The notes under the pieces are model-generated. The model was not told where the DNA came from. It searched no databases and worked only from the letters and a program-made list of their open reading frames with translations. A stretch of 38,557 nucleotides of DNA from a virus, in IMG/VR virus record IMGVR_UViG_3300010160_000109, positions 1 through 38,557 of that record; one strand, 5' to 3'. The translations under genes were made by a program, and so were the position numbers. Of the stretch, positions 1-38,557 are shown piece by piece; position 1 is the stretch's first letter, and each line of letters begins with the position of its first letter.

Positions 1-21
1 CCCAATTACCCGCAAAAGGGG

Positions 22-50
22 TTGGGGAAGGGGGCCTAATCTGATAATAT
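22..50 (+). promoter_or_regulatory. candidate extended -10 promoter before terminase
   Basis: TTGGGG (22-27) is followed after 17 nt by TAATAT (45-50), and TG plus one base precedes the -10, giving an extended -10 element. The expected transcription start falls on or next to the ATG at 57, and no Shine-Dalgarno sequence is visible upstream of that ATG. The first terminase mRNA may therefore be leaderless. The -35 match is poor, so this is a motif-based inference. Confidence 0.35.
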
Positions 51-56
51 CGGCGC

Positions 57-512
57 ATGAACCGACTTCCACCAGAATTACACATTGTCCACGGCACCAA
101 AGCCGAACATAAAGGCAGGCCGCTGCCCGAGGCCATACGCCAACGTATACCCAAGCCCGTTTGGCTAGACGATCCTGACTTGTGGGACATGGATGTTTTT
201 ATTACCTCCACCGCTGATTTCCTTTGGGACACGTATGGCATTGGTTCAGCGCAAGATCAGCACTTGCTTGGCGCACTGGCTTTTCAGCTTGACGTTTTTG
301 TCAAATGCATCAAAGGCGCTCGAGCCGGTGGGCCAGTGACTAAATTTAATGCCGGTGCAACGGTTGGCACAAACCCGTATCTGACGACAGGCGAACGTGC
401 GCTAGGCCGAGCCATTATGATAATGAACGAATTAGGCTTGACACCCAGGGGCAGGCTGGCAACAAACAAAATTGAAAGCGGCAAATTTGCTGCATTGATG
501 GCTGGCCCGTGA
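57..512 (+). CDS. terS: terminase small subunit (P27-like)
   Basis: The 151-residue protein probably recognises phage DNA and regulates the large terminase during packaging. The N-terminal stretch LHIVHGTKAEHKGRPLP resembles the start of P27-family small terminases, which begin with a short hydrophobic strand and a G-T/N-x-x-K motif. The C-terminal NPYLTTGERAL...ELGLTPRGRLA matches the family's ending, where a conserved N-P motif precedes a helix and the phrase GLTP-S/R-xR. It overlaps the large subunit gene by 4 nt (GTGA), as terminase pairs usually do. No ribosome binding site precedes the ATG, and a -10-like element lies close by, so translation may be leaderless. Confidence 0.85.
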   Translation: MNRLPPELHIVHGTKAEHKGRPLPEAIRQRIPKPVWLDDPDLWDMDVFITSTADFLWDTYGIGSAQDQHLLGALAFQLDVFVKCIKGARAGGPVTKFNAGATVGTNPYLTTGERALGRAIMIMNELGLTPRGRLATNKIESGKFAALMAGP

Positions 513-2170
513 ATTTTGAAGATGGCATCTTATATGCCGTGCGAGTTGTCAAAGGCGAGATATCTGTTTGCCGAAACGTTACGCTTGCTTGCCAAAGGTT
601 TTTAAATCAAATTGAAGATAAAACCTGGGCATACGAATTTCATGCTGATTTTGTAAAACATTTTTTAATGTTTGCCAGCGAGTTGCGGCACACCAAAGGC
701 CCAGACGCAGGCAAGCTATTAGTGTTAGAACCGTGGCAGCTATTTATAGTCTGCGCTATTTACGGGTTTCGGAACAAACGAAACAAAACACAGCGCATGG
801 TCACTGATGTGATTGTGTTTGTTCCCCGCAAGGCAGGCAAATCCACACTGACAGCAGTTATTGCCCTGTACGAATTAATCTGGGGCGAGGCAGGCGCAGA
901 AGTTTATACCTTGGCGACAACTAGGGAGCAAGCCGGGATTGTGTTTCACGCAGCTACTGGGTTTGTTGAGGCCATGCCGCAAAACATTGCCGCCTTGTAC
1001 AACGTCAGCAGGCACCAGATAACCAAGGCAGGCGACAGTCAGACAGTATTTAAGGCATTGTCCAGGGACACCAAAAAGACAGGCGATGGCATGAACCCAG
1101 CCTGCGCTATTGTGGACGAAGCCGCTCAGATTGTTGATCGCAACAGCATTGAAGTACTGCACAGCGGCATGGTTGCCAGGCTTAACCCGTTGCGGATTTA
1201 CATCACCACCGCTAGTTTTACCAAAGAAACCAAATTCCACGAAGATTTAACCCTGATGGAATCCATGCTAACAGGCGAGGCCACCGACAATCCGCATTGG
1301 TTTGGCCTGTTGTACAGCCTAGACGCTGGTGACGATTGGCGTAATCCATCCGTGTGGGCAAAATGCAATCCGATGCACGGCATATCTGTCTTTGAATCAG
1401 CAATCGCTGAACGGGCAGAAATGGCAAAGCACAAGCCTGCTGCCCTTAATGAATTCCTGTGCAAGACGCTAAACGTCTACGTCAGCGCAAATTCTGCTTG
1501 GGTTGATCGTGCATATTGGGATGACGCCAAATGCGCTCTAGTGCCCGATAGACAGCCCGAGGCGGTATTTATTGGGTTTGACTTGGCAGCAACCCGAGAT
1601 TTGAACGCCGTCTGCACGCTCAAGCGGTTTTCTGATGATGACTACGAAGCAGAATTTAAATTCTTTTTGCCGTCTGATGGCTACGATTTAATCCCCAAGC
1701 ACTACGGCGACATTTTTGCAATAGCTAGGAAATCAGGCATTTTGCACATCACTCAGGGCAATGTCATGGATGATCGGGAAATCAGCGAGTACATTCTGAA
1801 GCAGTGCGAAAAGTACGAAGTTAAAGAAATCGGCTTTGATGCTTACAACGCCGCCAGCCTGGTGGCTCGGCTAAATGATGCTGGCCTGCCGCTCAAAAAA
1901 GTGGGCCAAGGCATGGCAGTTTTAAGCAACCCAAGCAAACACGTAGAGAAGTTGCTGATGCAATACAGTATCAAGCATGACGGCAATCCATTTGTCGGCT
2001 GGCAGCTTGGAAACTGCGAAGTCTACGAAGATGTTAACGGCAACGTCAAAGTCAGGAAAAATGAAGCGGACAAGTCTGCCAAGGTGGACGGCATCATATC
2101 TCTCATCATTAGTATGCATTGCAACCTTGATAATCCAGTACAATCCGGATTCGGTTTCAGAACTTTTTGA
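509..2170 (+). CDS. terL: terminase large subunit
   Basis: This is the packaging ATPase and nuclease that cuts concatemeric DNA and drives it into the prohead through the portal. The Walker A motif VPRKAGKST lies at about residues 105-113 and Walker B CAIVDEA at about 199-205. The C-terminal RNase H-like nuclease shows acidic positions in IGFDLAATRD (about 354-363), EIGFDAYNA (about 440) and KVDGIISLI (about 530). The length of 553 residues is normal for HK97/P27-associated large terminases. The start is GTG at 509, overlapping the small subunit stop, which implies translational coupling. Confidence 0.96.
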   Translation: MNFEDGILYAVRVVKGEISVCRNVTLACQRFLNQIEDKTWAYEFHADFVKHFLMFASELRHTKGPDAGKLLVLEPWQLFIVCAIYGFRNKRNKTQRMVTDVIVFVPRKAGKSTLTAVIALYELIWGEAGAEVYTLATTREQAGIVFHAATGFVEAMPQNIAALYNVSRHQITKAGDSQTVFKALSRDTKKTGDGMNPACAIVDEAAQIVDRNSIEVLHSGMVARLNPLRIYITTASFTKETKFHEDLTLMESMLTGEATDNPHWFGLLYSLDAGDDWRNPSVWAKCNPMHGISVFESAIAERAEMAKHKPAALNEFLCKTLNVYVSANSAWVDRAYWDDAKCALVPDRQPEAVFIGFDLAATRDLNAVCTLKRFSDDDYEAEFKFFLPSDGYDLIPKHYGDIFAIARKSGILHITQGNVMDDREISEYILKQCEKYEVKEIGFDAYNAASLVARLNDAGLPLKKVGQGMAVLSNPSKHVEKLLMQYSIKHDGNPFVGWQLGNCEVYEDVNGNVKVRKNEADKSAKVDGIISLIISMHCNLDNPVQSGFGFRTF

Positions 2171-2179
2171 GGTGAAAAC

Positions 2180-3568
2180 ATGGCTTTATTTGACATTTTC
2201 AAGCAAAAAGCTGTAAAAGAATCCAATTCGATGTTTGGGCAGACTGCCCTTGGCAATAATGTATTGTGGGGCAGCAGCAACAAATACAACAGCGCCAGCA
2301 GTCAAATACTCTATGTAACCACGGGCAGCAGCACAGACGCTGGCAGGCCTGTGGACATGAGCATGATGAGCCGTAATTCCACAATTATGGCCTGCGTAGG
2401 GGCAAAAGCCAGGGCAATGGCTCAACTGCCAATTCGAATTATGTGCGAAATGGACGATGGCAGCTACCACGATGCCGTGAAAAGCCCAGAAGTTAGCAGC
2501 AGGGACAAAGCCAAAGCCAAGCAAGTGGCTTATCTATTAGGCAACCCAAACAATTTCCAAAGTGCCTACGAATTCTTGTACCAGTACATCATGTGGCATG
2601 AGTTATCGGGCGAGGTTTACATCCTGTGGTGGCGCAAAGATCAGGAAAGCAGCACTCAAACCCCGTTAGAAATGTACGTTTTTGATAGCACTTTAATCAG
2701 TACTACCGTCAATGTAACCAGATACCCCAGTTACAGACTTAGTACCCCGGCATACGGTTTTAACCGGGACGAACCGCTTGCAGCGCATCAAGTCATGCAC
2801 TTGGTTGATGCCGCTTGGCAGGGAAATGGCGGCTTTAATAAAGGCATTTTGGCGGCAGAATTGATTGGCCTAGATCAAGATATTGACTTGTACGCTAACT
2901 ACGTAATGCAAAACGGGGCCAAGCCCAGCGGAATGTTTGTCACCGAAAACGTGATTCCTGATGGCAAGTACAAAGAAATAGCAGCACGCCTCAAAGAAGC
3001 ATGGTCATCAATGACAGGCAGTCGCAACGCAGACCCCAGCAAGCCAGGCCAAGGTATGCTACTAGATCAAGGCATGAAATACCAGCCGCTGGATATGCTG
3101 ACGCTGCAAGATACTGACTGCGCCAAGCTAAAAGAGCAAACTATGAAACGCATCTGCGGGTTATTTGGCGTACCGCCTGCAATGATTGGCATCGCCGATC
3201 AGAAATACAACAACACCCAGACAATGCTAGATGAATTCTACAAATCCAGTATGTACCCGCTGCTGGTAAATGTCCAGCAAAAGCTGAAGCAGCACCTGCT
3301 TGTCGGATACCCTAATTTGTGTGTAGAATTTGACACACGGGCATTTTTGCGTGGTTCGCCAGTAGATCAGATGAATTTTTCGGTGGCTGGCGTAAATGCA
3401 GGCATAATGACGGCAAATGAGGCACGGGAATATCTTGGCATGAAAAACATCGACGGCGCGGATGAATTGAAAGCAGGAAAGCCTGGTGATACAATTCCCG
3501 GCAGCAGCCCACAAGATACTGGCGGCGGTGGCGGCAACCAGACTCGGAAAATGAATCTTGGCAAATAA
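2180..3568 (+). CDS. portal protein (HK97 family)
   Basis: This protein forms the dodecameric portal at one capsid vertex through which DNA enters and leaves. The 462-residue sequence has the HK97-portal pattern: an N-terminal region with SRNSTIMACVGAKARAMAQLP, a central VMHLVDAAWQGNGGFNKGILAAE region, and MKRICGLFGVPPAMIGIADQKYNN followed by the C-terminal helical wing. The tail is low-complexity (PGSSPQDTGGGGGNQ). GAGGTG lies 5 nt upstream of the ATG. It sits between terminase and prohead protease, the standard order. Confidence 0.95.
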   Translation: MALFDIFKQKAVKESNSMFGQTALGNNVLWGSSNKYNSASSQILYVTTGSSTDAGRPVDMSMMSRNSTIMACVGAKARAMAQLPIRIMCEMDDGSYHDAVKSPEVSSRDKAKAKQVAYLLGNPNNFQSAYEFLYQYIMWHELSGEVYILWWRKDQESSTQTPLEMYVFDSTLISTTVNVTRYPSYRLSTPAYGFNRDEPLAAHQVMHLVDAAWQGNGGFNKGILAAELIGLDQDIDLYANYVMQNGAKPSGMFVTENVIPDGKYKEIAARLKEAWSSMTGSRNADPSKPGQGMLLDQGMKYQPLDMLTLQDTDCAKLKEQTMKRICGLFGVPPAMIGIADQKYNNTQTMLDEFYKSSMYPLLVNVQQKLKQHLLVGYPNLCVEFDTRAFLRGSPVDQMNFSVAGVNAGIMTANEAREYLGMKNIDGADELKAGKPGDTIPGSSPQDTGGGGGNQTRKMNLGK

Positions 3569-3731
3569 ACCGCCGCACGAACTGGCGATGCTGCTTGCAA
3601 AATTCAAGCAAAAAAAGCCGCAGACAATACACGACATGGACAAAACCAAAACAACCGAGGTAATCCATGAACGAAATGCTAATCGTCTGCGAAGCAAAAC
3701 TAAATCTGAACCAGCAACCCGGCACAATTGA
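3558..3731 (+). CDS. possible small basic protein (TTG start)
   Basis: A 57-codon frame opens at TTG 3558 inside the portal end and runs into the prohead protease gene. The product is Lys-rich and hydrophilic (it contains LLAKFKQKKPQTIHDMDK). I recognise no family. It would fill the otherwise unexplained 98-nt gap between portal and protease, but there is no strong ribosome binding site. It could equally be spacer DNA; treat it as tentative. Confidence 0.2.
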   Translation: MANKPPHELAMLLAKFKQKKPQTIHDMDKTKTTEVIHERNANRLRSKTKSEPATRHN

Positions 3732-4422
3732 GGCCAGGGTTACAAGCTGGGGGCCGAGAGAAGGCGCAGACGGGCGCAAGTTTAACTATCAGCCCGAAGG
3801 CTTTGCAGATTGGGCCAAGCAATTTGAGGCAATGGGCAGGCCGCTGCCAATGTTTGTTAATCACAGCGCAGATGCCATTCCGGTTGGCGAGTGGATGCAT
3901 TTTGAGTTTGACGATACAGGCATGACTGCAAGCGGCAGGCTCTACACCAACACCACCCAGGGCAGCGATCTGTACAACGTAATGAAAGAATCTCCTGCCA
4001 TGTTTGGCGGGGTATCTGTTGGCGCATATGCGGAAACGTATCAAATGGTTAACGCTGACGGCGAACCAGATGAAACCGACGAAGGTTATTTCCAGATCAC
4101 AAAGGGCGGTTTGCGGGAAGTGAGTGTAGTAATGTACCCAAATAACCCCGAAGCCTGCGTCAGCAAGCTGGAATACTTTAGGCCCGATGGGTCTGCTAAT
4201 TTAAAGATTTTGGAACAAGTCCTGCGTGATGCTGGGCTATCCAAGAGTGATGCGGTTGCCGCTGCATCGACTTTCAAACGGGTGCTGGAACAGCGTGATG
4301 TTGTCCAAATACCTAATGAAACTGCGCCGAACCAGAGCGACTCTGATGCGGAGGCAACCATACTCGCTGCCTTAGAGCAGCGGGAATTACTGCAAACTTT
4401 GTCTAACCGTTTAAGGAAATAA
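3667..4422 (+). CDS. prohead maturation protease (HK97 gp4-like, U35)
   Basis: This serine protease is packaged in the prohead, removes the scaffolding region of the major capsid protein, and digests itself. The 251-residue protein has the family signatures: PMFVNHSADAIPVGEW (candidate catalytic His66), MFGGVSVGA (candidate nucleophile Ser117) and LREVSVVMYPNNPEA, whose Glu151 lies where the HK97 family has its third catalytic residue. The C-terminal 80 residues are less conserved, probably the scaffolding or self-cleaved part. The gene lies directly upstream of the capsid gene whose product carries an N-terminal coiled-coil delta-like domain, its expected substrate. Confidence 0.93.
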   Translation: MNEMLIVCEAKLNLNQQPGTIEARVTSWGPREGADGRKFNYQPEGFADWAKQFEAMGRPLPMFVNHSADAIPVGEWMHFEFDDTGMTASGRLYTNTTQGSDLYNVMKESPAMFGGVSVGAYAETYQMVNADGEPDETDEGYFQITKGGLREVSVVMYPNNPEACVSKLEYFRPDGSANLKILEQVLRDAGLSKSDAVAAASTFKRVLEQRDVVQIPNETAPNQSDSDAEATILAALEQRELLQTLSNRLRK

Positions 4423-4424
4423 TC

Positions 4425-5765
4425 ATGTCCCAAGTCATTATCGAAAAACTCGACGCTATTGAAGCCGCCAACGCCGCCAAGATTGCCGAAGTTACCAGCG
4501 CAGCTACTGCTGCAATTGACACTGCCAAAAATGAGATGACCGAGAAAATCTCGGCACTTGAAGCAAAAATCAGCACGCTGCAAATGCCTGCCGTCATTCG
4601 CATTGCTAAAACAATCCGTACCGATGTAAATCGCTCTGTGCGTGAGCAACTCAAATCGTTTTATTCTGCCAACAACAGGGTGGAAAAAGCACTAAAGATT
4701 TTTGCTGATGAAAATCAATATCTGGCCTACATGAACGAAGCCAGTGCGCTAACCGGCGGTGGCAATGGCATCGGTGGACGCACAGGTTACGATCCTGTGT
4801 TTGCTGCAATGCGCCTGGCTAATCCAATGCGTGGCTTGAGCCGCACTGTTGTGACCGATGGCTCTAGTTACCAATTCCGCAGCAAAACCGGCAACGCTGG
4901 CGCAACCTGGGGCTACACCGTACAAAACAACGGCTCGGCAACCACGCAAGATATGAACATCTGGCAATTGGTGCTGCAAGACTTGAACGTGCAGTTTCCA
5001 GTTCGCACATCTGCACTGGACGACATTGACGGGCTGGAAGGCACCATTGTTGACGATATGCTGATGGAGTTTGCCCAAGCCGAAGCGCAGTCCATGATTC
5101 AGAACAGCGATCAAACCAACTCGCCAAATACCTACGGCGGTACTTCTGGTTTGCGTGGCCTAGATCAGTATCCTGGCGCAAATGCTACGTATACCGGCGG
5201 CACTACCAGCGCAGCGGCTTACGGCACCAGCGGCACGGGCAGTGCTACCGGCCTACACAGCATTGCAACCTACGATCAATTGACTAGCAACGTCAATACT
5301 GTTGGCGCAAATGCAATAACGTACAAAGACGTTATTAATCTTTGCTACGCATTGCCTCAGCAATATTGGACGACTAGCGCCTGTTTTATGGTCAACCCTG
5401 TGCTGGCGCAAGCTATCCGTGGCCTGCAAGACACCAATGGACGCCCAATTTTTAACAGCATGGAATCGCTGAATCCAGATGGCATCATTGGGCAACTGTT
5501 GGGCTTTAATGTCGTGATGAACAAATATCTCGACAACCCAAGCCAAGCAACCACCGGCAGCGCAGGCACCACATCGTTCTATCCGATGTACTTTGGCAAT
5601 TGGCAGCTTGGACACAGCATCATTGATCGTATGGACATGGTGATGCGCCGCTACGATCAAACGCTGCCCGGCTCAATAACTTTCTACGGAGAAAAAAGAT
5701 TAGCCACGTCAATTCGTGATCCGAACGCCATCATCCGTTATCGCTCCACTGGCACTGCGACCTAA
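4425..5765 (+). CDS. major capsid protein 1 (HK97 fold, with delta domain)
   Basis: The 446-residue protein should be the main shell subunit. Residues 1-105 form an Ala/Lys/Glu-rich coiled coil followed by a basic stretch, like the HK97 delta (scaffolding) domain removed by the protease. The shell domain starts near ASALTGGGNGIGGRT (residues 106-120) and ends with TFYGEKRLATSIRDPNAIIRY. It follows the protease by 2 nt, with AAGGAA upstream of the ATG. An intrinsic terminator lies immediately downstream. A shorter paralogue follows at 5829 and shares the ASALTG-GNGIGGRT element, the P-V/L-RT-A motif, the EDMMLEFAQ-like helix and the C-terminal F-Y-x-E-R/K-R...RDP strand. Confidence 0.95.
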   Translation: MSQVIIEKLDAIEAANAAKIAEVTSAATAAIDTAKNEMTEKISALEAKISTLQMPAVIRIAKTIRTDVNRSVREQLKSFYSANNRVEKALKIFADENQYLAYMNEASALTGGGNGIGGRTGYDPVFAAMRLANPMRGLSRTVVTDGSSYQFRSKTGNAGATWGYTVQNNGSATTQDMNIWQLVLQDLNVQFPVRTSALDDIDGLEGTIVDDMLMEFAQAEAQSMIQNSDQTNSPNTYGGTSGLRGLDQYPGANATYTGGTTSAAAYGTSGTGSATGLHSIATYDQLTSNVNTVGANAITYKDVINLCYALPQQYWTTSACFMVNPVLAQAIRGLQDTNGRPIFNSMESLNPDGIIGQLLGFNVVMNKYLDNPSQATTGSAGTTSFYPMYFGNWQLGHSIIDRMDMVMRRYDQTLPGSITFYGEKRLATSIRDPNAIIRYRSTGTAT

Positions 5766-5775
5766 GTTGCCATTA

Positions 5776-5808
5776 GCAGGGGGAGGTTGGACTCTCCCTG
5801 CCTTTTTT
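5776..5808 (+). terminator. intrinsic terminator between the two capsid genes
   Basis: A 10-bp stem pairs GCAGGGGGAG (5776-5785) with CTCTCCCTGC (5792-5801), with one G-U pair and a 6-nt loop, followed by a run of six T (5803-5808). This is a standard rho-independent terminator. All structural genes lie on the same strand, so it probably acts as a partial terminator that lowers expression of everything downstream relative to the first capsid gene. Confidence 0.85.
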
Positions 5809-5828
5809 AACCATTCGGGAAAAATTAA

Positions 5829-6863
5829 ATGACTACAGCACGCATTTTGCAGGGCATCAAACAAACGCTGCACGAAGGCCATGCAGTCAAGATTGATTTA
5901 ACCGAAGCCTCAGCCCTCACTGGTTCCGGAAACGGAATCGGTGGGCGCACATTTTTTGATAACGCTTTTGCTGCGCTGCGATTTGGCAATCCCATCCGAG
6001 AAGCAGCAAGGGTAATTCCTGCATTTGGCAGTAGTGTGCAATTTGTGGCAAAGACAGGTAATGCTGCTAACAGCACAAACCCCTGGCTTTACGCTGCCAC
6101 TCCAAACACTGGCTCACCTAACACCGCCACTAGCATTTGGCAACTGCCAACCCGTGTAGTCAGCGCCAGCTTGCCCGTGCGAACAGCAGTGATGTCGGAC
6201 ATTAACTATTTAAACGAAACGCTTGTTGAAGACATGATGCTGGAATTTGCACAGCTTGAGGGTGCCAGCATGATCTTAAACAACGATCAAACCGGATCTA
6301 CGACGACAAGCACAGGCAGCACAAATGGACTGCGTGGGCTGAATTACTACACAACCGGGGGCACAGCCGCTTACGGCTCATCTGGGACCGCGATTACAGA
6401 CGGCATCCACACTTTGCTAACGGTATCACAAAACGGCGCTGCAATTGTGTACGATGATTTGGTTAATATGGCAAAAAGTTTTCCAGCGCAATACTGGAGT
6501 CTGCCCGGCAACGCCTGGATGATGCACCCAGACACAATTCACGATTTGCGGCAACTCAAAGCAGCAAGCAGCGGCAATGCTAGCCGATTGTTGGCAGAAA
6601 CTGGTGATGATGATGGTGGCGCAGTAGCTAATTTGTTTGGTTGGCCTGTCATTCCAAACCCAAACATGGAAACTATTGCGGCTGGTAAATTTACGATTTA
6701 CCTTGCTAACTGGCCCCGGTTTGTAACCATTGCGGACGTGGAGGAAATGACTGTCCAGGCGATGGAACAAAGCGCACCAGGCTTTATTACGCTGTACGCC
6801 GAGCGCCGAATGGTGTCTACTGTCCGTGATCCGTTTGCCGGTGTCCGTTTGGTTGGAGTTTAA
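5829..6863 (+). CDS. second HK97-fold capsid protein, lacking the delta domain
   Basis: The 344-residue protein is a clear paralogue of the preceding major capsid protein. EASALTGSGNGIGGRT (residues 26-41) matches residues 105-120 of the first protein. SLPVRTAVMSDINYL, TLVEDMMLEFAQLEGAS, SGLRGL-like NGLRGLNYY and TLYAERRMVSTVRDP also align in order. It has only about 25 residues before the conserved block, so it lacks the scaffolding domain of about 80 extra residues. Both copies appear intact. It may form pentamers, decorate specific positions, or represent an alternative shell protein. No good Shine-Dalgarno sequence precedes the ATG (CGGGAAAAATTAA), and a terminator precedes the gene, so it should be made in smaller amounts. 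Confidence 0.9.
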   Translation: MTTARILQGIKQTLHEGHAVKIDLTEASALTGSGNGIGGRTFFDNAFAALRFGNPIREAARVIPAFGSSVQFVAKTGNAANSTNPWLYAATPNTGSPNTATSIWQLPTRVVSASLPVRTAVMSDINYLNETLVEDMMLEFAQLEGASMILNNDQTGSTTTSTGSTNGLRGLNYYTTGGTAAYGSSGTAITDGIHTLLTVSQNGAAIVYDDLVNMAKSFPAQYWSLPGNAWMMHPDTIHDLRQLKAASSGNASRLLAETGDDDGGAVANLFGWPVIPNPNMETIAAGKFTIYLANWPRFVTIADVEEMTVQAMEQSAPGFITLYAERRMVSTVRDPFAGVRLVGV

Positions 6864-6865
6864 AA

Positions 6866-7525
6866 ATGTCCAGCGAAATCCTTGGCGCACAAGGTGGGGC
6901 AACTCGAAACCCGTTTAATTATGCAAAAATTGAGCAATTAAACCGGGATGTAGTAACGCCCTGGCTCACGCTAGAAGAAATAACCCAGCAGCTAAATTTG
7001 TTTGACGACGAAAGCCAAGACGCCTATTTGAGCAGCTTAGAACTAGCGACTAGGTTTGCAATTGAAGACTATTTGGGAATGTCCATATTTGCAATGACGT
7101 ATCGAGTTTGGTACGGCGCAGAAGGAACCATTACCGCACCTATGGCGCTAGATTTGCCAGCAGTCAGCCAGAATCAGTATTCTACTCAAGCAGGATTAAC
7201 TATTAACTCGGTTGGCTACTACAACAACAGCGCACCGCCTACTCTTATCCTGCTAACAGCATCAACCTACTACTACGATGCCAGCGGCAACCGGGTTATC
7301 CTGACTAGCCTGCCCACGATCACAAGCGACATGGCAAACCCAATTGTCGTGAACTACACTACCGCCGCTAACCCGCTACAGACGTATCCAGCCATTAAAC
7401 AAGCTGGCCTGCTGCTGCTTACGCACCTTTACAACGAGCGCAGCAACAGCACTGAGGCATCGCTCAAAAATATTCCGTTTGGCGTAGATACACTTTTGCG
7501 CCCGTACAAAGAATTGGTAATGTAA
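6866..7525 (+). CDS. head-tail connector (gp6-like adaptor)
   Basis: The 219-residue protein probably forms the adaptor ring beneath the portal. The N-terminal helical part (WLTLEEITQQLNLFDDESQDAYLSSLELATRFAIEDYLGM) matches the phage gp6-like/phiE125 gp8 connector pattern of a short LTL-EE motif, two helices and an E-x-Y/F-L-G turn. The C-terminal helix (YPAIKQAGLLLLTHLYNERSN) is also typical. The middle beta-rich insert is larger than in HK97 gp6. It lies 2 nt after the second capsid gene and its stop overlaps the next start by one base. Confidence 0.82.
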   Translation: MSSEILGAQGGATRNPFNYAKIEQLNRDVVTPWLTLEEITQQLNLFDDESQDAYLSSLELATRFAIEDYLGMSIFAMTYRVWYGAEGTITAPMALDLPAVSQNQYSTQAGLTINSVGYYNNSAPPTLILLTASTYYYDASGNRVILTSLPTITSDMANPIVVNYTTAANPLQTYPAIKQAGLLLLTHLYNERSNSTEASLKNIPFGVDTLLRPYKELVM

Positions 7526-7869
7526 TGGCGATTGCACGTTTTGAAAACATTGCAATCAATAATCTAACCTTCAGCCTAACGGCTTTTGGTGAGCAAACCA
7601 CAACCACGACAAAATGGTTTGACACCCGAGCCACAGTGTCGGCGGTAGGCAACAATCTAAAAATCTCAGAAAAATATCGGCTGTACGACAACCTAGTGCG
7701 GTTTCGTTTGAACTACACACCGAATATGCGGACAATTGCTAACTCGCAGCATTTGTTTTCAATTACGTACAGGACGCAAGATTGGCGCATTAATGATGTG
7801 CAGGAATCAGATGATCGAATGAGCGTTTTGATAATGTGCTACCGCAATGATCCGGTAACTGCGACATGA
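7525..7869 (+). CDS. head closure / head-tail joining protein
   Basis: The 114-residue all-beta protein is likely the closure ring that follows the adaptor. The ending FSITYRTQDWRINDVQES, with DDRMSVLIMCYR, matches the Phage_H_T_join pattern, in which a W-x-I-x-x-V-x-E strand is followed by a D-R-M-x-L-x-x strand. Its position, between the gp6-like adaptor and the tail terminator, is the canonical one. Start and stop overlap the neighbours (TAATG and ATGA), which suggests coupled translation. Confidence 0.75.
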   Translation: MAIARFENIAINNLTFSLTAFGEQTTTTTKWFDTRATVSAVGNNLKISEKYRLYDNLVRFRLNYTPNMRTIANSQHLFSITYRTQDWRINDVQESDDRMSVLIMCYRNDPVTAT

Positions 7870-8285
7870 CGGCACAACAAAACCCCGTTACATATGCCAG
7901 GGCCATCCAAGCGGCATTGACAACGATTGTCACGCCCGTCCCGGTCTACGCTACGTTTAACCGAAACTTTGCTACCGAGCCAAAATTTGTAACTTGGATG
8001 CTGCGAAACATACACCAGCCCGTCTACACCGGTAATGTGCAATCCGTCAAGGGCATTGATACGCCAGTATTCCAGATCAGTATTTTTACGCAAGTTATTG
8101 AAGACGGTTTTACAATCAGCAATCAGATATTACAATCGCTCCACGGCTACTCTGGATTGTTTGGCGGTGCAACCTACGGCATACAGATCAGCAAGGCCGA
8201 TGTGCAATGGCTTTACAACACCTACGATAATGATGAGAAACTCGGACACGTAATCTTAGACTGCACACTAGATATACCAACCTGA
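7866..8285 (+). CDS. tail terminator / tail completion protein
   Basis: The 139-residue protein resembles DUF3168/tail-terminator proteins that cap the tail tube at the head-proximal end. It has an N-terminal helix, a strand with VPVYATFNR, a central FQISIFTQVIEDGFTISNQILQSLHG helix-strand unit, and a C-terminal beta pair ending in LDCTLDIP. Gene order (head closure, this gene, tail tube) supports the role. The assignment rests on pattern and position and no catalytic motif is expected. Confidence 0.68.
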   Translation: MTAQQNPVTYARAIQAALTTIVTPVPVYATFNRNFATEPKFVTWMLRNIHQPVYTGNVQSVKGIDTPVFQISIFTQVIEDGFTISNQILQSLHGYSGLFGGATYGIQISKADVQWLYNTYDNDEKLGHVILDCTLDIPT

Positions 8286-8327
8286 TAAGACAATAAATTT
8301 TTTACCAACCTCACAAAGGAACTTATC

Positions 8328-8822
8328 ATGGCTCTCCCGACAAAAGTGTTACCCGGCTTTACCGCCACAATGTATGCCCAACCCAGCGCAACGCCAACAC
8401 CAATCACGACTGCAAACTTGAGCGTTTTAGGCAGCATTTCGCCACTGGCAATCAGCGGCAACTTGGTGCCTGTTGAAGCAATCCCGGCATTTGGACAAGA
8501 CGATGCTGTAGCATCATTTGCTGTGGCAGGTTCCCGTCAAAGCGACAAAATTCCTGTGCAATCAGCGCCAACAAGCATGAGCATCACAGCGGCATGGAAC
8601 CCAAGCGATACCGTGTTGCTGCTCTTGCGTGCAGATGCCTACAACGGGACTATTGATCGCACCTACGTAATTGCCGCAACTGATGGAACCAATACCATCT
8701 ATTACGCTTTCAACGGCAGGGTTAGCCAGTGGACAATTGACAGCGCACCCGGTGCCGAGGCCAAAGTTAACTTTACGATCCAACCCCGTGGCAACCAGTA
8801 CGGCTGGAGCAACACGGTATGA
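8328..8822 (+). CDS. major tail tube protein
   Basis: The 164-residue protein should polymerise into the tail tube. It is rich in small residues and beta-strand pattern, with a segment VQSAPTSMSITAAWNPSD, a loop region DRTYVIAATDGTNTIYYAFNGRVSQWTI and a final strand AEAKVNFTIQPRG, as in siphovirus tube proteins with an Ig-free single domain. A clear AAAGGA lies 9 nt upstream of the ATG. It is followed by two tiny frames and then by the gp10-like and tail chaperone genes. Confidence 0.85.
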   Translation: MALPTKVLPGFTATMYAQPSATPTPITTANLSVLGSISPLAISGNLVPVEAIPAFGQDDAVASFAVAGSRQSDKIPVQSAPTSMSITAAWNPSDTVLLLLRADAYNGTIDRTYVIAATDGTNTIYYAFNGRVSQWTIDSAPGAEAKVNFTIQPRGNQYGWSNTV

Positions 8823-9010
8823 CAGCAATAGATGCGGTGCTGGCAGAAATGACTGCCAGTTACGGCGACCTGGCTGCGCTTGCACGGCAACAGGTAGTCA
8901 GCGCACCGGAAATAGCCGAGGCGTTGACACAGGTAGACACAGATTCAGCGGAATATGTCTGCCTCAAACTCTTGGAAAAAAATGTCCGACAAGATACAGA
9001 ACACGAATGA
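8819..9010 (+). CDS. small tail-region protein, unknown
   Basis: A 63-residue acidic protein whose ATG overlaps the tail tube stop (ATGA), so it is probably translated by coupling. It is helical by composition (EMTASYGDLAALARQQ) with a charged end. I recognise no family. It overlaps the following frame, and a run of seven A (8976-8982) lies where that frame takes over. This leaves open a fused product by -2 or +1 shifting, but the two are more simply separate proteins. A packaged tail component or a chaperone are both possible. Confidence 0.55.
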   Translation: MTAIDAVLAEMTASYGDLAALARQQVVSAPEIAEALTQVDTDSAEYVCLKLLEKNVRQDTEHE

Positions 9011-9203
9011 TCTGCTGAATTTTTTGGTAACTCAAGCCGAATCCCGCAAGGATTGGTTTGGGTTTACCCAGCAAAAGATGACAGGCATCCAACTGGTGCA
9101 TCAAATAGCTGCCAACCATGCTGACACAATGACGCCAGAGCAGATCGTGAAATTTGTTGTAGAACTTAACAACCTAATGTACAAAGATATTATCCGAGGA
9201 TGA
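8982..9203 (+). CDS. small tail-region protein, unknown
   Basis: A 73-residue helical protein read from ATG 8982 (GGA 5-7 nt upstream). An in-frame ATG at 8955 would add 9 residues but lacks a ribosome binding site. Notable stretch: TMTPEQIVKFVVELNNLMYKDII. I recognise no family. It overlaps the end of the previous frame and stops 1 nt before the gp10-like gene, so it belongs to the tail transcript. A role in tail assembly is inferred from position only. Confidence 0.6.
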   Translation: MSDKIQNTNDLLNFLVTQAESRKDWFGFTQQKMTGIQLVHQIAANHADTMTPEQIVKFVVELNNLMYKDIIRG

Positions 9204-9204
9204 C

Positions 9205-9783
9205 ATGAGCGTCAGCATCAAACTTGAAGGAATCGGCAATGTTTATGCTGCTTTTGAAAGTTTATCGCAACAAGTTGGCGACAAAAATGCTAGGAGCAAA
9301 ATCCTAATTCCTGCAGTGCGGGAAGCAATGAAGACAGTGTTACAAGCTGCAAAAACTTTAGCGCCTAAAGACACAACGCAATTGGCAAACACTTTAACAT
9401 TGTCAGCAAGGCGTCCAACCAACAAAGACAGGAGATCAAAATACATAACGCAATCAGATACGGTTATAGCAATCGTGACTACAAAAGCGTTTCCCAAAAA
9501 GAAAAGACAGGAATTTTATGAAGAAAATGAAGCATTATGGAAAACAGATCAAAAAGCCTACGCAAAAAAATTTAGGAAGTTTTCAAAATCTATAAATTTT
9601 CCGTATGATGCACGAGCCATTGCACAGGAATTTGGTTCTGCTAGAAACCCAGCCCATCCATTTATGAGGCCAGCGTTAGAATCACAAGCGCAGGCTACAG
9701 TAACAAAACTAGGGGAAATATTGGCGAGAAGAATGAATGAGGCTACTGTGCAATATGTTGGTGGACAACCTAGAATTATTTAA
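9205..9783 (+). CDS. HK97 gp10-like tail component
   Basis: The 192-residue protein has the gp10 signature near its end, EFGSARNPAHPFMRPALES, as well as the N-terminal helix-rich IPAVREAMKTVLQAAKTLAPKDTTQLANTL. Members of this family take part in head-tail joining and tail completion. It is Lys-rich in the middle (AFPKKKRQEF, YAKKFRKFSKS). In most HK97-like genomes it lies upstream of the tail tube, whereas here it lies downstream, which is an unusual order. GAGGATGAC provides a ribosome binding site. Confidence 0.82.
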   Translation: MSVSIKLEGIGNVYAAFESLSQQVGDKNARSKILIPAVREAMKTVLQAAKTLAPKDTTQLANTLTLSARRPTNKDRRSKYITQSDTVIAIVTTKAFPKKKRQEFYEENEALWKTDQKAYAKKFRKFSKSINFPYDARAIAQEFGSARNPAHPFMRPALESQAQATVTKLGEILARRMNEATVQYVGGQPRII

Positions 9784-9800
9784 TACAGGAAAGCGTAAAC

Positions 9801-10268
9801 ATGACAAGACTATCCAGCGCACTGGGAACAGGCGCAGAATTCCGCATCAAAAAGTTTGAACTTGGAGGCCACGCCTTTCGAGTGCGAGTGCCATTGGTGA
9901 GCGAAAGCGATGCCATGCACAGCCGCATCATCAAACCAGACAGCGCAGCAATTGACAAAATTTACGCTGACTTGACAAAATCCCTAGACGAATTTAAAAC
10001 GCTAAAAAACGAAGAATTAGTTTTTTCAGAAAACGATGTTGTCGTGTCTGGGCGCTCAATGCGAGAGGCCGCTACAAACAAGGCAATGATGGAGGCACGC
10101 ATCACCGAAATGATTCGCCTGCTCCAACCAGAAAACCCGGCTAATACACTGGACGACATTACCTACGCTGAAATTGAACTGGAATGGCCTTTGAGCGTCC
10201 AGTTGGCCTTGGTAGAAAAGATTAATGAAGTTATCAGCCCAGGCTATAAGGAGAGCCGGGGAAACTAA
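9801..10268 (+). CDS. tail assembly chaperone gpG-like
   Basis: The 155-residue product is the short form of a tail assembly chaperone that binds the tape measure during tail building. Assignment rests on position just upstream of the tape measure and on a perfect frameshift arrangement: the gene ends with the slippery heptamer GGGAAAC (10259-10265) directly before its TAA stop, and the -1 frame is open into the next gene. Ribosomes that shift make a fusion of about 274 residues, close to the size of lambda gpGT. The C-terminal half is helical and acidic (ITYAEIELEWPLSVQLALVEKINEVI). Confidence 0.8.
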   Translation: MTRLSSALGTGAEFRIKKFELGGHAFRVRVPLVSESDAMHSRIIKPDSAAIDKIYADLTKSLDEFKTLKNEELVFSENDVVVSGRSMREAATNKAMMEARITEMIRLLQPENPANTLDDITYAEIELEWPLSVQLALVEKINEVISPGYKESRGN

Positions 10269-10624
10269 TTGGCTCGTTGAAAGAACAAGTCGCAGCGGCG
10301 ATGGTCTTCAACGGGCATACACCAGAATCAATTGCTGCCCTAGATCAAATCACCATGCTGCAAATCCAAACAATGTACGCTGACGGGGTAATTGGCAATC
10401 ATGGCCTGCTGGCGCAGCTTGCAGTATTGACAACCGGCGTATTCAACTACATCCGTCCCCCCCACGCAGCCCCGTACAGGCTTGCAGGCACGCTCGGCGC
10501 AGTGCATGACTACCTGTACCCTCCAGCAAGCCAGGAACAGCTTGCAGCGCAGGCCAATGACAGCCTGTTAGCGTTTATGGTGCAGGCACCAGGCTTTAGC
10601 AAAGGAAGATTTAATCATGGCTAA
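10250..10624 (+). CDS. tail assembly chaperone T extension (reached by -1 frameshift)
   Basis: This frame supplies the T part of a gpGT-type chaperone. It is open from 10250, just after a TAA at 10247, and is entered at GGGAAAC from the preceding gene, giving a junction ...SRGN-LIGSLKEQVAAAM. A TTG at 10277 could serve as an independent start but has no ribosome binding site. The product part (about 118 residues after the slip) includes FNGHTPESIAALDQITMLQIQTMYADGVIG and ends 8 nt inside the tape measure gene. Confidence 0.78.
   Translation, partial: GEPGKLIGSLKEQVAAAMVFNGHTPESIAALDQITMLQIQTMYADGVIGNHGLLAQLAVLTTGVFNYIRPPHAAPYRLAGTLGAVHDYLYPPASQEQLAAQANDSLLAFMVQAPGFSKGRFNHG
10259..10316 (+). 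promoter_or_regulatory. programmed -1 ribosomal frameshift signal
   Basis: The slippery heptamer G GGA AAC (10259-10265, read in the gpG frame) is followed by a 6-nt spacer that includes the gpG stop, then a 10-bp stem: GCTCGTTGAA (10272-10281) pairs with TTCAACGGGC (10307-10316) with one U-G pair. The 25-nt loop can fold further (GTCGC with GCGAT). Heptamer, spacer and stem match the geometry of known -1 frameshift sites; lambda uses GGGAAAG. Confidence 0.85.
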
Positions 10625-13205
10625 CATTGCTCGGCTCGGTGTAGCCCTTGGCCTAAACAGCGCCGAATTTGTCACGGGCATTGACGCTGCGTCCAGAAAA
10701 TTAGATAACTTTGGCGCAGCAGCAATTGGCGTGGCTAAAAATGCTGTGGCAGTGTTGGCTGCTGCCTTTGTTGCGGCGACTTTTAAAGCGATTACCTATG
10801 CTGATGAAATTGCAGATGTAGCAGCAGCGAATGATATTGCTATTGACTCAATTATTAAATTAACCAATGCTTTGGAAAATTCTGGAGGCAAAGGTGAAAA
10901 CGCTGGGAAGATGATTGCCAGCTTTACCGATTTTGTAGACAAAGCGGCAAAAGGCTCATTTGAAGGACAAAAAACTTTTAGCGATTTAGGCATATCACTT
11001 CAAGACATTGGCAGTATGTCTACCCAGCAGTTGTTGCAAAAAACAACTCAAGCAATAGCAGACATGGAAGATCCACTAACCCGAAACGCTCGGGCTGCTG
11101 ACGCATTTGGAAAATCTTCTAAAGGCGTGGACATGGTTGACTTTGCTAGAGGTTTGAGAGAAGGCACTGGCGCAACCCTTGAGCAAGAGCAGGCAATCAA
11201 AAATGCAGCAGAAGCATTTGACACTTTTAGGAGCATCGGCAGAGATATTGCCCTGTTAATTCTTACCTCAATTGGGCCTCAATTAAAAGCTGTTGCTGAT
11301 TACATGAAATTAGCATCATCAGAAACCAGTGCTTTTGGTGTTGTTTTTGGTTCAGTTTTTAAAACAATTGCACATGGAATGTCAGACTTGGCATTTATAA
11401 CTAAAGGTTTTTCGGATGATATTGCACACGCAATAAAAAGTTTAGAAACTTTAACCTTATATTTAATGATAGGGAAATTACAAAAAGGCTTTGACAAATT
11501 TGCTCAAGACGTAAAAGAATATAACAAAAAACGTAAACAAGCTAGAGAAGAATTAGATGCATTTCAACAGCAATTATTAGGCAACGAAACAAAAACACAA
11601 CGCATGGGGACGGGTTTTCAAGATCCTCGGATTGTCACGCCAGATGATGATGTAAAACGTGAAGTAAAAACCCCAAAAGAAGTTTTGGCAAAGAATTTTG
11701 AATTAGAAAAAGCAAAATTAGCAAATCAATATGCGGTAACAAATAATCTTATAAAAAGTTATGAATTAGAAGCTAATCAAATAAAGCAAGAACAAAACAA
11801 AGCGTATGCCGAAGCAAGATTAGAAATAAAACAAAAAAACATTACCGAAGAAAACAGATTTGAATCAGTAAACGCCAACATATTAAAAGAAAAATTGTTA
11901 GGCATTGACAAAAATTATCTTGAAAAAATAGCGGCATTAAAATACAAATACAAACAAGAAGCAATTAAAAAAGAATTTGATTTAGACAAACTCAGATTAG
12001 AAAATGAATTTGCTGCAATTGTAAAATATAACGATGATCAGGGTAAATTACAATTTGCATTTCTTAGCGAAGAACAAAAAATAGAAAAAGAATACAAAGG
12101 CAAAACAGCGCAAGCAATTTTAGAAAATAAGCAAAAAAATATACTTGAAGAAAATCAATTTGTAGGTGCAAATGCTTTGCAGTTGACTTTAAATTTAGGC
12201 AAAATTGATGCCGAATATTATGCAAATAAAAAAGCGCGTGCTGATAAATATAGAGAAGAAGAAGCGCAACGCAACTTAGATCAAACAAATGAAATAAACG
12301 AAATATTTAATAAAGAAGAAATTAGAAGAGGGGAACGGCAAAAAGTCATAACCGATATTGCAGCACAATCTAGAGCGCAATTGGTTAATTTGGAAATGGC
12401 TCAAGAATTATTTTTAATAGATCAAAAATCTAGGTACATGAAAAAAGAAGACGTGGACTTAGAAAAAGAATTGCTACAGATAAAATACAAGCATGACGAA
12501 GTAGTATTAAGTATTTACAAAAATACTCAATTAACTGAGGACGCAAAAGAAGGAGCTTATAACTTAGAAAACAGAAACTTAGCAATAACAATTGCACTAG
12601 CCAAGGAACGCTTGCAGATATTAAAAGATCAAAAATCAGGCGGCATGATGGAAGGTTTTCTATTCCGCATGGATACCTTTGGCAAAGACATGGAAACCAG
12701 TTTTGAAGCTGGCGGTAAAGCATTTGACTCAATGATGGGCAGCATGACTAAAGCCTTGGACGAATTTGTAACTACTGGCAAATTAAATTTTGGAGATTTT
12801 GCCGGCTCTATTATTAAAGATATGCTGGCAATTCAATTACGGGCATCTGCAACTAATTTGTTTTCTATGTTGGGAAAAATTGCCGTTGCAGCATTTTCAG
12901 GATCGCCAACAATTCCAATGCAACCTGGAGGCGGTTATGCTAATGGCGGCGACCCGCCGGTTGGAGTGCCCTCAATGGTTGGCGAACGTGGCCCGGAATT
13001 GTTTGTTCCGAGGACGGCTGGCACAATTGTTCCTAACCATTCAATGGCAATGATGGGCGGCTCAACCAACAACATCACCAACTACAATATCCAAGCAATT
13101 GATACCAAGTCATTTGAAGATCGCATCCTGGGCAGCAGCAAAGCAGTCTGGGCAGCAAACGCCTACGGAGCCAAAAACTTATCGCTCGGCAGGGGAAGAA
13201 CATGA
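10617..13205 (+). CDS. tape measure protein
   Basis: The 862-residue protein sets tail length and is released during DNA injection. The N-terminus (ARLGVALGLNSAEFVTGIDA) is typical, followed by a hydrophobic helix (about 36-57). Residues about 290-680 are a long Lys/Glu coiled coil. The C-terminus has the common tape measure motif GGGYANGGDPPVG...MVGERGPELFVP (about 771-800). The coiled-coil part (about 11.3-12.6 kb) is markedly A-rich compared with both ends, suggesting different mutational or recombinational history. AAAGGAAG lies upstream of the ATG. Confidence 0.95.
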   Translation: MANIARLGVALGLNSAEFVTGIDAASRKLDNFGAAAIGVAKNAVAVLAAAFVAATFKAITYADEIADVAAANDIAIDSIIKLTNALENSGGKGENAGKMIASFTDFVDKAAKGSFEGQKTFSDLGISLQDIGSMSTQQLLQKTTQAIADMEDPLTRNARAADAFGKSSKGVDMVDFARGLREGTGATLEQEQAIKNAAEAFDTFRSIGRDIALLILTSIGPQLKAVADYMKLASSETSAFGVVFGSVFKTIAHGMSDLAFITKGFSDDIAHAIKSLETLTLYLMIGKLQKGFDKFAQDVKEYNKKRKQAREELDAFQQQLLGNETKTQRMGTGFQDPRIVTPDDDVKREVKTPKEVLAKNFELEKAKLANQYAVTNNLIKSYELEANQIKQEQNKAYAEARLEIKQKNITEENRFESVNANILKEKLLGIDKNYLEKIAALKYKYKQEAIKKEFDLDKLRLENEFAAIVKYNDDQGKLQFAFLSEEQKIEKEYKGKTAQAILENKQKNILEENQFVGANALQLTLNLGKIDAEYYANKKARADKYREEEAQRNLDQTNEINEIFNKEEIRRGERQKVITDIAAQSRAQLVNLEMAQELFLIDQKSRYMKKEDVDLEKELLQIKYKHDEVVLSIYKNTQLTEDAKEGAYNLENRNLAITIALAKERLQILKDQKSGGMMEGFLFRMDTFGKDMETSFEAGGKAFDSMMGSMTKALDEFVTTGKLNFGDFAGSIIKDMLAIQLRASATNLFSMLGKIAVAAFSGSPTIPMQPGGGYANGGDPPVGVPSMVGERGPELFVPRTAGTIVPNHSMAMMGGSTNNITNYNIQAIDTKSFEDRILGSSKAVWAANAYGAKNLSLGRGRT

Positions 13206-13852
13206 GTTTCCAAACCATCTTTGAAATCAGCCAAAGCATTAGCGTACAGAACCGGCGCACTGTCGGCCAGCAAGTCAGCAGATCAGGCCAAGTGCGGGTT
13301 GCTGAATATTTAACGTCTGTGCCGTGGTCATTCACCGTCAGGCCACATTCGTATCTGTACTATCCGCAAGTACGTAACATTATCCAAGTGATTGACAACA
13401 AAGATCGTCAATTGCCCGAGACAATTACCTTTGCCAGCAGCTTGTTGAGTTGGTTTGACGAATATAAAGGCGGCTTAACAAGTGGGCAGGCAGCAGCCCT
13501 AACGCTTGCAGCAGTGCCAGCAGCCAACGCCACCACAATCACAGTTGGCAACCTGCCAAGCGTTTCAGCAGGTACTGTGGTGTTTGCGGCGGGTGATTTT
13601 CTTCAAATTGGCGTGTACCCGTACAAAGTTACTGCTGAAGTTTTGCGAGGCAGCGGCTCTACAGTCAGCGTCACCTTGCACCGCCCTGTAATTGGCACGC
13701 CCACAACAGGCACATTAACAGCAGTTGGCTCGGCCTGCACGTTTTATCTGCTGGCAGCACAATGTCCTACCTACACACTTAACCCGATGACCTCGGGCGC
13801 ATTTGTCCAGTGGGACGGTGACTTTGTGTTTATTGAGGACATTGTCGGATGA
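13202..13852 (+). CDS. minor tail / distal tail protein
   Basis: The 216-residue protein lies directly after the tape measure, where siphoviruses encode the distal tail or gpM-like protein that starts the tail tip. It has an N-terminal strand (FQTIFEISQSISVQNRRTVGQQVSRSGQVRVAEY) resembling a belt region and a beta-rich insert (AATTITVGNLPSVSAGTVVFAAGDFLQIG) similar to an OB-fold or lectin-like module. It ends in FVQWDGDFVFIEDIVG. Starts and stops overlap neighbours by 4 nt. The exact homologue is not certain. Confidence 0.65.
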   Translation: MSFQTIFEISQSISVQNRRTVGQQVSRSGQVRVAEYLTSVPWSFTVRPHSYLYYPQVRNIIQVIDNKDRQLPETITFASSLLSWFDEYKGGLTSGQAAALTLAAVPAANATTITVGNLPSVSAGTVVFAAGDFLQIGVYPYKVTAEVLRGSGSTVSVTLHRPVIGTPTTGTLTAVGSACTFYLLAAQCPTYTLNPMTSGAFVQWDGDFVFIEDIVG

Positions 13853-14502
13853 CTACCACAATGGCTGCATTGAGCAGCCCATCCATTATCCAAGCCGAAT
13901 TTATTCGGCTAGTTACCAGCACGCAAACTTATTATTTTTGCAATGCCGCTGCACCGATTACCGTGGACAGCATGACGTTTAGCAACTTAGGCAGCTTGCT
14001 ATCCATCAGCGCAATTGACAGAAATATTAAAGCCAGCAGCGCCGATTTAGCAATTTCTCTTACTGGTGTAGACGGCACTAATGTTGCGCTAGTACTTGCA
14101 GCTAATATTAAAGGCAGTGAAATATTTGTTTATCGTGGATTTTTAGATAGCAATAATCAAATTATTATGACGCCAAGCCAGCAATGGTTTACACGATATA
14201 CCGGCATTGTCAGCAACTGTTCTATTACTGAAGATTTCAACGATCAGCTAAGAACAAGAATCGCCACGGTAGGCATTACCTGCGCCAGCTTTAGAACTAT
14301 CCTAGAGAACCGCATCCAAGGCATTAAAACGACTCCCAAGGCGTGGAATTTTATTTATGCAGCAGACACTAGCATGAACCGAGTGCCGGTGATTGCAGCC
14401 ACGTATTTTGACTTTGGCAAACCGCCGCAATCTGCAACTGTCAGTAGCAACACATCAAACGTCCAAACAACTTTCCTCGAAGGCGGGAGGGATAGCGGAT
14501 GA
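13849..14502 (+). CDS. minor tail protein, hub-associated
   Basis: The 217-residue protein resembles the gpL/DUF2163-type proteins that link the distal tail ring to the hub. It contains FIRLVTSTQTYYFCNAAAPI at the N-terminus, strands such as DLAISLTGVDGTNVALVLAANIKGSEIFVYRGF, and a Cys in VGITCASFRTILENRIQG where related proteins have a Cys-rich C-terminal part. It overlaps both neighbours by 4 nt and precedes the GNAT and J-like genes. The function is assigned mainly by order. Confidence 0.62.
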   Translation: MTTTMAALSSPSIIQAEFIRLVTSTQTYYFCNAAAPITVDSMTFSNLGSLLSISAIDRNIKASSADLAISLTGVDGTNVALVLAANIKGSEIFVYRGFLDSNNQIIMTPSQQWFTRYTGIVSNCSITEDFNDQLRTRIATVGITCASFRTILENRIQGIKTTPKAWNFIYAADTSMNRVPVIAATYFDFGKPPQSATVSSNTSNVQTTFLEGGRDSG

Positions 14503-14948
14503 TCCGTGAAGCTAACAGGCACGATATGCCTGCATTGCTACAAATGATGCGCGACTACAGCACGCAGACGCCTGTGCCAGCATTGCAAGCGGCAGCAGCA
14601 CATGATGAGGCGCACGTTGCCAACTTAATGACGCAAATGATGGCAGGGCGTGGATTTGTTTTGATTGACAACGAGTCAAGAGGATTTATTGCGGCACTGA
14701 TTACCACCAATGTCTGGTGCCCAGATGTTTACGAACTGCACGAACTGGCCTGGTGGGTAAAACCAGAGCATAGAAACGGAACCGTGGGCGGTAGGCTTTG
14801 GAAAGAATTTGATCGGCTGGCAACAGACTTAATTGACGATGGGCGCATTGATGTAGCCGTAACCGCTGTAATGGCTAAAAATACTTGGATTGATTACACC
14901 AAGCGAGGTTATGCGCCAATGCAAGCAACATTCTTTAGGGTGCATTAA
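14499..14948 (+). CDS. GNAT-family acetyltransferase
   Basis: The 149-residue protein has the GNAT fold pattern: N-terminal MIREANRHDMPALLQMMRDY, strand GFVLIDNESRGFIAALI, and motif A ELAWWVKPEHRNGTVGGRLWKEF (about 82-104), where R-N-G-x-V-G-G is the acyl-CoA pyrophosphate loop. It ends in Y-x-x-R-GYAP, another family hallmark. It would transfer an acetyl group to a free amine. It is embedded in the tail genes with 4-nt overlap upstream and direct contact with the J-like gene downstream. It may acetylate a virion or host protein; the substrate is unknown. Confidence 0.85.
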   Translation: MIREANRHDMPALLQMMRDYSTQTPVPALQAAAAHDEAHVANLMTQMMAGRGFVLIDNESRGFIAALITTNVWCPDVYELHELAWWVKPEHRNGTVGGRLWKEFDRLATDLIDDGRIDVAVTAVMAKNTWIDYTKRGYAPMQATFFRVH

Positions 14949-17900
14949 ATGGTTGCAACACTTATTGCGTATGCAGCAAGTTTATTAACAGCAGCCGAGG
15001 CAAGCGCAGCATTTGCAACAGCAGCCGCTACTTTTGCTGTTAATTTTGCCGTCAGCTATGTTGTCAGTCGGGTGTTTGCGCCAAATGATCCATCAGCAAA
15101 CCAACCCGTAGATCAGGGCGTTAGACAGCAGGTAGCACCCAATACCACCAACTCAATTCCAATTGTATATGGCAGTGCTTTTATGGGCGGCACATTTGTT
15201 GATGCTGTTTTAACCACAGATCAAAAAACAATGTACTACGTGCTGGCAATTAGCAGCATTAGCCCTAATGGGCAATTTAGTTTTGATCGCACACAGTTTT
15301 ATTACGGCGACCGTTTGGTTGCTTTTGATGGCAGCGATTTAACCAAAGTTGTCAGCTTAACAGACGGTGCTGGCAATGTTGATACAAAAATCAATGGTTT
15401 TCTTTTTATCAATTTGTACACATCCACCAATGCTGGGGTAATCACAAACGTTACAGGCACAGCGCCAAGCACTTACATGGGCGGCTCTGACATTGCATCT
15501 GCTGAACGCTGGACAGGAACCCGGCAAATGAACGGGCTGGCCTTTGCAATTGTTAAACTTATTTACAGCCAAGATGCTGGCACAACAAATCTACAGCCAA
15601 TTACCTTTAACGTCACGCAAAATCTAAATGGCACTGGCGTTGCAAAACCTGGCGATGTTTGGGCAGATTATTTGGGCAATGATGTTTACGGCGGCGGCAT
15701 GGTGGCAGGTTTGATTGACAGCGCATCAGCCACGGCACTCAACACCTACGCCGATCAGACGATTACTTTTACTAATAGCAGCGGCAACCCAGCAACCCAG
15801 GCTAGGTATCGCATCAACGGCGTCCTAGACACGGGGCAAAATGTCTTAGCTAACATTGATCGCATTATGCTGGCCTGCGATTCTTGGAATGCTTATAACG
15901 CAACTTTTGGTAAATGGTCAATTGTCATCAATAAAGCAGAAAGCACATCCTACGCTTTTGACGACACTAACATCATTGGCGAAATTAAAGTCAGTCTGAC
16001 AGACATTACAAATTCAATCAATCAAATTGAAGCGCAATTCCCTAACAAAGTAAACCGAGATCAGCGGGATTTGGTTTATTTAGAAACCCCTGCTAATTTG
16101 CTATATGCCAACGAGCCGATCAATAAATTTTCTTGCAATTTTGATTTGATAAACGAGTCTGTGCAAGTTAGTTATCTGGCAAACCGAGTGCTTGAGCAGG
16201 CCAGAGAAGATTTAATTGTCACCATCAATGCAGCATATCCCGCGATACAACTAGATGCTGGCGATGTAGTGTCAATTACAAACACTAGCTACGGCTGGAG
16301 TGCTAAGTTATTTCGGGCAATGAAAGTTAGCGAGATATCGTTGCCAGACGGAAATCTTGGCGCAAGTCTAGAATTGTCAGAATACAACGCTGCCGTTTAT
16401 GACGATGTTGCAATTACTCAATACAGCCCAGCACCAAACAGCAATCTGTCGTCTGCAAGTTTCTTTTCGGCACTTAGCGCACCTGTGGTTAGCGCATCAC
16501 GCCCGACTAACAATGTACCCTCATTTGATATCCAAATTACAACGCCAAGCATAGGACGGACAACAAGACTGACATTGTTTTATTCTACGTATTCCTCGCC
16601 TACAGCAAGCCAATGGACTCTGCTAGATACTTTTGTTTCGTCAGCCTCGACACCTTTAACGCCAAGCACAACATTTACATTTTTAAATTTAATATTGCCA
16701 GCAGGAACATATTATTTTGGCTTCATTGCTGCGAACGATATTTCGCAATCGCAAATTAGCGGCACAAGTTCTGGGCTAGTCTGGGCACCAACAGGCACAG
16801 TCGGCACGCAAACCGCAATCGTGTATCTATACCAGTGGGCAAACAGCACGCCAGGCAACCCAAGCGGTAACTCAACTTGGACATGGGCAACCGCATCTAA
16901 CGCATCGTACACAGGCGGCAACGGCTGGACGGTGGCAATACCTGCTAACCCAGGCACGGCAAGCACTTACCTTTGGCAAGCCAGCACCAGTATCTCAGCA
17001 TCTGCCGGGACGACAACGACAACTGTGTCATGGGCCAGCGGCTTTAGCCTGCAGGCAATCGCTCAGAACGGCGCTACAGGAAGCACAGGCGCTACTGGTG
17101 CCACAGGCAACAGCGCAGTGATCTGCTACGCCATATACGCTGGCAATCCAACAGTCACCGGCTCGGCAGTCACTATTGCTGGGACAGGTTTGCCAAACAC
17201 AACCAGTTTCTCGCCTACGTCTGCAACCGCATTTTCTTATGCCGTGCAAACCCCTGGAGCAGCGCAGGCAATGTTTCAAAGCGATGGCATTTACTATCCA
17301 GTTGCTAATCAAACAATTTGGAACACGCCATATTTGTCAAATCTGAAAGTTGGCAATCTATCAGCAATTAGCGCCGATCTCGGGACAATTACAGCGGGTT
17401 CAATAAGTTCCAACACTTACACAATGACATCAACAAATGGTTTTGTGATGAGACTAGGACAAAGTTCGGGTGCTGTTCCAATTGCATTACAAATTACTGG
17501 AATTACTGTTAATGATTGGGCTATCCACACTTACGGGAGTATGTTGATAGGAGATATATTTAGTGGAAATATTCGCTCGGGATATATGTATAGTTCAAAT
17601 TCCGATGCGGCTTATACTGGCATATTCATGAATGCCCTTTGCAATAATGTCGGCATTTATGGACGAGGTAATGCATCATATGGTGGCGCTAGTCACGCAA
17701 TCTTGGGGCAATGCTTTGGTGGCGCTACAGGAAATTTAAATACAAGCGGCATTGTAGGTACCACAATAAATTACGATTTTTATGCAGACGGGGCAGGCGT
17801 TAACTATGGGCCATTTACTGGGGCGCACGATGCGCTTATACCTATAGATGCAACAATAACTGAAGGCGACATTGTTATAGATTGCGGAGTTGCAGCACGC

Positions 17901-18365
17901 AAAAATTTTAGCAACACAATATGTTTTGTGGAAACTAGCAGCAGCCCAAATCAAAAGGGCGTTGTAGGAATGTTGGTAGGAAGTTCACGGCTGCTTGATG
18001 TTGAATTTTTACCTGCTGCTTTAAAAGATGATCCAACAATTACTATTGAGACAGTCATGGAGATGGGCATAGAAACCGAACGTGAAATAGTAACCGTTAA
18101 TCCAAAACCGGAAGTAGCATCCCTTGCACTTACGCACAAAGTTATTACGATGAATGCCTTGGGAGAAGGACAAATTAACGTATGCGGAGAAGGTGGCAAT
18201 CTGCAAATTGGCGATATGATCGTAACAAGTTCAATGCCTGGCAAAGGTATGAAGCAACCAGACGACATTGTTAGAAGCATAACAGTGGCAAAATCACGAG
18301 AAAATGTGACTTTTATTTCGTCAACTGAGGTTAAACAAGTTGCTTGCATTTATCTTTGCGGGTAG
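14949..18365 (+). CDS. tail tip / host specificity protein (gpJ-like) with fibre C-terminus
   Basis: The 1138-residue protein is likely the central tail tip protein that contacts the receptor. It starts with a hydrophobic Ala-rich helix (residues 1-45). NSIPIVYGSAFMGGTFVDA (about 70-88) follows, as in phage tail tip proteins. A hub region runs to about 500, with a fibronectin-like part at about 510-600. A short collagen-like stretch GATGSTGATGATG sits at about 709-721. SNLKVGNLSAISADLGTITAGS (about 797-818) is a common fibre-entry motif. The last 190 residues form a beta-rich C-terminal head. The next gene starts 71 nt later after a good GGAAGGGG site. Confidence 0.85.
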   Translation: MVATLIAYAASLLTAAEASAAFATAAATFAVNFAVSYVVSRVFAPNDPSANQPVDQGVRQQVAPNTTNSIPIVYGSAFMGGTFVDAVLTTDQKTMYYVLAISSISPNGQFSFDRTQFYYGDRLVAFDGSDLTKVVSLTDGAGNVDTKINGFLFINLYTSTNAGVITNVTGTAPSTYMGGSDIASAERWTGTRQMNGLAFAIVKLIYSQDAGTTNLQPITFNVTQNLNGTGVAKPGDVWADYLGNDVYGGGMVAGLIDSASATALNTYADQTITFTNSSGNPATQARYRINGVLDTGQNVLANIDRIMLACDSWNAYNATFGKWSIVINKAESTSYAFDDTNIIGEIKVSLTDITNSINQIEAQFPNKVNRDQRDLVYLETPANLLYANEPINKFSCNFDLINESVQVSYLANRVLEQAREDLIVTINAAYPAIQLDAGDVVSITNTSYGWSAKLFRAMKVSEISLPDGNLGASLELSEYNAAVYDDVAITQYSPAPNSNLSSASFFSALSAPVVSASRPTNNVPSFDIQITTPSIGRTTRLTLFYSTYSSPTASQWTLLDTFVSSASTPLTPSTTFTFLNLILPAGTYYFGFIAANDISQSQISGTSSGLVWAPTGTVGTQTAIVYLYQWANSTPGNPSGNSTWTWATASNASYTGGNGWTVAIPANPGTASTYLWQASTSISASAGTTTTTVSWASGFSLQAIAQNGATGSTGATGATGNSAVICYAIYAGNPTVTGSAVTIAGTGLPNTTSFSPTSATAFSYAVQTPGAAQAMFQSDGIYYPVANQTIWNTPYLSNLKVGNLSAISADLGTITAGSISSNTYTMTSTNGFVMRLGQSSGAVPIALQITGITVNDWAIHTYGSMLIGDIFSGNIRSGYMYSSNSDAAYTGIFMNALCNNVGIYGRGNASYGGASHAILGQCFGGATGNLNTSGIVGTTINYDFYADGAGVNYGPFTGAHDALIPIDATITEGDIVIDCGVAARKNFSNTICFVETSSSPNQKGVVGMLVGSSRLLDVEFLPAALKDDPTITIETVMEMGIETEREIVTVNPKPEVASLALTHKVITMNALGEGQINVCGEGGNLQIGDMIVTSSMPGKGMKQPDDIVRSITVAKSRENVTFISSTEVKQVACIYLCG

Positions 18366-18436
18366 AATTACAGTACAAGAATCGTAGCCCTGCGAGTTAG
18401 TAGGGAGCGTCACTACCCGAGGAAGGGGAATCAGTC

Positions 18437-18922
18437 TTGGCAATCTTTAACAAGAATACCCTGGCGCAAGTCAGCGGCTTTAGCAACAGCATCATTGCTG
18501 GCGAGTTGGTTTACAACCAAAAAACTTACTGGAATCTTGCGCTCACCAACACGGCTGGCACTGCAGTTGATTTAACCGGGGCCACAATTGATGCGTCAAT
18601 TTTGCGCCGAGCAGTCACAAACATCATTGACACCCGCAACGGGTTGACATTTGACATTGCCGATTACACGGTTACAACTCCTAGCCCAATTGCTTTAACG
18701 ATATCTAACCGTGTCAATGCCTCTGGCACGTTTACCCTGCTGATTGACGAGTCAACCTGGAGCGTGGCATCCAACGATACGCAGCTAGACATCAATGCAA
18801 CAAACTGCGTAGGATTCAGTGGCAGACTAAAAATAGCTTTTCCAGCATCTGGCACCACGCCTGCTGATGACAGCATAATTTTCTTGCTGTTTCTCGTGCG
18901 CTCTGATGGAGTCACAAACTAA
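18437..18922 (+). CDS. tail tip / baseplate-associated structural protein
   Basis: A 161-residue beta-rich protein with TTG start (GGAAGGGGAA 7-16 nt upstream). The pattern YWNLALTNTAGTAVDLTGATIDASILRR, followed by FTLLIDESTW, resembles the N-terminal domain of BppU-type upper baseplate proteins, which read as a polymer-binding Ig-like domain that attaches fibres to the tail. It stands between the J-like protein and the fibre genes, and its stop is directly before the next ATG. The role in fibre anchoring is inferred. Confidence 0.55.
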   Translation: MAIFNKNTLAQVSGFSNSIIAGELVYNQKTYWNLALTNTAGTAVDLTGATIDASILRRAVTNIIDTRNGLTFDIADYTVTTPSPIALTISNRVNASGTFTLLIDESTWSVASNDTQLDINATNCVGFSGRLKIAFPASGTTPADDSIIFLLFLVRSDGVTN

Positions 18923-19743
18923 TGGCAAACTTAGTAGTCAGCGTTGCCGATGGCAACAATATCAATGTAGTTGTCACACCGCCAACAACCCAAATTGTCA
19001 CGGTAGATAGAGGCGTGGCTGGCCCAACGGGTGCAGCAGGCGCTACTGGCGCCACTGGCGCAACAGGAGCCACTGGAGCCACGGGTGCCACGGGTGCCAC
19101 AGGCGCAGGCGTTGTTGTTGGTGGCACAGTAGGCCAGGTGCTTGCTAAATTGAGTTCAACAAACTACGACACAAATTGGGTTACGGCGGGAGGCTTGGGC
19201 ACCGTCACATCTGTTGCTACGGGCACCGGTTTATCAGGTGGGCCGATAACCACATCGGGCACGGTTGCCCTTGCAAATACGGCAGTAACTGCTGGCACCT
19301 ACACCTCAACAAATCTGACTGTAGATGCCCAGGGCCGAATCACAGCAGCATCAAGCGGTGGCGGCAGCGGGACGGTTACAAGTGTTGCCGCTACAGTACC
19401 ATCTTTTTTATCGGTTGCTGGCTCGCCAATCACTACGTCAGGCACCATTGCAATCAGCTATTCGGGCACGGCTTTGCCAATCGCAAACGGTGGTACAGGA
19501 GCAACATCAGCGGCAACGGCTCTTACTGCGCTTGGCGCTTACGCAGCAACTAACCCGTCAGGATTCACGTCAACGCAATACGCCACAATCTCAAACGACA
19601 CCACAACAAATGCAGTGCGATATCCGTTATTTGCTGATGCAACAAGTGGCAATCTGACAACCGGCTACGCATCGTCTACAAAATTAAAATATAACCCATC
19701 CACAGGTGCGTTAACGGTTTCTCAACTAATTATTGGCCCGTAA
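18922..19743 (+). CDS. collagen-like tail fibre protein
   Basis: The 273-residue protein has a globular start (residues 1-30), then a collagen-like Gly-X-Y stretch of about 8 GAT repeats (about 33-60), then fibre repeats of the type GTVTSVATGTGLSGGPITTSGTV and GTALPIANGGTGATSA that are shared with the next gene. Gly-Ala-Thr triplets in phage fibres form triple helices without hydroxyproline. The protein ends with GALTVSQLIIGP, a typical fibre junction. It is presumably a side fibre. Confidence 0.8.
   Translation: MANLVVSVADGNNINVVVTPPTTQIVTVDRGVAGPTGAAGATGATGATGATGATGATGATGAGVVVGGTVGQVLAKLSSTNYDTNWVTAGGLGTVTSVATGTGLSGGPITTSGTVALANTAVTAGTYTSTNLTVDAQGRITAASSGGGSGTVTSVAATVPSFLSVAGSPITTSGTIAISYSGTALPIANGGTGATSAATALTALGAYAATNPSGFTSTQYATISNDTTTNAVRYPLFADATSGNLTTGYASSTKLKYNPSTGALTVSQLIIGP
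19018..19110 (+). repeat. collagen-like triplet repeat (GAT codon triplets)
   Basis: About 30 codons of Gly-X-Y coding repeat, mostly GGN-GCN-ACN in 9-bp units such as ggcgccact, ggcgcaaca and ggagccact. Synonymous third positions vary between copies, so the amino acid pattern is conserved more than the DNA. The tract is prone to gain or loss of 9-bp units. Confidence 0.9.
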
Positions 19744-19749
19744 AAAATC

Positions 19750-21978
19750 ATGGGAAAAATTACATTTGAATCTGCGCTCGGGGGCGTTGCCGATTTAGTT
19801 GGCCCAGCTACTGCGACAACGGTAACGCTTAATTTACCAGCTACTTCTGGAAATATTGTCGGCACAGGCTCTACTGGCGTTGTCACAACAGCAATGATCT
19901 CGGGCCAAATTGCGGTAGCGCAAGGCGGCACAGGCGTGGCTACCAGTACCGGCACAGGCTCAGTTGTCCTTAATACATCACCGACTTTGATAACCCCGGC
20001 TCTTGGTACACCGGCATCTGGGGTATTAACAAACGCAACCGGCCTGCCATTAACCACAGCAGTCACTGGCATATTGCCGGTAGCAAACGGCGGCTCTGGC
20101 ACCGCAACGCCTGCAATCGTCGCAGGTACAAATGTCACGGTGTCAGGCAGTTGGCCTAACCAGACTGTAAATGCAACAGCCAGCGGCAGCGGGACAGTCA
20201 CTAGCGTGGCAACCGGCACAGGTTTAACAGGTGGGCCAATCACAACAAGCGGCACTGTAGCCCTTGCAAACACCGCTGTTATTGCAGGAAACTACACCGC
20301 AGCTAACATAACTGTTGATGCCCAGGGGCGGCTTACAGCGGCTGCAAGTGGCTCTGCTGGCACCGTTACCAGCGTTTCGGTAGTATCTGCCAATGGCTTG
20401 GCTGGTACTGTTGCTACGGCTACATCAACGCCTGCAATTACTTTGTCAACCAGCATCACTGGCGTGCTAAAAGGCAACGGCACGGCAATCAGCGCAGCAA
20501 CCGCAGGGACAGACTATCTAGCACCTGGCGGCGCATTAGGCACACCGGCAAGCGGAACGCTGACTAACACCACGGGACTGCCTTTAACTACGGGTGTTAC
20601 CGGCACGCTACCAGTTGCTAACGGCGGCACCGGGACAACTACGCCAAGCATCGTTGCAGGAACAAATGTAACCGTTAGCGGGACATGGCCCAATCAAACA
20701 ATTAATTCCACTGCTAGTAGTTCTGGCACAGTTACCAGCGTAAATGTTTCTGGCGGTACAACAGGCTTGACTACATCGGGTGGGCCAATTACTACGTCTG
20801 GAACAGTCACTTTATCAGGCACATTAGCAGTTGCCAACGGTGGAACGGGCGTTATTACAAGCACAGGAACTGGCAGCGTTGTGTTATCAACATCACCAAC
20901 GCTAATTACCCCTGCGCTTGGTGTGCCAAGTGCATTAGTTGGAACAAATATTACTGGCACGGCAGCAGGGTTAACGGCTGGAACAGTAACTATTAATGCA
21001 AATCTTACTGGTGATGTAACTAGCGTTGGCAATGCTACTACGTTAACAAATGCACCAGTAATTGCTAAAGTATTAACTGGTTATGTTTCTGGTGCTGGTA
21101 CAGTTGCAGCAACAGATTCAATTTTGCAAGCAATTCAAAAATTAAATGGGAATGATGCTACCAATGCCAATTTGACAGGCCCAATAACATCAACTGGAAA
21201 TGCAACAGCAGTAGCCGCGCAAACTGGAACAGGTTCTACATTTGTCATGCAGGCCAGCCCAACATTGACAACTCCTAACCTTGGTACTCCTTCAGCGGCG
21301 ATACTTACTAGCGCAACCGGGTTGCCGTTAACAACCGGCGTGACAGGTACGCTGCCGGTAGCAAATGGCGGAACAGGCACAACAACACCTAGCATTGTTG
21401 CTGGCACTAATGTGACGGTATCTGGCACCTGGCCTAACCAAACAGTAAATTCAACTGCAAGTGGATCAGGAACAGTCACAAGCGTTGCCGCTACAGTGCC
21501 AAGTGTATTTAGCATTTCTGGATCGCCAATTACAACCTCTGGCACGTTGGCAATAACTTATTCCGGTACGGCTTTGCCTGTAGTAAACGGTGGCACTGGA
21601 GTCACAACAAGCACGGGAACTGGTGATAATGTTTTATCAACGTCACCGACTTTAGTTACGCCTATTCTTGGCACGCCAACCTCTGGCACGCTTACCAATG
21701 CTACGGGTTTGCCATTATCTACGGGCGTGACAGGCAATCTCCCCGTTACAAATTTAAACTCTGGAACATCTGCAAGTTCAAGCACATTTTGGCGTGGGGA
21801 TGGTGTTTGGGCAACTGTGTCTGGAGGCGGCGCAACGCCAATTGTGGAAAATGAAAACACAATCTCAGCAAATAGAACAATAACGGTTGGCAGCAACGGC
21901 ATGAGCGTGGGCTATATGACTGTAAACACTGGCGTATCGGTAACAGTGCAGCCAAATCAGCGCTGGGTAGTACTTTAA
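19750..21978 (+). CDS. long repeat-rich tail fibre protein
   Basis: The 742-residue protein consists mainly of Thr/Gly/Val-rich beta repeats. Recurring units are GTVTSV, G-P-I-TTSGTV, LPVANGGTGTTTPSIVAGTN, SPTLITPALGTPASG and TNATGLPLTTGVTG. The NGGTG element is common in phage side fibres. One block of about 160 bp (near 20.57-20.73 kb and 21.31-21.48 kb) is nearly duplicated. The C-terminal part (TPIVENENTISANRTITVGSNGMSVGYMTVNTGVSVTVQPNQRWVVL) is a typical trimeric fibre end. Reverse-strand frames over this gene are repeats read backwards, not genes. Confidence 0.85.
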   Translation: MGKITFESALGGVADLVGPATATTVTLNLPATSGNIVGTGSTGVVTTAMISGQIAVAQGGTGVATSTGTGSVVLNTSPTLITPALGTPASGVLTNATGLPLTTAVTGILPVANGGSGTATPAIVAGTNVTVSGSWPNQTVNATASGSGTVTSVATGTGLTGGPITTSGTVALANTAVIAGNYTAANITVDAQGRLTAAASGSAGTVTSVSVVSANGLAGTVATATSTPAITLSTSITGVLKGNGTAISAATAGTDYLAPGGALGTPASGTLTNTTGLPLTTGVTGTLPVANGGTGTTTPSIVAGTNVTVSGTWPNQTINSTASSSGTVTSVNVSGGTTGLTTSGGPITTSGTVTLSGTLAVANGGTGVITSTGTGSVVLSTSPTLITPALGVPSALVGTNITGTAAGLTAGTVTINANLTGDVTSVGNATTLTNAPVIAKVLTGYVSGAGTVAATDSILQAIQKLNGNDATNANLTGPITSTGNATAVAAQTGTGSTFVMQASPTLTTPNLGTPSAAILTSATGLPLTTGVTGTLPVANGGTGTTTPSIVAGTNVTVSGTWPNQTVNSTASGSGTVTSVAATVPSVFSISGSPITTSGTLAITYSGTALPVVNGGTGVTTSTGTGDNVLSTSPTLVTPILGTPTSGTLTNATGLPLSTGVTGNLPVTNLNSGTSASSSTFWRGDGVWATVSGGGATPIVENENTISANRTITVGSNGMSVGYMTVNTGVSVTVQPNQRWVVL
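20571..21480 (+). repeat. duplicated fibre module (two copies)
   Basis: Two copies of the block encoding TTGLPLTTGVTGTLPVANGG and the following TPSIVAGTNVTVSGTWPNQT unit occur at about 20571-20730 and 21310-21480, with third-position changes between them. Related single units occur near 20.03-20.20 kb. This points to internal duplication, and recombination among the units could change fibre length. Confidence 0.7.
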
Positions 21979-21994
21979 TTTTTGGAGCAATAAA

Positions 21995-22768
21995 ATGGCA
22001 GTGATTATCAACGGCAACAATACGCCAACGGCTGGCGGTGTAGGGTATGGCAATGCGACTGAATTAGCTTTTACGGCAGCGGGAACAGCAGGCCAGGTAT
22101 TAACCTCGGCAGGCGCATCAGCACCAACGTGGGCAACACCAACATCTGGCGGCACTGTTACTAGCGCAAGTGTTGTCTCAGCAAATGGATTTGCAGGAAC
22201 GGTAGCAACCGCCACAACCACACCAGCGATCACGCTTACTACATCCATCACAGGTGTTTTAAAAGGCAACGCAACGGCAATATCGGCGGCAGTAGCGGGG
22301 ACAGATTATGTTACTCCAACAGGCACAGAAACGCTTACTAACAAGACGTTAACAAGCCCAACATTGACAACACCTGCACTTGGCACACCAGCAAGCGGCA
22401 CATTATCATCTTGCACTGTAGACGGAACGGATGCGGTAGGTTTTAGAAACATACCAATTAACAGCAACAGCGCAGCTTACACAGCAGTTTTAGCAGACTC
22501 AGGCAAAGTAATCTTTCACCCGTCAACAGACGCAAATGCTCGGACATTTACTATTCCAGCAAACTCATCTGTGGCCTACGCACTTGGCACAGCAATCACA
22601 TTTATTAATATGACTGCCGCAGTAGTAACCATTGCAATAACCACAGACACCATGTATCTCAGCAGTGCCGGTACTACAGGATCACGCAGTTTGGCTCAGT
22701 ACGGGTCAGCAACTGCAATTAAAATGACTAGTACAACTTGGTTAATTTCTGGTTCTGGCCTTACTTAA
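21995..22768 (+). CDS. tail fibre protein
   Basis: The 257-residue protein continues the fibre block. It shares GTVTSASVVSANGFAGTVATATTTPAITLTTSITGVLKGN with the preceding fibre (SVVSANGLAGTVATATSTPAITLSTSITGVLKGN), so the two are related by duplication. ETLTNKTLTSPTLTTPALGTP is a widely distributed phage fibre motif. The C-terminal part (DANARTFTIPANSSVAYALGTAITFINMTAAVVTIAI, then WLISGSGLT) is the typical beta-structured tip. GGAGCAA upstream serves as the ribosome binding site. Confidence 0.82.
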   Translation: MAVIINGNNTPTAGGVGYGNATELAFTAAGTAGQVLTSAGASAPTWATPTSGGTVTSASVVSANGFAGTVATATTTPAITLTTSITGVLKGNATAISAAVAGTDYVTPTGTETLTNKTLTSPTLTTPALGTPASGTLSSCTVDGTDAVGFRNIPINSNSAAYTAVLADSGKVIFHPSTDANARTFTIPANSSVAYALGTAITFINMTAAVVTIAITTDTMYLSSAGTTGSRSLAQYGSATAIKMTSTTWLISGSGLT

Positions 22769-22777
22769 AAGTTTTAT

Positions 22778-23638
22778 ATGAGCGGTTCACTTCAAGTTGT
22801 TTTCCAAAACCAAAGATCATTTGGTGGCGCAATAACGCCCACAGTTGAATACCTAGTAGTGGCTGGTGGAGGTGGTGGTGCTGGTGCTGATGCTGGTGCA
22901 AGAACAGGAGGTGGCGGTGCAGGTGGATATAGAACTGCATCAGGATTTGCAGTTGCATCTGGTACACCAATTACAGTAACAGTTGGAACTGGAGGCGTTG
23001 GCGGTGTTCATTATTATGACTTGCCAGGCAAAGGTAATAATTCTGTTTTTTCTACTATTAATACTACTGGCGGTGGCCGAGGTTCAAACGATGGGGACAA
23101 TGCTGGGGCGGGGGGTTCTGGGGGCGGTTCGTCTTATTTAGGGAGAAATGCAGGCGCTGGCAATCAAGGTGGATATACGCCAGTAGAAGGTTATGCTGGT
23201 GGAGTTGGAACAAATAATTCTGGCGGTGGTGGCGGCGGTGGTGGTGCTGTTGGTAGTGATGGAGTTGGTACAGGAAACGCAGGTGGAGGCATTGGCGGTT
23301 TGTCATCTATTACAGGCACGTCTACTTATTACGCTGGTGGTGGTGGTGGTGGAATATGGACAGGTGCTGGGCCTGCTGGTGTAGGTGGTGCTGGTGGTGG
23401 TGGTAACGGCGGTCTGCAAGGTGTTAGCGGCACAAATGGCAGCGCAAACACTGGTGGCGGTGGTGGTGGTGCCGGCAACGCAGGAGGCGTGGGAGGGGCT
23501 GGAGGTTCTGGTATCGTAATTATTAGATACGCAGACACCTATTCAGCAGCAAGTGCAACTACTGGATCACCAACCGTTACCGTTGCAGGGGGCTACAGAA
23601 TCTACACTTGGACAGGCTCTGGCACAATTACTTTTTAA
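22778..23638 (+). CDS. glycine-rich tail adhesin, copy 1
   Basis: The 286-residue protein has an N-terminal docking segment (SGSLQVVFQNQRSFGGAITPTVEYLVVAGG), a long central region of Gly-rich blocks (GGGGGGGGAVG, AGGGGGGIWTGAG), and a conserved end SGIVIIRYADTYSAASATTG with a C-terminal beta hairpin (TVAGGYRIYTWTGSGTITF). Poly-glycine sandwiches of this kind occur in receptor-binding adhesins of tailed phages, where loops between Gly-rich strands bind the receptor. It is followed by a paralogue with nearly identical ends but a different middle. Confidence 0.8.
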   Translation: MSGSLQVVFQNQRSFGGAITPTVEYLVVAGGGGGAGADAGARTGGGGAGGYRTASGFAVASGTPITVTVGTGGVGGVHYYDLPGKGNNSVFSTINTTGGGRGSNDGDNAGAGGSGGGSSYLGRNAGAGNQGGYTPVEGYAGGVGTNNSGGGGGGGGAVGSDGVGTGNAGGGIGGLSSITGTSTYYAGGGGGGIWTGAGPAGVGGAGGGGNGGLQGVSGTNGSANTGGGGGGAGNAGGVGGAGGSGIVIIRYADTYSAASATTGSPTVTVAGGYRIYTWTGSGTITF

Positions 23639-23651
23639 ATAATAAAAAACT

Positions 23652-24518
23652 ATGAGTGGCGCACTTCAAGCTGTTTTTCAAAACCAAAGATCATTTGGAG
23701 GAGGAATAACGCCCACAGTTGAATACCTAGTAGTTGCGGGGGGTGGTGGTGGCGGTGCTAATGGCGGAGGAGGGGGTGCTGGTGGATATAGAACAGCCAC
23801 TGGATTGACTGTTGCATCTGGATCCGCAATTACTGTTACTGTTGGCGGCGGCGGTGCAGCACCGGGATCAGGAGGAGGAACGTATAAATCTGGCAACAAT
23901 GGTGCGGATTCAGTTTTCGGGATTATTACCTCTGTAGGAGGCGGTGCAGGTGGTGGTGCAGATGGCACAAACGGCAATGGTAGCGGAAATACTGGCGGTT
24001 CTGGCGGTGGCGGTGGATGGGGTTTAAGTTCTAGTTCAGGTGCTGCCGGAACATCTAATCAAGGTAATGCTGGCGGTAATGGTGGTGGTGGTGGCTCAAC
24101 TTCTGGCGGTGCAGGTGGCGGTGCAGGCGCTGCTGGAGCAAATGCTTCTGGTGCAAATGCAGGTATTGGTGGTATTGGGCTAAGTTCCTCTATTTCTGGC
24201 ATTGCAACATATTATGCAGGAGGCGGCGGTGGCTCAAGTCAAGTTGGTACTAACGGCGCTGGAGGTTTAGGCGGCGGCGGTGCTGGTGGATTAGGAGTTA
24301 GTGTAGGAGTAAATGGTACCGCAAATACTGGTGGCGGCGGCGGTGGTGGTGCAAGTGGAGTCACAGCTTATGGGGGTGTTGGTGGTTCTGGCATAGTAAT
24401 TATTCGATATGCAGATTCCTACTCAGCAGCCAGCGCAACCACTGGATCGCCAACCATCACAGTAGCCGGTGGTTACAGGGTTTATAGTTGGACAGGCTCT
24501 GGCACAATTACTTTTTGA
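23652..24518 (+). CDS. glycine-rich tail adhesin, copy 2
   Basis: The 288-residue paralogue of the preceding gene. The first 34 residues differ at only a few positions (SGALQAVFQNQRSFGGGITP) and the last 40 match nearly throughout (IVIIRYADSYSAASATTG...YRVYSWTGSGTITF). The Gly-rich middle (AGAAGANASGANAGIGGIGLSS, GGGGSSQVGTNGAGG) has different loops. This suggests duplication followed by divergence of the binding region, as expected for alternative receptor recognition. It is linked directly to the next small virion-related gene. Confidence 0.8.
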   Translation: MSGALQAVFQNQRSFGGGITPTVEYLVVAGGGGGGANGGGGGAGGYRTATGLTVASGSAITVTVGGGGAAPGSGGGTYKSGNNGADSVFGIITSVGGGAGGGADGTNGNGSGNTGGSGGGGGWGLSSSSGAAGTSNQGNAGGNGGGGGSTSGGAGGGAGAAGANASGANAGIGGIGLSSSISGIATYYAGGGGGSSQVGTNGAGGLGGGGAGGLGVSVGVNGTANTGGGGGGGASGVTAYGGVGGSGIVIIRYADSYSAASATTGSPTITVAGGYRVYSWTGSGTITF

Positions 24519-24525
24519 GAATAAT

Positions 24526-24885
24526 ATGGCACATTTTGCAAAATTAGATCAAAATAATGTTGTTATTGAAGTTAATGTGATACATAACAACGAATTGCTA
24601 GACAACGGCATTGAAAGCGAAGCGAAAGGCATTGCGTTTTTAACTGATTGGAGTGGTGGCTACACCAACTGGAAACAAACCAGCTATAACGCCACATTCC
24701 GTAAAAATTATGCTGGTGTAGGGTATACCTACTACAAACATTTAGATGCTTTTGTGCCGCCAAAATATTACGCAAGTTGGCTTTTAGATGGGCAATCTTG
24801 CCAATGGATATCACCCGTTGCATACCCCACTGACGGCAAAATGTATAAATGGGATGAATCAACAATTGCATGGATTGAATCATGA
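24526..24885 (+). CDS. tail fibre-associated protein
   Basis: The 119-residue protein starts at ATG 24526 (MAHFAKLDQNNVVIEVNVIHNNE). Its middle, NWKQTSYNATFRKNYAGVGYTYYKHLDAFVPPKYYASW, and end, CQWISPVAYPTDGKMYKWDE, match a family common in aquatic phages and encoded next to fibre genes, probably a fibre assembly or tip protein. The frame is open further upstream into the previous gene, but that would add an unrelated sequence. Its stop overlaps the first lysis gene (ATGA). Confidence 0.7.
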   Translation: MAHFAKLDQNNVVIEVNVIHNNELLDNGIESEAKGIAFLTDWSGGYTNWKQTSYNATFRKNYAGVGYTYYKHLDAFVPPKYYASWLLDGQSCQWISPVAYPTDGKMYKWDESTIAWIES

Positions 24886-25049
24886 CAGAAACCGAAGCCA
24901 GGCTTAACAGCCACGAAGCAGTTTGTGCAGAGCGTTACGCACAAATTAATGCCCGGTTAAAACGCATTGAAAGCGTATTGATGCGAGTTGCAGGCGTGAT
25001 AATAATTTCTATGGGCGGCGTGGTGTGGGCGTCAATGACGTTGCGGTAA
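24882..25049 (+). CDS. small membrane protein, holin-like (coil then TM)
   Basis: A 55-residue protein too short for many gene finders. The first 30 residues are a charged amphipathic helix (RLNSHEAVCAERYAQINARLKRIE) and residues 33-51 form one transmembrane segment (VLMRVAGVIIISMGGVVWAS). The layout resembles XhlA-type holin partners. Start overlaps the previous stop (ATGA) and the TAA overlaps the next ATG (TAATG), so it is embedded in the lysis operon. Confidence 0.7.
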   Translation: MTETEARLNSHEAVCAERYAQINARLKRIESVLMRVAGVIIISMGGVVWASMTLR

Positions 25050-25201
25050 TGGAATTCTTTGATGCGCTGGCAAAGGGTTGGCCCATGCTGTTGGCGCTGA
25101 TTACGCTAATTATTGTGCTGGCTAAGATGGACATAAAGATTGCTGTGCTTGAGGAAAAAGTAAAAAGTTTGTTTGAGATTTTTAACAGGAAAGACAAATG
25201 A
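25049..25201 (+). CDS. small membrane protein, holin-like (TM then coil)
   Basis: A 50-residue protein with an N-terminal transmembrane segment (PMLLALITLIIVLAKM, about residues 12-27) followed by a short coiled coil (KIAVLEEKVKSLFEIFNRKDK). It mirrors the topology of the preceding gene. Starts at TAATG and ends at ATGA overlapping the next gene. Likely a lysis accessory or holin/antiholin component; no sequence family is recognised. Confidence 0.65.
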   Translation: MEFFDALAKGWPMLLALITLIIVLAKMDIKIAVLEEKVKSLFEIFNRKDK

Positions 25202-25422
25202 AAGCCAAACTCACTTTTGCTGTGACGTTAATGGTAAGCCTAACGCTATGCGTTGTTGTTGTTGGCATGGTTGCGGTGTTAATGATTGGCCTGTTTGATG
25301 AAAAAGTGGACAACTCGGAAATTTTTAAGTTAATTAGCCCAGCTTTCCAGACAATTGTTGGCGGCTTTATTGGGCTGTTGGCTGGCGTAAAACTATCACA
25401 TGATGATGAGGAATCAAAATGA
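25198..25422 (+). CDS. holin candidate, two TM segments
   Basis: The 74-residue protein has two transmembrane helices (about residues 7-30 and 46-66: LISPAFQTIVGGFIGLLAGVKL) separated by a short charged loop, and a hydrophilic acidic tail (SHDDEESK). This is a class II holin topology. It overlaps both neighbours by 4 nt and precedes the 3TM-type holin. Which of the four small membrane proteins sets lysis timing cannot be told from sequence. Confidence 0.65.
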   Translation: MKAKLTFAVTLMVSLTLCVVVVGMVAVLMIGLFDEKVDNSEIFKLISPAFQTIVGGFIGLLAGVKLSHDDEESK

Positions 25423-25805
25423 TTGGACTAGACGCAATCCTTGGCATTGGCGGCAAGCTGATTGATAAACTTATTCCTGATCCTGCTGCCCAAGATGCAG
25501 CACGGCTGGAGTTGCTCAAGCTACAACAGAGTGGTGAACTGGCGGCAATGACTGCCCAGACGGAAATTAACAAGGCCGAGGCCAGCAACCCCAGCGTGTT
25601 TGTATCGGGCTGGCGTCCAGCAATTGGCTGGGTTTGCGCTCTGGCGATGGGGTATCAGTACTTGGCGCGTCCCATGATGGTTGCCTTTATGCCTGCTTTG
25701 TCATTCCCTGGCCTTGACGATAACCTTTGGCAGTTAATGATGGGTATGTTGGGCCTAGGCGGTTTGCGGACGTTTGAGAAAACCCAAGGCGTAGCTGCAA
25801 AGTGA
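25419..25805 (+). CDS. holin, GTA 3TM-like
   Basis: The 128-residue protein begins with an amphipathic helix (LIDKLIPDPAAQDAARLELLKLQQSGELAAM) and then FVSGWRPAIGWVCALAMGYQYL and LWQLMMGMLGLGGLRTFEK. The phrase sGWRPaIGWvC is the hallmark of the 3TM holin family found in gene transfer agents and many phages. It would form membrane lesions for endolysin release. It ends in GTGA, overlapping the endolysin start. Confidence 0.8.
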   Translation: MIGLDAILGIGGKLIDKLIPDPAAQDAARLELLKLQQSGELAAMTAQTEINKAEASNPSVFVSGWRPAIGWVCALAMGYQYLARPMMVAFMPALSFPGLDDNLWQLMMGMLGLGGLRTFEKTQGVAAK

Positions 25806-26224
25806 CACCGCATTTCACGCTTGCTGAGCTTACGCACACCGATCACCGCAGCTTAGACAACACGCCAAACGCTGGCGAACTGGCAAACCTCAAACGCTTG
25901 GCTGAGTTTCTTGAAGTGGTAAAAACCACGTTAGGCGGCAAGCCTGTAATGATCTCCAGTGCCTACCGTTCCAAGGCCGTAAATGACGCAGTGGGCAGCA
26001 AAGATACCTCAAGCCATAGGCTAGGGTTAGCTGCTGATTTCAAGGTGCCTGGGATGATTCCTGATGCCGTGGTGAGGGCGTTGCTCAAACTGCCGTTTGA
26101 TCAAATCATCAGAGAATTCTCAGACCCGGTGGCTGGTGGTGGCTGGACGCACATCAGCATTGCTGACAAGCCCCGGCGTCAGGCGCTCATCATCGACAAG
26201 GCTGGAACTCGGCTTTTTGTTTAG
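25802..26224 (+). CDS. endolysin, peptidase M15A family
   Basis: The 140-residue enzyme should cut peptidoglycan peptide cross-bridges. The zinc ligands of M15A peptidases are visible: His72 and Asp79 in SSHRLGLAADF and His117 in GGGWTHISI. The substrate-site stretch MISSAYRSKAVNDAVGS is also typical. No signal peptide is present, so release depends on the upstream holins. The start is GTG 25802, overlapping the holin stop. The gene's 3' end overlaps the convergent wHTH gene by 35 nt and no bidirectional terminator is visible there. Confidence 0.93.
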   Translation: MTPHFTLAELTHTDHRSLDNTPNAGELANLKRLAEFLEVVKTTLGGKPVMISSAYRSKAVNDAVGSKDTSSHRLGLAADFKVPGMIPDAVVRALLKLPFDQIIREFSDPVAGGGWTHISIADKPRRQALIIDKAGTRLFV

Positions 26225-26441
26225 TCGGATAAGGGCAATCGTCAGGCACATATGCCAAGCAATGCACGGCAGCATACTTAGTAGCGCCACTAACCCAGCG
26301 ATCAATATACACGTCAGGCATCAGCGCAAGGCTGCGACTTACTCCTGTTGGCGTTAACTTTAGTGCAAGTGCAAGTTCAAGAGCAGTCATGCCGTCTGGC
26401 GCCTGGGCCAAAGCGTCCCTAATCTTTTCTGAAATTACCAC
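26190..26441 (-). CDS. winged-helix DNA-binding-like small protein
   Basis: The 83-residue protein is read from GTG 26441 (GAGG 7 nt upstream). EKIRDALAQAPDGMTALELALALKLTPTGVSRSLALMP reads as a helix-turn-helix of the type seen in small wHTH regulators, followed by a wing-like VYIDRWVSGATKYAAVHCLA. It is the last gene of the leftward operon. A role in regulating phage or host transcription is inferred. Its end overlaps the endolysin gene on the other strand. Confidence 0.65.
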   Translation of the reverse strand: MVISEKIRDALAQAPDGMTALELALALKLTPTGVSRSLALMPDVYIDRWVSGATKYAAVHCLAYVPDDCPYPTKQKAEFQPCR

Positions 26442-26530
26442 GGTGCATCCTCATAATTTTCTGGGTTTATTGGAATTGGTTTGCTAGGCTTTGCTGGCGG
26501 CAATTGAGTAGGAAAAGGCCAGTTAGTCAT
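26435..26530 (-). CDS. tiny proline-rich protein
   Basis: A 31-residue protein (MTNWPFPTQLPPAKPSKPIP then INPENYEDAPW) with a good GGGAG 5 nt upstream of ATG 26530. The ATG overlaps the stop of the upstream gene and its TAA overlaps the GTG of the next. The proline-rich sequence suggests an extended peptide. A longer GTG-started version from 26617 is less likely because it would run over the neighbouring TM gene. Confidence 0.5.
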   Translation of the reverse strand: MTNWPFPTQLPPAKPSKPIPINPENYEDAPW

Positions 26531-26649
26531 AGCATCTCCCACAAGAATCCTGCCAGCCCTGCAATGCCAACCAGCGCCAGCAGTATCACAATTATGTGAG
26601 CAATCAAGTACGCCCACATCATAAGTTCATAATCGTCACCATCATCCAT
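26527..26649 (-). CDS. tiny single-TM membrane protein
   Basis: A 40-residue protein with an acidic N-terminus (MDDGDDYELMM) and one transmembrane helix (WAYLIAHIIVILLALVGIAG). GAGG stands 6 nt upstream of the ATG and the TGA overlaps the next ATG (ATGA). Unknown role; it could be an inhibitor or a superinfection-type membrane peptide, but sequence alone does not say. Confidence 0.55.
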   Translation of the reverse strand: MDDGDDYELMMWAYLIAHIIVILLALVGIAGLAGFLWEML

Positions 26650-26657
26650 GTTGCACC

Positions 26658-26894
26658 TCAAAATGATAAATCGTCTTCGTCTTTGGGCAAACCCTGATAT
26701 TCTTTTGGCTTGGGATCATTGATAAATGCCCAGCCATCCCAGCCGCCTTCTTTTAATGGAATAACGTCAATTTTTACCATATCGCCCCGCTGGGTTTGAA
26801 TGATGCTGCCAACCCTTTGATAACGATTTTTTTTCTCGCCTTTGGCATTTGTATATGTGCCAACGATTGTGCTGAGTTCTTTTACGATTGACAT
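26658..26894 (-). CDS. candidate single-strand DNA-binding-like protein
   Basis: A 78-residue beta-rich protein (MSIVKELSTIVGTYTNAKGE, then YQRVGSIIQTQRGDMVKIDV and GGWDGWAFIND) ending in the acidic tail DEDDLSF. That ending resembles the DDxxF-type acidic C-terminus of SSB proteins that recruits partners. It lies directly downstream of the exonuclease (start overlaps its stop) and the annealing protein. I do not recognise a named family, so the SSB-like role is inference from tail and context. Confidence 0.6.
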   Translation of the reverse strand: MSIVKELSTIVGTYTNAKGEKKNRYQRVGSIIQTQRGDMVKIDVIPLKEGGWDGWAFINDPKPKEYQGLPKDEDDLSF

Positions 26895-27505
26895 TATTTG
26901 CTTTCAATATAGTTAATTAAAAATTGATAACTGATTTCTACCTCTGCCAAAAACGCAATGATTTCTTTGTTCAAATCATCAATGTATTTTTGATCACGCT
27001 GCACTCGCTTAACAAACAACTGCGCTTTAACAGGCATCCGAGAATCAAACACGGCATAGTCGCACCAGGCCCGTCCTGTACAGGCCATCTGCATCTGCAT
27101 TTGAGTAACGTAATTGCTAGGCACCTTGCCTGTCAACAGCGTGTCAATCATGGTGGAAGTGTTGGGACACTTAATCTCAACCAGCCCATCATGCCCCACC
27201 AAGCCATCAGGACTAGCCCCAGCACGTTCAATCGTGGGATGCTGTACAAAGCCTACAGTGTCCACCCAAACGCCACTGCGAGCCTCATACGCTGCCCTGG
27301 CGAACGGCTCTTGATCTACGCCCCATTGCATTGCTGCGCTGCTAAACGACTCGCCCTTCGTGTTTGTCAGGCGCTCCAGCACTAACTGAGCAGACAGATT
27401 AGCCCTGGCTGCGCTGCCTTTTTTCGTCATCACATCTGCCGCCCTGCTTGCTGTCACTTTACCCAGCCTAGCAGCAAACCATTCTTCTGTGCCTTGTTCA
27501 TGCAT
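26894..27505 (-). CDS. YqaJ-like recombination exonuclease
   Basis: The 203-residue nuclease, read from ATG 27505 (AGGAA 7 nt upstream), should resect double-stranded ends to give 3' single strands for annealing. Lambda-exonuclease-like motifs are visible: TEEWFAARLGKVTASRA at the start, WGVDQEP (acidic residue about 66), ASPDGLVGHDGLVEIKCPN with Asp100, Glu110 and Lys112, and YVTQMQMQMACTGR. The frame extends 32 codons upstream to 27601, but those overlap the annealing gene and do not belong to the family. The 8-nt overlap with the annealing gene supports a two-component recombination system. Confidence 0.92.
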   Translation of the reverse strand: MHEQGTEEWFAARLGKVTASRAADVMTKKGSAARANLSAQLVLERLTNTKGESFSSAAMQWGVDQEPFARAAYEARSGVWVDTVGFVQHPTIERAGASPDGLVGHDGLVEIKCPNTSTMIDTLLTGKVPSNYVTQMQMQMACTGRAWCDYAVFDSRMPVKAQLFVKRVQRDQKYIDDLNKEIIAFLAEVEISYQFLINYIESK

Positions 27506-28061
27506 TTTTTTGTTCCTGTTTAGCTTTGTCGATTCTGGCTTTTTTAGCCGCAATAACTTTGGCTTGGAGCATCTGGTTTCCCTCACAAGCCGCCAGCGCA
27601 TCTTTGTACAAAATTGCTAATTGTTCGCTGCTGCCGCTACCTTCAATTGCCAACAAATGGTTAGTAATGTCTGGTGGATTGTCATTTTCTACCGCATCCA
27701 GATGCAAATCGCCCTTGTGCCACAACTCTAATGCAGCGCCAAATCGCATTGCTGCATTTCGCAGGGCATCACCAATGATTTCTTTAATAGCGTCACCGCC
27801 TTGCTTGTTGCCAGCGTGCCCGTATCCCAGCCTGGTTACACCGCACACTGTAAGCCGTATCCACATACCGCCAAGATCGTCCATCACAGGCAAGCCGTGC
27901 GGACTCATTGCCAGCGGCTCCCATGTCCAGCCAGGGTCAACGTCCAGCAGTCTGTCAGTAAGCGCAGCGTGGCCCACATATGCTAATTTTGTACCGCCTT
28001 TTGGCAAATAGCTAATTTGATGATCAGGAAACGGTTTTCTTAAATCTTGTAAATTGTTCAT
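27498..28061 (-). CDS. Rad52-like single-strand annealing protein
   Basis: The 187-residue protein pairs with the adjacent exonuclease. Visible motifs include YVGHAALTDRLLDVDPGWTWEP (about 28-49), WIRLTVCGVTRLGYGHAG and KQGGDAIKEIIGDALRNAAMRFGAALELW (about 86-114); the K-x-x-DA-K-E...DAL-R-AA-R-FG pattern is the Rad52/22-like signature. The C-terminal third is helical and Lys-rich. It would promote annealing of complementary single strands. It overlaps genes on both sides. Confidence 0.82.
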   Translation of the reverse strand: MNNLQDLRKPFPDHQISYLPKGGTKLAYVGHAALTDRLLDVDPGWTWEPLAMSPHGLPVMDDLGGMWIRLTVCGVTRLGYGHAGNKQGGDAIKEIIGDALRNAAMRFGAALELWHKGDLHLDAVENDNPPDITNHLLAIEGSGSSEQLAILYKDALAACEGNQMLQAKVIAAKKARIDKAKQEQKNA

Positions 28062-28240
28062 GTCAATTCCTTTATTTCCAACAATTCTTCGTTTTCAGCA
28101 AACAAAGTAATCTCTGTCCTATGACCGTCTATGTCAGTAACATATATTTTGCGTGTCCAAAACACTGCAACAGCGCCGTCTAAACTAGATGGCTCTTTTA
28201 TTATCAAAGTTTTAACCCTGTGAATCAATATGCTTGTCAT
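28058..28240 (-). CDS. small hypothetical protein
   Basis: A 60-residue protein (MTSILIHRVKTLIIKEPSSL, then YVTDIDGHRTEITLFAENEELLEI) of mixed beta pattern. AAGGA lies upstream and the ATG overlaps the previous stop (ATGA); the TGA overlaps the annealing gene start. No family recognised. It belongs to the leftward early operon. Confidence 0.6.
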   Translation of the reverse strand: MTSILIHRVKTLIIKEPSSLDGAVAVFWTRKIYVTDIDGHRTEITLFAENEELLEIKELT

Positions 28241-28434
28241 GTGTTGTCCTTATGCATTAATTCAATTTCCAACTGCTTGCAATGATCTTTAGCGTTATCC
28301 AGCAAGCAGGACATTTCCCGCAGCGCACTTATCAACATTCCATTCTCAAATGCCAGCCTGTCAGCAGGATTAGCCCCGGCATAGGCACGATTGGCAATCT
28401 TGTTAATTTCTTCAATGGTTGCGTCAATTTTCAT
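28237..28434 (-). CDS. small helical hypothetical protein
   Basis: A 65-residue helical protein from ATG 28434 (MKIDATIEEINKIANRAYAG, ending LEIELMHKDNT), with AAAGGTG 6 nt upstream. An upstream in-frame start at 28524 would lie within the previous gene and lacks a site. It overlaps neighbours at both ends. No family recognised. Confidence 0.6.
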   Translation of the reverse strand: MKIDATIEEINKIANRAYAGANPADRLAFENGMLISALREMSCLLDNAKDHCKQLEIELMHKDNT

Positions 28435-28640
28435 AATTGCACCTTTCTTGTCTTGAGTCCACGATGAGTAAAGCACTGGATGCTGCCATCGTCCAGCAAT
28501 TTCCAGGCTGCGTTTTCTCCACACATCCGCTGGATTTTTTCCTCTATCGTATCTACCCGTGCCTCATGCTCAGATGGGCCATCTAGCAAATAAGCCGCTG
28601 ACATTACCAGAGCCACTAACCCAGCCGCCAGCCAGTTCAT
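28431..28640 (-). CDS. small membrane-anchored protein
   Basis: A 69-residue protein with an N-terminal transmembrane segment (WLAAGLVALVMSAAYLL) and an acidic, soluble part with a Cys pair (RMCGENAAWKLLDDGSIQC). AGAGGTG is upstream. The hydrophobic start followed by a cleaved-like sequence could be a membrane anchor or signal. Function unknown. Confidence 0.6.
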   Translation of the reverse strand: MNWLAAGLVALVMSAAYLLDGPSEHEARVDTIEEKIQRMCGENAAWKLLDDGSIQCFTHRGLKTRKVQL

Positions 28641-28786
28641 GCTTCACCTCTGCCACGGCAGGTATAACAAACGGCACCGTCAAACTCGCCTTCGCCGCTG
28701 CCTTCACAAGCTGGGCAAATGTCAGTGTCGCAAGGCTCGCTGTCGTCAGCCATGTAAGCCGCTACGTCTTCGTCATAGTCAATCAT
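28637..28786 (-). CDS. small DnaJ-type zinc-ribbon protein
   Basis: A 49-residue acidic protein containing two CxxC pairs, CPACEGSG and CYTCRGRG, in the C-x-x-C-x-G-x-G style of the DnaJ zinc-finger region. AAGGA lies 4 nt upstream of ATG 28786 and the TGA overlaps the next gene. It probably binds zinc; the partner is unknown. Confidence 0.65.
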   Translation of the reverse strand: MIDYDEDVAAYMADDSEPCDTDICPACEGSGEGEFDGAVCYTCRGRGEA

Positions 28787-28798
28787 GGTGTCCTTTCA

Positions 28799-28812
28799 GG
28801 GGCCGTAGCCCC
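28799..28812 (-). other. GC-rich hairpin with UACG loop
   Basis: On the minus strand, GGGGC-TACG-GCCCC forms a 5-bp stem closed by a C(UACG)G tetraloop, a very stable class. It lies between the DUF932 gene and the zinc-ribbon gene with no T-run after it, so it is not a standard terminator. It may protect or process the mRNA; this is inference. Confidence 0.4.
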
Positions 28813-28819
28813 GTTTGGT

Positions 28820-29782
28820 TTAAGCAAGTAAAAGGGTTTCAGCTTCAGACTTCATGCGGTTGCCATTGCCAAACCACGCATTGTTCATGCGGGTATCAAC
28901 ATTGTGTCCACGCTCATGATCAATGTACTGTGTAACAGCATTGAGCAAGCCCCAGCGAGTGCCGTAGACGCCCTGCTCTGATGCGCCAAGGCCAGCACCA
29001 TCAAACAGTTGCAGAACCTGCTTGTAGCCCCGTGACTCTTTAAGCGTTTGTGTTTCAGAATCTAACATTGCTGGAAATAGTTGGTTGATAAAATTTTTAG
29101 CGTATTGGCTAGACACATCAGCCCTGGCAAAAGCCCGGTACTTGTCCATCATGCCGTCAAATCCGCCAACAATCAGCCCCAAGCGATCACGCATAATGGC
29201 GGCATCAAAGTCAGCGCCATGTGTCAACATTACCCGGCTTGGCGCAGTTTCTGTATCAGCCGCTGACAACGTGTTGTTACAGACAACCCTGATGCTAGTG
29301 AACTGCCCTACAGTTGCCGTAGTGCCATCGAATGATGTACTAAGCAGCAAGTAGCCTTTCACGGCATCGTCATGCAGTACGACTGACTCTTTATTGACGT
29401 TTGCCAGTGCCCATATGCGTTTGCCGCCTTTAATTGCGCCAGCTACTTCCAAGGTAAAACCAGCAGACTGCACTAACGTGTTAAAAAAGTCCAGCACATC
29501 ACTTGGTTGATGCACCTTGTAGCGGTGGGACACAATGCCCAAGGCCGTGCCGGTGTCATTGCGGTAGATGACGTGTTGGTTTTTAACCAGCTTAGTCTCG
29601 CCATTGTGCTGAAACAACACCGGGGAAGTTTGCGCTTCCCAATCCAGTCCAGCCTCTTTGCGCCATACTTCTATAGGTGCGTCAGCGGTAAGCTGCTGCC
29701 CCAGGCCGTGCCAAGGCTTTTGGTCAACATAGGCAATTTCTGCCTTGCCAGTGATTTCATTGTTTTCGATAAGATGTGCCAT
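28820..29782 (-). CDS. DUF932 family protein (TIGR03299-like)
   Basis: The 320-residue protein is read from ATG 29782 (AAGGA upstream). Hallmarks are KPWHGLGQQLTADAPIEVW near the start, SHRYKVHQPSDVLDFFNTLV in the middle, TSIRVVCNNTLSAAD, and the C-terminal GTRWGLLNAVTQYIDHERGH. DUF932 proteins are common in phages and plasmids but have no settled function. Its presence in an operon with recombination proteins suggests a DNA-related role. Ten extra upstream codons to 29812 look spurious. Confidence 0.88.
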   Translation of the reverse strand: MAHLIENNEITGKAEIAYVDQKPWHGLGQQLTADAPIEVWRKEAGLDWEAQTSPVLFQHNGETKLVKNQHVIYRNDTGTALGIVSHRYKVHQPSDVLDFFNTLVQSAGFTLEVAGAIKGGKRIWALANVNKESVVLHDDAVKGYLLLSTSFDGTTATVGQFTSIRVVCNNTLSAADTETAPSRVMLTHGADFDAAIMRDRLGLIVGGFDGMMDKYRAFARADVSSQYAKNFINQLFPAMLDSETQTLKESRGYKQVLQLFDGAGLGASEQGVYGTRWGLLNAVTQYIDHERGHNVDTRMNNAWFGNGNRMKSEAETLLLA

Positions 29783-29793
29783 GATGTTTTTCC

Positions 29794-30198
29794 TTAAGTT
29801 GTTGAAACACAATACTGACTGCTAAACTTTGCTTTTGCGAGCGCATCTTGCGCCTGGGTGAGAGTGATCCGGATTGCTCCTGCTTCTTTTCTGGCGTCAT
29901 CGCCGACTGCGCTTGTCAGCCACCACTCTTTGCTCTTGCGCTGGATGTAGACGCCAGTGACGCGCCTGGAATATTTGTAGGCGTTGGGCAGAGCAGATCC
30001 ACTGCGCCAGTACACTTTGGCACCGACAGCAAATTTTTTGCTGCCCACTAAGGCGACAACCTGTTCTTCGCCTTTTTTTGCCAGCCAAAAAATGTCGGTT
30101 GCATCCGCAATGTGCTGCGATGCTTTGCCGTTTGCCGCAGCTAGTGCAGCAATGAGAGCAGGGCGGTTTGCCAATGTGATTTTGATGGGTTTTATCAT
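29794..30198 (-). CDS. hypothetical protein, first gene of leftward operon
   Basis: A 134-residue basic protein (MIKPIKITLANRPALIAALA...KKGEEQVVALVGSKKFAVGA), with AGGAAAC upstream of ATG 30198. The N-terminal and middle parts alternate helix and strand, with a C-terminal helix (ITLTQAQDALAKAKFSS). I recognise no family. As the first gene after the divergent promoter it is expressed early from the leftward promoter. Confidence 0.7.
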   Translation of the reverse strand: MIKPIKITLANRPALIAALAAANGKASQHIADATDIFWLAKKGEEQVVALVGSKKFAVGAKVYWRSGSALPNAYKYSRRVTGVYIQRKSKEWWLTSAVGDDARKEAGAIRITLTQAQDALAKAKFSSQYCVSTT

Positions 30199-30245
30199 AA
30201 TGTTTCCTAAAAATACCCCTTACGATGCGTTGGGGATTGAGGCTA

Positions 30246-30272
30246 AGTATAAGCGTTTTCTTAACGTCACAA
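30246..30272 (-). promoter_or_regulatory. candidate leftward early promoter
   Basis: On the minus strand, TTGTGA (30267-30272) is followed, after 15 nt, by TATACT (30246-30251), a 5/6 match to the -10 consensus. The spacer holds the operator-like element GTTAAGAAAACGCT (30252-30265). It would drive the 29794-26190 leftward gene set. Confidence 0.5.
30252..30265 (-). promoter_or_regulatory. operator-like element, left copy
   Basis: On the minus strand this is GTTAAGAAAACGCT, directly abutting the -10 of the leftward promoter. It matches the right copy at 30347-30360 in 12 of 14 positions and in orientation relative to each promoter, as expected for a shared repressor site. The Cro-like protein at 30374 is the obvious candidate binder. 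Confidence 0.45.
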
Positions 30273-30346
30273 GCCTTTTTTTAACTTATTTTTATATAGA
30301 AATGTTATTTAGGAAGCAAAAAACCAAACTTTTCTATATTTAGAAT

Positions 30347-30360
30347 GTTAAGGAAATGCT
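30347..30360 (+). promoter_or_regulatory. operator-like element, right copy
   Basis: GTTAAGGAAATGCT on the plus strand, directly abutting the -10 of the rightward promoter; it is the partner of the element at 30252-30265. Two transitions separate the copies. Binding here would block RNA polymerase at the Cro promoter. Confidence 0.45.
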
Positions 30361-30365
30361 ATAAA
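30357..30365 (+). promoter_or_regulatory. candidate rightward early promoter (extended -10)
   Basis: TGC-TATAAA forms an extended -10 (TG at 30357-30358, TATAAA at 30360-30365). No good -35 lies upstream. The expected transcription start is at about 30372-30374, at the ATG of the Cro-like gene, so its mRNA may be leaderless. It would drive the whole rightward early operon. Confidence 0.45.
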
Positions 30366-30373
30366 ATGCGCGG

Positions 30374-30568
30374 ATGCAAACCCTTGAACAATTGAAAAAA
30401 GCGCACGATGCAACCCTAGCAACGGCTATCCAGAAAGCAGGCAGCAAGTCAGCCCTGGCCCGTCTGCTAGGCGTGACACCACCTGCTGTAGCGCAATGGC
30501 GCAAGATGCCAAACGCAAGGCTGGCGCAGCTACAGGCCAGCCGCCCCGAGTGGTTTGGTAAGTTATAA
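30374..30568 (+). CDS. Cro-like / YdaS-like helix-turn-helix regulator
   Basis: A 64-residue DNA-binding protein. KSALARLLGVTPPAVAQWRK (about 25-44) is a helix-turn-helix of the Cro/YdaS type, and the C-terminus (LAQLQASRPEWFGKL) fits small Cro-like proteins. It is the first gene of the rightward operon and probably represses one or both divergent promoters through the two operator-like elements. No ribosome binding site lies at normal distance, consistent with leaderless translation. No CI partner is found. Confidence 0.85.
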   Translation: MQTLEQLKKAHDATLATAIQKAGSKSALARLLGVTPPAVAQWRKMPNARLAQLQASRPEWFGKL

Positions 30569-30666
30569 TTATGGGCACGGCTACTCTTAGCGGAGGAAAA
30601 GGCGATTCGTTACCGCCCTGCCAGGCCCACCCAACAGTAACGCTTAACCTAGAACGTAAGGTTGCC

Positions 30667-31440
30667 ATGCATTATTTTAGTTTCCACATTGGGGACTACA
30701 AATCCCATACCCATCACTTGACGCTGATGGAAGACTTGGCTTTTCGCAGACTTTTAGATCATTACTACCTGCACGAACATCCCATTAAGCAGCGGGATAT
30801 AGCCCGGCAGATTGGGATGCGTGATCAAGAGCAGGACGTGCTAACGGTTCTCAATGAGTTTTTTGTCAGTACAGACACAGGCTTTATCAACCCACGAGCC
30901 GACAAGGAAATTGCTGCCTACCGCTTGATGGCAGAGGCTGGAAAACGAGGTGCTGATAAGCGGTGGGCAAAGCCAGGGGATAGTCCCCCTATAGCCACCC
31001 TATTGCCACCCTTAACACCCCCTAATAGCAACCATGAACCAGTAACCATAAACCATAAACCAATAGATACCAATATATGTCCACCTGCCGGTGGCCTTGA
31101 GGTAAAAATTCCAGATTGCAATCATCAGGGAGTCATTGATCTGTACCATCAGCAGCTACCAACTTTGCGAAGGGTTGAAGTTTGGAATGCTGCTAGACAA
31201 GGCTATTTGAGACAACGCTGGCGGGAAGTGGCAACAGAACTGGGCAAAGACAAGCCAGCAACCGTCAGCGCAGTGTTGGAATGGTTTGATGATTTTTTTG
31301 GGCACATTAACAAATCCAAGTTTTTGGTCGGCAAGGTAAACAACAAGGACGGGCGAGCGTTTACCGCCGATTTAGAGTGGATTCTCAAACCCAGCAACTT
31401 TGCAAAGATTGTGGAAGGAAAATATCATGGCACTCACTAA
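30667..31440 (+). CDS. YdaU-like replication protein (DUF1376)
   Basis: The 257-residue protein is read from ATG 30667 with AAGG 5 nt upstream. The N-terminal MHYFSFHIGDYKSHTHHLTLMEDLAFRRLLDHYYLHEHPI is the DUF1376/YdaU winged-helix domain seen in phage replication initiators. A proline/threonine-rich linker (residues about 110-150) is followed by a C-terminal part (RRVEVWNAARQGYLRQRWRE, WFDDFFGHINKSKFLVGKV) typical of the same replication proteins. It is the only recognisable replication gene. A longer frame beginning at 30571 adds 32 low-complexity residues and is not supported. Confidence 0.85.
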   Translation: MHYFSFHIGDYKSHTHHLTLMEDLAFRRLLDHYYLHEHPIKQRDIARQIGMRDQEQDVLTVLNEFFVSTDTGFINPRADKEIAAYRLMAEAGKRGADKRWAKPGDSPPIATLLPPLTPPNSNHEPVTINHKPIDTNICPPAGGLEVKIPDCNHQGVIDLYHQQLPTLRRVEVWNAARQGYLRQRWREVATELGKDKPATVSAVLEWFDDFFGHINKSKFLVGKVNNKDGRAFTADLEWILKPSNFAKIVEGKYHGTH

Positions 31441-31669
31441 CTTCAAAAAAGAGGAAATCCCTGAGGGCAAAAGTTATCTGCTGTGTAGCGTAGACGGTTG
31501 CAACAGCCGCTGGAGCGTTTGCATTGACGGGCAGCTACCGAAGTGCAGCCATCACCAGTGGCAACAGCCAAAGTACGGAAATACGAAAACGTATGGGCAA
31601 TATTTGGCAGACAAAGACAGCCCAGGCGTGCCGCCCGTAAGCACTTGGTACAACAAGGAGCCTTGGTGA
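31427..31669 (+). CDS. small Cys-rich hypothetical protein
   Basis: An 80-residue protein from ATG 31427 (AAGGA upstream), overlapping the end of the YdaU-like gene. The middle LLCSVDGCNSRWSVCIDGQLPKCSHHQW holds four Cys and two His and may bind zinc. Its TGA overlaps the GTG start of the methyltransferase. No family recognised. Confidence 0.65.
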   Translation: MALTNFKKEEIPEGKSYLLCSVDGCNSRWSVCIDGQLPKCSHHQWQQPKYGNTKTYGQYLADKDSPGVPPVSTWYNKEPW

Positions 31670-32568
31670 ATGAGTTGGCTCTTTTCGCAGGCGCTGGTGG
31701 AGGAATACTCGGTGGACACCTCCTCGGATGGCGAACAGTCTGTGCCGTTGAATGGGAACCTTACCCAGCAAGCGTACTGTGCGCTAGACAAAATGACGGC
31801 CTTCTCCCGCCTTTCCCGGTTTGGGATGACGTACAAACCTTTAGAGGAGAGCCGTGGCGAGGAATTGTTGACGTTGTATCGGGCGGGTTTCCCTGCCAAG
31901 ACATCTCATCCGCAGGAAAAGGAACAGGAATTGACGGAGAGCGCAGCGGAATGTGGCGAGAAATGGCACGCATCATTTGTGAAGTACAGCCCAGATTTGC
32001 GTTTGTGGAAAACTCACCAATGCTCACTTCTCGGGGACTTGGAACCGTTCTTGGAGACTTGGCCGCAATGGGGTTTGATGCGAAATGGGGAGTGCTGGGA
32101 GCAGCAGACATTGGCGCAAACCACCAGCGCAACCGCATCTGGATTGTGGGCAACGCCAGCAGCATCAGACGGTCAGCGGGGCGGGACGATCACGGACAAG
32201 ATGACGGGTCAAAGCCTGCCACAGATGGTCAACACGCCAGCCAAATGGCCTACGCCGCAAGCCTCAGACAACAGGCCCAGAGCGACATTTGCGAGTACTC
32301 AAAGAAGGATGGAAATGGGCAAGCAAATCAGTTTGGAAGCGAAGGTGAAATGGACAACACCGACAGCACATATGGCGAAAGAAACAAATGCGCCAAGCGA
32401 ATATTTAAGAAATACGCCAACATTAACAGCGCAAGCGGGTGGGCAACTGAACCCAACGTGGGTAGAGTGGCTAATGGGGTGGCCGCTAGGGTGGACAGAC
32501 TTAAAGCCATTGGCAACGGACAAGTTCCATTGTGTGCCGCAACAGCTTATCAGCTTCTCAGTAAATAA
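31666..32568 (+). CDS. DNA (cytosine-5) methyltransferase
   Basis: The 300-residue enzyme transfers a methyl group to C5 of cytosine. Motifs in order: I LALFAGAGGGILGG (residues 4-17), IV GGFPCQDIS with catalytic Cys77, VI ENSPM (115-119), VIII QRNRIWIVG (154-162) and IX/X with RLKAIGNGQVP (about 278-288). The region 165-265 is the target recognition part, low in hydrophobic residues. Start is GTG 31666, with GGAG 4-8 nt upstream, overlapping the previous stop. The whole gene is overprinted by another frame (31670-32581). It probably provides 5mC for the downstream TET-like enzyme. Confidence 0.93.
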   Translation: MNELALFAGAGGGILGGHLLGWRTVCAVEWEPYPASVLCARQNDGLLPPFPVWDDVQTFRGEPWRGIVDVVSGGFPCQDISSAGKGTGIDGERSGMWREMARIICEVQPRFAFVENSPMLTSRGLGTVLGDLAAMGFDAKWGVLGAADIGANHQRNRIWIVGNASSIRRSAGRDDHGQDDGSKPATDGQHASQMAYAASLRQQAQSDICEYSKKDGNGQANQFGSEGEMDNTDSTYGERNKCAKRIFKKYANINSASGWATEPNVGRVANGVAARVDRLKAIGNGQVPLCAATAYQLLSK

Positions 32569-32581
32569 TGGTGAAATATGA
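31670..32581 (+). CDS. overprinted Trp-rich protein in the +1 frame of the methyltransferase
   Basis: A 303-residue frame opens at ATG 31670, 4 nt after the methyltransferase GTG and behind the same GGAG, and stays open for its whole length. It reads ECGEKWHASFVKYSPD, LWKTHQCSLLGDLEPFLETW, GECWEQQT, two W-A/T-TP-x-ASD-like repeats, and LNPTWVEWLMGWPLGWTDL at the end. I recall this pattern (repeated W-P-T-P-x-ASD and the WVEWLMG ending) from many unannotated phage and metagenome proteins, but cannot check it here. Its TGA overlaps the next start (ATGA). Function unknown. The alternative is that the frame is an evolutionary shadow of the methyltransferase. Confidence 0.6.
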   Translation: MSWLFSQALVEEYSVDTSSDGEQSVPLNGNLTQQAYCALDKMTAFSRLSRFGMTYKPLEESRGEELLTLYRAGFPAKTSHPQEKEQELTESAAECGEKWHASFVKYSPDLRLWKTHQCSLLGDLEPFLETWPQWGLMRNGECWEQQTLAQTTSATASGLWATPAASDGQRGGTITDKMTGQSLPQMVNTPAKWPTPQASDNRPRATFASTQRRMEMGKQISLEAKVKWTTPTAHMAKETNAPSEYLRNTPTLTAQAGGQLNPTWVEWLMGWPLGWTDLKPLATDKFHCVPQQLISFSVNNGEI

Positions 32582-33066
32582 ATAACGCATTAGAAAAATA
32601 TGAGAGCAAAATTGAACGAATTACGGAATCAGGATGCTGGATATGGATGGGCGCAGTAAAAACACATAAACATCCGTATGGCTGGATTTCTTACAAAGGG
32701 AAAAACTACAACGCGCATAGGTTGTTTTATATGCTTCATAACAGCATTGAATTGACAAATCCTAAAATCCTTGTTTGCCACACTTGTGACGTTCCGCAAT
32801 GTGTCAATCCAGATCATTTATTTTTAGGAACGCAAAAACAAAACATTAATGATATGTTCAAAAAAAATAGACAATCAAAACATCTTAGAAAACCAAAAAT
32901 TAGATCAATATTAAATCCAACACAAGTTTTTGAAATTAGAAAAAAATGTTTGTTAAAAATTTCAGATGAAAATTTATCAAAAGTTTACGGGGTTAAAAAA
33001 TCAACAATTAGCGATATAAGACTTAACAGGCGTTGGAAGAATCTAACCGAGGAAATGAAAAATTAA
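32578..33066 (+). CDS. HNH homing endonuclease
   Basis: The 162-residue protein has HNH_3-type residues: His47 in AHRLFY, and HTCDVPQCVNPDHLFLGT with His68, Asn77 and His80. The C-terminal VFEIRKKCLLKISDENLSKVYGVKKSTISDIRLNRRWKN is a helix-turn-helix DNA-binding module. The gene is AT-rich relative to its neighbours. It seems to be an insertion: its first five bases and the downstream TTAC together would rebuild an intact 62-codon gene. It probably cuts an unoccupied allele of this site and spreads by repair. Confidence 0.85.
   Translation: MNNALEKYESKIERITESGCWIWMGAVKTHKHPYGWISYKGKNYNAHRLFYMLHNSIELTNPKILVCHTCDVPQCVNPDHLFLGTQKQNINDMFKKNRQSKHLRKPKIRSILNPTQVFEIRKKCLLKISDENLSKVYGVKKSTISDIRLNRRWKNLTEEMKN
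32583..33066 (+). mobile_element. inferred HNH insertion segment
   Basis: Removing 32583-33066 (484 nt) joins ATGAA to TTACTTTGAAGCC and restores a frame beginning MNYFEAHKLLDQVRDG. In the restored arrangement the start would overlap the upstream TGA as ATGA, the usual phage junction. No target duplication is visible. The exact borders may shift by a few bases because both ends are AT-rich. Confidence 0.55.
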
Positions 33067-33085
33067 TTACTTTGAAGCCCACAAA

Positions 33086-33250
33086 TTGCTAGATCAAGTG
33101 CGTGATGGACACAATCACACTTTTGCCGACATTACCAAAGCACTTGAACTGGTTGGAGACATTGACGCAGACGTATGCGGAACTGGCCTTGGCAAATGGA
33201 GATCAAGCCCAAAAGGATGGCAGGAGACAATATTTGATACACCGATTTAA
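33086..33250 (+). pseudogene. start-less small phage protein displaced by HNH insertion
   Basis: Codons from 33065 read NYFEAHKLLDQVRDGHNHTF and continue to TAA 33248-33250 (ending SPKGWQETIFDTPI) with a natural protein-like composition, but no ATG precedes them; the first usable start is TTG 33086. With the HNH segment removed, the frame gains ATG AAT and makes a 62-residue protein. EAHKLLDxVRDG resembles small phage proteins I have seen before, without known function. It may survive at a low level from TTG or be inactive. Confidence 0.5.
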
Positions 33251-33329
33251 AGAGTTAGAGCAGGATTTCCCAGGCATTACGTTAATTATTTATCAAAAGA
33301 TTAAAACAATAAAAAATGATATTTGCTGA
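33102..33329 (+). CDS. small hypothetical protein overlapping the displaced gene
   Basis: A 75-residue frame (GTG 33102, ATG 33105) overlaps the preceding frame by 149 nt in a different phase. The better-supported start is TTG 33234, with AGGAG 7 nt upstream, which would give a 31-residue product (MIHRFKELEQDFPGITLIIY...). The upper part (ALANGDQAQKDGRRQYL) also reads like protein, so both options are possible. Its TGA overlaps the next gene by 14 nt. No family recognised. Confidence 0.4.
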   Translation: MMDTITLLPTLPKHLNWLETLTQTYAELALANGDQAQKDGRRQYLIHRFKELEQDFPGITLIIYQKIKTIKNDIC

Positions 33330-33921
33330 AAAACTTGATTACGGCAAGGTTGCCGAAGGATTAATTGCTCAATGGTTAATGGCGCGTGGTAATTTAATAT
33401 TGCCAGTGTATGAAGTGGAAAAATCAGCAAACAAAGGGCCGCAATTGTTTTCAGTGGCTAATAGTCTTGTTTCTCCGGATTTGGTTGCCTTTACATCAAA
33501 CGGTGTAATGTGGATTGAAGCAAAGCACAAAACTGTTTTTACCTGGCACCGCAATACACAACACTGGACAACCGGCATTGATTTGCGTCATTATGAAGAT
33601 TATATGGAAGTTGCAAAGCAAACAAAACTGCCGGTATGGTTAATGTTTTTCCACCGTAATGAAATGCCAAGCGACAACGATAAACGTTACGGGTGCCCGT
33701 CTAAATGCCCGACAGGTTTGTATGGCGGTGACGTGTTTACTTTGAGTTTAAAAGAACACCACAGAACTTTAGCAATTAATCATGAGCGAGACGGTTGTTT
33801 AGGACACGGTAAAAGTGGAATGGTTTATTGGGCGCATGGCGATTTAAAACAACTTGCTACCAAACAAGAAGTTTTGGATTCTGCTAAAAATAGGCAATCA
33901 AATGATGCAAATCTGCTTTGA
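33316..33921 (+). CDS. PD-(D/E)XK family nuclease-like protein
   Basis: The 201-residue protein has the nuclease core: Glu14 in AEGLIAQWLMARG, then SPDLVAFTSNGVMWIEAKHK with Asp55, Glu68 and Lys70, the D...ExK arrangement of this superfamily. The C-terminal half (KCPTGLYGGDVFTLSL...GKSGMVYWAHGDLKQL) is His/Cys rich. It may act on branched or damaged DNA, or in restriction-like processes. No strong ribosome binding site is visible. It overlaps the RusA-like gene by 20 nt. Confidence 0.72.
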   Translation: MIFAEKLDYGKVAEGLIAQWLMARGNLILPVYEVEKSANKGPQLFSVANSLVSPDLVAFTSNGVMWIEAKHKTVFTWHRNTQHWTTGIDLRHYEDYMEVAKQTKLPVWLMFFHRNEMPSDNDKRYGCPSKCPTGLYGGDVFTLSLKEHHRTLAINHERDGCLGHGKSGMVYWAHGDLKQLATKQEVLDSAKNRQSNDANLL

Positions 33922-34324
33922 AGTCCCAGGCCAACCCCGTGGGAAAGGCAGACCAAGGTTTGCAAGAAGGGGAAACTTTGTCAAAACTTACACCGATGCA
34001 GCCACCGCCAGCTACGAAGATCAAATCAGGTTTTACGCTTTGCAAGCAATGGGCAGCAGTGAACCGCTAAAAACGGCGCTAGAGGCTTTTATTTACGTGA
34101 GGCTACCAGTGCCACAGTCCTACTCTAAAAAGCGCACTGAGGCCTGTTTAAGTGGCTTGGAGAGGCCATGCAAGAAACCAGACTTGGACAACATCATAAA
34201 AGCCATGATGGACGGCATGAATGAAATTGTCTACGATGACGATGTGCAAGTAATCAGTATTCAAGCAACAAAACGCTATGCAATAAATGCTGGTGTAGAT
34301 ATTTTAATAAAGGAAACAGAATGA
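33902..34324 (+). CDS. rusA: RusA-like Holliday junction resolvase
   Basis: The 140-residue protein from ATG 33902 begins with ICFEVPGQPRGKGRPRFARRG, the RusA N-terminal strand and basic loop. KKPDLDNIIKAMMDGMNEIVYDDDVQV holds the conserved Asp residues (D94, D96, D104 and D112-114) that bind the metal. It would resolve Holliday junctions arising in replication and recombination and help prepare DNA for packaging. A longer frame to 33854 lies within the preceding gene and is not supported. Confidence 0.93.
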   Translation: MMQICFEVPGQPRGKGRPRFARRGNFVKTYTDAATASYEDQIRFYALQAMGSSEPLKTALEAFIYVRLPVPQSYSKKRTEACLSGLERPCKKPDLDNIIKAMMDGMNEIVYDDDVQVISIQATKRYAINAGVDILIKETE

Positions 34325-34500
34325 TTGAACGTAAATTAGACGCGCTTGGTAATTCACCATATTATGTATGCACGCTTTGTAATTGGGCATATTCCGGATT
34401 GCATGAAGCAAATAAACATGGTTTGAGTTGTGGGTATAAAGAGCCGCAACAGCCAGCATTTCAAAGCATTTCCAGAAAACCACAGGTAGAAAAGAAATGA
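34321..34500 (+). CDS. small zinc-finger-like protein
   Basis: A 59-residue protein with a Cys/His pattern: VCTLCNWAYSGLHEANKHGLSC, that is C-x2-C ... H-x4-H-x3-C. The ATG overlaps the RusA stop (ATGA) and its TGA overlaps the NinB start. A short DNA-binding or adaptor peptide is likely. It is easily missed because it is under 60 codons. Confidence 0.65.
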   Translation: MIERKLDALGNSPYYVCTLCNWAYSGLHEANKHGLSCGYKEPQQPAFQSISRKPQVEKK

Positions 34501-34904
34501 AAATAGCAGTATGGGAACCTGTCCAAGCCCACCGGGAAATGATGACGGTTATCTGGCCCACGCTCAAGTCAATGCTGATGGCTGGGCACAAAATGACGAT
34601 TGAGATCAAGCAAAGCAGGCGCAGCACCGAGCAGAACGCTATGTTTCACAGTCTGATCGGCAAAATCAGCACAGCAATGGCGGCGGCAGGCAGCACTTGG
34701 ACAGCAGACGATTGGAAACGATTGTTAGTCGATCAGTGGGCGCATGACACAGACAAGAAGATCGGCAAAGTATGCCCGAGCCTAGATGGTGAGAGAATCG
34801 TCCAGCTTGGCCTGCAAAGCCACAAATTTACTACGGGCGAAAGCAGCGAGTTTATAGAATTCTTGTACGCCTGGGCAGCGCAAAAAGGCATTGATGTATC
34901 CTAA
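34497..34904 (+). CDS. ninB: NinB recombination protein
   Basis: The 135-residue protein carries NinB hallmarks: IEIKQSRRSTEQNAMFHSLIGKIS (about 35-58), TWTADDWKRLLVDQW, and KVCPSLDGERIVQLGLQSHKFTTGESSEFIEFLYAWA. In lambda, NinB (Orf) binds single-stranded DNA and helps the recombination machinery in place of RecFOR. It sits beside RusA and the YbcO-like nuclease, a grouping like the lambda nin region. Confidence 0.9.
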   Translation: MKIAVWEPVQAHREMMTVIWPTLKSMLMAGHKMTIEIKQSRRSTEQNAMFHSLIGKISTAMAAAGSTWTADDWKRLLVDQWAHDTDKKIGKVCPSLDGERIVQLGLQSHKFTTGESSEFIEFLYAWAAQKGIDVS

Positions 34905-35172
34905 ACACCAGTATGTCAGAGACAAAGCCTTGTTAAAACGGGTTGCCCTGCTAAACTGCCAGCATTGCGGTAGCGGAGAAATGGTGCAAGCAGCACATAC
35001 AAACTGGGGCGGCGGCAAAGGCAGGGGCGTGAAATCTGACGACAACTTGGTGGCAGCACTATGCCAAACGTGCCATTATGAGATCGATCAAGGCGCAAAG
35101 TTAAGCAAACAGGAACGACAAACCATGTGGCAAGCTGCCCACGAAAAGACAATAAAGGCGCTAAATGATTGA
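34894..35172 (+). CDS. YbcO-like nuclease (DUF1364)
   Basis: The 92-residue protein from ATG 34894 shows CQHCGSGEMVQAAHTNWGGGKGRGVKSDDNLVAALCQTCHYEIDQG, matching the DUF1364/YbcO pattern with two Cys pairs, an AH motif, a K-x-x-D stretch and CH-x-EID. Such proteins are predicted metal-binding nucleases of the HNH class. It overlaps NinB by 11 nt and the ParB-like gene by 8 nt. Confidence 0.78.
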   Translation: MYPKHQYVRDKALLKRVALLNCQHCGSGEMVQAAHTNWGGGKGRGVKSDDNLVAALCQTCHYEIDQGAKLSKQERQTMWQAAHEKTIKALND

Positions 35173-35761
35173 GATACAGTACAAAGCGACAGAGGATTTG
35201 ATACCCTACGCACGCAACAGCCGCACGCACAGCGCCGAGCAAGTGGCACAAATAGCCGCCAGCATACGGGAATTTGGCTGGACAAACCCTATATTGATAG
35301 ACGGCGAAAACGGCATTATTGCCGGGCATGGCAGAGTATTGGCAGCGCATAAGCTAGGCGAAACCCAGGTGCCGACAATTGAACTTAGTCACATGAGCGA
35401 CACTCAAAAACGGGCATACATCATTGCTGACAACAAGCTGGCGTTAAATGCAGGATGGGATAGTGAGATGCTGGCGCTGGAAATTGAAGATTTGCGAGAT
35501 GCAGGATTTGATTTAGATATATTGGCTTTTGACCCTTCAGAATTGCAAAATTCTGCTGTTGATTATTCTGTGCTAGATGATGATGATGTTGAAGATCAAC
35601 TAAACGAAATGGCAAACGGTGTGCGGAAAGCAATACAAATTGAATTCGAACCAGAGCATTATGAAGAAGCGCAAGAATTGGTAAAATTTTGGCGAGATAA
35701 TAAATCTTATGTTGGCATGATGGTTATAAATCATTTACGAAATGAAAAAAACAAATTGTGA
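35165..35761 (+). CDS. ParB-like nuclease domain protein
   Basis: The 198-residue protein has the ParB/Srx fold: LIPYARNSRTHSAEQVAQIAASI (about 12-34), GWTNPILIDGENGIIAGHGRVLAAHKLG (about 38-65; GHGRxxAA is the nucleotide-binding box), and PTIELSHMSDTQKRAYIIADNKLA. The C-terminal half is acidic with a final helix pair (EPEHYEEAQELVKFWRDNKSYVGMMV). In phages such proteins often stand next to or are fused with DNA methylases. Its stop overlaps the glycosyltransferase GTG (GTGA). Confidence 0.88.
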   Translation: MIEIQYKATEDLIPYARNSRTHSAEQVAQIAASIREFGWTNPILIDGENGIIAGHGRVLAAHKLGETQVPTIELSHMSDTQKRAYIIADNKLALNAGWDSEMLALEIEDLRDAGFDLDILAFDPSELQNSAVDYSVLDDDDVEDQLNEMANGVRKAIQIEFEPEHYEEAQELVKFWRDNKSYVGMMVINHLRNEKNKL

Positions 35762-36585
35762 AAGTTTTCACGTTTTTTTACAATCGTTATGAAACTGCCA
35801 CCACAAGCAAAGCATTAAATGAAAACGGCATAGCACACAATGTTTTAATACATAATGCTGATGATTTGCAAAAGTTCGTGAAAGGCGGCACGATACACGG
35901 CAAAGTTACAGTGACTAACAATAATAAAGGTTTAGCCTACCAACGCAACACAGCGTTAGATATGATAGAAACCGGTGAATGGGCGGTGTTCATGTGTGAT
36001 GATTTTCAAAAAATTAAAGCATATTCAAAAGAATTTATATTAAGCAAAACTCAATCAATAGATATTAATCACCAAAACCAAAACAAATACAGATTAAAAA
36101 ATAAAATTACATTAAAAGAAATGTTTAATTGGTTTCCAAAATTAATTGAACTTGCTGAACAAAATAATATCCACTTGATTGGTTTCGGTTTGCATGACAA
36201 CCCAATGAACTTGCGTAAAAAATTTACGACAAAAGGTTTAGCAGACGGGCGTTTTTGGCTTGTGCGTAAAGCGCAATACAAATTCGATATAAACGCTCAA
36301 TTAATTGACGATGTAGCTTGGACAGCCGAAAACTTGGTGCGACATAAAAACGTGCTGATTTTGAATTGGTGCGTCCCTTATTTTGAGCGATATACCGCTG
36401 GCGGTTTTGGCAGCACAACAGAGCGCAAAGCACTTCGCATAAAAGAATGCGCGTATTTGGCAAACAAATTTAACCCTTTGGTAAAGATAGCAGAGAAGCC
36501 TGGTTGGGATTACGGCACACATATCCGGATATACGGGTCAGATGGCAACATCGCAGCAATCAGGCAAAAAAGAGGCCTTTTATGA
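35758..36585 (+). CDS. TET-associated glycosyltransferase-like protein (TAGT)
   Basis: The 275-residue protein starts with a Rossmann-like strand (MKVFTFFYNRYETATTSKAL), followed by NNKGLAYQRNTALDMIETGE (about 55-74) and WAVFMCDDFQKIKA with Asp81-Asp82 in the place of a metal-binding DxD. LADGRFWLVRKAQYKFDIN and LIDDVAWTAENL continue the GT-A pattern. Phage TAGT proteins of this pattern accompany TET-type dioxygenases and glycosylate 5hmC. It overlaps the TET-like gene by 4 nt, so the pair is probably translated together. Start is GTG 35758. Confidence 0.75.
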   Translation: MKVFTFFYNRYETATTSKALNENGIAHNVLIHNADDLQKFVKGGTIHGKVTVTNNNKGLAYQRNTALDMIETGEWAVFMCDDFQKIKAYSKEFILSKTQSIDINHQNQNKYRLKNKITLKEMFNWFPKLIELAEQNNIHLIGFGLHDNPMNLRKKFTTKGLADGRFWLVRKAQYKFDINAQLIDDVAWTAENLVRHKNVLILNWCVPYFERYTAGGFGSTTERKALRIKECAYLANKFNPLVKIAEKPGWDYGTHIRIYGSDGNIAAIRQKRGLL

Positions 36586-37385
36586 AAATTGTGGAACTGG
36601 CGCAACAAACGCACACAATCAAAATTGGCGATGTTTGCGGGGACATAGAACCAAACATCATTGAGGACACACTTTTTACCGCCAATGGTATGCCCGTGGG
36701 CTTTTACATCAAAGAGTTAACAGGCCGTATTAAGCAGCTTGCTGAGGTTGCTAACGCAGAATTGTTAAGCGACAGAGTGCCCAAAAGCGAAATGAGGCGA
36801 TCAAGCGGGATGTTGAATAAAGAGTTTGAGGTAAAACAATACAGTACGATCTTAGGTAGTTGTCCACCTAAACCTCACATGAAACGCCCGTATCCAGCTA
36901 TATCAAGCGTGCATCAAGTGAAATCTGCTCAAACATTTATTAAAGCAATGTTGCTATTATGCAAAGAAGCTGAAAATTTGATTGTAGAAATTGTCCCAGA
37001 AATTTATCACAATCAAAAAAAAATCATTACAGAAAAAGTACCGCCACAATTTAGATTTGGCGAATTGTTTACGTCAAGTATTAGCAATTTTAATATACCG
37101 GCACCTTTTCACAGAGATGCAGGCAATTTAGAAGGATGTGTAAACGTCATTATTGCTAAGAAACACAACGCAAGAGGCGGGAATACAACCGTACCAGATT
37201 ACGGGGCAACAGTAGACAGCCGGGACAACTCAATGCTGGTGTATCCTGCTTGGCGCAATGTGCATGGTGTGACACCCATACGCCCAACAGCAGAAGGCGG
37301 CTACCGCAACAGCTTAGTTTTTTACCCTCTTAAAGCGTTTAACAATTATTGGGAAGTCAGTGCCAACTTACCCAACCAACAGTAA
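36582..37385 (+). CDS. TET/JBP-like 2-oxoglutarate Fe(II) dioxygenase
   Basis: The 267-residue enzyme is read from ATG 36582 with AGG upstream. Fe(II) ligands are visible: His177 and Asp179 in PAPFHRDAGNLEGCVNVII, and His228 in WRNVHGVTPI; Arg242 in GGYRNSLVFYPL fits the 2-oxoglutarate contact. The spacing matches TET/JBP rather than AlkB proteins. It should oxidise 5mC to 5hmC or further, using O2 and 2-oxoglutarate. The upstream frame extends to 36504 within the GT gene and is not supported. Its neighbours, TAGT and a cytosine methyltransferase in the same operon, complete a modification pathway. Confidence 0.82.
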   Translation: MKIVELAQQTHTIKIGDVCGDIEPNIIEDTLFTANGMPVGFYIKELTGRIKQLAEVANAELLSDRVPKSEMRRSSGMLNKEFEVKQYSTILGSCPPKPHMKRPYPAISSVHQVKSAQTFIKAMLLLCKEAENLIVEIVPEIYHNQKKIITEKVPPQFRFGELFTSSISNFNIPAPFHRDAGNLEGCVNVIIAKKHNARGGNTTVPDYGATVDSRDNSMLVYPAWRNVHGVTPIRPTAEGGYRNSLVFYPLKAFNNYWEVSANLPNQQ

Positions 37386-37791
37386 GTGTGGCGAACTAGG
37401 CTGCAAAGAACCAAGAAGCAAGCTAAACAGCTTTTGCATCAAGCACGGCGGCAAAGACAACTTAGACGCTAGACAGACTGACAGCATCTACCAAACACCA
37501 GCCTGGCGCAGCATCAGACGCAGACAGCTATCCATACAGCCCTTATGCCAAGCCTGCCTATCTAGAGGGCGAATAGAGGCCGCACAGCACGTAGATCACG
37601 TATTCCCTTGGAAGCATATAGGCCAACACGCTTTCCTGCACAACATCTTCCAAAGCCTATGCCATGCAGATCACAGCTACAAGACAGGCCAAGAGCGTAA
37701 GGGTAACTACCTACACTGGACAATGGAAGGCGAGAAGGCATACACGCAGGACGACTACAGCTATACGGTGTTAAATGCACAAAGGAACTGA
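37360..37791 (+). CDS. HNH endonuclease, packaging-associated type
   Basis: The 143-residue protein has an N-terminal Cys/His zinc knuckle (CGELGCKEPRSKLNSFCIKH) and an HNH core: LCQACLSRGRIEAAQHVDHVFPWKH with a DH pair (79-80), Asn95 in LHNIFQSLCHADH, and a CH-x-x-H box. HNH proteins next to terminase genes (as HK97 gp74) help packaging. It starts with GTG 37360 inside the TET-like gene (26-nt overlap). Confidence 0.85.
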   Translation: MPTYPTNSKCGELGCKEPRSKLNSFCIKHGGKDNLDARQTDSIYQTPAWRSIRRRQLSIQPLCQACLSRGRIEAAQHVDHVFPWKHIGQHAFLHNIFQSLCHADHSYKTGQERKGNYLHWTMEGEKAYTQDDYSYTVLNAQRN

Positions 37792-38527
37792 ACATCAGCC
37801 AAAAGGCGCATCTGTTGTTTATTGGATACATAAGCCACAGCACACAGATATAACCAAAGAAGGTTATGTTGGTATCACGCACAACATGGCTATGCGTAGA
37901 TGGGCAGATCACAAAAGCGCATCCCGCAAAAACCCAGATAATCATTGCGTCATTGTCAATAAAGCCATTCGTAAACACGTTAACCTAATCTATGAGGTAG
38001 TTCTAGTAGCCGATACCCGTGAATACTGTGAACGCATAGAAGAATTGTTAAGACCTACTAACCATATAGGTTGGAACATTTCCCGCGGTGGTATGCCTGT
38101 TGATCCCATAATGGGAGGTATAGCCACTAAAGAACGATGGATCAAATTTTGGATAGATAATTCAATTGAAGCGGCTAATCGATGGTGGAAAAATGAATGT
38201 AATTTGCTTAAAAAACAAACAACAGTACAACGAATAGCACAACGTCAAGCAAACAAACACGTTCCATTTACATTAGATAGAAAACATGACTCACGCAACA
38301 AATCTGGTTATACCGGCGTAAGTTGGTTTCCAAAACTTAGTAGATGGAGATCACAAATAGGCGTGATTCCAATAGTAATTAGCATTGGTTACTTTGAATC
38401 ACAAGAACAAGCGCATTTAGCCTATTTAAAAGCAAATGCAATTAGATTGATGTGGCGGCAAGGACGTATCACCAAGGAAGATGCACTCAATCAAATCAAA
38501 AGTCTCCAAACGGGGAAATTAAGTTAG
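37775..38527 (+). CDS. GIY-YIG homing endonuclease with AP2-type DNA-binding domain
   Basis: The 250-residue protein has an N-terminal GIY-YIG-type nuclease: VVYWIHKP (14-21) and GYVGIT (30-35), catalytic-type Arg41/42, RIEELL with Glu89/90, and WNISRGG. The C-terminal RNKSGYTGVSWFPKLSRWRSQIG...ISIGYFESQEQAHLAYLKA (about 193-240) is an AP2-like DNA-binding domain found in many phage homing endonucleases. It lies between the HNH gene and the terminase genes if the ends join. It overlaps the HNH gene by 17 nt. Confidence 0.85.
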   Translation: MHKGTEHQPKGASVVYWIHKPQHTDITKEGYVGITHNMAMRRWADHKSASRKNPDNHCVIVNKAIRKHVNLIYEVVLVADTREYCERIEELLRPTNHIGWNISRGGMPVDPIMGGIATKERWIKFWIDNSIEAANRWWKNECNLLKKQTTVQRIAQRQANKHVPFTLDRKHDSRNKSGYTGVSWFPKLSRWRSQIGVIPIVISIGYFESQEQAHLAYLKANAIRLMWRQGRITKEDALNQIKSLQTGKLS

Positions 38528-38532
38528 AAACA

Positions 38533-38549
38533 TAAAAGTGTGGCTTTTA
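38533..38549 (+). other. weak AT-rich hairpin after the last gene
   Basis: TAAAAG-TGTGG-CTTTTA forms a 6-bp stem with a 5-nt loop just after the stop at 38527. No T-run follows, so a terminator role is doubtful. Downstream, across the junction, is a G-rich stretch (positions 12-35) before the terminase promoter, which could contain packaging-initiation signals. I cannot identify a cos or pac site. Confidence 0.25.
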
Positions 38550-38557
38550 CGCCAAAG

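Follow-up and report, generated by a model that had tools for sequence, protein, structure and literature searches.

In the branched receptor-binding systems of phages such as G7C, K1-5, KP32 and KP34, a gp10/gp9-like domain resides in one tail protein and a conserved peptide of 7-29 residues at the N-terminus of a neighbouring protein is thought to dock, while the rest of that neighbour varies (PMC6872550 and PMC13082707, in the portions of these reports available to us). The accessible part of PMC6872550 describes a T4gp10-like domain paired with a conserved N-terminal peptide as short as seven residues, and KP32 provides a precedent of the same kind (PMC13082707, likewise in part). In T2, S16 and PP01, gp38 is a Gly-rich adhesin with variable loops at the distal end of the fibre, mounted on gp37, and its N-terminal 113 residues decide the fit between the two (PMC12892980, excerpted text). 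In gp24 of Pam3, finally, a conserved Gly-rich stem is combined with a hypervariable distal tip for which receptor binding has been proposed (PMC9608196, excerpted text).

The locus described here consists of a fibre gene ending in a domain that we call the socket, followed by two Gly-rich proteins, A and B, each beginning with a short conserved peptide that we call the plug. It is best read as a variation on the arrangement of branched phage receptor-binding proteins in which a T4gp10-like domain is combined with a conserved peptide, and it shows the same division between a conserved N-terminal peptide and a variable remainder. Unlike the domains of those systems, the socket forms the C-terminal end of the fibre instead of a branch point within the chain, and it resembles gp9/XD1 more closely than XD2/XD3. 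The modules that it would mount belong to the Gly-rich, Lcl_C, laminin-G, fn3 or propeller kinds, in place of the depolymerases of the Klebsiella cases; across the related loci, though not in the window's lineage, the socket gene and the plug gene mostly overlap at stop and start, and the phages concerned are mostly uncultured. The likeness to gp38 lies in a Gly-rich, variable-loop adhesin, putatively at the distal fibre, whose N-terminus would decide the fit; however, the attachment region of gp38 spans about 113 residues, whereas here 15 conserved residues precede a linker and the Gly-rich domain. The predicted fold of that domain is like those of Pam3 gp24 (7ypx/7yfw; PMC9608196, in part) and of the Gly-rich tail-tip protein of Bxb1 (9d93), but in Pam3 it lies within the fibre chain, whereas here it belongs to a separate protein with a plug in front and a hairpin behind. 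The literature searched, mostly without subscription papers, yielded no description of the exact plug/socket arrangement. We consider it fairly probable that A and B are fibre-tip adhesins, that their plug docks onto the C-terminal socket of the fibre and that the modules behind the plug are interchangeable.

The window and its two glycine-rich proteins

The window, i.e. the whole stretch of DNA that was analysed, is a 38,557-base IMG/VR virus record that carries the structural genes of a tailed phage as a cassette (terminase, portal, head proteins, tape measure and tail proteins). The large terminase shares 69.6% identity with its counterpart in Methylophilaceae phage P19250A, the sole record above 60%, and a host among the Methylophilaceae is therefore likely. 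The plug is absent from ten tail-region genes of P19250A, the nearest cultured phage, as judged by inspecting their ends by eye. No near DNA match was found for positions 14949-26300 among phage records or for 21995-24885 among plasmids. Elsewhere in the window, the neighbouring genes at 4425-5765 and 5829-6863 each have a match in phrog_10, the PHROG family of major head proteins (E 1e-30 and 1e-17), and are possibly tandem head proteins, and the gene at 35758-36585, beside a ParB-like gene, has a weak match to the beta-glucosyl-HMC-alpha-glucosyltransferase family (phrog_842, E 3e-7).

The genes of interest lie on the plus strand in the order fibre gene (21995-22768), A (22778-23638), B (23652-24518) and a small conserved gene (24526-24885). 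The 257-aa fibre protein has no match in a Pfam search; its C-terminal domain matches the PHROG 'minor tail protein' family phrog_8780, and the 115-residue socket, or dock, occupies 22421-22765. A and B (286 and 288 aa, at the positions given in the preliminary description) each comprise a plug (22778-22822 in A, 23652-23696 in B), a Gly_rich_2 domain and a conserved C-terminal hairpin segment of 33 residues delimited with a hairpin HMM (23537-23635 and 24417-24515). The small gene encodes 119 aa (phrog_7759, E 6e-42) and has a counterpart 3' of the single adhesin copies of two related phages, L086 and L015.

A and B belong to the sequence family Gly_rich_2 (PF21722; E 4e-19 and 1.7e-19)/phrog_2295 (E 5e-40 for A), with Pfam scores of 70 and 71.2 bits against a curated cut-off of 24.3. 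Of each protein, the Pfam model takes in just the Gly-rich domain (residues 22-251/253) and leaves plug and hairpin outside. Adhesin A has no known sequence relative among 50,697 phage records, a PDB sequence search with the adhesin profile returned only the Pam3 fibre (E 0.1), and there is no sequence match between the adhesins and gp38. An AlphaFold2 model of B, computed with 14 relatives (pLDDT 87.4, pTM 0.85), was compared by VIA-align with known structures and matched the Bxb1 tail tip (9d93_Qb; Z 14.2, 170 residues, 3.2 Å) and the Pam3 fibre (7ypx, Z 13.7; 7yfw, Z 13.1), the alignments with these Gly-rich domains covering 168-170 residues at 2.7-3.2 Å; matches to the ALK/LTK Gly-rich domains reached Z 5. 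The model thus places B in the fold of phage Gly-rich domains of the Pam3/Bxb1 type. Foldseek against the PDB gave nothing at E ≤ 0.001 for B, with matches of Pam3/Bxb1 type at 3e-3 to 0.6; S16 gp38 (6F45) was not among the matches that it listed, which is not evidence of a different fold. As regards a polyglycine II helix sandwich of the S16/PP01 gp38 type (PGII helices in a lattice), the Gly runs of B have high pLDDT and no DSSP class in this model; in an alignment of 15 relatives the invariant columns of the middle are mostly Gly, in runs. The family match, the model and its Bxb1 and Pam3 relatives agree with the adhesin-like Gly-rich fold suggested in the preliminary description, and A and B are likely adhesins.

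The hairpins had been described as C-terminal. They are indeed conserved ends of A and B (91%), but an HMM built from C-terminal copies also recognises the segment elsewhere: among the 100 proteins searched it is C-terminal in 17 and N-terminal in 3, where it precedes the Gly-rich domain (L056:3341-4198, L078:8001-8816 and L193:8465-9343; E 5e-10 to 5e-5). Given these three plug proteins, the hairpin looks like a relocated or circularly permuted part and not like a separate end. Rows of several Gly-rich genes with another N-terminal motif (QQLQA...WP) were also observed (L027:961-3400 and L033:4640-8100); one gene of these arrays stands behind a small gene resembling that 3' of A and B.

Conserved ends and turnover of the middles

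A and B are 91% identical in their first 32 aa (87.5% in nucleotides) and 91% in their last 44 aa (83% in nucleotides), whereas the middle is 55% identical in protein and 57% in DNA over 199 aligned columns, with a further 24 gap columns; Gly-rich tandem ORFs with alike ends and unlike middles, as originally noted, are thus what the alignment shows. Without Gly-Gly columns the identity of the middles falls to 30%. They are homologous beyond composition all the same, since their global alignment score of 492.5 exceeds all of 300 shuffles of one sequence (264 ± 15, maximum 310). Calling the ends 'near-identical' was an overstatement, although their conservation is real: different codons are used at 9 of the 28 identical N-end residues and at 18 of the 41 identical C-end residues, and the similarity is therefore old and kept at the protein level.

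Comparison with relatives places these differences in context. Two IMG/VR contigs (L003 and L004) represent the same phage as the window (99.99%), and three further lineages (L014/L015/L023, L086 and L008) are 88-93% identical to it over most shared genes. L086 and L015 have one plug gene each at the corresponding place, with a different middle, while L008 has two Gly-rich domains fused in a single ORF, which is still open where the contig begins. The order within this fusion (L008:2-997) is hairpin, a short linker GVLPTVSA and then VEYLVV, so that it does not represent two separate genes. In each of the ten pairs that A, B, L086, L015 and L008 form, the middles reach only 53-58% identity (30-35% once Gly-Gly columns are removed), whereas the C ends are 84-93% identical in the same 10/10 pairs and the N ends 74-97% in the six pairs that exclude L008, whose second domain lacks a plug. 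At the nucleotide level, the window and L086 share 96% in the tail protein gene at 14949-18365, 86% in the fibre gene, 81-83% in the N end, 57-59% in the middle, 79-80% in the C end and 81% in the downstream gene. In their degree of conservation the ends hence roughly equal the neighbouring tip genes, and the middle is the exception. Both comparisons locate the variable part in the Gly-rich middle of the two genes, and the loop turnover that had been anticipated, with loops less conserved than ends, is what the relatives display. In outline, each of the two proteins starts with a peptide of 15 residues, continues through a short linker and then has a Gly-rich domain in which the Gly runs are retained and the intervening segments turn over.

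These data bear directly on the suggestion that A and B arose by a recent tandem duplication after which one copy could vary while the other kept its function, loops being swapped through the shared ends. The tandem order, the alike ends and an identical 29-base stretch behind the plug of both genes (ATAACGCCCACAGTTGAATACCTAGTAGT) speak for such an origin, as does the restriction of two copies to the window's lineage: among 77 distinct plug genes for which 1.5 kb downstream could be inspected, a second plug gene occurs within that distance in only one, that of the window's lineage. However, the middle of A is no more similar to that of B (55%) than either is to the copies of other phages, including single ones (53-58% in all pairs), synonymous differences are numerous even in the ends, and neither copy is the conserved one, as both turn over. 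A recent duplication is therefore not supported and was set aside as unlikely; recombination through the shared ends would be compatible with the data. Variation driven by a diversity-generating retroelement (DGR) was likewise rejected: a PF00078 reverse transcriptase, detected in 3 of 14 controls by the same search, was found in 0/1 record, which may be a fragment.

A plug peptide genetically tied to the fibre end

The plug of B, MSGALQAVFQNQRSF, is the commonest form (160 of 178 tag ORFs, overlapping loci counted), and that of A, MSGSLQVVFQNQRSF, is a rare variant. As residues 1-15 it fronts proteins with different bodies that have only these 15 residues in common. The 178 tag ORFs correspond to 100 distinct complete proteins and to 94 clusters at 90% identity; in the resulting set of 94 representatives the two L003 copies were replaced by the identical window genes. 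Pfam assigns Gly_rich_2 to 50 of these, Lcl_C to 25, fn3 to 4, and laminin G and a beta-propeller to 1 each; none of the 8 Pfam families detected is a depolymerase family. That one plug fronts unrelated modules in this set argues for docking, as does the prediction that it is unstructured in the monomer: residues 3-18 of the B model have pLDDT below 50. The exact degenerate pattern occurs in at least 119 stretches of viral_contigs and in none of genome_contigs, and a 20-residue query of plug plus linker against the 50,697 phage records retrieved only a chance match to a Serratia phage RIIA gene (45%, E 4). Other recurring plug types are MSGIQQMLTGGTYKP, MSGI(L/Q)QNFAYGR and MSGVLNLLL, and MSGIMLNLAGGSFGG is the plug of a further pair type.

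The module class behind the plug mostly follows the phage line. It is the same in 66 of 80 pairs of plug loci that share at least three backbone ORFs at ≥75% (23% expected by chance; these close pairs are not independent), and free shuffling of module classes among close relatives was rejected on this count. Fast turnover in close relatives would then be a matter of sequence within a class. Grouping by two shared ORFs at 30% puts 74 of 80 plug loci in one group, with 18 groups at 70%, so the exact plug is found mainly within one broad phage group. Module and plug classes in these tests and in the covariation analysis below are regular expressions on protein ends and not the result of a family search.

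The ORF directly upstream ends in the socket domain for 104 of 105 distinct plug genes, the exception being B, whose upstream neighbour is A. These upstream domains are 65-100% identical to window positions 22421-22765, and 102 of the 104 fibre ends finish with SGSGLT. A socket scan combined with an HMM over all fetched loci, which mix plug-found and socket-found ones, gave 232 distinct socket/next-gene pairs (two of them without a next ORF). In 232/232 the socket closes its protein, with 0-3 residues left after it; the following gene starts at -1 in 163 pairs, at +2 in 41 and at +4 in 13 (217/232), and the next protein begins with MSG in 199. This position of the socket, C-terminal and directly upstream, again favours docking.

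The two also covary. Usable pairs, i.e. those with a socket of at least 95 residues and a complete next ORF of at least 100, number 200, and 106 of them (loci L237-L390) were found through the socket. In these 106, socket identity correlates with the identity of residues 2-15 of the next protein (r 0.47, 0/5000 permutations) and hardly with module class (r 0.05, 24/5000 permutations); the values for all 200 pairs are 0.56 and 0.06. Taken singly, positions through residue 15 give r values of 0.19-0.37, and none beyond residue 15 exceeds 0.15; as blocks, residues 18-32 and the final 30 residues also show a correlation with the socket, but a weaker one (r 0.19 and 0.16). The sequence of the socket thus predicts residues 2-15 of the next gene and hardly the module, which is a further reason to think of docking. 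Adjacent genes are co-inherited, and part of the linkage and covariation could stem from this. Still, the C-terminal gp9/gp10-like domain of the fibre is genetically tied to the plug peptide, and the docking-type N-terminal segment of the preliminary description gains, on sequence evidence, a probable counterpart upstream.

The junction between the two genes suggests another role for the first 15 codons, namely in translation or at the RNA level (coupling to the fibre gene, ribosome loading). The fibre stop overlaps the plug-gene start (ATGA) in 103 of the 104 cases with a socket directly upstream, or 103 of all 105, and a GGAG-like Shine-Dalgarno motif lies inside the last codons of the fibre in 102 of these 103. 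Nevertheless, codons 2-15 show synonymous variation but encode nearly invariant residues, which places the constraint on the protein; the Shine-Dalgarno-like motif is upstream, outside the plug; and A and B retain the peptide despite having neither overlap nor motif. A starts 9 bases behind the fibre stop, and the window fibre still ends in SGSGLT without a GGAG-like motif (22735-22777). A purely translational role is thus very improbable. As a speculation, the coupling might match the supply of adhesin to that of fibre and be relaxed once two adhesins share a socket.

An assembly role for A and B, as chaperones of the fibre or transient caps that do not stay on the virion, would suit a gene right behind the fibre, where tail-fibre-assembly proteins are encoded; a PHROG called tail fiber assembly is reached by 16 of the 94 plug proteins, and transient chaperone caps have been proposed for Alteromonas phages (PMC10579305, in the part available). 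The structural matches of B, however, are tail-tip and fibre proteins (Bxb1, Pam3), the chaperone of Pam3 is another gene with another fold (PMC9608196, in part), and the diversity of modules with hypervariable segments suits receptor binding, which makes the chaperone role distinctly unlikely.

Socket fold and alternative pairings

The 115-residue socket was modelled by AF2 with pLDDT 93.9. Its model matches a capsid spike of phage Pa223 (Z 12.6), the KP1 baseplate (12.1), the Solidus tailspike (10.9), CpaA (6o38; 10.5), residues 71-183 of CBA120 TSP4 (10.4), T4 gp9 (9.6), T4 gp10 (8.8) and StcE (4dny; 8.5), and there were 298 matches at E ≤ 0.001 among predicted viral proteins; a PDB sequence search with the socket returned only a chance match to PCNA. 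The predicted fold is thus T4 gp9/gp10-like, with the XD1/gp9 type as the best fit, and the match of both the A/B-type and socket folds to phage tail parts supports the reading of A and B as tip adhesins. According to the accessible text of the TSP4 paper (PMC8825819), CpaA, StcE and gp9 are relatives of the XD1 domain, which is called a spacer unable to bind trimeric partners across the axis, the chain leaving through both faces. In the window-type fibre the chain ends at the socket, which would leave the distal face free and remove this obstacle.

In the same text the StcE and CpaA versions of the fold are described as glycan-binding, and the socket, with Z 8.5 and 10.5 to these proteins, could itself bind sugar. 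It might then be the receptor-binding tip, the adhesins attaching elsewhere on the tail. We regard this as quite improbable: socket identity is 73-100% among the best 80 of 573 to 581 relatives (depending on the scan), so that the domain is more conserved than the adhesins, unlike a receptor-binding surface, and it covaries with the plug.

Returning to docking, further support comes from two phages (L034 and L013) that hold two socket/plug pairs differing in sequence: besides a standard pair, each has a second, divergent socket-like end followed by a gene that overlaps it and starts with a different plug (MSGIMLNLAGGSF, MTGIIGAFIGGSY). The coordinates are L034:7467-8300 with 8306-8810 and L013:7275-8147 with 9823-10366. 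Judged by eye, the sequence of the second end resembles the socket, which suggests a like fold; at its threshold the socket HMM gave no match to it. Precedents point the same way, namely the T4gp10-like domain with its conserved peptide and the N-terminus of gp38, each as far as the sources consulted in part describe them.

Sockets combined with other plugs occur in Limnohabitans phage YIMV22061, Synechococcus phage S-B28 and 98 Gordonia phage records, and in contigs of cultured bacteria (Bradyrhizobium yuanmingense, Herminiimonas sp. CN and Afipia clevelandensis). Some of the 15 bacterial matches are unclean (180 residues beyond the match in L404; next ORF at +41 bases in L400) and two are incomplete (L405 is cut off and L392 runs off the contig); the next proteins mostly begin with MS, MT, MA or MG, without the NQRSF type. 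The presence of the socket in cultured bacteria and phages makes the arrangement testable without the uncultured host.

Judged from these genomes, a fibre-tip socket with a 15-residue plug is widespread in environmental phages. The plug would dock the adhesin onto the C-terminal fibre domain, any receptor-binding module bearing the right plug could be mounted there, and the variable Gly-rich segments would contact the host surface. In the window's lineage two adhesins with near-identical plugs and one kind of socket may give mixed or heteromeric tips with two specificities. More tentatively, and short of an expectation, aquatic phages might share a standard tip connector with a few mutually exclusive socket/plug types that serve several unrelated modules, a single phage carrying either two orthogonal pairs (as L034 and L013 may do) or, as in the window, two adhesins that compete for the socket, with coupling lost and tips mixed within or between virions.

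Receptor-binding proteins diverge fastest, which makes them difficult to spot in uncultured phages. If the proposed arrangement is true, a conserved 115-residue domain followed by an MSG-type peptide would point to the tip adhesin in hundreds of environmental genomes and show where it begins and ends, plug specificity would be testable with short peptides, and the window would offer a natural example of a phage with two tip adhesins.
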